Assembly (NCBI GenBank): GCA_016783745.1
Contig: JADHVZ010000015.1
Location: 1 to 42,229 of the forward strand
Length of the DNA stretch: 42,229 nucleotides
Reading direction: 5' to 3'
Source of the DNA: Candidatus Omnitrophota bacterium
GTDB lineage: Bacteria > Omnitrophota > Gorgyraeia > JAHIPI01
Notes under the pieces: generated by a model
Told to the model about the DNA's origin: nothing
Seen by the model: only the letters and a program-made list of their open reading frames with translations
Database searches by the model: none
Part shown: piece after piece, positions 1-42,229 of the stretch
Layout: the number at the start of each line of letters is the position of its first letter
How positions within the stretch are numbered: position 1 is the first letter of the stretch
Position numbers and translations under genes: made by a program

Positions 1-2
1 GC

Positions 3-605
3 ATTAAGATATTTCATGACAGTACGGATTATGAGTATTTTAAGTGTCTTATCTTGAAATATAGCGCGGGTAAAGATGTAAAAATCTACCATTATTGTAT
101 TATCTTTAATCATTATCATTTGCTTTTAGAAATTGCTACACCTGAGGAGCTATCCGGCATAATGGCAAACATAAACAGGCTATATGCTGTTTATCATCAT
201 AAAAAGTACAAAACCAATGGATATTTATGGCAGGGGCGGTTTAAATCACTGCCTATTCAAAAGAATCTATATATGCTAGGCTGCGGTAGATATATTGAGC
301 GTAATCCCGTTGCAAGTAAGATAGCTGCTAAAGCAGAAGAGTATCTTTATAGTAGCGCTCGGTATTATGTGCTAGGGTCACCAGATGATCTAGTATGCGA
401 GGATCCGCTATATGAAGAATTCGGCAGAAGCATTAATGAGCGTAGGGAGGAGTACCGGAAGTTTCTTTTAGACTTTGACTCTGAAGATGAAAAGTTGTAT
501 ACTAATTTTGAGACTCCTATGGGCGATTCTAGCTTTAAGGCCAAGCTTATTAGGCAAAGCGGTCATTATATGCCTAGAAGGAGGGGAATGGCGCAAAGAC
601 GCTAA
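3..605 (+). CDS. REP-associated tyrosine transposase (RAYT), 5' end outside window
   Basis: A Y1/HUH-type single-strand transposase of the TnpA_REP family, which mobilises or processes REP palindromes. The HUH histidines are visible in FNHYHLLLE, followed by GYLWQGRFKS, the tyrosine region RYIERNPVASKI and YLYSSARYY, in the usual family order. The reading frame is open to the window edge (FHDSTDYEYFKCLIL precedes the TTG the track chose), so the true start lies upstream and the track start at 54 is artificial. A REP palindrome follows 44 bases after the stop, as expected for a RAYT and its cognate repeat. A fragment of the C-terminus recurs at 36888-37033. Family assignment is secure; activity is unknown because the N-terminus is not seen. 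Confidence 0.88.
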   Translation: MKIFHDSTDYEYFKCLILKYSAGKDVKIYHYCIIFNHYHLLLEIATPEELSGIMANINRLYAVYHHKKYKTNGYLWQGRFKSLPIQKNLYMLGCGRYIERNPVASKIAAKAEEYLYSSARYYVLGSPDDLVCEDPLYEEFGRSINERREEYRKFLLDFDSEDEKLYTNFETPMGDSSFKAKLIRQSGHYMPRRRGMAQRR

Positions 606-648
606 ACAGCATTAAGTATTCTTCTTGTAATGCATTGATAGCACTCAA

Positions 649-668
649 GTTGCGCAACACGTCTGACG
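649..668. repeat. REP palindrome downstream of the RAYT
   Basis: Here the element reads GTTGCGCAAC followed by ACGTCTGACG. In the opposite orientation it is two adjacent palindromes, CGTC-A-GACG then T and GTTGCGCAAC. The same unit recurs at 2159, 15681, 30961, 37066, 38238, 40358 and 40387, with partial copies near 5560, 38346 and 41654. Its place directly behind the transposase marks it as the likely cognate REP. Confidence 0.85.
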
Positions 669-747
669 GTCCTGATGAGTTGTTAGAACATTTATGGGAA
701 TTACTCCAAAGGCTTTGTATTTAAATAACCTAATAAAAGGATATTAT

Positions 748-1071
748 ATGTTGGATAAAATTTTGGAAGTGAGGTTTAGCGCTTTATGGTATTTATCGAT
801 GATTATTATCATTATCATTGTTACCACCCTCTTATATTTTTTAAAGAAAAAGGCAGTCACCAGCTATAAAAAAATTTCAAAATTGATAATCACTACTTTA
901 TGGGGAGTGATTATAATAATAAGTGTAATAGTAGCTCTTCAATTTCTGGTCATTGGTTTTTCAGCTGACCGAGTGAGTAATTATACAGGCATTGTATTGA
1001 TTATAGGACCGATTACGATAGCCCTCCTTATTAGCTATGCTTTAATGCAAGAAAAACGAAAAAATAAATGA
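748..1071 (+). CDS. Small three-helix membrane protein, unknown function
   Basis: No family recognised. Starting at ATG 748 gives 107 residues. This start has an upstream AAAAGGA about seven bases away, unlike the track start at 694. Three hydrophobic stretches are visible (around residues 11-33, 44-72 and 80-100), joined by a Lys-rich loop, and the protein ends in a basic EKRKNK tail. Its stop overlaps the next ATG in an ATGA arrangement, so it is probably co-translated with the secreted hydrolase downstream. Nothing in it indicates a transporter or enzyme. Confidence 0.6.
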   Translation: MLDKILEVRFSALWYLSMIIIIIIVTTLLYFLKKKAVTSYKKISKLIITTLWGVIIIISVIVALQFLVIGFSADRVSNYTGIVLIIGPITIALLISYALMQEKRKNK

Positions 1072-2135
1072 ACGGTGGAAAGAAGCGTCTGATGCACTTG
1101 TGGTGTCGGAAGGAGTGGTTCCAATTGGTACATTATTTTGACTTAGGCGATAGAATAGTTCGACAGATATTTTTTTGCATAGTACTCTTATGTCTTTTTA
1201 TTTCCATAGGTTGGGCGGACGTAATAAAGATTAGGAATGGAGGAACGGTAAAGGGCGTTATTCAAGAGGAGGGCGATGAAAAAGTAATCATAGCGATTAA
1301 ATTCGGCACGATGACGCTGGCCAAAGACGAGGTCGAATCTATAGAGAGAGCCAGTAAAGAAGAGAATGACACGTTAGCACAGAAATGGGAGAAAGAGAAA
1401 CAAAGAGCTGAGAAATCGCAAGAGTATCTTTATAAAAAAGCAGCAGCAAAAAAGAAGAAATCCAAACCTACTATAACTACTGTAGGCAGATCCCCTGCAA
1501 CTCCTTTCAAAAAAACACAAACGGCAACACAAAAAACTAAGAGACATCCTGGTGCTATAGCCATTGTTAGATGCAGTGATAATGTCCATTCTTACGCCGC
1601 CTGCTTACCGTCGGATCATGGAAAGGAGAGGAAATACCCCGTTCTTTTTTGTTTTGATCCGGGTGGGGATGGCTCTACAGCTGTAAGGAAATTCGCCTTT
1701 GCGGCAGAGAAGTATGGGTGGATCGTAGTCGGCTCCCTTAATGCTAAAAATGGGCCATGGAAGCCTATTCTGGAAGCACAGTCGGCAATGTTGGAGGATA
1801 TAAAGAAAAGGTATAATACCGATCAAAGGAAATATTATGCCGCCGGTTTCTCGGGCGGCGCTCGCATGTCTTATACAATAGCATATGATAATACATCCAA
1901 TTTTAAAGGAGTCATAGCTTGTGGCGCTGGATTTGGACGGGGCCAGATATCGAAAAAAATATCCGTTTATCATTGTGTAGGAAAAACAGACCCTGGTCTT
2001 AATGAAGTTAAAAAGGCGCACGCACAGTTAGAAAAGAAGAGAGTTAATTCTAAATTGAATATATTTTCCGGAGGACATTCTTATCCTCCTGATAATGTTA
2101 TAAGAGAAGCAATCGCTTGGATCGCCTCGCGGTGA
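1068..2135 (+). CDS. Exported alpha/beta hydrolase (PHB-depolymerase/esterase-like) with N-terminal SH3-like and coiled-coil region
   Basis: A serine hydrolase of the alpha/beta fold. The nucleophile elbow is GFSGGARMS (Ser about 262), the acid is probably Asp308 in GKTDPG, and the base is His337 in GGHSYPP. A hydrophobic export segment FFCIVLLCLFISIGWA lies ahead of a small beta-rich segment (DVIKIRNGGTVKG, then KFGTMTLAKDEVESI) and a Lys/Glu-rich coiled coil with an Ala/Lys linker. The ATG at 1068 overlaps the previous stop. An alternative TTG at 1125, preceded by GGAAGGAG, would give a more normal signal-peptide n-region. Substrate cannot be told from sequence; a polyester or acyl-ester esterase is the family expectation. 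A diverged copy of its last 22 codons lies at 2765-2833. Confidence 0.72.
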   Translation: MNGGKKRLMHLWCRKEWFQLVHYFDLGDRIVRQIFFCIVLLCLFISIGWADVIKIRNGGTVKGVIQEEGDEKVIIAIKFGTMTLAKDEVESIERASKEENDTLAQKWEKEKQRAEKSQEYLYKKAAAKKKKSKPTITTVGRSPATPFKKTQTATQKTKRHPGAIAIVRCSDNVHSYAACLPSDHGKERKYPVLFCFDPGGDGSTAVRKFAFAAEKYGWIVVGSLNAKNGPWKPILEAQSAMLEDIKKRYNTDQRKYYAAGFSGGARMSYTIAYDNTSNFKGVIACGAGFGRGQISKKISVYHCVGKTDPGLNEVKKAHAQLEKKRVNSKLNIFSGGHSYPPDNVIREAIAWIASR

Positions 2136-2158
2136 AAGTCACTGCCTTCCCGCCTGAA

Positions 2159-2178
2159 GCGTCAGAGTGTTGCGCAAC
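2159..2178. repeat. REP palindrome
   Basis: GCGTCAGAGTGTTGCGCAAC, a one-base variant of the RAYT-linked REP. It lies 23 bases after the hydrolase stop, and the minus-strand AbiEii relic loses its homology just beside it. Confidence 0.8.
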
Positions 2179-2199
2179 TTGATAGGCATCATTTAATCT

Positions 2200-2326
2200 T
2201 GACATTGAAATCCCAGTCAGAATCCATGATAAGACGTAATTTTTTTCAAGAGTATCTACCGGAATACTTTTTGCCCTATCTGATAATTTGGATTGTAAAA
2301 TAAAAAAGGAGCCTGGACTCAATCAT
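2200..2326 (-). pseudogene. AbiEii-type toxin, 5' fragment with frameshift
   Basis: Reading leftward from an ATG one base after the AbiEi stop: MIESR, then after a one-base shift SFFILQSKLSDRAKSIPVD and TLEKNYVLSWILTGIS. This matches the start of nucleotidyltransferase-type AbiEii toxins, where a D/E-T-hydrophobic-EK-x-YVLSW motif is characteristic. Homology ends near 2205, just before the REP at 2159-2178, so the catalytic GGTA and DID motifs are gone. It follows an AbiEi relic in the normal antitoxin-toxin order. Non-functional. Confidence 0.62.
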
Positions 2327-2327
2327 A

Positions 2328-2701
2328 TTAGGTTGTACCTGTTTTTTCAAATTCCTGAGGACTGATGTTTACGATTAATTTCCATGAATTTTTGTATGTT
2401 TCTTTAGTGTCTAGTAAAGGGTCTAAAACATAATATTTATCGTTGATTTGCGTTTTGAGTTTATTAAGAGATTCAGAGCTTTGTAACTTCAGAATTTCCA
2501 ATATATGGCCAAGGCGTTTAATAACGATATTTTTATTGAATTTTATCGCATAAGCAATAAGCTTGTCATAGTTAATATTTTCTTTTTGCATCCGTATTCC
2601 AGTGGCAATTTCTAAAATACCACCACAATATTTCGGCTGATAAAGGCAATCAATTATAGTTTTCTCAATTTCACTGACTTTTATTTTTTCTGTGTTTGAA
2701 T
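2328..2701 (-). pseudogene. AbiEi-type antitoxin, C-terminal fragment
   Basis: The minus-strand frame encodes KIKVSEIEKTIIDCLYQPKY followed by CGGILEIATGI, the hallmark of the C-terminal domain of type IV antitoxin AbiEi. It then runs to a normal stop just before the AbiEii relic. The N-terminal winged-helix half is missing. The frame upstream of about 2700 reads straight into the 61-bp hairpin repeat, so the track's 204-residue ORF is a chimera of gene, hairpin and unrelated sequence. Relic of a second AbiE locus, distinct in sequence from the intact one at 38522. Confidence 0.72.
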
Positions 2702-2762
2702 AAAAGGGGACAGACACTTTTTGTAGCTTATACGTAGCCTCAAAAAGTGTCTGTCCCCTTTT
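2702..2762. repeat. Long perfect hairpin, GGGGACAGACAC family
   Basis: Arms AAAAGGGGACAGACACTTTT and its complement flank a short loop containing CTTATACG. The complete 61 bases recur identically at 15720-15780, and a related hairpin with a different loop sits at 41671-41722. Followed by TTTTATTT, so it could also terminate transcription. It forms the boundary between the AbiEi relic on the left and a hydrolase 3'-end fragment on the right. Confidence 0.9.
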
Positions 2763-2764
2763 AT

Positions 2765-2833
2765 TTCGGTGGACATTCCTGTACCCCTGATATAGTCCTA
2801 AGAGAAGTTGTCGCTTGGATCGCCTCCAGATAA
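2765..2833 (+). pseudogene. 3'-terminal fragment of an alpha/beta hydrolase paralogue
   Basis: Twenty-two codons, FGGHSCTPDIVL then REVVAWIASR and a stop, align with the last residues of the hydrolase at 1068-2135 (GGHSYPPDNVIREAIAWIASR). The piece keeps the catalytic-His region and stop codon and begins directly at the edge of the hairpin repeat. The about 30 bases after its stop (AAGAGGTTTG and TTTTAGATATTTTAC) recur at 32185-32215. Too short for the ORF track. Confidence 0.72.
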
Positions 2834-2874
2834 GAGGTTTGCTTTTAGATATTTTACACCACCAAAGATTTCCC

Positions 2875-2903
2875 TTGACACCAAATCCATCTTTCATTAT
2901 AAT
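2875..2903 (+). promoter_or_regulatory. Consensus sigma-70 promoter for the MNT/HEPN pair
   Basis: TTGACA, 17-base spacer, TATAAT: a perfect match. The in-frame ATG at 2902 lies inside the -10 box, so translation must start at the later ATG 2923. Confidence 0.85.
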
Positions 2904-2922
2904 GAACAAAGAGGACGATATA

Positions 2923-3489
2923 ATGAAAGATACAAAAATCAAAAAACACCTATATCATCAAAAACCATTAAAAATGCTTTCTTTCCTTTCTACCCACCCG
3001 GGCGAGGTGTTTTCTGCTGATGAGATATCCAAAGCTGCTAAATGTAGTAAGGGGGCGACCAATCAAATATTGAGACTACTTTTAGAGTTGGATATCTTAT
3101 CCAGAGAAAGAAAGGGCAATCTATTTCTATATAAACTTAGCGCCGATAACCTCCTCTTAAAGCAGTTCAAGATATTTGAAAACTTACTAGGCCTTCAAGG
3201 TTTAGTTAGAGAAATTCAAAAATATTGTTATGAGATTGTTCTTTTTGGATCTCGCGCAGATGGGTCTAATGCTACAAAGAGTGACATAGATTTATTCATT
3301 CGCACAGAGTATAAAAGAGAGGTAAGAAAAATTATCTCAAAATATGAGACTGTCGATGTGAAATATCAGGTTGTTATCCAGGATCCCTTAGAATCTGTCT
3401 CGTCAGAGAAAGAAGATAGTATCTTTCATAGACAGGTAAAAAAGGGGATAACCCTTTGGAGGGGAAAGCCAGCTCATGAAGAAATATAA
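2923..3489 (+). CDS. wHTH-nucleotidyltransferase (MNT-type antitoxin)
   Basis: A winged-helix DNA-binding half (about residues 10-75, FLSTHPGEVFSADEIS, LLELDILSRERKGN) is fused to a minimal nucleotidyltransferase domain with VLFGSRADGSNATKSDIDLF (GSxxxG and SDIDL, the metal-binding motif). In MNT/HEPN modules the MNT protein adenylylates and neutralises the HEPN RNase. The start at 2923 is chosen because it is the first ATG downstream of the promoter and has GAGGA seven bases upstream. The gene overlaps the frameshifted HEPN gene by 14 bases. The wHTH suggests autoregulation. Confidence 0.85.
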   Translation: MKDTKIKKHLYHQKPLKMLSFLSTHPGEVFSADEISKAAKCSKGATNQILRLLLELDILSRERKGNLFLYKLSADNLLLKQFKIFENLLGLQGLVREIQKYCYEIVLFGSRADGSNATKSDIDLFIRTEYKREVRKIISKYETVDVKYQVVIQDPLESVSSEKEDSIFHRQVKKGITLWRGKPAHEEI

Positions 3490-3786
3490 TATCCAGGAAG
3501 CACTCAAGAAGAGAAGAATCATTCCTTCGCCTCAAGGGCACTTCTTTTTAGAAAAAGCTACCGAGAAAAAAGCCATATTCAGCTTGCATTTGCCATTAAG
3601 GCTTTCTATGTTGATGAAGGATTGCTCCCTCAAGAATATTATGATAATTTTATTCAAGCATTGGATCTTCGAGAGATGGCAGATTATAAAAGTAAATTTT
3701 CAAGACAGGGCGCAGAGAGAAATATTCAAGCCGCAGAAGTTGCTATTAAATTAGCAGAAAAACTCCTAAAAAACAAAAAGTCATAA
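3476..3786 (+). pseudogene. HEPN-domain toxin, frameshifted
   Basis: The opening frame gives MKKYNIQEALKKRRIIPSPQ, a good HEPN N-terminus. After about base 3540 the meaningful sequence moves to the next frame: LLFRKSYREKSHIQLAFAIK, AFYVDEGLLPQEYYDNF, ADYKSKFSRQGAERNI, ending AEKLLKNKKS at 3786. One missing base in the CAAGGGCAC region accounts for it. The track ORF (3476-3754) is therefore half artefact. The partner MNT gene is intact, so the pair keeps its antitoxin and has lost its RNase, unless the shift is a sequencing error. Confidence 0.75.
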
Positions 3787-3909
3787 GTCGGAGAATCCCC
3801 TCTGAACGTCGCAAAAGTTCAAAGTCCCCTCTTCCCTCTCCGACGAGCTCGGGCGCTCTCCACCCCCTCCAATGTCGCAAAAGTGTTACTTTTGCGACGG
3901 ATTTTGGGA

Positions 3910-4075
3910 GGGATCCAGTTTTTAAGCCAACTGGTTTATCAAGATGAGTATAAGCGCCCAATTTCTTTGCTTCCGATATAGTTTTTTTAGTTCCGTACCC
4001 AGTCAATATGATGACGGCTGTATTTTTATGAAGCTTTTAATAGTCTCAAGGATCTTCAATCCGAGCATACGATAT
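3910..4075 (-). pseudogene. Response-regulator receiver (REC) domain relic
   Basis: On the minus strand, RMLGLKILETIKSF followed after a one-base shift by AVIILTGYGTKKTISEAK and KLGAYTHLDKPVGLK reproduces the second half of a CheY-like receiver domain (the hydrophobic strand with T/S, G-A-x-x-x-L-x-KP with the conserved Lys). The phosphoacceptor half and any output domain are missing. Its upstream edge meets the left end of the IS element at 4089, which may have cut it. Confidence 0.62.
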
Positions 4076-4178
4076 AGGGAGGATGTTTTGTTTAGAATCT
4101 TAGTTAAGTTTCTAGGCTTAAGATTTTGTTAAGGTTCCGGGTCTCCTGAGGTATAATAAGATCGGAAAGGAGGTCCCC

Positions 4179-4565
4179 ATGGAACCGAGAAAATGTTACC
4201 GAAAAATCAATGACCCAAAAGAGCGTTTAAGGATCGTTCTCGCAAGCCTTCAGCCAGGCGTCAATAAATCAGAGCTGTGCCGCCAAGAGGGTATATACCT
4301 TCAGCAGCTCGTTCACTGGACCCAGGAGGCCCTTAAAGGCGCTGAAAACAACCTAAAACGGCAGCCCAGGAAAGCCAGGGAGCGCGACTTGGAAAAAGAG
4401 TACCTTAAACGGGAAAACGACCATCTCAAAGAACTATTGCTCGAACACACCAAGGAGATCTCTGTCTTAAAAAAAACACGAGTACATAATGAAATACCAG
4501 GGCAAATTACCTATGCGCTTTACTCCGGAAGAAAAATTGGATATTATCCAGCTTGGTCGTTATAG
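4179..4565 (+). CDS. IS3-like transposase OrfA (HTH plus leucine zipper)
   Basis: A DNA-binding accessory protein of 128 residues. A helix-turn-helix of the IS3/IS911 OrfA type lies around residues 14-60 (KERLRIVLASLQPG, SELCRQEGIYLQQLVHW), followed by a heptad-like segment (EKEYLKRENDHLKELLLEH) suited to multimerisation. The start has a near-ideal GAAAGGAGG. A run of eight A at 4469-4476 precedes the overlap with orfB. OrfB lies in the +1 frame, not the -1 frame usual for IS3, so the C-terminal 27 residues after the A-run may be replaced if slippage produces a fusion. Confidence 0.82.
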   Translation: MEPRKCYRKINDPKERLRIVLASLQPGVNKSELCRQEGIYLQQLVHWTQEALKGAENNLKRQPRKARERDLEKEYLKRENDHLKELLLEHTKEISVLKKTRVHNEIPGQITYALYSGRKIGYYPAWSL

Positions 4566-5526
4566 CGGCCTGGGCTTTGAAAAGACCTTGAGTCTTTTTG
4601 GCATCAAGCCATACAGGGTGTGGCGCTGGATACGTAATATAGAACGAAAAGGCTTTGCCGGCTTAATAGACCAGCCGCCTATTCCCAAGTCGTCACCGCA
4701 TAAACATCTTGATGATGAAAAGGCACTTGTCCTTGAAAAGGCAAATACCTATACCCATTTGAATCACAGGAAGCTTGCCCATCAGATATTCCGTGATGAG
4801 GGTGTTTTTGTATCCGAATCCCTCGTATATCGTGTTCTCAAAGAGCATAACCTTATTCAACCTAAACCGATTCTCAGAATAGAGGCCGCGGATAGCTGGA
4901 AAACCCAGCCAGAGGCGCCTAATCAGATATGGCACATCGATATCTCTTATATCCCCTGCGGTCTCAATGATAAAGGCAACGTGATCTTCTGGTACTTGGT
5001 CGTAGTATTAGATGGCTATTCACGGTTTGTGCTTGCATGGGATCTCTTTCCTGATATGACCAAGGAAAGGTGTTTCGATGTCGCGGATCAAGCCGTTTTC
5101 CTTGCACAATTGCCACCTGACAAACGACCCAGACTTGTAAGCGACAACGGCAAGCAGTTCAGAGCAAGAAAATCTCGAGAATTTTTCAAAGAGCTGCTGA
5201 ATATCCAGCAGATATTCACAAGTACTCATCATCCAGAAACTAACGGTAAAATAGAACGCCTCTTTGAGAGCGCCAAATATGAAGCTCTTTATCGTAATGA
5301 TTACTGTTCCATGGCAGAGGCGAAAAAGATTCTTCTTACCTTCTTTGACTATTACAACAATCACAGGCTTCATCAGTCCCTTGGCTATCGAACACCCAGA
5401 GAGGCCTATTATGGCTTAAACCGGGACTATGACCAAAAACGACAAAGAGCAAAGTCGGAAAAACTGAAGCAAAGAAAACAATATTGGGCTAAATCAGGGG
5501 ATCTTTTAACAATATCAAAGAGCTAG
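4489..5526 (+). CDS. IS transposase OrfB, rve/DDE integrase
   Basis: 345 residues: an N-terminal HTH (RFTPEEKLDIIQLGRYSGLG, YRVWRWIRNIERKG), an HTH_21-like linker (HLNHRKLAHQIFRDEGV) and an RNase-H-fold catalytic core. The triad is Asp in WHIDISYI, Asp in LVSDNGKQF and Glu in HPETNGKIERLFE, followed by the usual YNNHRLHQSLGYRTPREAYY. The frame is intact and of normal length. It may be translated independently from ATG 4489 (weak RBS) or as an OrfAB fusion by slippage on the A8 run. Confidence 0.87.
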   Translation: MKYQGKLPMRFTPEEKLDIIQLGRYSGLGFEKTLSLFGIKPYRVWRWIRNIERKGFAGLIDQPPIPKSSPHKHLDDEKALVLEKANTYTHLNHRKLAHQIFRDEGVFVSESLVYRVLKEHNLIQPKPILRIEAADSWKTQPEAPNQIWHIDISYIPCGLNDKGNVIFWYLVVVLDGYSRFVLAWDLFPDMTKERCFDVADQAVFLAQLPPDKRPRLVSDNGKQFRARKSREFFKELLNIQQIFTSTHHPETNGKIERLFESAKYEALYRNDYCSMAEAKKILLTFFDYYNNHRLHQSLGYRTPREAYYGLNRDYDQKRQRAKSEKLKQRKQYWAKSGDLLTISKS

Positions 5527-5685
5527 AAACTTAATTTTGTCTTGACACAGGACATTCCGCAAAGCGTCTGACATTTCAATATGTAAGCAATAAATCGTTA
5601 GATCTTCGTCTTTTTGACGTCTATTTAGATGGTGAGGTATATAAAAAGTACGAAAATGTTAGCAAAATAGAAAGCTATTTGGTGC

Positions 5686-5714
5686 TTGACAGGCGCACGT
5701 TATTATTATAAAAT
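5686..5714 (+). promoter_or_regulatory. Sigma-70 promoter of the polysaccharide operon
   Basis: TTGACA, 17-base spacer, TAAAAT, leaving a leader of about 100 bases before the ATG at 5821, which has AAGGAG just upstream. The track ORF 5715-5909 lies in this leader and overlaps the gene out of frame; nothing suggests it is translated. Confidence 0.7.
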
Positions 5715-5820
5715 ATGAAGCTATCCCTTACATATCACTTACACTATCGACTTCTACGAGAGGTAGGTAAAGCCCCTGTTCTTTCCGATCTACTTTACCT
5801 CAAAAAAAGGAGCCATTGTT

Positions 5821-8800
5821 ATGAAATCACTAAACAGGTTTATTGCCATAATAGGCGTTTCGCTAATAGCCGTATTTTCCGCGCTCAATTGCGTAAATGC
5901 TGCCACTGACATGATCGACAATTATAATGACAGCGATACCTTCAATAACACACTCGGTTATCCGACCTACACGATCCCTTCAGATACTACTGAGACCGAT
6001 CCATATCTCTTTGAGAACTACGATGACGGTCTTCTTTACCCTAATTATCGGGGTTGGTGGGAGGGATCAGCCGGTATTTCACCTCACGCCGAAGTGGCGA
6101 GCCCTACATACAACGGAACCAACGTGCGGCTCTTTACCTGGAGTACCGACACAGCATATTATGCATCAAACCTTTCAAACAGTGGTACGGTAAATCTTTC
6201 CGACAAGACCGCTATTCTATTCGCGATCAAAGGCGCTGCCGGAGGAGAGGACGTCACTATCCGCCTGCAGGATATGAGCAATTATTCGGAAATAGATATT
6301 ACCGGCATTACCACTGACTGGCAGGTTATGCGTGTCTTTTTAAGCGGATTTGGTGGTGTTGACCTTTCGGCATTGAGGGCTGTCGGATTTCAATTTGACG
6401 GTGCCGGCACTGTGTATGTAGATGAGATTAGATTCAGTGTTGTAGCGGTTCCGGAGATACGGCTCCATAATTACAGCCGATGGGAAGTAAAGCCGAATAA
6501 GGCTAGGAAGATAACCTTTGCTGCGCCCACAACGCCGCCGGGGGTTTTTACTTCGGAATTGGCACCCGCCGCAAGTTATTATGATGCGGGCGCATACAGC
6601 AATCTTTCATTCCGCGTAAAGGGAGAACTGGGGGGCGAGTCTTTTGATGTCGAGCTGCAATATGGATCGGGCCCTTCATCCGCAAGCCTTCCTGTCACGG
6701 ATTATGTAACGATCAACAATCAGTGGCAGCAGGTAAATATACCTCTTTCCGATTTTTCAGGACTGAGTACATCGCAGCTTGTCTCTCTGCGCCTTGAATT
6801 TGATTCATTCTTTATCTCTAACGGCGATATTGTCTACATCGATAATGTACAGTTTTCAGATGGATCAGCTAAACCCCAGAGTACGGGAGATGTGCGGGTG
6901 GACTATGCGAACAACACGTTGCAGGTGAGAGATGGCGTCGTATATAGGGACTATATAGTAAAGGGCCTCGGATACCAGGCGATTCCCGTCGGACAGGATG
7001 TCCTCTATTTCCTGGAAGACAGATTAAGTTGGCCTGCTGTTCCCGGGGAGCCAAAGACCCGCGGAGAGCTGCTTGCCGAATTGTGCGACCGCAATTTTCC
7101 CATGCTGAGGCTTATGGGAGCCAATACCATCCGCACGTGGGGCGATCCATCCACCGTGTTTATGCAGAAAGCGGCAGAACACGGCCTTAGGGTGATGGTG
7201 TCATTCTATATCAATAAGGATGACAGTTTTGTGCCCGGATCAGGCGACCGCACAAGAATCGAGAACGACTTCCGCAATATGGTAATAAAATACCGTGATC
7301 ACGACTGGGGAGCCTATAGCGACCCGACGCTGACATGGATACTCGGCAACGAAGTGAATTTCCATTTCAGCTCGTCTACTCCTGTAACAACTATTCAAAA
7401 CTACTATGATCTGCTCAATACTCTGGGTGAGATCGCCTATACGGAAGAGGGGGCGGACTACCATCCTGTGATGCCGGTAAATTACGATATTTTCCACATA
7501 GGTGTCGATGAATTTGCGACTGACGATCTACAGCTCGATTATATTGATCTTTGGGGCAGTAATATATACGCTATGGAATTTGAGGACCATGCATGGCTCG
7601 GGGAAGCCGGAAGGAACATGTTCAATGTTTATAATGAAAAGAGCTCCAAGCCGTTGATAGTCACCGAGTACGGAACGGACGCGTTTTTTGCACTGGGAAC
7701 GCCTCCGGCATCCACGACTCTCGGCTATGAAGATGAGGTCACTCAGGCCGCGTGGGTGAAGAATAATTTTCTGGATATGGCCTCATATAACAGCATAGTG
7801 CTTGCGGGAACAGTTTTTGAATATGTGGATGAATGGTGGAAATCCGGAGGACTCACCGTCCACGATACTATCGGTTATTATTGGGCACCGCCGCTTGCGG
7901 GGGAGCCGCATGATCACCCTGATATGTATTCGAATGAAGAGTTTTACGGTGTTATGCAGATAGCTCCCGATGGAGCATGGAGCGTGCCCGATGGCCTTGA
8001 CGATATCAAGGAGAGGCAGATCTTTACTACGCTTCTTGAGATATACCGCGGTGATGAAGCGATATGGCTGGAGGAGTATTCGGTGCGTGACCATGAAGTG
8101 GGAATAAATAACGACGGTTACTTCAACCCGGATGAGACCGTCTATATCAAGATCAAATTGAAGAATCGCTCGGCGAGCGATTTTGATGTAACGGCGCGGT
8201 TGAAATTTTTCAATCCGGATCCCCTCTATACCGATCCATACGTATTTATTCAGCCGTATGATACGGGCGCAGCCGGCGAGATCGACTTTGGCACTATTAA
8301 CAGCGGCGATACGGTAGAAGGGCTTTTCAAGGTCTCCTCGGACTTCTCATTGTTCCCTGACAACCCCATCAATTACTCCGTCGATTTTAAAGTGGAGGTG
8401 ACATCCGTCGACTATTACGATCCTGATATTGTCCATGTGGGCGATTTCAGGCTTCCTGTGGATGTTGTTCCTACTATCTATACATCTATAGATGAACGCA
8501 ACATCGGGGTATCCGCGGTTAATTCAGCGAAGTTGAGCTACAGCAAGAACGGTTACGTCTATATGGCGTGGGAAGAAGAGAGTTTGGGCACAAAAGAGAT
8601 ATATTTCGCGAGTTCAAATGATTTCGGGCAGACCTGGGGCACGCCGAAGCGCGTCAATGAAAATACCGGTTTTGATGCGGAAAATCCGCAGATCACATGC
8701 GATGATTCGGGCAGGGTGTATATTGTCTGGGAAGATGCGCGTAACGGCGGTAAAAGCATCTATATGAATCGTACGATAGATCACGGCCAGACATGGTTTC

Positions 8801-11800
8801 CCGCTGATGTTGAGATAGACCGCTCAACGGGAGTGACCACTGCCGAAAACTCCACAGTGTTTGCTGATCGCAGCGGGTACATATATGTAACATGGCAGGA
8901 AGACAGGACTACCGCCGGGAACCCTGATATCTATTTCAACTATTCAACTAACTTCGGTTATTCATGGCAGCAGAGCGATATTTGTATAAGCGACAGCCCG
9001 GGGTCGTATGATTTAACGGATCCTATGCTTACCGCGGATGATGAGGGAAGAATATACATCGCGTGGACTAAGGATGAGGGGAGCGCCTCGTATACCTATA
9101 TTAATACCTCTAATGATTTCGGCGCTACGTGGTCGGTTGAGGATCAGATCGACCTCTCTTTTGGATCCTCGACCAGGCCGCACGATATATCATGTAACGG
9201 CGATGGCAGAGTCTTTGCGATATTCGGTGATGATGCTAAAGATATCTATTTCAGCACCGGGACTATGGAGACTGACGCGAACATCTCGTGGCAATATTAC
9301 GGAGGAGACCGTTATATGCTGGTCAATACATCGGGTGAGCCGTTGACGCGGACCCTCCGGGATGTCGCTATCTCAAGCGACAATACGGGAAAGGTTTATA
9401 TCGCGTGGAGCGGCAAGGCATCCGGTTCGTCACTTTCCAATATATATTTTATCCGTTCCACCAATGACGGTATTGATAGCTGGGGCGATTTTGCGCAGTT
9501 AAATGCCGATGCTATTGTCGGAGAGTACAATATCCGGCCGTCGCTCACCTCGGATTATCACGGAGGTGTATATGTGGCATGGCTTTCCAACCGCAGTTTT
9601 GGTACAGCGACTATTGGCGGAGACGGACAGACGCTTACCGGAACAGGCTGGGACATCTATTACGAATTCAGCATGGACTTTGGACAGAATTGGAATACGG
9701 CGGGTCAGGAGCCGACCACAGGGCTGCTTATTCACTATGACTTTGAGGATGATTTTTTATCGGCAGGAGAGGTGCTGGACCAATCCGGTAACGGCCACAA
9801 TATTACAGTGGTGAATCCGGCGAGCGTACCTGCGGAAAGCCAGATCAAGCGCGTAAATGGCATAAAAGGATACGGTATAGAATTTTCAGGTGATAACAGG
9901 ACATTCCTGCGCAAAGATACTTCACCGGTCAATCCTACCGCAGGCTTGGAAGGCATGACCATCTCCCTGTGGTTCAAGACGCCAGATCCGACAAGAAATA
10001 TTAAGCTTTTGAGCGCGGCATGGTGGATCGGCGGGCCTGACGCGTCAGGATGGAATTTCGGAACGCATTATCCCGAGATGTGGGCGGATGGCAGCAGGGG
10101 CACCTTGCGCGGTGAGCTTGAGTGGTATGACGTAGCGAGGTTTTTTACTCCGGGCGCATGGAATCATGCGGTGTTGACATGGGATAAGACGGGCCAGATA
10201 CGTGAATATATTAACGCGCGCCTCGTCTATCAGTGGGATGTGTCAAAGCCGAATAAAGACGTGGGTTCGGGCGCACGCCTTATGGTCGGCGGATGGAGTT
10301 GGCGCTACCCCCCAGACCCGGTCACTACGTACACAGATTTTACTATGGTGGGGCCGATGGACGAGATACGCATATATGACCGCGAGTTAAGCGTGGAAGA
10401 GGTGTATAAGTTGTATTTAAGTTCCGCTGAGGATTTCAGGCTGAATCAGAACAGCGATCCGCAGCTCTCTAACTCACTTTTGAGTTCCATGATCTCTGAC
10501 CAGGCGGGGAAGCTGAGTCTGGCCTGGCTGGATGACAGGGCGGCTTCCGGCGACCATGATCTCTACTTCAGGCTGTTGACCATCGGGCCGCGGCTTGATC
10601 CGATTCCCGATTATCCGATTATTGGCGGAGAGACATTGACATTCCAGGTTTCAGCGACGCATCCGCAGAAGATGCCTCTTGCATTGAGCATAGACCTGGA
10701 TAATCTTACGGAGGCTCAAAAGGCGACTATAGCCGATGCGACTTTGACCCAGGAATTCGATTCCGAAACAGGTAAGACTACAGGGACATTTGAGTGGACT
10801 CCGCCGCCTGACGTCGACGACGATTTTCCGTTGAGGTTTGTCGCTACAGATGTGGTAAGCGGACGGACTGTATCTGAAGGAATGAGTGTCCAGGTCAATG
10901 AACACGTACTTTTTGTTGATGACTATAATGATGATGATCCGGCGCTCAATGTGCCCGGATTCCCTTCAAGGGCAAATGAGGATGTGGTAGCGTTTGAAGA
11001 GGTCACCGGGCCTGTTTTTGACGGCACAAAGGTCCTCAGGCTTCAGTATTCAAGTACGGACGGAGAAGAAGACTATTACGAAACTTTGCTGTGGGACGAA
11101 CTTGACGGCAGCGTCTTTGCCGACGTGAGAGAATATAACGGCATCAACTTTCTTGTACGGGGTGCGGCCGGCGAAGAGACATTCAGAATCGATCTGCTCC
11201 TCAATATGTCGAAGAACAAGAAGAGCAAGAAGGGCGAGAAGGGCAAGAAGGGCGAGAAGGGGAGTAGTGTACAGACAATAACTTACGAAGCCTCTTCAGT
11301 AGAGTCTTCCGATTATGCTACTGTGCCGAATGACTCGTGGCAGATCATAAAAATCCGCCTCAACGAATTTCCGGGGGCAAAGCTGAAGAATATACTCGGA
11401 ATACGTTTTGTATTCCACGGTGAAGGGACTATATACATTGAAAATCTGAAGTTTATGGAGGAGCCCGACGAAGGTGAGTTCGACCCCACCTTCATTGAGA
11501 AGTCGAGGCGGACATTTGGCGGCATGGATGTTATCACGGCCAGGGATATTACCCCCGAACCGGAAAACGGCCTTGTCGCAAGGATACAGACGCCGTATGA
11601 GGACAGCCGCGTAAGGGCACACGTCCCTGTCTTCGGCGTTGCATACGGAGAGGATTTCAAAGAATACATGGTTGAATACGGTAAAGGCATGAATCCGAAT
11701 GAGTGGATTACGATCGCTCATTCCACGCAACCGCAGATGAAGATGGTTCCCAATGTCGATAGGGGATTCGGCGAAGGAAAAACCGTCCATGGAAACCTGG

Positions 11801-14109
11801 CGACCTGGGATACGGGGCTGCAGAACTACTATTACGGTGATGACTTCCCGCCGGATCATCCGGTGGACTTGAACGGTGTCTATACAGTACGCCTCGTAGT
11901 CGCTAGTAATGACGGCAAGACAACCGAGGACCGCGTAACTGTAGAGGTGGGGCGCGTAATTTCGAACGTCTTCGGAGGAGTCGCTAAAGATGAGTTCGAT
12001 ACGGCCGTTCTAGAACTGCCGGAGCACGCGCTGGAAGATTCCTTCAGGGTCATGGCCCTTCAGCCGGTATTGCCGGAAGAGTTTCCGTATAGAGAAGGGC
12101 AGCGGCTTGTAGGCGCTGTCTATGAGATGAGGCCTCCGGGTGAGGTTTTCACGCGCGATGCCACATTGAGCATAAAGCTTCCGGAAAATATTTCTGGATT
12201 GAGCGCTAAAGACCTCGGGATCTATGCATTTAACATAAGCTCCGGTGAATGGGAGAGATTTCCGGGGCAATTTGACGCGGAACATAATGTAATAAAGAGC
12301 GGTATGCGCGGTGTTCCCGAAGGCCGTGCCTATTTTGCCGTCCTTGAAGATACGCGCGATGAATCCTTAAAGATCGCCTCGGCGCTTTCATCGTCCGGCT
12401 GGCAGAGAGAAAATAACATCTGCGAAGCGCGGGATCCGGAAGAAGGTGTGTTTCTTGCGTGCGGTTTTGAGGGTGAGAGCGCAGGGGCATGGATGAACCG
12501 CAACGGCGCTTCAGGCACCCGGCTGATAATAGATAATAGGGATTCGTTATTCAACAATAAGGCACTTACCCTTACAAATATGAATACCGGCGGAACTTTT
12601 GCGAGTACTATTACGGATAGGCCGTTTGACGCGGTAATTTACCCGACGGTCTCTTTTGAATATAAGGTGCCTAAAAATGTCAAGATGAACATTCTGGTCA
12701 AGATGGACGGTAAGTGGTATGATATCGAATTTAGCGATGACCCGAAGCTGTACAGGAACATAAATATCGAGAAGATCGGCAGCATAGCCGGTGTCAGGGC
12801 CGATAACAGATGGCATCGGGCGACATTCGATCTTTACGGGATGTTGAGCTCACATCCTCCGTTACGGGGGCGCGGCCGGTTTGTTATTGAAGAGATGGTG
12901 ATGGCTGACTGGAATGAGGCAGGATTCATGAAGCTTGTTCCGGGCTCAAATGCGAAGGGCGCATCCTATTCGATCGATAATTTTGTCATAAGAGATAAGA
13001 TGCCGTCGGTCTGGGCGCGTCTTATGAAAAACGCTGAGAGGCTCGCTGCCGGGATAAAGAAGCGGTCAGAAGTCCCCGCCGCATATGCGAGAGCGACTAC
13101 ATTGGAAGAATTCCTTATAGTTGACCGGTACGGCCTTACTCCGGACCGCATAAAGCTTTCCGATAAAGAAGGGGTGTTTATCAAGGAGAAGTCGCAGGCG
13201 ATGATAGAGGCGTGTCTGGTTATGAGCGGGGAGCGGGGATATTGCCTCAAAATCGACTATGATCTCAGATCTGAACCTGCGGGTTACGCGGGATATTACA
13301 GGCTTCTGGAAGGCCTCGACTTGAGCCAATATCGCACTCTCATTTTCTGGATAAGAGGGGAAGCCGGAAAAGAGATCACGCGCGTCGGACTGAAAAACAA
13401 GTTGGGTCAGGAGTCAAAGATAAATGTAGGATCATTCCTGGATGACGGCATAACAACCGCTTGGCAGAAGGTCTCAATACCCCTTACCATGTTCAAGGAT
13501 ACAGAAGACCTTTCTTCTATGGATAACATCAGTTTTCATTTTGATGAAAGAAGCGGAAGCGGTAAAGGTACTATCCGCATAGATGATATCGGCTTTACGA
13601 GCGATATTGTGCCTGTAGTAGCGGTAAACTGTTCCGACGGTACCGGAAAGACAAGCTGGGGTAAAGATTACTGGACTTTCAATACGAAGACTTCACATAT
13701 ATACGCGGAAAAAGATTCTTTCGGGTGCCTTATACAATATCAGGGCATCGAGAGCCGCAAAGAGAATATCTCCTGGGCAGGATGGGGGATCGATCTTGGC
13801 GGGCTCGATCTTACGGGATATGAGGCGCTTTCACTGCGCGTAAAGCGGATCCACGGAGTGGAGCGGCCGAATATCTATCTCAATGACGGCAATAAAGAGA
13901 GGTATGTCGATCTCGAAAAGTATGTTGCGGGGACAGATTGGGAGACTGCCGTTATCCTGTTAAGGGCCTTCGCTGATAAAGGCCTCAATTTGAAGAATCT
14001 GGAAAAGTTGACTGTTGTATTTGAATGGGAAAAGATGGAAGGGGCGCTTTATGTCGACGACATCGAGTTTATCCCCTTTAATTATACAGAAGAGAAAACG
14101 GTCCGATAA
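5821..14109 (+). CDS. Giant secreted glycoside hydrolase with CBM-like, BNR propeller and LamG domains
   Basis: 2762 residues with a signal peptide (about 1-27). In order: two CBM11/galactose-binding-like jelly rolls (about 30-350); a TIM-barrel hydrolase/transglycosidase (about 370-745) resembling GH2/GH72 types, with acid/base Glu511 in LGNEVNFHF and nucleophile Glu616 in VTEYGTDAF; a CARDB-like linker; a sialidase-type propeller with Asp-box repeats such as SNDFGQTWG and SNDFGATW (about 880-1290); a LamG/concanavalin domain (about 1300-1530); an Ig-like segment; and more jelly rolls to the C-terminus. The motif DNYNDSD...GYP at the N-terminus recurs at about 1700. A Lys/Gly insert, KNKKSKKGEKGKKGEKG, interrupts one jelly roll near 1798. 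Stop and next ATG are one base apart, tying it to the GT2 synthase. Probable role: trimming, transglycosylating or anchoring the glucan made by its partner. Substrate is inference. Confidence 0.82.
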   Translation: MKSLNRFIAIIGVSLIAVFSALNCVNAATDMIDNYNDSDTFNNTLGYPTYTIPSDTTETDPYLFENYDDGLLYPNYRGWWEGSAGISPHAEVASPTYNGTNVRLFTWSTDTAYYASNLSNSGTVNLSDKTAILFAIKGAAGGEDVTIRLQDMSNYSEIDITGITTDWQVMRVFLSGFGGVDLSALRAVGFQFDGAGTVYVDEIRFSVVAVPEIRLHNYSRWEVKPNKARKITFAAPTTPPGVFTSELAPAASYYDAGAYSNLSFRVKGELGGESFDVELQYGSGPSSASLPVTDYVTINNQWQQVNIPLSDFSGLSTSQLVSLRLEFDSFFISNGDIVYIDNVQFSDGSAKPQSTGDVRVDYANNTLQVRDGVVYRDYIVKGLGYQAIPVGQDVLYFLEDRLSWPAVPGEPKTRGELLAELCDRNFPMLRLMGANTIRTWGDPSTVFMQKAAEHGLRVMVSFYINKDDSFVPGSGDRTRIENDFRNMVIKYRDHDWGAYSDPTLTWILGNEVNFHFSSSTPVTTIQNYYDLLNTLGEIAYTEEGADYHPVMPVNYDIFHIGVDEFATDDLQLDYIDLWGSNIYAMEFEDHAWLGEAGRNMFNVYNEKSSKPLIVTEYGTDAFFALGTPPASTTLGYEDEVTQAAWVKNNFLDMASYNSIVLAGTVFEYVDEWWKSGGLTVHDTIGYYWAPPLAGEPHDHPDMYSNEEFYGVMQIAPDGAWSVPDGLDDIKERQIFTTLLEIYRGDEAIWLEEYSVRDHEVGINNDGYFNPDETVYIKIKLKNRSASDFDVTARLKFFNPDPLYTDPYVFIQPYDTGAAGEIDFGTINSGDTVEGLFKVSSDFSLFPDNPINYSVDFKVEVTSVDYYDPDIVHVGDFRLPVDVVPTIYTSIDERNIGVSAVNSAKLSYSKNGYVYMAWEEESLGTKEIYFASSNDFGQTWGTPKRVNENTGFDAENPQITCDDSGRVYIVWEDARNGGKSIYMNRTIDHGQTWFPADVEIDRSTGVTTAENSTVFADRSGYIYVTWQEDRTTAGNPDIYFNYSTNFGYSWQQSDICISDSPGSYDLTDPMLTADDEGRIYIAWTKDEGSASYTYINTSNDFGATWSVEDQIDLSFGSSTRPHDISCNGDGRVFAIFGDDAKDIYFSTGTMETDANISWQYYGGDRYMLVNTSGEPLTRTLRDVAISSDNTGKVYIAWSGKASGSSLSNIYFIRSTNDGIDSWGDFAQLNADAIVGEYNIRPSLTSDYHGGVYVAWLSNRSFGTATIGGDGQTLTGTGWDIYYEFSMDFGQNWNTAGQEPTTGLLIHYDFEDDFLSAGEVLDQSGNGHNITVVNPASVPAESQIKRVNGIKGYGIEFSGDNRTFLRKDTSPVNPTAGLEGMTISLWFKTPDPTRNIKLLSAAWWIGGPDASGWNFGTHYPEMWADGSRGTLRGELEWYDVARFFTPGAWNHAVLTWDKTGQIREYINARLVYQWDVSKPNKDVGSGARLMVGGWSWRYPPDPVTTYTDFTMVGPMDEIRIYDRELSVEEVYKLYLSSAEDFRLNQNSDPQLSNSLLSSMISDQAGKLSLAWLDDRAASGDHDLYFRLLTIGPRLDPIPDYPIIGGETLTFQVSATHPQKMPLALSIDLDNLTEAQKATIADATLTQEFDSETGKTTGTFEWTPPPDVDDDFPLRFVATDVVSGRTVSEGMSVQVNEHVLFVDDYNDDDPALNVPGFPSRANEDVVAFEEVTGPVFDGTKVLRLQYSSTDGEEDYYETLLWDELDGSVFADVREYNGINFLVRGAAGEETFRIDLLLNMSKNKKSKKGEKGKKGEKGSSVQTITYEASSVESSDYATVPNDSWQIIKIRLNEFPGAKLKNILGIRFVFHGEGTIYIENLKFMEEPDEGEFDPTFIEKSRRTFGGMDVITARDITPEPENGLVARIQTPYEDSRVRAHVPVFGVAYGEDFKEYMVEYGKGMNPNEWITIAHSTQPQMKMVPNVDRGFGEGKTVHGNLATWDTGLQNYYYGDDFPPDHPVDLNGVYTVRLVVASNDGKTTEDRVTVEVGRVISNVFGGVAKDEFDTAVLELPEHALEDSFRVMALQPVLPEEFPYREGQRLVGAVYEMRPPGEVFTRDATLSIKLPENISGLSAKDLGIYAFNISSGEWERFPGQFDAEHNVIKSGMRGVPEGRAYFAVLEDTRDESLKIASALSSSGWQRENNICEARDPEEGVFLACGFEGESAGAWMNRNGASGTRLIIDNRDSLFNNKALTLTNMNTGGTFASTITDRPFDAVIYPTVSFEYKVPKNVKMNILVKMDGKWYDIEFSDDPKLYRNINIEKIGSIAGVRADNRWHRATFDLYGMLSSHPPLRGRGRFVIEEMVMADWNEAGFMKLVPGSNAKGASYSIDNFVIRDKMPSVWARLMKNAERLAAGIKKRSEVPAAYARATTLEEFLIVDRYGLTPDRIKLSDKEGVFIKEKSQAMIEACLVMSGERGYCLKIDYDLRSEPAGYAGYYRLLEGLDLSQYRTLIFWIRGEAGKEITRVGLKNKLGQESKINVGSFLDDGITTAWQKVSIPLTMFKDTEDLSSMDNISFHFDERSGSGKGTIRIDDIGFTSDIVPVVAVNCSDGTGKTSWGKDYWTFNTKTSHIYAEKDSFGCLIQYQGIESRKENISWAGWGIDLGGLDLTGYEALSLRVKRIHGVERPNIYLNDGNKERYVDLEKYVAGTDWETAVILLRAFADKGLNLKNLEKLTVVFEWEKMEGALYVDDIEFIPFNYTEEKTVR

Positions 14110-14110
14110 G

Positions 14111-15679
14111 ATGGATACAAAAAATACTAGACGTCACACAATTTACTATTTTTCAGCCATAGGATTATTTACACTTGTAAGCTGTTTTCTTATATTCGGG
14201 ATGATAGATATCAGTGAGAGTAACGTTTTCCTCGCGATCTTCTGGATGTTTGGCTTTGCGGTGCTTACTTTAAATGTCGGCTATGTTCTGGTAAGTGCGA
14301 TAGCGGCTTTACTGACGAAGAACATGCCTTCTTTAAAAGAGAAGAGACTTCGCCATTTGCCAAAGACAGCTGTTGTCTATGTCGTGAGAAACGAACACGA
14401 GGTCGTGATAAAAGAGAATATGGCCGAATCTTTCGCTAATAACCGCGAGCGTAATGTCGATATATGGCTTTTGAGTAATTCCGATATAGATGAATGCGTT
14501 GTGGCGGAGAAGAGGGCCATAGCCGGATTGCAGAAGAGATTCGGCAAAAGACGTGTTCGATATTTTCAGACCCGCAACAATTCCCTCAGGAGAAAGCACG
14601 TCTGCATACACCAGTGGCTTGGCGCCTATCCGGAGTACCGATATTTTGCGGTATGTGACGCCGATTCGATACTGCCTCATGGCACTCTGCGCAGACTTGT
14701 TTCAAAGGCGGAACATCCGGCAAATAAGTCTATAGCGCTTTTCCAATCACATATAAGCATTATAAAGAGGGCGACCTATTTCAGCAGTTTTCTCAGTTTC
14801 GGACAGGATATCTGCCAGGGGATATACTCGCGGGCCAATCAGAACGTCTTTGGAAGAGGCGTCTCTTACGGCAGCGGCTGCCTGATCCGGTGCAAGGCAT
14901 TCCGGAAGATTGAAGTGCCTGACTGGGTCCTGAGCCATGACATATGGGATACCGTTAGCCTGGAAGAGAAGGGATACCGCGTAGTCTTCTGCAGTGACGT
15001 CGTCACTTACGGCAGGTACCCGTCGAACTATATAGAGTATTTAAAGAGGACCCGGCGCTGGATCGCGGGCACGCTCGAGAGCATGCCGAGGTGTTTGAGA
15101 TCCAAAGTTTCGCCGGGCACACGGTTTATGGTGCTCTACCCGGCATATATGTACGCTATTCAGCCGCTCTTCCTCATATGGATCTTTAGCGGCTTCTTTT
15201 ACAATAATAAGGTGCTCGTCCCTATGCTCGTTACGCAGAAGTATGCATTTCTCGGCGGAAGCTTTGTCGATCTGGAGATGGGCTCGCATCTCTTCTTTAC
15301 CATGGCGATCATATCGGGCCACCGTTTTATTAAATGCCGCAATCTGAAAGAAGCAAAACATATTATCGTTGAGTTCTTAACGACGATGTTACTGTGCCTT
15401 AATAGTATAATCTTCGATTCCGCATCTGTAATAAAATGGCTTATTTTCCGCAAAAAGGGGATGGGCTGGGTGCCGATGAAGAAGGGGCCGTATCAGAAGA
15501 TGGCTATAAAGGACGTGGCAAAGGAGCTGTGGCCTGTCGCGCTGATCGGCGTAGTGAGCCTGATACTTGGCATCATCTATAATCCTTTGTGGACTCTCTT
15601 CGCCTCGCCGTTTATCTGCAGTTTTATACTCGGGATACCTGTCGCATATCTCACCGGCCACGTGACTACGATAGAATAA
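14111..15679 (+). CDS. Membrane GT2 glycosyltransferase, OpgH/MdoH-like glucan synthase
   Basis: 522 residues from ATG 14111; the 32 extra residues in the track come from the 3' end of the preceding gene. Two N-terminal transmembrane helices precede a cytosolic GT-A domain. It carries a DxD-type motif in VCDADSILPHG (Asp183), SHDIWD in place of TED, and KRTRRWIAG as the QxxRW equivalent. Four to five transmembrane helices follow. The order and the SHD plus RRW wording resemble the beta-glucan synthase OpgH rather than bacterial cellulose synthase; no PilZ domain is present. Coupled by TAAG-ATG to the giant secreted hydrolase, suggesting a synthase plus secreted modifier. The exact glucan linkage is unknown. 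Confidence 0.83.
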   Translation: MDTKNTRRHTIYYFSAIGLFTLVSCFLIFGMIDISESNVFLAIFWMFGFAVLTLNVGYVLVSAIAALLTKNMPSLKEKRLRHLPKTAVVYVVRNEHEVVIKENMAESFANNRERNVDIWLLSNSDIDECVVAEKRAIAGLQKRFGKRRVRYFQTRNNSLRRKHVCIHQWLGAYPEYRYFAVCDADSILPHGTLRRLVSKAEHPANKSIALFQSHISIIKRATYFSSFLSFGQDICQGIYSRANQNVFGRGVSYGSGCLIRCKAFRKIEVPDWVLSHDIWDTVSLEEKGYRVVFCSDVVTYGRYPSNYIEYLKRTRRWIAGTLESMPRCLRSKVSPGTRFMVLYPAYMYAIQPLFLIWIFSGFFYNNKVLVPMLVTQKYAFLGGSFVDLEMGSHLFFTMAIISGHRFIKCRNLKEAKHIIVEFLTTMLLCLNSIIFDSASVIKWLIFRKKGMGWVPMKKGPYQKMAIKDVAKELWPVALIGVVSLILGIIYNPLWTLFASPFICSFILGIPVAYLTGHVTTIE

Positions 15680-15680
15680 C

Positions 15681-15698
15681 TCAGACGTGTTGCGCAAC
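15681..15698. repeat. REP palindrome
   Basis: TCAGACGTGTTGCGCAAC begins one base after the GT2 stop, followed by ATAACTCAATA, a flank shared with the REP copies at 30961 and 40387. Confidence 0.85.
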
Positions 15699-15719
15699 TC
15701 ACCATAACTCAATATGAAT

Positions 15720-15818
15720 AAAAGGGGACAGACACTTTTTGTAGCTTATACGTAGCCTCAAAAAGTGTCTGTCCCCTTTTATTTTATACGTAGCCTCAAA
15801 AAGTGTCTGTCCCCTTTT
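15720..15818. repeat. Hairpin repeat with a tandem extra half; likely terminator
   Basis: 15720-15780 is identical to the hairpin at 2702-2762. Its right half (TATACGTAGCCT, then AAAAAGTGTCTGTCCCC) is then repeated in tandem to 15818. The very stable stem followed by TTTTATTTTAT should stop transcription of the polysaccharide operon. Confidence 0.88.
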
Positions 15819-15834
15819 ATTTCCGATTTTTTTC

Positions 15835-15863
15835 TTGACAAAGCAATAATTTTCTTGTAAAAT
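15835..15863 (+). promoter_or_regulatory. Promoter of the rex-formate operon
   Basis: TTGACA, 17-base spacer, TAAAAT. The predicted start of transcription falls at about 15870, inside the Rex-like palindrome. Confidence 0.75.
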
Positions 15864-15871
15864 TATCAAAC

Positions 15872-15888
15872 TGTAAATATTATTCACA
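15872..15888. promoter_or_regulatory. Candidate Rex operator
   Basis: TGTAAATATTATTCACA: arms TGTAAAT and ATTCACA match as an inverted repeat at 6 of 7 positions and resemble the Rex consensus TTGTGA-N6-8-TCACAA. Placed over the predicted transcription start and upstream of rex itself, as expected for an autorepressor that lets go at high NADH. Confidence 0.55.
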
Positions 15889-15948
15889 AGATACCTACCA
15901 CTACCATTAACAAGTATCTATCAGTACCCATTAGCATAGCTATACAAG

Positions 15949-16215
15949 ATGACACATAGACATTTAATTGATGACCAGGCGATTGAAAAGATAAAAAAGC
16001 AGGGATGCTGTTTGGGTAAGTATAGAGTTTTTCTTACTGATGGTTACTATTGTTTTCTAGAGGGTATATTTAATTGTGCTCATCAAGATAGAAGATATGT
16101 CAAAAGCATGAATGGGCATATGCTTGTATGTAAAACGAATAAACAGTTTCCTTGCGAACAGTGTGATGTCTATGCAAAATCAGAGACTATGTTAGTAGAA
16201 GATGCCCATGTATGA
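15949..16215 (+). CDS. Cys-rich small protein upstream of rex, unknown
   Basis: 88 residues, no family recognised. Seven cysteines at 20, 21, 35, 43, 61, 69 and 72, with a CEQC pair near the C-terminus and several His, suggest a metal or FeS ligand set rather than disulfides in this anaerobic, redox-control context. The stop overlaps the rex start as ATGA, so the two are translationally coupled. It is the first gene after the promoter and Rex-like operator. No strong Shine-Dalgarno precedes the ATG, so the start is uncertain. Confidence 0.55.
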   Translation: MTHRHLIDDQAIEKIKKQGCCLGKYRVFLTDGYYCFLEGIFNCAHQDRRYVKSMNGHMLVCKTNKQFPCEQCDVYAKSETMLVEDAHV

Positions 16216-16853
16216 ATAGGTCGTCAAATGAAAAAAAAGTCTCTGATGTTGTCCTGCCAAGAATCCTGCATTATCTACGGGTTATCCAGCAATTAGCAAG
16301 GTCTAATATGACAACTATTTCGTCTGAAGAGCTCTCAAAAATAGCCAATATAAGCGCCTTCCAGATAAGAAAAGATCTGGCTAATTTTGGTAAGTTCGGC
16401 CAACCGGGAACAGGATATGATGTTTCGAATCTAAAGAGGTATCTTTTAGATGTCATTGGCACAAAGGAGATGTGCAATATTGGTCTTGTCGGAGTGGGTA
16501 ATTTAGGCTCGGCCCTTCTTAATTATAAAGGTTTTGATGAAGAAGGGTTGCAATTTGTAGCTGCTTTTGATAAGGAAGAAAGCAAGATTGGAAAGCTATG
16601 CGGGAACGTAATAGTCGAGCACATTAATAATCTAAAAGAGAGCGTGCAGAAAAACAATGTCCATATTGGAATAATTGCCGTTTCAGCCAATAATGCACAG
16701 ATGGTTGCAGATAAATTAATTGAAGCTGGGATTTTTTCCATTTTGAATTTTGCACCCACAATAGTATCGACTCCTAAGGAGATTACTGTGCGTGATGTAG
16801 ATTTATCAAATGAGTTAAAGGCACTACGGTATTTTACTGCTGTAAATAAATAG
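16212..16853 (+). CDS. rex: Redox-sensing transcriptional repressor Rex
   Basis: 213 residues with both Rex domains. An N-terminal winged helix (LPRILHYLRVIQQL, ISAFQIRKDLANFGKFGQPG) is followed by a Rossmann NAD(H) domain with GVGNLGSAL and the C-terminal domain-swap helix (VDLSNELKALRYF). Rex senses the NADH/NAD+ ratio and represses fermentation and redox-balancing genes when NAD+ is high. Its position ahead of focA and the formate dehydrogenase genes implies direct control of this operon, and Rex-like palindromes occur upstream (15872) and between rex and focA (16872). Confidence 0.95.
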   Translation: MNRSSNEKKVSDVVLPRILHYLRVIQQLARSNMTTISSEELSKIANISAFQIRKDLANFGKFGQPGTGYDVSNLKRYLLDVIGTKEMCNIGLVGVGNLGSALLNYKGFDEEGLQFVAAFDKEESKIGKLCGNVIVEHINNLKESVQKNNVHIGIIAVSANNAQMVADKLIEAGIFSILNFAPTIVSTPKEITVRDVDLSNELKALRYFTAVNK

Positions 16854-16871
16854 TTTTTTTTGGGTTGAATG

Positions 16872-16885
16872 GTGACAAATTTCAC
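16872..16885. promoter_or_regulatory. Second candidate Rex site ahead of focA
   Basis: GTGACAAATTTCAC, with GTGA and TCAC half-sites six bases apart, the Rex spacing. It lies in the 62-base rex-focA gap. No good -10/-35 is evident, so this is weaker than the first site. Confidence 0.35.
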
Positions 16886-16915
16886 GAGGTTTTAACCGGG
16901 GAGGGGAGGAAAAAG

Positions 16916-17758
16916 ATGGAAAATCGGAATGTAAACGTAAATGTGGATTGCAAGACGCCCGCTACCATAGCAGACGCGCTTGCGAATAGCATCTGTGTTC
17001 AAAAGACAAATGCCTCGATCGTCAAGTTGCTTATCCTGGGATTTTTTGCAGGTGTGTATATATCCTTCGGAGCAGCAATCGCAACGTTGGTAGGGCACGA
17101 TGCGGCAAAATATGTAGGTGTTGGAATAGCGAAATTGCTTATAGGTGGTGTTTTCTCTGTCGGGCTTATGTTAGTAGTTATAGCCGGCGCGGAACTTTTT
17201 ACCGGTAATAATCTTATGACGATGAGCGCATTAGATGGAAAAGTTCCTGCTCATAGAGTTCTGAATAAATGGGTCATAGTATACATTGCAAATTTTGTTG
17301 GTGCGGTATTCCTGGCGTGGTTGATGTATAGAACAAACCTGTGGAAAGGCAACGCCGGCGCAGTAGGCGCATTCGCAGTTAAGATAGCAAACGGTAAAGT
17401 CAATTTAGGATTTTCAGAAGCATTTTTTAGAGCAATATTATGTAATTGGCTGGTTTGTTTAGCGGTATGGTTAGCGATTGCCTCAAGGGAGGTTTCCGGT
17501 AAGATCCTGGCTATATTTTTCCCAATTATGACATTTGTCGCGCTTGGCTTCGAGCATTGTGTGGCAAACATGTATTTTGTACCCCTCGGTATATTTTTAA
17601 AAGGCAGCGCTTCAGCAGCCGCAACAGGCTTGGACCTAAGCAATTTAACCTGGAGTGTATTTTTAGTAAAAAATCTGATTCCAGTTACATTGGGCAATAT
17701 CGTAGGCGGAGCCGGCTTTGTTGCCAGCCTATATTGGTATGTATACGTAAAGAAATAG
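16916..17758 (+). CDS. focA: FocA/NirC-family formate channel
   Basis: 280 residues from ATG 16916, chosen because GGGAGGA lies six bases upstream; the track start at 16865 has none. Six hydrophobic segments with the FNT signatures FFAGVYISFGA, GAELFTGNN, NWLVCLAVWLA and LGFEHCVANMYF (the conserved His of the pore is in the last). FNT pentamers move formate, nitrite or hydrosulfide. Next to a formate dehydrogenase and under Rex, formate export or uptake is the sensible reading. Eleven bases separate it from the lipoyl gene. Confidence 0.93.
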   Translation: MENRNVNVNVDCKTPATIADALANSICVQKTNASIVKLLILGFFAGVYISFGAAIATLVGHDAAKYVGVGIAKLLIGGVFSVGLMLVVIAGAELFTGNNLMTMSALDGKVPAHRVLNKWVIVYIANFVGAVFLAWLMYRTNLWKGNAGAVGAFAVKIANGKVNLGFSEAFFRAILCNWLVCLAVWLAIASREVSGKILAIFFPIMTFVALGFEHCVANMYFVPLGIFLKGSASAAATGLDLSNLTWSVFLVKNLIPVTLGNIVGGAGFVASLYWYVYVKK

Positions 17759-17769
17759 CAATTACGCGC

Positions 17770-18006
17770 ATGAAGATAAAAGCCCCCGACTTTATAGATA
17801 GCAGTAATTACGGAACCATTATATCCTATTTTGTAGAGGAAGGCTCCGCGGTAGAAAAGGGACAGGATCTTCTTGAGATGGAAACAGACAAAGCTCTCAT
17901 TAGGATCGGCGCGCCCGCAAGCGGTATTGTGCGCGCTATTTATAAAAGTGCCGGTTCAGATGTTAATTCCGGCGATGAATTGCTCGAGATAGAAGAAAAT
18001 CGATAA
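17770..18006 (+). CDS. Free-standing lipoyl-domain protein
   Basis: 78 residues forming a single biotinyl/lipoyl domain: GTIISYFVEEGSAVEKGQ, then LLEMETDKA with the modifiable Lys in the DKA turn, then APASGIVRAIY and GDELLEIEE. The DKA (not MKM) wording points to lipoyl rather than biotinyl attachment and to E2-type domains, not to GcvH, which is longer. No catalytic E2 domain, carboxylase, lipoate ligase or dihydrolipoamide dehydrogenase is near. ATG 17770 is used because the frame upstream lies inside focA. Why a swinging-arm carrier sits between the formate channel and the dehydrogenase is unexplained. Confidence 0.8.
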   Translation: MKIKAPDFIDSSNYGTIISYFVEEGSAVEKGQDLLEMETDKALIRIGAPASGIVRAIYKSAGSDVNSGDELLEIEENR

Positions 18007-18028
18007 AAAGAAGGGAGTAGGTAATAAA

Positions 18029-18691
18029 ATGAAAAGAGTGTTTGTATTATTGACAGTGTTTGTAATAGTTTTTGTTTTGTTTCAAGCTAATCTATCGCTT
18101 GCAGATGATGTTAGAATGTTTAATTATTATCAGATAAAATACAAGATTAACGATAAATTTGACGTATTCATTCAGCCGGATATGAGGTTTAATGATGATA
18201 TAAGGGAGTTATATTATTATCACATTAGGAATGGCGTAACCTTCCATGCACTGGAAAACCTGGATTTGGGAGCCACATATAGGTTTCTCGAGAGTAAGAG
18301 CGGAAGCCAATGGCCCAATGAACACAGGTTGGAATTGGAAGCTATGCCTAAGATCACACTGGGGGATTATAAGCTTTCCTATAGAGGTCGTTTTGAATAT
18401 AGATGGCTGCAGAACGCTGCAGACAGGTGGCGCTATAGGAGTCTTGGTAAGGTAGCTTACATGGCCGAGATAGGGGATTTTGCTTTTACACCATATATAA
18501 GCAATGAGATCTTTTACGATTTTGAAATAAATAAGCTGCATATGAACCGGGCTACCCTCGGCGCGGACAAGAAGATAAACGAAAACCTATTGTTAGGGCT
18601 GTTTTATTTAAACGAAACAGCACGTGCGGGTGAAACGGATGAGTGGAATACCAGACATTACATAGGGACAAAGATAGTGGTTTCATTTTAG
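18029..18691 (+). CDS. DUF2490-like outer-membrane beta-barrel protein
   Basis: 220 residues with a signal peptide (about 1-25). The mature part is made of alternating amphipathic strands (LDLGATYRFLESKSG, YKLSYRGRFEYRWLQN, FAFTPYISNEIFYDF), ending in a C-terminal aromatic Phe, as expected of an outer-membrane barrel. EHRLELEAMP and the RGRFEYR segment fit DUF2490, a family without assigned chemistry. AAGAAGGGAGTAGG precedes the ATG. Its place between a formate channel and a formate dehydrogenase suggests a co-regulated envelope function, possibly permeation, but that is inference. Confidence 0.7.
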   Translation: MKRVFVLLTVFVIVFVLFQANLSLADDVRMFNYYQIKYKINDKFDVFIQPDMRFNDDIRELYYYHIRNGVTFHALENLDLGATYRFLESKSGSQWPNEHRLELEAMPKITLGDYKLSYRGRFEYRWLQNAADRWRYRSLGKVAYMAEIGDFAFTPYISNEIFYDFEINKLHMNRATLGADKKINENLLLGLFYLNETARAGETDEWNTRHYIGTKIVVSF

Positions 18692-18710
18692 GCATTAAAT
18701 AAGGAGTGTC

Positions 18711-20747
18711 ATGAAAAAGATACTGACAACTTGTATTTATTGCGGATGCGGATGCGGACTTTACCTAAATGAAGATAGAGGGCTTCTTACAGGCGCATAT
18801 CCAAGTGTTAAGCATCCTGTCTCAAAGGGGGGCTTATGCGTTAAGGGGTGGAACTGTCATGAATTTGTGAATAAAATGGATAGATTGACCCATCCCTTGA
18901 TTAAAGAGAATGGCAAATTCAGAAAGGCCACATGGAGTGAGGCCATTGAGTTGATAGCAAAGAAGTTCAAGGCAATAAGTTCTGAGAGTGGACCCGACTC
19001 ATTGGCATTCTTGAGTTCCGCGAAGACGACCAATGAAGAAAACTATCTTATGATGAAATTGGCACGGGCAGTTTTCAAGACGAACAACGTAGATCACTGC
19101 GCCAGACTTTGTCACGCATCTACCGTTGCAGGGCTTGCTGCAACCTTTGGTTCTGGGGCGATGACGAATTCTATCAATGAATTCGAAGAAGCAGATTGTT
19201 TTTTAATAACAGGTTCTGATACTACGTCTCAGCACCCCTTAATAGGCTCACGTATAATAAATTCGGTTATTGATAGAGGCGCTAAATTATTAATAGTGGA
19301 CCCAAGAAAGATCGAGCTGTCAAAATATGCTACGGTCCATGCTCAACAGAAGAACGGTACTGACGTAGCATGGATTAATGGCATGATGCACGTTATAATA
19401 AGTGAAGGCCTTGAGGACAGGGCATATATTGAGGAACGCACCGAAGGGTTTGAGGAGCTGAAGGAGCTAGTTAAAGACTATACTCCTGAATATGTGGAGC
19501 AGATCACGACTATACCTAAGAATAAGCTTATAGAGGCCGCAAGGATTTATGCAACTACGAAGAAAGCCATGCTTGTATATTCAATGGGCATTACCCAGCA
19601 CACAACGGGCGTTGACAACGTTAAATCTCTTGCAAACCTGGCGATGTTAACGGGCCACGTCGGGTTTTTATCTACGGGCGTTAACCCTTTAAGGGGCCAG
19701 AATAACGTTCAAGGCGCCTGTGACCTTGGGGCTCTGGCCAATGTCTATTCCGGTTATCAGAAGGTGACGGATGCGGACAAACGCGAGAAATTTGAAAAGG
19801 CATGGGGCGTCGAAGGACTACCGGGAAATATTGGACTTACAGTTACAGAGATTATAAGCGCGCTCGCTAATAAGAAGGTCAGGGGGCTCTATATTGTGGG
19901 AGAGAACCCTATGATAAGCGATCCCGACCAGAATCATGTGCGCGAATGCTTGGAAAAGGGAGAATTTATAGTAGTGCAGGATCTCTTTATGACAGAGACG
20001 GCTTGTTTTGCGGATGTTGTGCTTCCGGGAGCGAGTTTTGCGGAGAAAGACGGAACCTTCACCAATACTGAAAGGCGTTGTGAAAGAATACGAAAGGTTA
20101 TCGATCCTCCGGGCGAAGCAAAAGCTGACTGGGAAATTCTGTGCGATGTAGCGAGGGCATGTGGATATAAGGGCATGGATTATAAAGACCCATCCGGAAT
20201 TATGGAAGAGATTAGAGTTGTGACTCCAATATATGGCGGTATGAAATATGACAGATTGGAACCGCACGGCTTACAGTGGCCTTGCTTGGACGAAAACCAT
20301 CCAGGTACGCCATATCTGCACAAAGACAAATTCGCAAAGGGAAAAGGCTCATTTATGCCGCGACCTTACAAAGAACCTGTGGAATTTCCTGACGAAGAAT
20401 TTAATTTCATTCTTTCTACGGGTAGGGTATATTGGCACTGGCATACCAGGACTTTAACAGGCCGGACAACTACCCTGGAGAGAGAGTCGCCTGTTCCGTA
20501 TGTCGAGATCAACTCTGAGGACGCAAAAGAGCTCAGCATAAGAAATAGGGCCAGGGTTAAGGTTACCTCGAGAAGGGGGTCCATAGAGCTGGTTGCCGAT
20601 ATTTCGGATAAGGTTGTTAAAGGCTCCTGTTTTATTCCTTTTCATTTCAGGGAGGCCGCTGCTAATGTTTTGACAATAAACGCAGTTGACCCTATTGCAA
20701 AGATCCCCGAATATAAAGTATGCGCAGTAAAAGTGGAGAAACTATGA
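18711..20747 (+). CDS. fdhA: Formate dehydrogenase catalytic subunit, Cys form (W/Mo-bisPGD)
   Basis: 678 residues, the length class of E. coli FdhF. Cluster ligands C-x2-C-x3-C at 8/11/15 with GGLCVKG bind one [4Fe-4S]. The metal ligand is Cys134 in CARLCHASTVAGL, codon TGT, where many homologues have selenocysteine. The substrate-binding signature NPLRGQNNVQGACDLGAL carries the conserved Arg. A C-terminal molybdopterin-dinucleotide-binding domain follows (about 570-678). It oxidises formate or reduces CO2 with electrons from its FeS partner. It overlaps the next gene by ATGA. The tungstate importer downstream suggests tungsten as the metal. AAGGAG precedes the start. Confidence 0.95.
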   Translation: MKKILTTCIYCGCGCGLYLNEDRGLLTGAYPSVKHPVSKGGLCVKGWNCHEFVNKMDRLTHPLIKENGKFRKATWSEAIELIAKKFKAISSESGPDSLAFLSSAKTTNEENYLMMKLARAVFKTNNVDHCARLCHASTVAGLAATFGSGAMTNSINEFEEADCFLITGSDTTSQHPLIGSRIINSVIDRGAKLLIVDPRKIELSKYATVHAQQKNGTDVAWINGMMHVIISEGLEDRAYIEERTEGFEELKELVKDYTPEYVEQITTIPKNKLIEAARIYATTKKAMLVYSMGITQHTTGVDNVKSLANLAMLTGHVGFLSTGVNPLRGQNNVQGACDLGALANVYSGYQKVTDADKREKFEKAWGVEGLPGNIGLTVTEIISALANKKVRGLYIVGENPMISDPDQNHVRECLEKGEFIVVQDLFMTETACFADVVLPGASFAEKDGTFTNTERRCERIRKVIDPPGEAKADWEILCDVARACGYKGMDYKDPSGIMEEIRVVTPIYGGMKYDRLEPHGLQWPCLDENHPGTPYLHKDKFAKGKGSFMPRPYKEPVEFPDEEFNFILSTGRVYWHWHTRTLTGRTTTLERESPVPYVEINSEDAKELSIRNRARVKVTSRRGSIELVADISDKVVKGSCFIPFHFREAAANVLTINAVDPIAKIPEYKVCAVKVEKL

Positions 20748-21799
20748 AACTGAAAAAGATATTACAAAAAGATGTAGAAAAGCTTCTAGGCGAGGCCGCT
20801 AAAAAATGGCAGACATATGTTCCGTCAAAGAATGATGAGGGCGATACCCTGTTTGCGATTTTGCCAAAAGAAAAAGATGAGCTTGAAAAGGCCTTGCAGA
20901 GGGTTAACTTAAAAGATGATTGGGTTGCCATCTCCCCTAAGGAAATTTTCTTTCCACAGGTGGAGAATATGTTCAGTTTTGATAAAGAGAGGATTACCGA
21001 GGAGATTGAGACGTCTAAAAAACTGATATTCGGCATAAGGCCCTGTGATTTAAAAGGGGTTCTGTTCGCCGATGAGTTTTTTAAAAGAAATTTAGAGGAT
21101 ATATATTACTTATCCAGGATTGAGGATAGGTTAATTGTAACTATAGGCTGCAATACTCCGCCGAGAAAAGAAGCGTGTTTTTGTACATCGGCTAATACAG
21201 GCCCGTTTGCGAAAGAAGGGTTTGATCTCGAGCTCGTGGATGCAGGTAACTATTATCTTGTTGAGGTCGGGAGCGTGAAGGGTGAGGAGTTCATCAATTT
21301 ATATTCTGCCTTCTTTGAAGACGCCGGCGATGATGAAGCGGAGAAGCTGAATAGCATAGAGTCTGATGCCAAAGAAGCTATTAACGTAAAGGTGGATTTT
21401 GATAAAGCCCTGGAAATAATGAAAGGCGATAAGGATCTTACCGAAAATTATAAACGGATAGGGGAAAGGTGTATCTACTGCGGGGGCTGTGTTTATACAT
21501 GCCCGAGCTGCACCTGTTTTAACGTCTTTGACGATAAATTGGGTGACAATGGAGTTAGAAGGCGCAATTGGGACACGTGTGTATTCAGAGGTTATACGCG
21601 CGAGGCCAGCGGCCACAACCCGAGAGATGAAAAATGGACAAGAACAGCCAGACGCTACGAACATAAACTAAAGTACGATTATAGTGTCACAGGTACAAGC
21701 GGGTGCATTGCCTGCGGACGCTGCCTTTCAAGCTGTCCGGTTAATATCGGAATGTCTAAGTTTATCGAAGAGATTACGACAAATAAGAGGAATATGTGA
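20744..21799 (+). CDS. FeS electron-transfer subunit, HydB/AsrA-like
   Basis: 351 residues from ATG 20744 (GGAGAA upstream; overlaps the fdhA stop). Belongs to the family shared by archaeal sulfhydrogenase beta subunits and anaerobic sulfite reductase subunit A. The N-terminal part has FGIRPCDLKGV and CNTPPRKEACFC. Two [4Fe-4S] motif sets follow, CIYCGGCVYTCPSCTC and CIACGRCLSSCPVNI. In those complexes this subunit passes electrons between the catalytic centre and the flavin subunit. Here it should link FdhA to the following NAD(P)-type flavoprotein. Confidence 0.88.
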   Translation: MKLKKILQKDVEKLLGEAAKKWQTYVPSKNDEGDTLFAILPKEKDELEKALQRVNLKDDWVAISPKEIFFPQVENMFSFDKERITEEIETSKKLIFGIRPCDLKGVLFADEFFKRNLEDIYYLSRIEDRLIVTIGCNTPPRKEACFCTSANTGPFAKEGFDLELVDAGNYYLVEVGSVKGEEFINLYSAFFEDAGDDEAEKLNSIESDAKEAINVKVDFDKALEIMKGDKDLTENYKRIGERCIYCGGCVYTCPSCTCFNVFDDKLGDNGVRRRNWDTCVFRGYTREASGHNPRDEKWTRTARRYEHKLKYDYSVTGTSGCIACGRCLSSCPVNIGMSKFIEEITTNKRNM

Positions 21800-22638
21800 T
21801 TATGAAGAATGAATATCTTCCATATAAAGTGACAATCGCGTCTATACAAAAAGAAAGTTTCGACACAAATACATATAAGGTCGTATTTGATGATGAGAAG
21901 ACAAGAGATTCTTTCGATTATAGACAGGGGCAGTTCGCGGAGATTTCAATATTAGGAGTAGGCGAAGCCCCTATCTCCATTACCTCATCACCGTCGAGAA
22001 AAGGGTATCTGGAATTTAGCATAAGAGCGGCAGGAAGCCTTACAAATAAGATACATGAAATGAAGGTAGGTGACTCACTTTACGTAAGAGGCCCATACGG
22101 CAACTCTTTTCCTTATGAAGAGACCAAGGGAAAGAACATATATTTTATTGCAGGCGGCATAGGCCTTCCTCCGTTAAGAAGCCTTATAAATATGACGATG
22201 GACAATCGGAGCGATTTCGGCCACATTAAAATTTTATATGGCTCCAAAACACCGGATGAATTATGCTTCAAGCAGGAATTGGATGAGTGGAAGAAAGTTG
22301 AGAATACAGAAGTGTGGTTGATTGTGGATAAACCATGCGATGGATGGGGATGCAGCATAGGTGTTGTTACGGAATTGTGGAAAGATACAGATATCCATCC
22401 GAAAAATGCAGTGGCTTTTGTCTGCGGACCTCCCATAATGATTAAATTCGTAGTTCAAAAGCTGACGCAATCCGGCTTTAAAGACAAAGATATCATAATG
22501 ACGCTGGAGCGCTATATGAAGTGCGGTATAGGCAAGTGTGGGCATTGCAATGTAGGTGAGAAGTTTGTTTGCGTAGATGGGCCGGTATTTACTTACGAAG
22601 AGATAAAAAAGATCCCTTCGCGTGAAAAGGTAATTTAG
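21796..22638 (+). CDS. FAD/NAD(P)-binding oxidoreductase subunit, HydG/AsrB-like
   Basis: 280 residues. An N-terminal FAD-binding barrel has PISITSSPSR in place of RxYSxxS. The nucleotide-binding half has YFIAGGIGLPPLRSLI and VAFVCGPPIMIKF. A C-terminal [2Fe-2S] set reads MKCGIGKCGHCNVGEKFVC, as in sulfhydrogenase gamma and PyrK-like proteins. It probably reduces NAD(P)+ with formate-derived electrons, or runs in reverse. GTG 21796 overlaps the previous stop, while ATG 21802 has a more normal distance from AAGAGGA; either is possible. A hairpin terminator follows. Confidence 0.88.
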   Translation: MIMKNEYLPYKVTIASIQKESFDTNTYKVVFDDEKTRDSFDYRQGQFAEISILGVGEAPISITSSPSRKGYLEFSIRAAGSLTNKIHEMKVGDSLYVRGPYGNSFPYEETKGKNIYFIAGGIGLPPLRSLINMTMDNRSDFGHIKILYGSKTPDELCFKQELDEWKKVENTEVWLIVDKPCDGWGCSIGVVTELWKDTDIHPKNAVAFVCGPPIMIKFVVQKLTQSGFKDKDIIMTLERYMKCGIGKCGHCNVGEKFVCVDGPVFTYEEIKKIPSREKVI

Positions 22639-22651
22639 CAGCCAAGCATCG

Positions 22652-22683
22652 AAAAAAGCCTTTTTAGACAGAAGGCTTTTTTT
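22652..22683 (+). terminator. Rho-independent terminator or attenuator between fdh and cofactor genes
   Basis: AAAAAAGCCTT, nine-base loop, AAGGCTTTTTTT. The stem is A/T-rich apart from the GCC core, so partial read-through is likely. The mobA Shine-Dalgarno begins directly after the T-run and no separate promoter is visible, so the downstream genes probably receive reduced read-through transcription. Confidence 0.75.
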
Positions 22684-22695
22684 GGAAGGAGCGAT

Positions 22696-23289
22696 ATGCA
22701 AAATCTGCATAACGATAGATCAGGTATAGCTTGCGCGATATTAGCCGGCGGCCGGAACAATCGCATGGGGCAGCATAAGGCGTTTTTAGATTATCGCGGC
22801 AGGACCTTCATCGAAATTATCAGGGATAGTATGAGCGTATGGTTTGACGAGGTATTCGTTGTAACTAATAACAAGCTGCTTTTCTCAAAGTTTCCCGAAC
22901 AGGTTTTTGAAGATATCATACCGGACAAGGGGCCCTTAGCAGCTATACATACAGCCCTTACGGTAAGTACCAGGGAGCGGGTTTTCTGTGTGGCCTGTGA
23001 CATGCCCGATTGCGGCAGCTTAGCAATAGAGGAAGTTATACGCGCGAGCAAAGAAGGCAGCTTCGATTGTTTTGTTCCGAGGGGATCCCGCGGTCCGGAA
23101 CCGCTCTTTGCGATATATACGAGATCCGTGAGGGGTTTAATTGAAGAAGAGATAACGCGAGGTCAATTATCCGTATTAAGATTTCTGGAAAGATGCCGTA
23201 CCCGCTATATTGATATAACAGGATACGAAAAAGAAATTGTAAATATAAATACACCCCAGGAGTACAGACGTCATGCGCGCAAGGTCTAA
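22696..23289 (+). CDS. mobA: Molybdenum cofactor guanylyltransferase MobA
   Basis: 197 residues. ILAGGRNNRMGQHKAFLDY is the MobA nucleotide-binding loop (LAGGxSxRMGxxKA), and DKGPLAAIHTAL and ACDMPDCGSLA are also conserved. It joins GMP to molybdopterin to build the bis-guanine-dinucleotide cofactor used by FdhA. GGAAGGAG precedes the ATG. It overlaps the ModE-type gene by 17 bases. No mobB is present in the window. Confidence 0.92.
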   Translation: MQNLHNDRSGIACAILAGGRNNRMGQHKAFLDYRGRTFIEIIRDSMSVWFDEVFVVTNNKLLFSKFPEQVFEDIIPDKGPLAAIHTALTVSTRERVFCVACDMPDCGSLAIEEVIRASKEGSFDCFVPRGSRGPEPLFAIYTRSVRGLIEEEITRGQLSVLRFLERCRTRYIDITGYEKEIVNINTPQEYRRHARKV

Positions 23290-23623
23290 GATATGGATTG
23301 AGAAAAACAAGAAACTCATATTCGGAGAAGGTAAATCAGAGATATTTAAAGCCATACAGGAACATAAGTCCATCAATAAAGCCGCCAAAAGCATGGGCGT
23401 CTCATTTCGGCATGCCTGGAGTTACATCAATGAAATTGAAAAGAGGCTGGGCGTTCATTTAGTTGATCGGTCAAAAGGCGGAAAAGGCGGCGGTGGGTCA
23501 CATCTGACGGAATATGCCGTAGAACTTATGAAAAGGTTCGATAGGCTGAAAAATGAAGTCGATAAATATACTGATAAAAAAGCAAAGGAAGTATTCGGCG
23601 GATGGAAAAATATGAGATATTAA
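23273..23623 (+). CDS. ModE-type HTH regulator without TOBE domain
   Basis: 116 residues containing only the LysR-like winged helix of ModE (IFKAIQEHKSINKAAKSMGV, HAWSYINEIEKRLGVHLV, GGGGSHLTEYAVELM). The oxyanion-binding TOBE/MOP domains of full ModE are missing, so it cannot sense molybdate in the usual way. A TOBE-like domain is instead fused to the TupC ATPase nearby. It probably regulates the tungsten/molybdenum genes, as comparable short regulators do in tup loci. Overlaps fdhD by 22 bases. Confidence 0.82.
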   Translation: MRARSKIWIEKNKKLIFGEGKSEIFKAIQEHKSINKAAKSMGVSFRHAWSYINEIEKRLGVHLVDRSKGGKGGGGSHLTEYAVELMKRFDRLKNEVDKYTDKKAKEVFGGWKNMRY

Positions 23624-24369
23624 AGATCTTTCCCGAAAAGGAAGAAAAAATATTAGACGCGGTCACAAGGGAGATTCCTTTAACGGTTTATGTAAACGAT
23701 AAGGAGATAGTTACCCTTCTTGCCAGCCCGATCGATCTTACAGAGTTGGCCGTCGGTTTTCTCTTTACTTCAGGATTCATATTTAGCTATGGAGACGTAA
23801 GAAGCGCCACAGAAGACAAAGAGCGCTGGACCGTTCATTTACGACTGAAAGACGGAGATATTGGCTTGCATATGGTTTTTAAAAGACTGTTTACGTCAGG
23901 TTGCGGGAAAGGCACATTATTTTATAATGCCGTCGACCTTATGCATAGAAACAGGCGAAGGGAAGGCATAACTATTGACAGAGGGCGGGTATTTCATATG
24001 ATGCAGGATTTTCAGGCCCGTTCGGCAGGGTTTAAAGAAACAGGGGGTGTTCATAGCGCGGCACTCGCTGATAATAAAGATATCCTTGCAGTGAGAGAGG
24101 ATATAGGCCGGCATAATGCTGTTGATAAAATTCTCGGTTACGCTCTTATAAACAAAATAGAACTGAAAGATAAGATTATATTGTCTTCAGGGCGTGTATC
24201 TTCTGAGATAATATTCAAGATACAAAAAACGGATATCTCCGCGATAGTTTCGCGAAGCGCCCCGACAGACCAGGCGATAAAACACGCGCGAAGCAGCGGT
24301 ATTGCGCTGATAGGTTTTGCGAGAGGCCAAAGAATGAATGTCTATAGCTGCACAGAGAGGATAGTGTGA
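23602..24369 (+). CDS. fdhD: FdhD, sulfurtransferase for formate dehydrogenase
   Basis: 255 residues. Conserved VNDKEIVTLLASPIDLTELA, VGFLFTSGF, FTSGCGKG, ETGGVHSAAL and REDIGRHNAVDKILG. FdhD passes sulfur from a cysteine desulfurase to the Mo/W centre of formate dehydrogenase. The redox motif here is a single Cys (SGCGKG) rather than the E. coli CxxC, a variant known in other lineages. It shares a GTGA overlap with tupA. Confidence 0.94.
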   Translation: MEKYEILKIFPEKEEKILDAVTREIPLTVYVNDKEIVTLLASPIDLTELAVGFLFTSGFIFSYGDVRSATEDKERWTVHLRLKDGDIGLHMVFKRLFTSGCGKGTLFYNAVDLMHRNRRREGITIDRGRVFHMMQDFQARSAGFKETGGVHSAALADNKDILAVREDIGRHNAVDKILGYALINKIELKDKIILSSGRVSSEIIFKIQKTDISAIVSRSAPTDQAIKHARSSGIALIGFARGQRMNVYSCTERIV

Positions 24370-25187
24370 ATAGGCTAAAAATAATTTTTTCTTTTATTGT
24401 TATTCTGTTATGCATATTCATAAGATTCACGGATGCCGAGGAAACGCTCAGGCTCGCAACGACTACAAGTACATATGAGACAGGCCTGTTAGATTATATT
24501 CTTCCTGTGTTTGAAAAAGAGTTCGGATGCGAAATACACGTTATCTCCGTGGGAACGGGTAAGGCCCTTCGGCTTGGAGAAAATGGCGATGTCGATATTC
24601 TTCTTGTGCACGCTCCGGAAGCGGAGAAGAGATTCATGAAAGACGAATACGGGACAGACAGGCGATATGTCATGCACAATGATTTTGTTATACTTGGGCC
24701 GGAAGACGACCCTGCCGGGATAGGAGAGTTAAAGAAGTCAACAGAGGCGTTTAAAAAGATATACGCCTCAGAGAATATATTCGTTTCCCGCGGGGATGAT
24801 TCCGGAACGGATAAGAAAGAGAAGTCGCTCTGGGCCAGGGCAGGGCTTTATCCTCGTGGCGCGTGGTACCTTGAAACCGGCCAGGGGATGAATGCCACTT
24901 TAAGGGTGGCTGATGAAAAGCGCGCTTATGTGATGCTGGATCGCGCTACGTATCTTTTCAATAAAGATAAAGTAAGGTTAAAAATTCTTGTGGAAGGAGA
25001 CAGGGATTTGCTCAATCCATACGGAGTAATTGCGGTCAATCCGCTTAAACATCCCCACGTAAACCATCGATTGTCTTTGGCCCTGGTTGAGTGGATGACT
25101 TCTTCCCAATGCAGGGAAATGATTAACAAATATGAAGTGAATGGAGATCGACTGTTTTACGCGGATGACAACAGCCCGGTTGACTAA
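24366..25187 (+). CDS. tupA: Tungstate-binding periplasmic protein TupA
   Basis: 273 residues beginning at GTG within the fdhD stop. A signal peptide (about 1-24) is followed by the TupA signature LATTTSTYETGLLDYILP (TTTS binds the oxyanion), GTGKALRLGENGDVDILLVH and HAPEAEKRF, then NDFVILGPEDDPAG. The TTTS motif distinguishes TupA (tungstate) and relatives from ModA. It feeds TupB/TupC directly downstream and supplies the metal for FdhA. Confidence 0.93.
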   Translation: MNRLKIIFSFIVILLCIFIRFTDAEETLRLATTTSTYETGLLDYILPVFEKEFGCEIHVISVGTGKALRLGENGDVDILLVHAPEAEKRFMKDEYGTDRRYVMHNDFVILGPEDDPAGIGELKKSTEAFKKIYASENIFVSRGDDSGTDKKEKSLWARAGLYPRGAWYLETGQGMNATLRVADEKRAYVMLDRATYLFNKDKVRLKILVEGDRDLLNPYGVIAVNPLKHPHVNHRLSLALVEWMTSSQCREMINKYEVNGDRLFYADDNSPVD

Positions 25188-25203
25188 CAAAGCGAATTAA
25201 TTT

Positions 25204-25896
25204 ATGGACTATATAATAGAAGGATTTAAAAAGGCATTTATTATCATCTTTTCCTTAGACAAAGAGTTTCTAATGATTGTTTTTACTTCAATCAAGATAT
25301 CCTTTAGCTCCATCTTTCTGGCCGCACTTTTCGGAATTCCTTTCGGAATTTTTGTCGGGGCAGGAAAATTTAAAGGCAGGAAATTGATAACGACTCTATT
25401 AAACACCTTAATGTCGCTTCCTACAGTTGTAGTCGGACTTCTTTTGTATTCACTGCTTTCAAGGAGGGGGCCTTTGGGTGATATGGGCATTCTTTTTACT
25501 CAAACAGCTATAATCGCGGGACAATGTATTCTGGCCTTTCCGATAATCGCCGCGTTAGTAGCCGCGGGGGTGCGAAATATCGGCGATGATCCGCTTATTG
25601 CGGCCCGCCTTTTAGGCGCTGGCAATGTCGGGAGTGCTTTGCTTTTTCTGAAGGAGGCGAAATTGATCGTCATAACAAGTACATTGGCAGCATTCGGAAG
25701 AGTCTTTTCGGAGATAGGGATATCCATGATGCTGGGGGGCAATATCAGGTTTTATACAAGGAATATTACAACGGCCATTGCGTTGGAAAGTTCACGAGGC
25801 GCAATAGGTCTTGGGATTGCTTTGGGTCTTGTGCTTCTCGCAGTAGCGTTTCTGGTAAATATAATCGTCTATCGGTTTCGGGGCGAGGAATTATGA
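25204..25896 (+). CDS. tupB: Tungstate ABC transporter permease TupB
   Basis: 230 residues, about five to six transmembrane helices. The permease signature includes SLPTVVVGLLLYSLLSRRGP, the ATPase-contact loop is ARLLGAGNVGSALLFLKEAK, and FGRVFSEIGISMMLGGN is typical of TupB/ModB-like permeases. It overlaps tupC by an ATGA. Acts with TupA and TupC. Confidence 0.92.
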   Translation: MDYIIEGFKKAFIIIFSLDKEFLMIVFTSIKISFSSIFLAALFGIPFGIFVGAGKFKGRKLITTLLNTLMSLPTVVVGLLLYSLLSRRGPLGDMGILFTQTAIIAGQCILAFPIIAALVAAGVRNIGDDPLIAARLLGAGNVGSALLFLKEAKLIVITSTLAAFGRVFSEIGISMMLGGNIRFYTRNITTAIALESSRGAIGLGIALGLVLLAVAFLVNIIVYRFRGEEL

Positions 25897-26909
25897 TAAC
25901 TTCTGTAAAACTGGAAGGTATATATAAAGAACACGGATCGAATCACTTTTCACTTAATATAGACGGGTTGGAATTTCACAATAAGCATGTTCAGGCCATT
26001 GTTGGGCCGAACGGTTCCGGCAAAAGCACCCTTCTTAATCTACTTGCTTTTCTTGATAGACCCGATCGTGGCAGTATTATTGTAGATGATAAGAAGGTTT
26101 TCCCCAGCAATAATGCGAAGAACAAATTATGCAAAAAAATAGGATATGTGCGACAATCCCCCTATTTATTCAATCTGAGTACATTCGATAACATCGCACT
26201 CGGTTTAAAGATAAGAAAATTTTTAAAGGGCGATATCGTTTCTAAGGTCAATGACATACTGGCGATATTGAGGATAGAGCACCTCAGGAAGAGAAGGGTA
26301 TCCTCCTTATCCCGTGGAGAATATCAGAAAGTTGCTATAGCCCAGGTCCTTGTTCTAGAACCCGAAATGGTCCTTATGGACGAGCCGGCAGCTAATATCG
26401 ACGCGCAAAGTACGCTTTCCATAGAAGAGACGGTGAAAAAAGTTCAACAGAGAACAAGTTCCATTATTATTATGACCACCCATTCATTAACGCAGGCCTA
26501 TCGAATGACTCCGGATATTATTTCGATAAATAAGGGAAGGGTTGTTGATTTTATTCATGAGAATGTTTTTTTCGGAGAGATAAAGGATCGGGGTGACGGC
26601 CTCAGGCAGATGGATGTTTGCGAGAATGTAAAAATCGTTTTTTCTACAGAGAAGAAGGGGAAAAGCTATGTTGCCATAGATCCTGAAAATATTATAATGT
26701 CCAAAGAGAATATAAAGACAAGCGCCCGCAATACCTTTACAGGCAAAATAATCAAGATTGAGTCATTGGAGCCGAACGTACGATTGGTAGTTGATGTAGG
26801 CGTAGAGATGTATTCAATAATCACAAAGCAATCTTTTGAAGAAATGGGCATTAATTTGGGATCGAGCGTAGTTTTAAGTTTTAAGGTCAATTCAGTGGAG
26901 GTAATTTAA
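25893..26909 (+). CDS. tupC: Tungstate ABC transporter ATPase TupC with C-terminal TOBE-like domain
   Basis: 338 residues. Walker A is GPNGSGKST, the signature is SSLSRGEYQKVAIAQVL (LSRGE instead of LSGGQ), Walker B is MVLMDEPAA and the H-loop is TTHSL. A C-terminal 90-residue extension (AIDPENIIMSKENI, NTFTGKIIKIESLEPNVRLV) looks like a TOBE/MOP oxyanion-binding domain, which in ModC-type ATPases permits trans-inhibition by the imported oxyanion. This may compensate for the TOBE-less regulator upstream. Confidence 0.9.
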   Translation: MITSVKLEGIYKEHGSNHFSLNIDGLEFHNKHVQAIVGPNGSGKSTLLNLLAFLDRPDRGSIIVDDKKVFPSNNAKNKLCKKIGYVRQSPYLFNLSTFDNIALGLKIRKFLKGDIVSKVNDILAILRIEHLRKRRVSSLSRGEYQKVAIAQVLVLEPEMVLMDEPAANIDAQSTLSIEETVKKVQQRTSSIIIMTTHSLTQAYRMTPDIISINKGRVVDFIHENVFFGEIKDRGDGLRQMDVCENVKIVFSTEKKGKSYVAIDPENIIMSKENIKTSARNTFTGKIIKIESLEPNVRLVVDVGVEMYSIITKQSFEEMGINLGSSVVLSFKVNSVEVI

Positions 26910-28102
26910 TGATAGAATTTGAGCAGGCCCTTAAGCTGATATTGAGAAACAGTAAAGAATTGGGCGCTGAGACGGTATTGGTCGATAATTCCGTAGGTAG
27001 ATCATTGGCGGAGGATGTTTATTCCAAATTACAGATGCCGCCGTTTAATAAATCGGCAATGGACGGATACGCACTGAAGGCAATAGATGTTACAGATTCT
27101 CATGTCCGGCTGAAGTGCGTTGGTTTTATAGAGGCAGGCCAGACTTTCAGGAAAAGAGTCAGAAGGGGCGAGTGCGTAAAGATAATGACCGGAGCTCCTC
27201 TTCCACAAGATACCGATAGCGTGGTCATGGTGGAGGAGACTCGAAGATTCGGCGAACTCGTGGGAATAGCAAGAGCTGTAAAGAGAGGACAGAACGTTTG
27301 TGTGCAAGGTGAAGACATTAAAAAGGGCGAGAAAGTGCTTGTAAGGCGGAGAGTAATTTCGGTCTCAGATGTGGCGCTTCTTGCGGCAGTCGGCAAAAAG
27401 TATGTGAAGGTCATAAAGAGGCCCGAGGTAGGCGTTTTAAATACCGGCGGAGAAATTATTCCTGCAGGGCGGAGGCTCCCCGGAAATAAGATATATAATA
27501 GCAACGGCCCGCAACTTTTAGCTCTTCTTAAATCAGATGGGATTAGGCCTCACTTCTTAGGAATTGCAAAGGATGATCTTCGGGAATTGAAAAAAGCTGT
27601 CAGGAAGGGGTTAGAGAAGGATATACTTTTGATATCAGGCGGAGTGTCTCAGGGGGACTACGACCTCGTGCCGAGTGTTTTAAAAAGCCTCGGCGTGAAA
27701 GAGGTATTTCACAAGATTAAAGTTAAACCGGGAAAGCCTCTCTTTTTCGGAAAGTACAAAAATAGGCTCATTTTCGGTATCCCCGGAAACCCCGTCTCGA
27801 ACTTTTTGGCCTATCTTCTGTTCATACGTCCGGCATTATCAAAGATGTCAGGTGGAGAACTTTGCGAAGGCGTATTCAAGGAAGGAGTACTCACGAAGAC
27901 GTTTTGTCATAAGATCGGCCGGAAACATTTTGTTCCCGCAAAGATATCAAAGAGGGGATCGCGCTATTATGTCTATCCCGTAGAGAGTCACGGTTCAGCG
28001 GATATTCTCGCATTATCAAAGGCAAACGGATTTATGATAGTCGATCGAGATTGCCGTCTCGTTAAAGCAAAATCAAAGATAGAGTTTATAACATGGAAAT
28101 GA
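26909..28102 (+). CDS. moeA: Molybdopterin molybdenumtransferase MoeA
   Basis: 397 residues, full length. FNKSAMDGYAL, KIMTGAPLPQDTDSVVMVEE, VQGEDIKKGE, LNTGGEI, ISGGVSQGDYD and FGIPGNPVSNF follow the MoeA order (domains III, I, II and IV). It inserts molybdate or tungstate into adenylylated molybdopterin. Preceded by GGAGG; its end overlaps moaA by ten bases. Confidence 0.95.
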   Translation: MIEFEQALKLILRNSKELGAETVLVDNSVGRSLAEDVYSKLQMPPFNKSAMDGYALKAIDVTDSHVRLKCVGFIEAGQTFRKRVRRGECVKIMTGAPLPQDTDSVVMVEETRRFGELVGIARAVKRGQNVCVQGEDIKKGEKVLVRRRVISVSDVALLAAVGKKYVKVIKRPEVGVLNTGGEIIPAGRRLPGNKIYNSNGPQLLALLKSDGIRPHFLGIAKDDLRELKKAVRKGLEKDILLISGGVSQGDYDLVPSVLKSLGVKEVFHKIKVKPGKPLFFGKYKNRLIFGIPGNPVSNFLAYLLFIRPALSKMSGGELCEGVFKEGVLTKTFCHKIGRKHFVPAKISKRGSRYYVYPVESHGSADILALSKANGFMIVDRDCRLVKAKSKIEFITWK

Positions 28103-29058
28103 AAAATAAAATAGATTATTTACGACTTTCGATAACGGATAGGTGCAATCTTAATTGTTTGTATTGTACCCCATTAAAGAAAGATCAATTTTTAACTCAT
28201 GATGAAGTCCTGCGGTACGAGGAGATGGTTAAGATTGTCGAGGCGTTTGTCACAATGGGAGTGAGATATGTGCGGATAACAGGAGGAGAGCCCCTAATAA
28301 AAAAGAATATCACGGACCTGGTAAGTATGATAAGAGATATAAAGGGACTTCGGGAAATCGCTTTAACTACGAATGGAATCGGCCTTAAAGACAAGGCTCG
28401 CCAGTTGAAAGAAGCGGGACTCGATAGGATAAATATAAGCATCAATACATTGAAAGAAGAGAGATACATAGATATTGCGGGAAGAGACTATTTCAAAGAG
28501 GTGTGGGCCGGGATTCATAGTGCTCTTAAATCCGGACTAGACCCGATAAAGCTGAATGTGGTGGTGATGAAAGGGATAAACGATGACGAAATATTGGATT
28601 TTGTGCGATTGACATTTAGGTATCCGTTAAATATCCGTTTCATTGAGTTATTTCCCACGACCGAGCGTTCCGAAGGATTAACGTATCATATGATGAAAAA
28701 TACCGAAATAAAGGAAAAGATACTAGATCAATTCGGTGAAATGAGACGTAGTTTTGATATAAATGGGAATGGACCGGCCGAATACTACAGACTTAAGGAC
28801 TCTATGGGATTGATAGGCTTTATCAATAGTTCAAGCGATAATTTTTGCAATGAGTGCAACCGGGTGAGAATAGATTGCGCGGGTAGGATCTCGCCTTGCT
28901 TATTTTCCGGACATATTTATGATCTGCGCAACGCATTGAGGAACGGGAAGAACGATGAATTAAGCCTCAGTATAAAAGATATCTTTGAAATGAAATCGGA
29001 ATACAATAAGAATGCGATAAATAATCGCAAAGTCGAAATGAGCAGTATCGGAGGATAA
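28093..29058 (+). CDS. moaA: GTP 3',8-cyclase MoaA (radical SAM)
   Basis: 321 residues. Radical-SAM cluster DRCNLNCLYCTP, SAM-binding RITGGEPLIKKN, and the second C-terminal [4Fe-4S] set CNECNRVRID plus CLFSG that binds GTP. Catalyses the first step of molybdopterin synthesis. The C-terminus ends IGG rather than the usual GG pair preceded by Met, which is within family variation. Overlaps moeA. Confidence 0.95.
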   Translation: MEMKNKIDYLRLSITDRCNLNCLYCTPLKKDQFLTHDEVLRYEEMVKIVEAFVTMGVRYVRITGGEPLIKKNITDLVSMIRDIKGLREIALTTNGIGLKDKARQLKEAGLDRINISINTLKEERYIDIAGRDYFKEVWAGIHSALKSGLDPIKLNVVVMKGINDDEILDFVRLTFRYPLNIRFIELFPTTERSEGLTYHMMKNTEIKEKILDQFGEMRRSFDINGNGPAEYYRLKDSMGLIGFINSSSDNFCNECNRVRIDCAGRISPCLFSGHIYDLRNALRNGKNDELSLSIKDIFEMKSEYNKNAINNRKVEMSSIGG

Positions 29059-29064
29059 TGAATT

Positions 29065-29514
29065 ATGACAAAGATAAGATCAGGAATGGTTGATGTCGGT
29101 CCGAAGAAAAAGACTGAACGAATGGCAGTGGCGAAAGTTTTTGTCAGACTGGGGCCGGCGCTAGTTGAAAAGATAGAAGATAATGCTATTCCAAAAGGCA
29201 ATGTGATTGAGGCGGCGCGGATTGCCGGCATAATGGGAGCAAAAAAGACATCCGAGATTATACCGCTTTGCCACAATATCGAAATAGAATGTGTGAATAT
29301 GGAATTTAACCTTACAGAAGACGGTTTGTTGATAGAATCCAGAGTAAAGACTAGAGCAAAGACCGGGGTGGAAATGGAAGCGATGGTAGCGTGTTCAACG
29401 GCAGCGCTTACAGTATACGATATGTGCAAGATGTTTTCGAAATCGATAGAGATAACCGAACTTTGTCTTGTTGAGAAAAGAGGGGGTAGAAGTGGTGTTT
29501 ACAAAAGGAGCTGA
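29065..29514 (+). CDS. moaC: Cyclic pyranopterin monophosphate synthase MoaC
   Basis: 149 residues. MVDVGPKKKTERMAVAK, KKTSEIIPLCHNI, TGVEMEAMVACSTAALTVYD, MCKMFSK and LVEKRGGRSG are the MoaC signatures, including the active-site Lys and Asp region. Works directly after MoaA. Its end overlaps the MOSC gene. Confidence 0.95.
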   Translation: MTKIRSGMVDVGPKKKTERMAVAKVFVRLGPALVEKIEDNAIPKGNVIEAARIAGIMGAKKTSEIIPLCHNIEIECVNMEFNLTEDGLLIESRVKTRAKTGVEMEAMVACSTAALTVYDMCKMFSKSIEITELCLVEKRGGRSGVYKRS

Positions 29515-29983
29515 CGCTGAAGATAAGGGGAAAATATTTTCTATTAATTGCAGCAAAAGAAAGGGGATTGCAAAGACATCCGCAAGTAAAGCAAATTTAA
29601 TCGAAGATTTTGGCCTGGAAGGGGATGGCCATGGAGGGCCGGGATTACGGCAAGTGAGCCTTCTTGCGATTGAAAGCATTAAAAGGCAGAGCGAATGCCC
29701 TAAGGCTAAAAAGAAAGGTATCTTACTTGGGCCCGGCGATTTTGCCGAAAATATAACAACGGAGGGCTTAAATCTCACACAATTAAAGATTGGGAACAGA
29801 TTGAAAATAAGGAACGATATTATTTTGGAAATATCCAAAATAGGCAAAGAATGCCATAGATATTGCACTATCTATAAGAAACTCGGAGATTGCATTATGC
29901 CTCGAGAAGGAATATTTGCGAAGGTAACAAGAGGCGGAGAAGTCGCCATAGCAGATGAGATCGAGGTGGTCAAAAATGTTTAA
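29492..29983 (+). CDS. MOSC-domain protein
   Basis: 163 residues from GTG 29492, preceded by AGAGGGGG; the track start at TTG 29468 lacks such a site. MOSC signatures are GLEGDGHGGPGLRQVSLL, GPGDFAENITTEGLNL, the Cys motif GKECHRYCTIYKKLGDC and MPREGIFAKV. Stand-alone MOSC proteins of this form are found next to MogA/MoaB and are believed to handle sulfur or cofactor transfer to Mo/W enzymes. The exact reaction is unproven. Confidence 0.9.
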   Translation: MVFTKGADAEDKGKIFSINCSKRKGIAKTSASKANLIEDFGLEGDGHGGPGLRQVSLLAIESIKRQSECPKAKKKGILLGPGDFAENITTEGLNLTQLKIGNRLKIRNDIILEISKIGKECHRYCTIYKKLGDCIMPREGIFAKVTRGGEVAIADEIEVVKNV

Positions 29984-30482
29984 ATTTGCCGTATTGACAA
30001 TTAGCGATAGATGTTCAAGAGGTGAGGCCAAGGATGAGAGCAGCAAGATTATTGTAGATCTCCTTAAAAATATTAATGGAGAGAATATTCGATATGGTAT
30101 AGTTCCAGACGAAGCAGATTTGATAAAAGAGAAGCTTGTTTATTACTGTGACGAGCTAAAAGTAGACCTTGTTCTAACTACAGGCGGTACAGGTTTAGGC
30201 CCCAGGGATGTAACTCCTGAAGCAACAAAACAAATAATGCAGAAAATGGTTCCAGGGATATCTGAACTCATGAGGTTAGAAGGCTTAAAAAAGACAAAAA
30301 AAGCCGTGCTTTCAAGAGGAATAAGTGCAATAAGGGGAAGCTCAATTATAATTAATTTGCCGGGCAGCCCAAAAGGCGTAAAGGAATCCTTGATGGCTGT
30401 CTTGGATATTATACCCCATGCTCTCAATATGGTGAAAGGCAAGGGGCATAATAATATTCCACAGAGAACAGATATGGAGTAA
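29976..30482 (+). CDS. mogA: Molybdopterin adenylyltransferase MogA/MoaB
   Basis: 168 residues from ATG 29976, which overlaps the MOSC stop by eight bases; the track start at 29955 is upstream within MOSC. LTISDRCSRGEAKDESS, LVLTTGGTGLGPRDVTPEAT, ISELMR and INLPGSPKGVKESL are the MogA/MoaB motifs. It adenylylates molybdopterin before metal insertion by MoeA. Last gene of the cofactor operon. Confidence 0.93.
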   Translation: MFKFAVLTISDRCSRGEAKDESSKIIVDLLKNINGENIRYGIVPDEADLIKEKLVYYCDELKVDLVLTTGGTGLGPRDVTPEATKQIMQKMVPGISELMRLEGLKKTKKAVLSRGISAIRGSSIIINLPGSPKGVKESLMAVLDIIPHALNMVKGKGHNNIPQRTDME

Positions 30483-30513
30483 TGTAACCAGTAATTCGTT
30501 AGTCGCAATATTG

Positions 30514-30543
30514 TTTACATATGGCACAAGAATGCTGTATACT
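30514..30543 (+). promoter_or_regulatory. Promoter of the MerR-type gene
   Basis: TTTACA, 18-base spacer, TATACT, with predicted transcription start near 30550 and ATG at 30562. This excludes the track start at 30511. Confidence 0.65.
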
Positions 30544-30561
30544 ATATGTGAGAGGTCTGCA

Positions 30562-30873
30562 ATGGAAGAGAATTACAAGGAACCACTATATCCTATTGCG
30601 ATTGCCGCTAAGCTTCTTAAAGTTTGTCCAGCTACCCTGAGAATTTGGGAGAAAAAGGGATTAATTAAGCCAAATCGGATAGGACGCAACAGGTTTTATT
30701 CAAGGTGCGACATAGATAGGCTGGAACACATAAAAGAATTAATACAAGGAAAACATGTGAATATTGAAGGCGTTAAGCAAATATTGAGTACTATTCGGTG
30801 TTGGGAAATAAAAAAGTGCAAACTAAAAGAGAGAGATGCCTGTCCGGTCTATCACAAGTATGGTTCTACCTAA
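30562..30873 (+). CDS. MerR-family regulator with Cys-rich C-terminal tail
   Basis: 103 residues from ATG 30562 (GAGAGG upstream). The MerR winged helix is clear (YPIAIAAKLLKVCPATLRIW, EKKGLIKPNRIGRNRFYS, CDIDRLEHIKEL), closest in style to HspR-like short MerR proteins. The tail has four cysteines in CWEIKKCKLKERDACPVY plus a His, resembling the CW...C...CP metal- or cluster-binding motif seen at the ends of redox and metal-responsive proteins. Own promoter, directly after the Mo/W cofactor genes, so a metal or redox sensor for this locus is plausible but inferred. Confidence 0.8.
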   Translation: MEENYKEPLYPIAIAAKLLKVCPATLRIWEKKGLIKPNRIGRNRFYSRCDIDRLEHIKELIQGKHVNIEGVKQILSTIRCWEIKKCKLKERDACPVYHKYGST

Positions 30874-30960
30874 ACGATTTTCATTCTTGCCCGCCGTTCA
30901 GACCGTATGTCATTCACAAATTCATTAGATTTTTTCGACATGCAAGAATTCATTAAGGAA

Positions 30961-31073
30961 GCGTCAGACGTGTTGCGCAACTCGAAATAACTCAATAAGC
31001 TTCAAAACAAATGCAGAATTCTCTTGATTCCGGTAATTAGGCTCCGTCCCTAATTAGGCTCCGTCCCTAATTA
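30961..31073. repeat. REP unit plus double AATTAGGCTCCGTCCC hairpin
   Basis: A canonical REP (30961-30981) is followed by a conserved spacer (AACTCAATAAGCTTCAAAAC, GCAGAATTCTC) and two overlapping hairpins built on AATTAGGCTCCGTCCCTAAT (31034-31073). The same ordered unit with one hairpin is at 40387-40483. The 87 bases before it (30874-30960) show nothing recognisable. Confidence 0.88.
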
Positions 31074-31074
31074 C

Positions 31075-31224
31075 CCTGTGGGTCAATAAGCTCGATCTAG
31101 GAAATGTTGATGATTTCGGCAGAGGAAAGAGAGCCCTATGCAAAAATGGTCATTATGACAAAAAGTATAAAATAGTAGTGCCAAAAGAAGAAACGAATCT
31201 ATGAAAGATAGTTTATTTGTGTAA
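31075..31224 (+). pseudogene. AbiEi 3' end / AbiEii 5' end fragment
   Basis: Near-identical to 39175-39320: VNKLDLGNVD, GRGKRALCKNGHYDKKYKIV, VPKEETNL, stop, overlapping MKDSLF. It differs by an in-frame GAT insertion plus a few substitutions, and dies after seven AbiEii codons. It abuts the double hairpin on its left. It is a piece of a sister AbiE locus, not a coding gene. 31225-31287 holds nothing recognisable. Confidence 0.85.
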
Positions 31225-31287
31225 TGACATCATCAGTCAAACACCTTCTGATGTAGGAATAAGTAAAAAGAATAAAGATAAAAAAAC

Positions 31288-31325
31288 TTGACAAACGTAA
31301 TACAATGTAATACACTATATGTGTA
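31288..31325 (+). promoter_or_regulatory. TA promoter with palindromic operator
   Basis: TTGACA, 17-base spacer, TACACT. The -10 lies in a palindrome TACAC-TATAT-GTGTA (31311-31325), and the spacer holds a GTAATACA direct repeat, a normal layout for autoregulated toxin-antitoxin operons. Confidence 0.65.
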
Positions 31326-31332
31326 GGTAAAT

Positions 31333-31602
31333 ATGAAAAGATATCATAACCTAAGGTGGGATGAGCGAAACATTTACCATATTGCGGTACATCATGTTAT
31401 TCCAGATGAAGTTGAGCAAGTTGTTTTCTCATCCAAATGCAGAGTAAGGCGTGGCAGGGGGCAGAATACTTACTATATACTTGGACAAGCGGAATAAGGC
31501 CGTTATTTATTCATTGTTTTAAAAGGTAAGCATAGCGGCATTGGACGTGTAGTAACAGCACGTGAGATGATTGACAAGGAAAGAAGATGGTATAGAGGAT
31601 AA
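31333..31602 (+). pseudogene. BrnT-like toxin with one in-frame nonsense codon
   Basis: A 90-codon frame opens MKRYHNLRWDERNIYHIAVH, continues VIPDEVEQVVFSS and TYYILGQAE, hits TAA at 31495-31497, then resumes GRYLFIVLKGK, IGRVVTAREMIDKERRWYRG. The layout (WDE near the start, GR-hydrophobic strand, ARxMxxxERRxY end) fits BrnT/DUF497-like RNase toxins, and the intact PF12441-type antitoxin follows 17 bases later. Only the single stop separates it from an intact gene. Missed by the ORF track. Confidence 0.75.
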
Positions 31603-31619
31603 AAAGAGAGGCTAATATT

Positions 31620-31898
31620 ATGAAAAAGAAGATCCCAAAATTAAAGCGAGATAAAGAGTTAATTGCATTCTGGAATGCACATGATTTCACAGACTATATC
31701 GAAGATACAGAACCCGCGGATGATGTTGTTTTTGAAAAAGCCAGGAAGGAAACAGTATCATTCCGCCTAAGAAAAGAACAAATCAAAGATTTAAAAAGAA
31801 TAGCCCATAAAGTAGGCTTAGGGTATACAGCTTTAATCAGGTCTTGGATCACGGAAAGGCTTGCAAGAATACAAGGTATGCAACATCACCAAAGATAA
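31620..31898 (+). CDS. CopG/BrnA-like antitoxin
   Basis: 92 residues. IPKLKRDKELIAFWNAHDFTDY matches the CopG-antitoxin family pattern (F-x-S/D-E-x-E-x-A-x-F-W-x-x-H-D-x-T-x-Y), followed by a ribbon-helix-helix DNA-binding end (TVSFRLRKEQIKDLKRIA, GLGYTALIRSWITERL). It would bind and repress at the upstream palindrome and neutralise the BrnT-like toxin. AGAGAGG precedes the ATG. Intact, though its toxin is interrupted. Confidence 0.85.
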   Translation: MKKKIPKLKRDKELIAFWNAHDFTDYIEDTEPADDVVFEKARKETVSFRLRKEQIKDLKRIAHKVGLGYTALIRSWITERLARIQGMQHHQR

Positions 31899-31948
31899 TG
31901 TTGTATGAAAGTTTTTGCGGTGCGGATTCGACCAATCTCAATACTTGT

Positions 31949-32163
31949 CTATTTCTTCTTCCTTAAATGCGTAGGCAGGATGCGGAGGGATTCTCTATAC
32001 TTCGCGACTGTCCTGCGCTGTATTACAATACCTTCACCGGCCAGTGTTTCCTGAACGGCTTTATCGCTTAATGGCTTAGCCTTATTTTCAGCGCCTACAA
32101 TTGCCCCTATCTTTTTCTTTATAGTGACCTTAGAGGTTACCTCGCCGTTTTCTTTCCTTATAA
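31949..32163 (-). pseudogene. rpoN 3'-terminal fragment (copy 1)
   Basis: About 70 open codons on the minus strand, from RKENGEVTSKVTIKKKIGAI through the RpoN box RRTVAKYRE to LPTHLRKKK and a stop. Nearly identical to the resident rpoN end at 41722-41938 but with shared differences from it (for example CCTTAAATGCG, CAATACCTTCACCGGCC) that it has in common with the fragment at 40227. It lacks a start codon, so the track missed it. 32164-32211 carries the same 30 bases found at 2828-2858. Confidence 0.88.
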
Positions 32164-32211
32164 AGAATTACAGAATCAAAAAGATAAGAGGTTTGTTTTT
32201 AGATATTTTAC

Positions 32212-32240
32212 TTGCATTTTGGGAAGGGAAATGCTACCAT
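32212..32240 (+). promoter_or_regulatory. Probable promoter of the subtilase gene
   Basis: TTGCAT, 17-base spacer, TACCAT, 34 bases before the ATG. Moderate match only. Confidence 0.45.
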
Positions 32241-32274
32241 AAAAAAATAGTCTGTTAAGAAAAAAGAAAGTGAT

Positions 32275-35200
32275 ATGCGGAATTCAACTATAAAACAAAG
32301 AAGTTTGTCTTTTATAATTATTCTATCGATTTGTCTCTTTATCCCTTCCGATATTAGAGCGCAGTTCGGAGGAAGAAAAAACCTACCTCTTGAAAATCAG
32401 CCTTTTGAAATCCAACCTGTCGGAAACTCTGCTCCGTTCCAAGCGGGACAAGAGCGGCAAGAACCCAAATACGCGCCCGGAGAGGTGCTGGTTAAATTCA
32501 AAGAAGGAGCTGAGCCGGAGGCTGTGTTACAAGAGATCGATTTAGAGGCTAAAAATATCGAAAGAGTCCATTCCATAAAGCCCGCCTTAAGCAAGTTCAG
32601 AAAAAGTTGGAAATTAGAAAAAGACAGCAACGGCTGGTACTGGTTCATGGGTAAGAAATACCAAGATAAGGAAGAGGTGTCGGACGAAGAAGTTTTTCAG
32701 GAAGCCTACAAAGAGATGAGCCCCGAAGAGAAAACTTTGTATCGTAGCTATAAAATAGCGCTTCCCGAGGAAACAAGTGTAGAACAAGCAGTGGTTGAGT
32801 TAGAGAATAATCCCGATGTGGAATATGCACAGCCTAATTATATTATGGAAGTGCATATGATCCCAAATGACCCTTATTATCACACCACTGGAACTTGGGG
32901 GCAGTCGTATGATGACTTGTGGGGTTTAAAGCGAGACAAGTTAAATTGTCAATGGGCTTGGAATATATCACAGGGAGAAGGAGTTACGGTAGCGGTAATA
33001 GACACCGGAGTTGACTATAATCATGAAGACCTTACCGGCAACATCTGGATTAACCAGGCTGAGTTACATGGTTTAGCCGGTTTCGATGACGACGGAAACG
33101 GATATGTGGATGATGTAAGAGGATGGGACTTTAGCGGCGATTTTAATTATCCGCCCGATCCCATTCAGCCCGACAACGATCCTTCGGATTATTACGGCCA
33201 CGGCAGTCATTGTGCGGGGATTGTTGCCGCTGTCGGAAATAATAACAAAGGGATTATCGGCGTGGCGCCGAGGGCAAAGATTATGCCATTGAAAATTTTT
33301 CCTAATGCGTACACTGATGTAGCTGTGCAAGCTATCAAGTATGCCGCCGATAATGGCGCAAGAGTATTGAGTAACAGTTGGGGTCCCCCTTTCCGAAGGG
33401 CTTCTGATCCGTCATTAGAAGATGCGGTTGACTATGCCTATTCGCGCAATTGCGTTCTAGTATTTTCTGCCGGAAACAATAATGACGATGTCGCATATTA
33501 TTCTCCTGCAAACTATACAAAGACAATCGCAGTAGCCGCAACAGACCGCAATGACGTCAAGACAGATTTTTCTAACTGGGGAAATAAGATCGATATAGCA
33601 GCGCCCGGTGGCGATTCGGGCAATATGCTGGAAACTCCTTCGGGTGAGCATTTCTATGTTAATATCCTGTCTCTAAGGGCAGAGGATACCGATATGTATG
33701 AGGATGTACCCAATTACACTCCGGGCGAATTTGTACTTGGAAATCATTACTATAGAGCGCGCGGTACTTCAATGTCAGGTCCCTATGTTGCGGGCGTTGC
33801 AGCACTCATAATTAGTCAGGAACCCTCCCGTACCCCAATAGATGTAAAACGAGTTCTATTCGCTTCCGCAGATGATAAAGGTCCGGAAGGTTTTGACAGG
33901 TATCACGGTTTTGGCAGGGTAAATGCTTTCAGAGCATTGATTGCGAATTCTATCTCTTATGTACGCGCACGAATGCGCGAGCCTGAACCGGATCGCCAAT
34001 TTTCTAACGTAGTAACAATCACAGGCACTGCGATAGCAAAGAATTTCTCTCATTATACTATAGATGTCGGGGAAGGAAAAGAACCTGAGAGCTGGTCTGA
34101 TTTCGGAGTAAGCCTAAACAGCGGAGGCGGAACAGAAGTCGTAGACGATATGTTGGGGGCATGGAATTCCTCTCATTCATCATACGGAATTTATACTATC
34201 CGGCTTAGGGTTTTTAATACCTCAGGCCTGTCGCGAGAGCATAGAGTCACAATCGTAATCAATAACCTCATCCAGGAAGGATGGCCGCAGCATGTCGAAG
34301 GCAGAAGTTCTTCAAATCCGGTTATTGTTGATATTGATAATGACGGGGATCCGGAGATTATTGCGGGTTCATATGCGGACGCAGCGGGTGAAGTATACGT
34401 CTGGCACCACGATGGAACTATAGCGAGGGGTTGGCCGGTATCTTTAGGGGGGGTATGCCGAACACCTGCCGCCGGCGACTTGGATGGCGATGGCTATATG
34501 GAAATCGTTGTTGAAGTTGAATATCCGTATTTTGAGCGACATTATGAGAAAATATTTGTTTTTCAATATGACGGCACTCCTTATCCGGGTGACTGGCCTA
34601 AGGGAGACGGAAGGGAAATAGAGTACGTAACTACGATTCCTACAATAGCGGATGTGGACAAGGATGGTTTTCTTGAGATTATAGTCGGCGGGGAGAATGG
34701 CGAATTACATGCCTGGCATCACGACGGCACGATAGTCTCGGGCTGGCCTGTAAACGTTGAATACTCTCGATCCATCACCGCCCCCGCGGTGGGCGATATC
34801 GATGGAGACGGACGAACAGAGATTGTGGCGGCGGTAGGTTGCAAAATTTCTGACGATTGGACGGGGTATATCTATGCCTGGAATGACGACGGAACGCTTG
34901 TTCCCGGCAATTGGCCTGTCACCGTAGATGGTGCCGTAGAGCCTCCTGTTTTAGGAGATATTGACGGTGATAATCAACTTGAGATATTAGTTAATGCCCT
35001 TGGAACCTTGTTTGCTTTTGAGCATGATGGAACTATTATACCTGGCTGGCCGAAGGAAATGCAGTTGGAAGAAATCAATTGGGGCAGTCCAATGCTTGGA
35101 GATTTAGACAGAGACGGAATGCCCGAGATTATAGTTACTGGGGGGAGTTTCTCGTATGATTCATCCGATAATATGATATCCAAAAACGGGGTTTGGGTTT

Positions 35201-36696
35201 TCAGAGGCGATGGAACCACATTCGGTAACTGGCCGCATGAATTCGATTTTCATAATTCTGGCTTTGCCGGCGCTTCTTTAGTTGCTAATATTGATGCAGA
35301 TGATGATGTGGAGGTTGTGGTTTTGACTAATGAGTGTGGTGACTCTGATTGGAGAACGCATTTGTATATATTTGATAATAACGGCAGCTTGAAAACCGGA
35401 TATCCGAAGCGATTTGACATGGAACCATACTTTATACCGGCACTTGACGATTTAGATGGTGACGGTGATATTGAAGTTGCTGCATTCGGAAAATATAATC
35501 GGAATTGTTTAACACCTTTCTATGCCTATGATCTGGAGGGATATTGCGAGGATAGAAGAATGGAATGGCCGATGTTTCAACATGATCCGCAGCATACGGG
35601 ACTTTACGCCCCGCCTGAAGGAGAGAATAATCCGCCTGCCGCTTCTATAACCTCGATTTCACCGAATCCGGCATATCAAGGTGATACTGTGAGTTTTGAA
35701 GGATCAGCCACAGATCCGGATGAAGGCGATACAATTGTGGCGTATAAGTGGGCATCAAGTATAGACGGATTATTGAGCGAAGAAGCATCGTTTGCGACAA
35801 ATGCATTGTCAGCGGGAACGCATACCATCACCTTTGAAGCGCAGGATAGTGGCAACACCTGGTCTATGGCTGCAATAGCGACATTAGAGATAAAACCTTC
35901 TATCTGTGAATTGTCACTAAAGGACGGTGATATTGTATCCAGTGATGTCTATGTAAGTATGGCCTTTAGGGGGGAGATGGTACCATGGTTCCAATTTAAA
36001 GTCGATGGTTGTTATGCGCAGTATAATCCCTGGAGGACACAATATTTTTCGAATGGTGAACATACAGTTTATGGTCAATATGCCAGCGGAGGAGAATGGC
36101 ATAAAACCCCGCCTATTACGGTAGTTGTAAATAATGTAATCTCATATGTGCCGGAGATAACATTTCCGGCCGATGGCGCGGAAGTATCGGGCAACGTTAA
36201 TGTCAGTTTTGAAACTAAGGCCACATCAGCTTACTTTGCCTTTTTATATGCTAATAATAAAATCGTAGGCTGGAAAATCCTTTATCAAAAACAACCTCCG
36301 CATAATATTTTATGGCGGACAGCGAAGCTGCCGAACGGCCCGTGCGATTTAAAACTAGTTGTTTATTACTTTTTAGCCGGCGCAGTGACTTCAGAATCTG
36401 CCAGGGTTACCATCAACAATTCTACAATACCAGCCCCAATCATAAATCTCACCTGCCCCAATCCAGCTTCCGGAATAGTCAATGTCCACATATCAAGCGA
36501 CGATAATATCGATTTTTTTGCCCCCACGATTTATGCAAATGGAAAATTAATCGGCTTTAAATGGGGGCTGCCTTGCGACATAATATGGGATACGAAAAAC
36601 TTTCCTAATGGTTCATATAACTTACATTTCCGCGCGTATTATCGCTCAATGCGGAAATGGATTGAGCTGGACAGAGTCGTTGAAATCCGGAATTAG
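32275..36696 (+). CDS. Secreted subtilisin-like protease with FG-GAP, PKD and Ig-like domains
   Basis: 1473 residues. Signal peptide (about 1-29), then a fervidolysin-type propeptide (YAPGEVLVKFKEGAEPEAVL ... VEYAQPNYIMEVH) containing an unusual charged insert (EKDSNGWYWFMGKKY to SPEEKTLYRSYK). The S8 peptidase has Asp243 (AVIDTGVDY), His309 (GHGSHCAGI) and Ser499 (GTSMSGPYVAGVAA), with the oxyanion Asn in SNSWG. From about 670 to 1105 there are FG-GAP/VCBS-like repeats with Ca-binding DxDxDG loops (DIDNDGDPEI, DLDGDGYMEI, DIDGDGRTEI) alternating with GWP motifs. A PKD domain (about 1118-1205) and Ig-like domains follow. A surface or extracellular protease; target unknown. It stands alone between debris regions. 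Confidence 0.9.
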   Translation: MRNSTIKQRSLSFIIILSICLFIPSDIRAQFGGRKNLPLENQPFEIQPVGNSAPFQAGQERQEPKYAPGEVLVKFKEGAEPEAVLQEIDLEAKNIERVHSIKPALSKFRKSWKLEKDSNGWYWFMGKKYQDKEEVSDEEVFQEAYKEMSPEEKTLYRSYKIALPEETSVEQAVVELENNPDVEYAQPNYIMEVHMIPNDPYYHTTGTWGQSYDDLWGLKRDKLNCQWAWNISQGEGVTVAVIDTGVDYNHEDLTGNIWINQAELHGLAGFDDDGNGYVDDVRGWDFSGDFNYPPDPIQPDNDPSDYYGHGSHCAGIVAAVGNNNKGIIGVAPRAKIMPLKIFPNAYTDVAVQAIKYAADNGARVLSNSWGPPFRRASDPSLEDAVDYAYSRNCVLVFSAGNNNDDVAYYSPANYTKTIAVAATDRNDVKTDFSNWGNKIDIAAPGGDSGNMLETPSGEHFYVNILSLRAEDTDMYEDVPNYTPGEFVLGNHYYRARGTSMSGPYVAGVAALIISQEPSRTPIDVKRVLFASADDKGPEGFDRYHGFGRVNAFRALIANSISYVRARMREPEPDRQFSNVVTITGTAIAKNFSHYTIDVGEGKEPESWSDFGVSLNSGGGTEVVDDMLGAWNSSHSSYGIYTIRLRVFNTSGLSREHRVTIVINNLIQEGWPQHVEGRSSSNPVIVDIDNDGDPEIIAGSYADAAGEVYVWHHDGTIARGWPVSLGGVCRTPAAGDLDGDGYMEIVVEVEYPYFERHYEKIFVFQYDGTPYPGDWPKGDGREIEYVTTIPTIADVDKDGFLEIIVGGENGELHAWHHDGTIVSGWPVNVEYSRSITAPAVGDIDGDGRTEIVAAVGCKISDDWTGYIYAWNDDGTLVPGNWPVTVDGAVEPPVLGDIDGDNQLEILVNALGTLFAFEHDGTIIPGWPKEMQLEEINWGSPMLGDLDRDGMPEIIVTGGSFSYDSSDNMISKNGVWVFRGDGTTFGNWPHEFDFHNSGFAGASLVANIDADDDVEVVVLTNECGDSDWRTHLYIFDNNGSLKTGYPKRFDMEPYFIPALDDLDGDGDIEVAAFGKYNRNCLTPFYAYDLEGYCEDRRMEWPMFQHDPQHTGLYAPPEGENNPPAASITSISPNPAYQGDTVSFEGSATDPDEGDTIVAYKWASSIDGLLSEEASFATNALSAGTHTITFEAQDSGNTWSMAAIATLEIKPSICELSLKDGDIVSSDVYVSMAFRGEMVPWFQFKVDGCYAQYNPWRTQYFSNGEHTVYGQYASGGEWHKTPPITVVVNNVISYVPEITFPADGAEVSGNVNVSFETKATSAYFAFLYANNKIVGWKILYQKQPPHNILWRTAKLPNGPCDLKLVVYYFLAGAVTSESARVTINNSTIPAPIINLTCPNPASGIVNVHISSDDNIDFFAPTIYANGKLIGFKWGLPCDIIWDTKNFPNGSYNLHFRAYYRSMRKWIELDRVVEIRN

Positions 36697-36887
36697 CACA
36701 TTAAGGTGTTGCAATAGTAGCTTGAACCTAAGGAGGTGTTGAGCAACTTCAATAAAGATAAGGTGTTATAGAAATAATCTAAAAAAAATTAAAAAAATAT
36801 GCAAGAAAACGCCTCTTTTTATGTATATATTAGTGAAGGGAGGTATTTTTTTGATAAATAGGTCTCTGTCCCATATTTATTATAGAA
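36697..36887. other. Intergenic with degenerate REP-like words
   Basis: AAGGTGTTGCAATAG and GGTGTTGAGCAACTTC near 36705-36753 look like decayed REP arms. AATAGGTCTCTGTCCC (36858-36873) resembles the AATTAGGCTCCGTCCC hairpin and directly precedes the RAYT fragment. No gene seen. Confidence 0.45.
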
Positions 36888-37033
36888 GTTTCTTAGACTT
36901 TGACTCTAAAGATGAAAAGTTGTATACTGATTTTGAAACACCAATGGGCGATTCTAGCTTTAAAGCCAAGCTTATCAAGCAATGCGGTCATTATATGCCC
37001 AAGAGGAAGGGGAAGGCGCTAAGCAGGATTTAG
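36888..37033 (+). pseudogene. RAYT C-terminal fragment
   Basis: FLDFDSKDEKLYTDFETPMG then DSSFKAKLIKQCGHYMP matches the last 45 or so residues of the RAYT at 3-605 almost word for word. The match continues through the 3' flank (TTCTTGTAAT, ATTGATA) into a REP. The upstream part of the track ORF (36821 on) is unrelated. All catalytic motifs are absent. Confidence 0.88.
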
Positions 37034-37065
37034 TATTATTCTTGTAATATATTGATAATAGTCAA

Positions 37066-37085
37066 GTTCCGCAACACGTCTGATG
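37066..37085. repeat. REP palindrome, variant
   Basis: GTTCCGCAACACGTCTGATG, one base off in each palindrome, at the same distance from the RAYT fragment as the REP at 649 is from the RAYT gene. Confidence 0.8.
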
Positions 37086-37090
37086 CACTA

Positions 37091-37138
37091 CTTACTTTCC
37101 TACTTGACGAATTCCTTACTTTATGGTATACTTACTTT
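37091..37138 (+). promoter_or_regulatory. Promoter with triple TTACTTT repeat
   Basis: TTGACG (37104-37109), 17-base spacer, TATACT (37127-37132). TTACTTT occurs three times at about 20-base spacing (37092, 37116 and 37132 region), so every copy faces a similar side of the helix: a candidate AbrB-type operator. Confidence 0.6.
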
Positions 37139-37155
37139 GGTAGGAGGTGGTCAAA

Positions 37156-37413
37156 ATGACAGTTATAATGACAGTGAAGAATCAAATAACAATCCCTAAA
37201 AAGATAACAGACGCGCTGGGCCTAGACAAGGGTTCTATGTTCAGGGTAGAGATCTCTAAGAATGTAATAGAGCTGATTCCCCTTGAAACGAAGGAAAAGG
37301 AGTTCACAGAAGAGGAATATGTGAAATTAGAAGCACTCGCGATGAAGGAGAAGGGGAAAGAAAAACGGGTGACAAAGAAGTTTATTAGTGATTTGAAAAA
37401 GGGAAGAGGCTAA
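37156..37413 (+). CDS. AbrB/SpoVT-type antitoxin
   Basis: 85 residues from ATG 37156, with AGGAGGT seven bases upstream (the track GTG at 37147 lies inside that site). The swapped-hairpin AbrB fold is evident in MTVKNQITIPKKITDALGL, then DKGSMFRVEISKNVIELIPL. A charged C-terminal tail (KEFTEEEYVKLEALAMKEKG) would wrap the toxin. Four bases before the truncated toxin frame. Confidence 0.85.
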   Translation: MTVIMTVKNQITIPKKITDALGLDKGSMFRVEISKNVIELIPLETKEKEFTEEEYVKLEALAMKEKGKEKRVTKKFISDLKKGRG

Positions 37414-37416
37414 TCT

Positions 37417-37590
37417 ATGCCGTTACGCCTTTATTACAGACCTTCTTTTAAAAGGAGCCGCAAGAGTCTTGGCCATACCCAAAAGAAAATAGTCGGAGTG
37501 ATATTAGAGGCATTAACTGCTTATTACTTTAGTGGGTGCGATCTATTAGAAGCACAAAAGATAGAAGAGTCAACTGATCAACATTCATGA
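37417..37590 (+). pseudogene. RelE/ParE-like toxin, truncated
   Basis: 57 codons: MPLRLYYRPSFKRSRKSLGH, then QKKIVGVILEALTAYY, SGCDLLEAQKIEEST, and a stop. The pattern fits the N-terminal half of RelE-superfamily toxins, where about 90 residues are normal; the basic catalytic strands are missing. A different frame just past the stop (INIHDYYVGGKDVAYLISPV) looks protein-like but I do not recognise it. Not in the ORF track. Confidence 0.62.
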
Positions 37591-37663
37591 TTACTATGTT
37601 GGTGGAAAAGATGTTGCATATCTAATTTCACCAGTACAAGAGAAAGAAAAATATTAGTTTAAC

Positions 37664-37692
37664 TTGACATATGTCATGACATATGGTACAGT
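37664..37692 (+). promoter_or_regulatory. Promoter with perfect 18-bp palindromic operator
   Basis: TTGACA, 17-base spacer, TACAGT. CATATGTCATGACATATG (37668-37685) is a perfect palindrome filling the spacer, so a bound repressor would block RNA polymerase. Confidence 0.8.
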
Positions 37693-37702
37693 TGAGGTGT
37701 AG

Positions 37703-37882
37703 ATGACAGAGAAGGAGATAGTAGGCAAGCTTAAGGATTACATGCAACGACATGATCTCCGGCAGTGGGAATTCGCAAAGAAGATAGGTGTTCCAGAGAG
37801 AACATTAAGCAGATGGTTAGGTAGAAAAACAAAAATCTCTCACGCATATCTACGAGTTCTTGAACAAGAAGGGATTATATAA
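37703..37882 (+). CDS. Small XRE/Cro-type HTH protein
   Basis: 59 residues: MTEKEIVGKLKDYMQRHDLR, QWEFAKKIGVPERTLSRWLG, then RKTKISHAYLRVLEQEGII. It consists of little more than the helix-turn-helix, as in Cro-like repressors. GTGTAG is the only weak RBS, and the start lies about 5 bases past the expected transcription start, so the message is nearly leaderless. Two matching palindromes (37668 and 37905) flank the gene, making it a likely autorepressor that also controls the peptide downstream. Not in the ORF track. Confidence 0.72.
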   Translation: MTEKEIVGKLKDYMQRHDLRQWEFAKKIGVPERTLSRWLGRKTKISHAYLRVLEQEGII

Positions 37883-37904
37883 AATTTTTTACCTAAAATA
37901 TAGA

Positions 37905-37922
37905 CATATGTCAGGACATATA
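37905..37922. promoter_or_regulatory. Second operator, 16 of 18 match
   Basis: CATATGTCAGGACATATA differs at two positions from the palindrome at 37668 and sits two bases before the ATG of the membrane peptide. Confidence 0.72.
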
Positions 37923-37924
37923 GC

Positions 37925-38068
37925 ATGAAGAGCACAATAAAAACATTAATATTCTCAACGCTAATAACCGTAAACATCATCATCTGGCATGAAATCCTTG
38001 GGTTGGATTTCTTACTGGCGGTGCTAGTGGCGGTTTTGGTGTTGGTGTTTGTGGTATGGGATAGGTGA
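37925..38068 (+). CDS. 47-residue two-helix membrane peptide
   Basis: No family recognised. MKSTIKTLIFSTLITVNIII is followed by WHEILGLDFLLAVLVAVLVL and VFVVWDR: two hydrophobic helices with a short Glu/Asp turn. Size and topology resemble small toxic membrane peptides and holin-like proteins, but that is a guess. An operator for the upstream HTH protein covers its translation start region. No Shine-Dalgarno is visible. Missed by the ORF track. Confidence 0.45.
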   Translation: MKSTIKTLIFSTLITVNIIIWHEILGLDFLLAVLVAVLVLVFVVWDR

Positions 38069-38075
38069 GGGGAAG

Positions 38076-38110
38076 GGATTGCTTCGGCCGCTGCGCGGCC
38101 TCGCAATGAC
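38076..38110. repeat. GATTGCTTCGG...CTCGCAATGAC palindromic repeat
   Basis: The ends GGATTGCTTCGG and CCTCGCAATGAC with an inner GGCCGC/GCGGCC stem match the GTCATTGCGAGG-type dispersed repeat seen in many bacterial genomes. It is unrelated to the other repeat families here; only one copy lies in the window. Confidence 0.65.
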
Positions 38111-38124
38111 GAAAAGGAGGCTTT

Positions 38125-38271
38125 ATGTTTTGGTCCAAGTCGAATCGGCTTAATACTGGTTTCTTGGAGATCCGGGAAAAGCTGCATCGGGATGTATTGG
38201 CGGATAATCCGCCGCGGAAGACTGCGATGAGAACAAAGCGTCAGACGTGTTGCGCAACTAACCATAAGTGA
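38125..38271 (+). pseudogene. Short 5' gene fragment reading into a REP
   Basis: AAAAGGAGG seven bases before ATG makes this a very well-marked start. MFWSKSNRLNTGFLEIREKL then HRDVLADNPPRKTAM is protein-like, but the frame then runs into the REP (RTKRQTCCATNHK) and stops. I do not recognise the family. Best read as a gene cut by a REP, leaving only its first 35 or so codons. Confidence 0.45.
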
Positions 38272-38359
38272 AAAAGTTACGAAAATAATCCAGAATTATT
38301 TTGATTCTGCATTTTTTATGTAATATATTGATATTATTGGACTAAGGCAACACGTCTGA
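38238..38359. repeat. REP pair forming a 122-bp BIME/MITE-like element
   Basis: A canonical REP at 38238-38258 faces an inverted partial REP at 38346-38359 (GGCAACACGTCTGA). Between them are a diverged version of the spacer following the REPs at 30961 and 40387, and the TGTAATATATTGATA flank that otherwise follows the RAYT frames. 38360-38485 shows nothing recognisable. Confidence 0.78.
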
Positions 38360-38485
38360 AATTTCCCCAACTTTGGATAGCCCCATAGGTTTAAAATACT
38401 GCCAAAATAGCTACTCAGTATTGATAAAATAGAAGTAATCAAAACCGCTAATTACGAAAAGTTTTAAGCAATTGGCTATGATGGG

Positions 38486-38514
38486 TTGACAAAAGTTTAA
38501 AATTATGCTATAAT
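38486..38514 (+). promoter_or_regulatory. Consensus promoter of abiE; apparently leaderless
   Basis: TTGACA, 17-base spacer, TATAAT, all perfect. The ATG at 38522 begins 8 bases after the -10 box, where transcription should start, and no Shine-Dalgarno exists. Confidence 0.85.
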
Positions 38515-38521
38515 ATCTATT

Positions 38522-39301
38522 ATGGATAGACAAAAAAGCAGTAAAATAAACAATATTCTTAAAAAATGGCCAAAAGGCTCTATAGCTGTGTATAATTGGT
38601 TAAGAGCGCAAGGAGTTTATCATCAACTTGCGGACACGTATGTCAAGGGATCGTGGCTAGAGCGTGTTGGTAGGGGTGCTTTTAAACGCTCTGGGGATGT
38701 TGTTGACTGGCGTGGCGGATTGTACGCGTTGCAAACACTATTAAAGATGTCTGTGCATGCGGGCAGCAAGACGGCACTTGAGCTGCAAGGTAGGGCCCAT
38801 TATGTGTCAGTTAATATGAAGCAGCATAGCATTGTCCTTTTTGGCGGGAAAAATGAAAAGCTTCCGGCATGGTTTAGTAAACATGATTGGAAGGTAAAAA
38901 TACGTTATGTTATGAGTGGAATTTTTGGCGATAATAAATTTATCGGTCTTACAGATCACAGCGCGGGTGATTACCAGATCAAGGTCTCATCACCGGAAAG
39001 GGCGGCGTTGGAATTGTGCTACGATGTCCCATTTAAAAAACCATTTGATGAGGTCGACTATATAATAGCGGGACTTACTACCCTTCGGCCACAATTAATT
39101 CAAAGTCTTCTGGAAAAATGCAGGTCTGTTAAGACGAAAAGAGTTTTTATGTATTTAGCGGAGAAACACAAGCACCTGTGGGTCAATAAGCTCGATCTAG
39201 GAAATGTTGATTTTGGCAGAGGAAAGAGAGCCCTATGCAAAAATGGTCATTATGACAAAAAGTATAAAATAGTAGTGCCAAAAGAAGAAACGAATCTATG
39301 A
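38522..39301 (+). CDS. abiEi: AbiEi-type antitoxin (type IV TA)
   Basis: 259 residues. The N-terminal winged helix (SIAVYNWLRAQGVYHQLADT, YVKGSWLERVGRGAFKR) is followed by the AbiEi C-terminal domain (TALELQGRAHYVS, VSSPERAALELCYDVP). AbiEi represses its own promoter and counteracts the nucleotidyltransferase AbiEii without binding it. It overlaps the toxin by ATGA. The message appears leaderless. A fragment of a sister copy is at 31075-31224. Confidence 0.9.
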   Translation: MDRQKSSKINNILKKWPKGSIAVYNWLRAQGVYHQLADTYVKGSWLERVGRGAFKRSGDVVDWRGGLYALQTLLKMSVHAGSKTALELQGRAHYVSVNMKQHSIVLFGGKNEKLPAWFSKHDWKVKIRYVMSGIFGDNKFIGLTDHSAGDYQIKVSSPERAALELCYDVPFKKPFDEVDYIIAGLTTLRPQLIQSLLEKCRSVKTKRVFMYLAEKHKHLWVNKLDLGNVDFGRGKRALCKNGHYDKKYKIVVPKEETNL

Positions 39302-40215
39302 AAGATAACTTATTCTATAAACAGGCGGATCTCCTGATCCAAGTTCTTCCGCATATAGCCGCTGACGAAGATCTTGCTTTACACGGCGGGACGGCGATCA
39401 ATTTCTTTGTACGGGATATGCCGAGATTATCAGTTGATATCGACTTGACCTATTTACCCATCTTACCCCGCGAAGAATCATTGAAACAAGTAGGAAAAAA
39501 ATTACAAATAATCTCTAAAAAGATCCGCGATTCTTTGCCAGCGGTACGGATAGATAAAAAAAGTGATGAAAGGCAAGATAGCGTCACAAAGCTTTTCGTC
39601 AACTATAAAAACGCGATCATCAAAATAGAGCCCAATCAGGTTATTCGTGGCGCGTTTTTTGCCTGTGAGGAATTAAGACTTTGCAAAAAAGCAGAACAGA
39701 TATTTGAGAGATCTGTTGCTGTTAAGACGCTGTCATTTGCCGAGCTTTATGGATCAAAGATATGCGCGGCGCTTGATCGCCAGCATCCGCGGGATCTTTT
39801 TGATATTATGTTGTTATTAAAAAACGAAGGTGTTACTGATGAGGTCAGAAAGGCGTTTCTTGTATATCTCATCAGTCACAATCGACCCATGTCTGAGCTT
39901 TTAGAGCCAAAATTGAAGGATGTACGCGCTGTGTTCGAAAATGAATTTTCCGGAATGACATCAGTTGCTGTAAGTTATGCGGATCTAGAAAATGCGAGAA
40001 GATCTCTAATACAACAAATAAAAGAAGATATTACCAAAAGTGAACGGGAGTTTCTTCTGTCGTTCAAGGAAATAAATCCTAAGTGGGATCTTCTTGGTGT
40101 TAAAAATGTCGAGGATCTACCTGCGGTAAAATGGAAGCTTTCCAATTTAAGAAAGATGGATTCTAAAAAACATACTGCCGCTATCAAAAAATTGGACAAT
40201 GTCTTGTTTGGATAA
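39298..40215 (+). CDS. abiEii: AbiEii-type nucleotidyltransferase toxin
   Basis: 305 residues, apparently intact. LALHGGTAINFF (GGTA motif), LSVDIDLTYL (DxD metal ligands), KTLSFAELYGSKICAALDRQ and HPRDLFDIMLLL are the AbiEii/AbiGii signatures. These toxins transfer nucleotides and some modify tRNA; in phage abortive infection they arrest the host. Translationally coupled to AbiEi. The only complete AbiE pair of three in the window. Confidence 0.92.
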   Translation: MKDNLFYKQADLLIQVLPHIAADEDLALHGGTAINFFVRDMPRLSVDIDLTYLPILPREESLKQVGKKLQIISKKIRDSLPAVRIDKKSDERQDSVTKLFVNYKNAIIKIEPNQVIRGAFFACEELRLCKKAEQIFERSVAVKTLSFAELYGSKICAALDRQHPRDLFDIMLLLKNEGVTDEVRKAFLVYLISHNRPMSELLEPKLKDVRAVFENEFSGMTSVAVSYADLENARRSLIQQIKEDITKSEREFLLSFKEINPKWDLLGVKNVEDLPAVKWKLSNLRKMDSKKHTAAIKKLDNVLFG

Positions 40216-40226
40216 TGTTTTGTATC

Positions 40227-40350
40227 TTATTTCTTCTTCCTTAAATGCGTAGGCAGGATGCGGAGGGATTCTCTATACTTGGCGACTGTCCTGCGCTGAA
40301 TTACAATACCTTCACCGGCCAGTGTTTCCTGAACGGCTTTATCGCTTAAT
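40227..40350 (-). pseudogene. rpoN 3'-terminal fragment (copy 2)
   Basis: LSDKAVQETLAGEGIVIQRR, then TVAKYRESLRILPTHLRKKK and a stop: the last 40 codons of RpoN, including the RpoN box. The match ends abruptly at AACAAAGCG, the start of the REP at 40358. Shared variants link it to the fragment at 31949 rather than to the resident gene. Confidence 0.88.
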
Positions 40351-40501
40351 GAACAAAGCGTCAGACGTGTTGCGCAACTAAACAAAGCGTCAGACGTGTC
40401 GCGCAACTTGCCATAACTCAATAAGCTACAAAACAAATGCAGAATTCTCTCGATTCTGGTAATTAGGCTCCGTCCCTAATTACTCAAAGTGTCTGTCCCT
40501 G
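40351..40501. repeat. Tandem REPs, AATTAGGCTCCGTCCC hairpin and GTGTCTGTCCC half-arm
   Basis: Two REPs in direct order 29 bases apart (40358-40378 and 40387-40407, each led by AACAAA), the conserved ACTCAATAAGCTACAAAAC spacer, one hairpin (40459-40483) and a single arm CAAAGTGTCTGTCCC of the other hairpin family. All three repeat families meet here. Confidence 0.88.
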
Positions 40502-40526
40502 ACAACGCCTGACTTTTTCAGATTAC

Positions 40527-40582
40527 TTGACTAAACCTCGACAGTGGTGTATACTATGTTCTATAAAACGAACATATGTTCG
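40527..40582 (+). promoter_or_regulatory. Promoter and palindromic operator of the MNT/HEPN pair
   Basis: TTGACT, 17-base spacer, TATACT; then a perfect 14-base palindrome CGAACATATGTTCG at 40569-40582 in the leader, a likely site for the wHTH domain of the MNT protein. Confidence 0.72.
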
Positions 40583-40614
40583 GTAAAAGAAGCAAACATT
40601 AAGGTGATGGAATC

Positions 40615-41238
40615 ATGAAGATACGTGACAAATTAGACGAAATATTAAATCAAGGTTCAAAGATAAAAATATTACGTTTTCTTTTTGCTGCAAAGGACGA
40701 ACATACAGGCAGAGGTATTGCTAAGGCTATCAATATGAGTGTATCGTCTACATATGAAACACTTCAAGAGATGAAAGATATTGGTATAGTTAGCGCAAGA
40801 AGAAAAGGTAAGGCAAAGTTATACAAACTAAGAGAAAATAATCATTTTGTTAAAGAGCTACTAGCTCCATTATTTGAAAAAGAAAAAGCTCTATATAATA
40901 ATATTATTAATTCTATTAAGAAAGCTCTATTAAAAAATAAAAAGAATATTATTTCAATTGCTATATTTGGCAGCGTTGCCAGTAACCAAGAGACATCAAA
41001 AAGTGATATTGATTTAGCCGTTATCGTGAGGAATAATCGTGAAAGAACAAAAACTGACGAATTAATTGATAAATTGAGTATTGATATGGCCCAAAAGTTT
41101 GGTGTTGCCATTTCACCGTATGTTTTAACAGTATTAGAGTTCCGCCATAAATACAGTAAGAAACTGCCTATCATTAAATCTATTGTAAGCAATAATAAAC
41201 TTATTTATGGTGAGCCAATAGAGAGGATCATAGCATGA
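40615..41238 (+). CDS. wHTH-nucleotidyltransferase (MNT-type antitoxin)
   Basis: 207 residues. Winged helix (ILRFLFAAKDEHTGRGIAKA, TYETLQEMKDIGIVSARRKG), a helical spacer, then the MNT domain with IAIFGSVASNQETSKSDIDL (GS and SDIDL). Same architecture as 2923-3489 but clearly diverged. It neutralises the HEPN partner, in known modules by adenylylation, and probably autoregulates through the upstream palindrome. ATGA overlap with the HEPN gene. Confidence 0.88.
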   Translation: MKIRDKLDEILNQGSKIKILRFLFAAKDEHTGRGIAKAINMSVSSTYETLQEMKDIGIVSARRKGKAKLYKLRENNHFVKELLAPLFEKEKALYNNIINSIKKALLKNKKNIISIAIFGSVASNQETSKSDIDLAVIVRNNRERTKTDELIDKLSIDMAQKFGVAISPYVLTVLEFRHKYSKKLPIIKSIVSNNKLIYGEPIERIIA

Positions 41239-41648
41239 GCGCTGCAAGGCATTTCAAAACAAAAAGCGTTGATAAAAGTGATTATTCAATATATCTAGGG
41301 AAGGCTAAAGAATTTTATCAAACAATGTATCAAGCAGAAAAGGCAGAAAACTGGAATGCAGTTGGTTTGAATGGCGTACACTGCGTTATTTCATTAATTG
41401 ATTCACTTCTTGCCAAACATGCTGGAATACGTTCGACAGAAGAAGAACATATGAAAGTAATCGACCTACTTAATTCTTCCATTGCAAGCATGATAAAAGA
41501 TGTTGCGCAAAAGAGCCAGGCCGCGAGGCGTGTAATAGCCAAAAAGAATCTCATTGAATACGAAAATAGGGATTTCAAGCAGAATGAAGCCTTGGATTTG
41601 ATAAAACAAGTTCAGAGGTTTTACGATTGGGCCATTGAGTATATTTAA
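41235..41648 (+). CDS. HEPN-domain toxin
   Basis: 137 residues, all helical. The first helices (DYSIYLGKAKEFYQTMYQAE, WNAVGLNGVHCVISLIDSLL) and last (NLIEYENRDFKQNEALDLIK, RFYDWAIEYI) follow the HEPN pattern. A classic R-x4-6-H is not obvious; the N-G-V-H segment may be a variant. Directly coupled to the MNT gene, which is the strongest support. Intact, unlike the HEPN gene at 3476. Confidence 0.8.
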   Translation: MSAARHFKTKSVDKSDYSIYLGKAKEFYQTMYQAEKAENWNAVGLNGVHCVISLIDSLLAKHAGIRSTEEEHMKVIDLLNSSIASMIKDVAQKSQAARRVIAKKNLIEYENRDFKQNEALDLIKQVQRFYDWAIEYI

Positions 41649-41670
41649 TATGAAAACAAAGCGTCAAGTA

Positions 41671-41722
41671 AAAAGGGGACAGACACTTTTTAAGTGCTTC
41701 AAAAAGTGTCTGTCCCCTTTTT
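41671..41722. terminator. Hairpin repeat acting between convergent genes
   Basis: GGGGACAGACACTTTTT and its complement flank a short AAGTGCTTC loop, with A-runs and T-runs outside both arms. Placed between HEPN (+) and rpoN (-), it can terminate both. Same family as 2702 and 15720 with a different loop. AACAAAGCGTCAAG, a broken REP, lies just before it. Confidence 0.85.
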
Positions 41723-42229
41723 TATTTCTTCTTCCTTAGATGCGTAGGCAGGATGCGGAGGGATTCTCTATACTTGGCGACTGTCCTGCGCTGTATTACT
41801 ATCCCCTCACCGGCAAGTGTTTCCTGAACGGCTTTATCGCTTAATGGCTTAGCTTTATTTTCAGCGCCCACAATTGCCCCTATCTTTTTCTTTATAGTGA
41901 TCTTAGAGGTGACCTCGCCGTTTTCCTTCTTTATCCCATGACTCAATAGACTCTTCAAGGGCACTACCTTATCGTTTACTTCAATATATTTATTAGATAC
42001 AGTGCGGGTAATAGTGGAGGGGTGCATGTTGAGCGCGGTTGAGATATCCTTAATAGTGAGGCTTTTTATCTCTTCGACACCATTAGCCATCTCATTCTTA
42101 TGAAAACCCAGGATGAAATCCGCCACCTTGCACATGGTTTCCTCGCGCCGCTTGAGGTTATCTATCAGGTGCCTTGCCGAATCCATATTCTCTTTCATGA
42201 ATTTGCGCGTTTCAGGGTCTTTTACGATA
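41722..42229 (-). CDS. rpoN: RNA polymerase sigma-54 factor RpoN, C-terminal part
   Basis: The frame is open to the window edge (VKDPETRKFMKEN precedes the track's Met), so only the last 169 or so codons are here. Core-binding and HTH regions are visible (KRREETMCKVADFILGFH, SLTIKDISTALNMHPSTITR), and the C-terminal RpoN box RRTVAKYRESL contacts the -24 promoter element. The gene ends LPTHLRKKK just before the hairpin. Two shorter copies of this 3' end lie at 31949 and 40227. Confidence 0.95.
   Translation of the reverse strand, partial: IVKDPETRKFMKENMDSARHLIDNLKRREETMCKVADFILGFHKNEMANGVEEIKSLTIKDISTALNMHPSTITRTVSNKYIEVNDKVVPLKSLLSHGIKKENGEVTSKITIKKKIGAIVGAENKAKPLSDKAVQETLAGEGIVIQRRTVAKYRESLRILPTHLRKKK

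Follow-up and report, generated by a model that had tools for sequence, protein, structure and literature searches.

In the usual account, lipoate serves as cofactor to five enzyme complexes, and the GcvH-like proteins LbpA and GcvH-L are the known exceptions. Both of these belong to the GcvH family and have dedicated ligases (PMC6067878, PMC4518038). LbpA, found in sHdr sulfur oxidation, is a single-domain lipoyl carrier linked to hdr-like and lplA genes (PMC6067878), while GcvH-L, encoded in the SirTM operon with LplA2, a sirtuin and a macrodomain protein, is a lone carrier outside the glycine cleavage system that has been proposed to act in redox defence (PMC4518038). Archaeal proteins consisting of a lipoyl domain alone are listed as a class in a further source (PMC3904984). 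The open-access literature that we searched, which excludes most subscription journals, did not discuss lipoyl domains in Omnitrophota, and the main text of a 2023 survey of this group (PMC10066038) does not mention lipoyl proteins.

Here we describe a free-standing lipoyl domain protein of 78 amino acids (LD), encoded at positions 17770 to 18006 on the forward strand of a 42,229-nucleotide contig from a Candidatus Omnitrophota genome (G000); the whole of this stretch is referred to as the window. The protein shares its fold, its attachment turn and its best sequence and structure matches with the lipoyl domains of E2o and E2p from 2-oxoacid dehydrogenase complexes, but it lacks their catalytic and subunit-binding domains and comes from a genome in which E1 and E2 were not found. 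Like LbpA, it is a single-domain protein outside the classical complexes, and like GcvH-L, it is a lone protein of a redox-linked operon and carries the E-x2-K-x10-G motif. In contrast to both, it is of the E2 type and is linked to formate dehydrogenase; no hdr-like genes were recognised by name among those of the window, and LplA2, sirtuin and macrodomain genes are not found near it. The single-domain proteins listed in PMC3904984 differ in being archaeal and, as listed there, in not being tied to formate dehydrogenase. By analogy, LD might work like LbpA and GcvH-L, but it is not a member of either family.

The lipoyl domain and its operon

The LD frame runs from an ATG at 17770 to a stop codon at 18004 to 18006, and a profile search matched its residues 2 to 74 to PF00364 (E = 6.5e-18, 64.8 bits against a cutoff of 22.1). 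The nearest NCBIfam profiles describe the N-terminal domain of E2 proteins of the SucB and AceF types, while the GcvH profile PF01597 scored below its cutoff (13.9 bits against 22.2, E = 0.05). The attachment turn, E38-T-D-K41-A, holds the predicted lipoyl-lysine K41, with a glutamate at K-3 and G52 at K+11, and so fits the lipoyl-attachment motif E-x2-K-x10-G (PMC4518038). The AlphaFold model (mean pLDDT of 92.1) has a flattened beta-barrel fold and resembles solved lipoyl and biotinyl domains, among them 9a4v (TM of 0.93) and 1ghj, the lipoyl domain of 2-oxoglutarate dehydrogenase (TM of 0.88). These results bear out an earlier sequence-only reading of this DNA, which had described a complete lipoyl domain with an ETDKA turn. 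A biotinyl domain was rejected, as the biotin motif E-A-M-K-M is absent and the AccB of the same genome is a separate protein with EAMKLM. A chance open reading frame or remnant was likewise rejected on the grounds of the profile match, the fold, synteny with a second genome and the dN/dS ratio (see below). Judging from these features, LD is very probably a functional E2-type lipoyl domain that is lipoylated at Lys41.

The gene lies in an operon on the forward strand, which begins with an 88-amino-acid cysteine-containing protein (15949 to 16215) that had no Pfam or NCBIfam match. It is followed by the NADH/NAD+-sensing redox repressor Rex (16212 to 16853; NF003995, 240.7 bits against a cutoff of 126), a formate/nitrite transporter, FNT (16865 to 17758; TIGR00790 above cutoff, PF01226 with 275 bits), and LD itself, which starts 11 bases after the FNT stop codon. 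Downstream are a DUF2490 outer-membrane beta-barrel-like protein (18029 to 18691; PF10677, 2e-27), the formate dehydrogenase catalytic (alpha) subunit (18711 to 20747; TIGR01591, 880.9 bits against a cutoff of 666), an iron-sulfur subunit resembling sulfhydrogenase beta or AsrA (20720 to 21799; NF040829 and TIGR02910, both below cutoff) and an FAD/NAD(P) subunit resembling sulfhydrogenase gamma or AsrB (21796 to 22638; NF006220 and TIGR02911, both below cutoff). The run continues with a MobA-like molybdenum cofactor protein (22696 to 23289, named from sequence and syntenic with G131), a ModE-like protein and the formate dehydrogenase accessory sulfurtransferase FdhD (23602 to 24369; TIGR00129, 183.7 bits against a cutoff of 140.9). 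By sequence inspection, the genes 3' of FdhD resemble a tungstate ABC transporter and molybdopterin genes. BLAST searches of the window open reading frames with LipA, LipB, LplA, GcvH, GcvT, GcvP, DLD (dihydrolipoamide dehydrogenase), E1 and E2 sequences matched LD alone, so that the earlier statement that no E2, E3, carboxylase or ligase lies nearby holds for the window.

Some other features of the region deserve mention. The 88-amino-acid protein has a 71% identical counterpart at the same place, upstream of Rex, in the genome G004. The barrel gene inside a formate dehydrogenase operon possibly encodes a formate pore. Upstream of the operon, positions 5821 to 14109 of the window encode a secreted multidomain protein of 2762 amino acids that is apparently carbohydrate active.

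Conservation of the formate-linked gene

Among 384 genomes of the same class, the best match to LD (3e-24) was found in G131, a member of a different Omnitrophota family, where the gene is located directly 3' of FNT with a gap of 9 bases. The two loci are syntenic throughout (identities of 83% for FdhA, 80% for FNT, 58% for LD and 57 to 58% for FdhD), with a DcaP-like porin (PF19577) in G131 in place of the DUF2490 barrel. Comparison of the two LD genes gave a dN of 0.35 and a dS of 2.2 (NG86) or 0.37 and 1.6 (YN00), that is, a dN/dS of about 0.16 to 0.24 with dS near saturation. LD is held under purifying selection in this slot and has not decayed. The sequence-only reading had offered a decayed remnant absent from close relatives as one outcome that would speak against a role. 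The absence was found, as three genomes of the same family have neither an FNT match nor an LD of the window type, but the decay was not, because G131 keeps the FNT-LD pair under purifying selection.

Of the 20 best-matching formate-transporter loci of the class, 18 lack an LD at this place, and only G000 and G131 had it among the 28 FNT loci inspected. At the formate loci of G130, G004 and G233, a barrel or porin gene directly follows FNT and LD is absent. A scan of 84,980 genomes with strict patterns (two of 8 residues, hence not exhaustive) returned the G131 record (JAHJBY010000036.1) as the sole orthologue; the other matches were ordinary E2, biotin-carrier-like and efflux-type proteins. 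LD is an optional part of the formate operon, since most FNT loci and some FdhD loci do without it, and its occurrence in two families suggests that the gene has been lost or transferred.

Lipoyl-related genes in the genome and the class

The gene content of G000 (1.66 Mb, 93% complete) was judged by family searches, and since it is a metagenome-assembled genome, absences are provisional. PF00364 matched AccB (the genome also has biotin carboxylase), GcvH, the window LD and a second lone LD, next to which LipB and LipA are encoded. The glycine cleavage cluster is complete (GcvT-GcvH-GcvPA-GcvPB, with an LplA-like protein), and an FTHFS (formate-THF ligase) gene has neighbours that appear FolD- and MetF-like from their sequences. 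A single DLD (G000:C41:14444-15826; TIGR01350, 499.6 bits against a cutoff of 408.8) is found on another contig than the window LD. The E2 catalytic domain PF00198 had no match in G000 and was positive in 3 of 59 relatives (the control matched in 10 of 14 genomes), which extends the orphan status claimed for LD within its formate dehydrogenase operon to the whole genome. A full E1 was not found in G000 either, its three Transket_pyr matches being of transketolase or DXS type. Within the limits of the assembly, the absence of both E1 and E2 excludes classical acyl transfer in G000.

The second lone LD of G000 (L031:9512-9742, equivalent to G000:C42:17511-17741) has counterparts in about 40 relatives. 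They belong to a cluster present in many families, with aspartate aminotransferase, an aconitase-family protein, isocitrate dehydrogenase, malate dehydrogenase, often DLD, LipB, often LipA and the LD. These class-wide LDs have the same length and motif as the window LD and share the absence of E2, but they are only about 28 to 38% identical to it, stand in a different operon and do not form a firm clade with it. In a tree of 80 columns, the pair linked to formate dehydrogenase was placed nearer to E2 domains (support of 89/74) and not firmly with the class-wide group.

The LD query matched 43 of the 59 relatives (a few matches being E2 or fused proteins), and in 31 of those 43 a LipB/LplA-family gene lies within 4.5 kb of the LD. 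In 18 genomes an LD is present while GcvH and E2 are both absent. A LipB/LplA-family gene is kept in 17 of these, compared with one of the seven genomes lacking LD, GcvH and E2 alike (Fisher p = 2.6e-4, a value that ignores the shared ancestry of the genomes). GcvP is absent from 16 of the 18 (G006 has a partial match and G030 was left out), which makes it unlikely that the class-wide LD substitutes for the H protein. LipB, LD and DLD occur without GcvH, GcvP, E2 or a full E1 in 13 nearly complete genomes, or 12 if a partial E1 match in G014 is counted. Furthermore, in G034 (L156:2226-3326) an LD is fused to the C terminus of lipoyl synthase (LipA), an arrangement that points strongly to the class-wide type being a lipoylation substrate. 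The free-standing lipoyl proteins of Omnitrophota are a wider, undescribed set of which the window LD is one branch, and the class-wide type is possibly the more important finding. Genomes with lipoate attachment genes, a lone E2-type LD and DLD, but with the usual clients missing, point to a further use of lipoate, and the copy linked to formate dehydrogenase provides a defined operon in which to find its partner.

Proposed dithiol carriage and alternative roles

The reading that we prefer, with a probability of roughly 35%, is that the window LD is a branch of the Omnitrophota lone lipoyl proteins that work without E2, as a redox carrier recycled by DLD. Lys41 would be modified either by LipB together with LipA or by the LplA-like protein; the soluble domain protein would carry a dithiol/disulfide couple, which DLD could exchange with NAD(H), and would hand it to a putative cytosolic partner. 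With Rex and FNT encoded ahead of it, its production may follow the NADH state, through presumed Rex control, as well as formate use. For the class-wide LD we favour this redox role on the grounds that, in the 12 to 13 genomes mentioned above, no recognised partner other than DLD remains. Its extension to the LD linked to formate dehydrogenase is by analogy and deserves only modest confidence, because the tree ties the two types loosely and both carriers of the formate-linked form have GcvP; what was found for the class-wide type may not hold here. Two further facts argue against it, namely that no redox partner gene lies beside the window LD, DLD itself being on another contig, and that the formate-linked form occurs in only two genomes. 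The combination of AhpD, a lipoyl domain and DLD was not found in the open-access literature searched. A still more tentative generalisation is that Omnitrophota might run LipB/LipA-made free LDs with DLD as a general dithiol carrier, with no 2-oxoacid dehydrogenase or glycine cleavage client, one branch having been recruited into formate/CO2 metabolism.

Rather unlikely, although the most probable of the alternatives, is that a duplicated or transferred LD gene landed in the operon and that its product, once lipoylated, serves as a general acceptor or donor of the lipoyl pool with no role in formate metabolism. The two carriers among so many homologous formate loci that lack the gene would fit such an origin, as would the weak ribosome-binding context of LD in the window. 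However, the same slot is kept in two families under purifying selection, and the short FNT-LD gaps in both genomes suggest cotranscription.

An extra aminomethyl or methylene carrier for a glycine cleavage system run in the reductive direction, with formate, whether imported by FNT or produced by formate dehydrogenase, passing through formate-THF ligase and FolD to glycine, appears unlikely. G000 does possess the complete glycine cleavage and FTHFS-FolD-MetF-like clusters, and G131, the sole other carrier, has GcvP too. Yet the window LD is of the E2 and not the GcvH type, G000 already has a proper GcvH, G130 and G233 combine GcvP with the same FNT family without an LD, and half of the tested genomes with the class-wide LD lack GcvP.

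It is less probable again that LD, by analogy with the LDs of Omnitrophota glycan clusters, would accept acyl groups from a 2-oxoacid enzyme that escaped recognition, such as a 2-oxoacid:ferredoxin oxidoreductase. Relatives do have lone LDs linked to E1, as well as a fusion of LD to a hexapeptide acyltransferase, but a full E1 is absent in G000, the E1-linked LDs form a tree group separate from the window LD (97/93) and the operon has no acyl enzyme. Finally, a sulfur relay to FdhD or to molybdenum cofactor sulfuration is highly improbable: FdhD is encoded 5.6 kb downstream of LD in the same gene run, but an FdhD locus without LD exists (L117), LD is not a GcvH-like LbpA, Hdr-like genes were not recognised in the window and a cysteine desulfurase was not noticed among the operon genes. 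The link to FdhD sulfuration proposed from the sequence alone is thus not supported, given the L117 locus and the rarity of LD at FNT loci (2 of 28).

The E1-linked domains of the relatives belong to clusters of a glycan type, in which E1 alpha/beta-like genes lie beside a lone LD or an LD-hexapeptide acyltransferase fusion (L154:4189-7176 in G008, L151:160-3801 in G039, L149:4375-7231 in G035 and L162:5469-6992 in G041). The last of these is an LD-hexapeptide fusion, with no E1 seen nearby. Their gene content suggests that sugars may receive lipoyl-borne acyl groups with no classical E2 involved.

Follow-up and report, generated by a model that had tools for sequence, protein, structure and literature searches.

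A short helix-turn-helix (HTH) gene, a membrane-peptide gene and two matching operator-like sequences form a cassette in the window, by which we mean the whole stretch of 42,229 nucleotides analysed here, and this cassette very probably represents the autorepressed, immunity-like integrase-control region of a small integrative element that has decayed at this place. Sequence comparison establishes its anatomy and conservation, its linkage to recombinases and the joint change of operator and recognition helix. In phage and ICE immunity systems, the repressor gene commonly resides near the integrase gene, and palindromic operators are located in the promoters. From these features we infer binding, repression and their course in time, as well as whatever role the peptide may have. 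The HTH protein, probably as a dimer, would bind the first operator (O1) in the spacer of its own promoter and thereby shut off its own transcription. It would also bind the second operator (O2) at the ribosome-binding or start region of the next gene and thereby repress a downstream operon encoding the membrane peptide, an excisionase-like protein and the recombinase. As long as the element is integrated, the promoter of the HTH gene and the operon that follows would both be kept silent, while upon entry into a naive cell a brief expression of the operon would lead to integration followed by silencing, as for the immunity repressors of phages and ICEs.

Anatomy of the cassette and its second copy

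The cassette comprises, in this order, the promoter with O1, the HTH gene, a T6 run, O2 and the peptide gene (Table 1). The -35 box TTGACA is located at 37664-37669 and the -10 box TACAGT at 37687-37692, and the 17-bp spacer is occupied by CATATGTCATGACATATG (37668-37685), which equals its own reverse complement and overlaps the final two bases of the -35 box. The sequence CATATGTCAGGACATATA at 37905-37922 is identical to this palindrome at 16 of 18 positions. When up to three mismatches to the palindrome were allowed, O1 and O2 were the only matches in the 42-kb window, compared to a mean of 0.03 in shuffled sequence. The coordinates and the self-complementarity of the perfect 18-bp palindrome, which the preliminary description had assigned to the promoter spacer, were thereby verified; the second palindrome (16/18) was found against the start of the 47-residue peptide as described, and the open reading frames of the peptide and of the 59-residue HTH protein lie where they had been placed. 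Overlooked at that stage was the homology to a second copy, which spans about 37663-38230 and takes in the start of an integrase.

Table 1. Features of the cassette and its flank, with their positions in the window and the basis of each assignment
Feature	Position	Strand	Basis
Homology to second copy, contig C13 (L004 about 1836-2405)	37663..38231	+	DNA search, alignment
Sigma70-type promoter of HTH gene, TTGACA - 17 bp - TACAGT	37664..37692	+	TTGACA equally placed in 19/20 loci
Operator O1 (predicted), perfect 18-bp palindrome CATATG-TCATGA-CATATG	37668..37685	.	promoter spacer; position common to relatives
Stand-alone Cro/CI-type HTH protein, 59 aa, predicted repressor	37703..37882	+	Pfam, AlphaFold2, family alignment
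T-tract (T6 run) between HTH stop and O2	37885..37890	+	T5-T8 in 20/20 loci
Operator O2 (predicted), 16/18 copy of O1, abutting the peptide gene start	37905..37922	.	sequence match
Membrane hairpin peptide, 47 aa, two predicted helices, N..IW[YH]E..G motif	37925..38068	+	profile, AlphaFold2
Dispersed GATTGCTTCGG...CGCAATGACG hairpin repeat directly 3' of peptide gene	38078..38111	.	DNA search
Tyrosine recombinase fragment, first 35 codons, ending at GCGTCAGACGTGTTGCGCAAC repeat	38125..38230	+	alignment with L004

An Rfam search of 36500-42229 yielded no structured RNA match. The T-tract was considered as an intrinsic terminator and rejected, as the preceding hairpin is not consistent and its energies are similar to those of shuffled sequence in most loci. 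O2 lacks a good -10 box, which we count against the reading as a control cassette; the site may act on a second promoter, as a block to read-through or via looping.

According to Pfam, the HTH protein of the window scores just below the HTH_3 cut-off and that of the second copy (contig C13) above it. Structural modeling with AlphaFold2 predicted four helices (pLDDT 95), a fold that matches those of HipB, P22 c2, SinR, ICEBs1 ImmR (7t8i) and P2 C with high probability and E-values that are not strong. Among PDB sequences, the HTH family matches the antitoxin PezA best, and P22 c2 is also among the matches. The protein fails the curated family cut-offs of PezA (18.8 of 290 bits), HipB (16.7 of 79) and HigA (16.3 of 47.7), and searches of viral, phage and plasmid collections returned weak general HTH matches only. 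The HTH protein is of the Cro/CI fold, and no named family fits it.

The second copy, which is located on contig C13 (L004) of the same genome and is 93% identical to the window cassette, continues into a tyrosine recombinase frame starting at L004 2299; we count this in favour of a control cassette. The C13 recombinase is interrupted by an IS21-type insertion carrying IstA/IstB-type genes. Its C-terminal part (5360-5638) gives a weak Phage_integrase match (25.3 bits, cut-off 27.1) and also matches PHROGs phage integrase families, and the alignment to an intact relative (L087) shows 57% identity over the aligned 187 residues, with the first 56 residues missing. Between the C13 peptide and recombinase genes the excisionase-like gene is absent and its place is taken by the hairpin repeat, which in the window likewise lies where relatives carry an excisionase-like gene. 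Stretches of 35-40 bp resembling this repeat are widespread in Omnitrophota genomes, as many short matches. Since the recombinases are broken or shortened and the excisionase-like gene is missing, both copies are remnants, and the element in the window, with its truncated recombinase, cannot move by itself. A coding signal is seen between the two copies: the differences in the HTH gene are mainly synonymous (dS 0.27, dN 0.02), and the synonymous bias is weaker in the peptide gene (dS 0.21, dN 0.075).

Relatives of the cassette in Omnitrophota

Relatives were sought at the DNA level in 384 genomes of the same phylum and, with the HTH alignment as query, in 85,462 species genomes. In these scans they were confined to Omnitrophota, except for two weak matches in Prevotella, and a profile search added further, more distant HTH relatives. 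Twenty HTH loci were analysed in detail; the loci stem from metagenome assemblies, and the survey is to be read as a sample. That all 20 share promoter, O1, T-tract and O2 also counts for a control cassette. The hexamer TTGACA resides at the -35 position in 19 of them, the remaining locus (G270) having TCGACA, and in each an operator-like sequence occupies the spacer ahead of a -10-like box and a run of T5-T8 follows the HTH stop codon. Two CANNTG hexamers at a distance of exactly 12 bp make up O1 in 15 of the 20. A second operator-like copy begins about 20-27 bp past the HTH stop codon, and some loci have a third; the poorest fit to this layout is G073b. Downstream of O2, most relatives carry a recombinase or transposase gene, which the peptide gene and an excisionase-like HTH_17 gene may precede. 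The preliminary description had proposed a minimal repressor-effector cassette and had named a pairing conserved nowhere, with no coding signal of the peptide frame in relatives, as evidence against it; since the HTH gene, the peptide gene and the two operators recur together in other Omnitrophota genomes, the pairing of the small genes with the palindrome is conserved and that proposal is supported.

Tyrosine recombinases account for the first sizeable downstream gene at 12 loci, serine recombinases at two and IS1-like transposases at three, so that a complete or partial recombinase or transposase comes first in 17 of the 20 (in the window, a fragment). This linkage likewise speaks for a control cassette. 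Tyrosine recombinase genes are often preceded by the small HTH_17 gene. One of the serine recombinases was assigned by Pfam (G073a) and the other by its likeness to the first (G147), and the IS1-like transposase of G364 extends beyond the contig end. At the three IS1-like loci (L061, L063 and L064, from G364, G270 and G295), an HTH gene with twin operators precedes the transposase, and the second operator of G364 shares bases with the start codon of this gene. Counted against a control cassette are the variation in recombinase class among the loci and two loci (G214 and G053) in which HTH and peptide genes are kept and a recombinase is absent within about 3 kb.

One element, that of L029, was delimited. 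It has 51-bp direct repeats at its ends, about 6.2 kb apart, one of which is the 3' part of a tRNA-Glu gene. The repeats enclose the cassette with its integrase, a HigB-type toxin gene, an HTH/M78-peptidase gene and genes of unknown function, and among the open reading frames examined at 770-6978 no phage structural gene was recognised. The same tRNA-Glu 3' segment was found after the integrase of L025, and both observations count for a control cassette. A simple exact-repeat search of the other stretches examined gave no clear att pair.

To compare operators with proteins, the loci were assigned to nine classes according to the initial residues of the predicted recognition helix (PERTLSRW, PESTxNRW, PDGTLNRW, PEATLNRW, PxITISRW, SFSTLNRW, PxQTVNRW and two singletons). 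When O1 was compared to the downstream region, the mean (of 16) was 13.2 for the own locus, 13.1 for loci of the same class and 10.0 for those of other classes, and when one representative of each of the nine classes was permuted, p was 5e-5, the lowest value that the number of permutations allows. Sixteen weaker HTH matches in the phylum served as a control and show no such pairs of sites (10.9 as against 15.5 of 18; p = 2e-7). The contrast is slightly exaggerated by one of the 16 (L068), whose upstream sequence is too short and which was scored zero, and this p-value, like all except that of the nine-class permutation, assumes independence of related loci. As judged from these comparisons, the operator sequence varies with the recognition helix of the HTH protein. 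Such a joint change would be expected of a specific repressor and the operators that it binds, and it also speaks for a control cassette. About nine repressor/operator pairs are available in this family, and with them the change of DNA specificity in a very small HTH protein might be followed.

The peptide was found by profile search at nine places in seven of the 384 genomes and, together with L032 and L036, has 11 members, all of which lie directly behind a small HTH gene. Conserved are a K near the start, an N, the W[YH]E motif and a G. AlphaFold2 predicted a helical hairpin (pLDDT 90), and the peptides form a genuine family of predicted two-helix membrane hairpins, the members of which were all found to follow such an HTH gene. 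Searches of Pfam, NCBIfam and PADLOC gave no match, a PHROG match was non-significant, and no related peptide was detected in viral contigs or, by fold, among predicted viral structures. Half of the 20 loci retain the HTH gene and both operators and have no peptide gene, which makes the peptide an optional passenger of the cassette. Inspection by eye showed an overlap of the likely peptide ribosome-binding site CAGGTGAG with operator copy two or three at several loci, a position compatible with control there. On the minus strand of L095 (about 680-1110; G254 contig C23), the peptide gene lies behind an HTH gene of a different type, with matching twin operators and a T-tract, which suggests that the peptide can pair with another repressor. 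The role of this peptide family is open to direct testing.

Integrase control compared with other explanations

The preliminary description had suggested an undescribed toxin-antitoxin system. In that case, the peptide would act as a pore-forming toxin of small size, to which the HTH protein would be the antitoxin by way of transcriptional repression. Such an addiction pair would agree with the order of HTH and small-peptide genes, with the conserved pairing, each peptide match lying behind an HTH gene, with the AbiE and MNT/HEPN toxin-antitoxin genes nearby in the window, and with PezA as top PDB match; HipB, HigA and PezA also have HTH similarity and an autoregulatory design in common with the cassette. 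However, the HTH protein stays far under the cut-offs of these families, no cognate toxin family is adjacent, and its likeness is that of the general Cro/CI fold common to P22 c2, SinR and ImmR. Furthermore, the usual downstream target is a recombinase, or in some relatives a transposase, the peptide is absent in half of the loci, and it matches no toxin, defence or phage family. We therefore do not retain this suggestion and consider an addiction pair improbable. Compatible with integrase control would be a peptide that serves as a superinfection- or entry-exclusion protein or another establishment factor and is repressed together with the integrase. The predicted membrane hairpin points in this direction, as do the location of the peptide gene, which follows the repressor gene and precedes the integrase gene within one presumed operon, and its occurrence in part of the loci, which would suit an accessory function. 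We nevertheless rate it as rather unlikely, as the peptide has no homologue of known function, viral contigs and predicted viral structures included, and would be repressed in the integrated state, in which exclusion genes are usually expressed.

A temperate prophage would likewise have a Cro/CI-like HTH protein, twin operators and a nearby integrase in its immunity region. The gene content of the 6.2-kb L029 element, with no phage structural gene recognised among the open reading frames examined, phage and viral collections nearly devoid of related HTH proteins, and the apparent control of IS1-like transposases in some relatives render this explanation very improbable. Of the prophage remnant initially proposed, the remnant of a mobile element is supported and the strict prophage is not. 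The cassette might also be a host regulator that is retained for its own sake and has no tie to mobility, since HTH gene, peptide gene and operators are intact in both copies of this genome although both recombinases are broken, and since substitutions in the HTH gene are mainly synonymous. The divergence of the copies may, however, be older than the decay of both, and relatives are linked to intact recombinases; a host regulator is hence hardly probable, and we favour the control region of an integrative element.

Compared to known systems, the type of mechanism is familiar and the family is apparently undescribed. The cassette HTH protein has the Cro/CI-type fold of ICEBs1 ImmR, P22 c2 and P2 C in common, but consists of 59 residues only and is without a second domain. 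Unlike the ICE and phage repressors, those of the cassettes make up a single small family. Its members have one operator in the promoter of their gene and a copy that lies 20-27 bp past the stop codon, serve tyrosine, serine and IS1-like enzymes and are accompanied by no recognised conjugation or phage genes. Small tRNA-integrating islands resemble the elements in their attachment repeats at tRNA 3' ends and in an HTH_17 (AlpA/Xis-like) gene followed by a PF00589 integrase, to which the cassette adds the probably autorepressed HTH protein, the twin operators and often the membrane peptide. A literature search found no paper on integrative elements of Omnitrophota, which is not proof of novelty, and the literature found on integrase control concerns other elements only. 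As mobile elements of this uncultured phylum seem to be hardly described, the family might serve as a tag for locating integrative elements in its genomes. It might further be speculated, with the balance leaning somewhat against it, that a portable autorepressor module has been joined to unrelated mobility enzymes (tyrosine, serine and IS1-type) across the phylum, that its operators and recognition helices have co-diverged into immunity groups, and that the new two-helix membrane peptide family truly acts in establishment, exclusion or addiction.

Surroundings of the cassette

The cassette lies in a toxin-antitoxin-like cluster (37147-41648) with an AbrB/MazE-type antitoxin and a degraded partner frame, AbiEi/AbiEii and a nucleotidyltransferase/HEPN-like pair. 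The repeat GCAACACGTCTGA occurs in the window at 654, 15681, 30964, 37071, 38241, 38347, 40361 and 40390, that is, at eight of its 15 sites genome-wide (at most one mismatch), and several inverted pairs surround toxin-antitoxin genes. These flanking pairs prompted us to consider integron attC-like sites, and a REP-type repeat is the likelier explanation: a gene for a REP-associated tyrosine transposase (54-605) and its C-terminal fragment (36821-37033) adjoin two of the sites, and GCAACACGTCTGA is therefore probably of this type. The 3' end of rpoN (sigma-54) is duplicated with 95% identity (40227-40351 and 41722-41846); the duplicates bracket the nucleotidyltransferase/HEPN-like gene pair, for which the rpoN 3' end looks like the insertion site.
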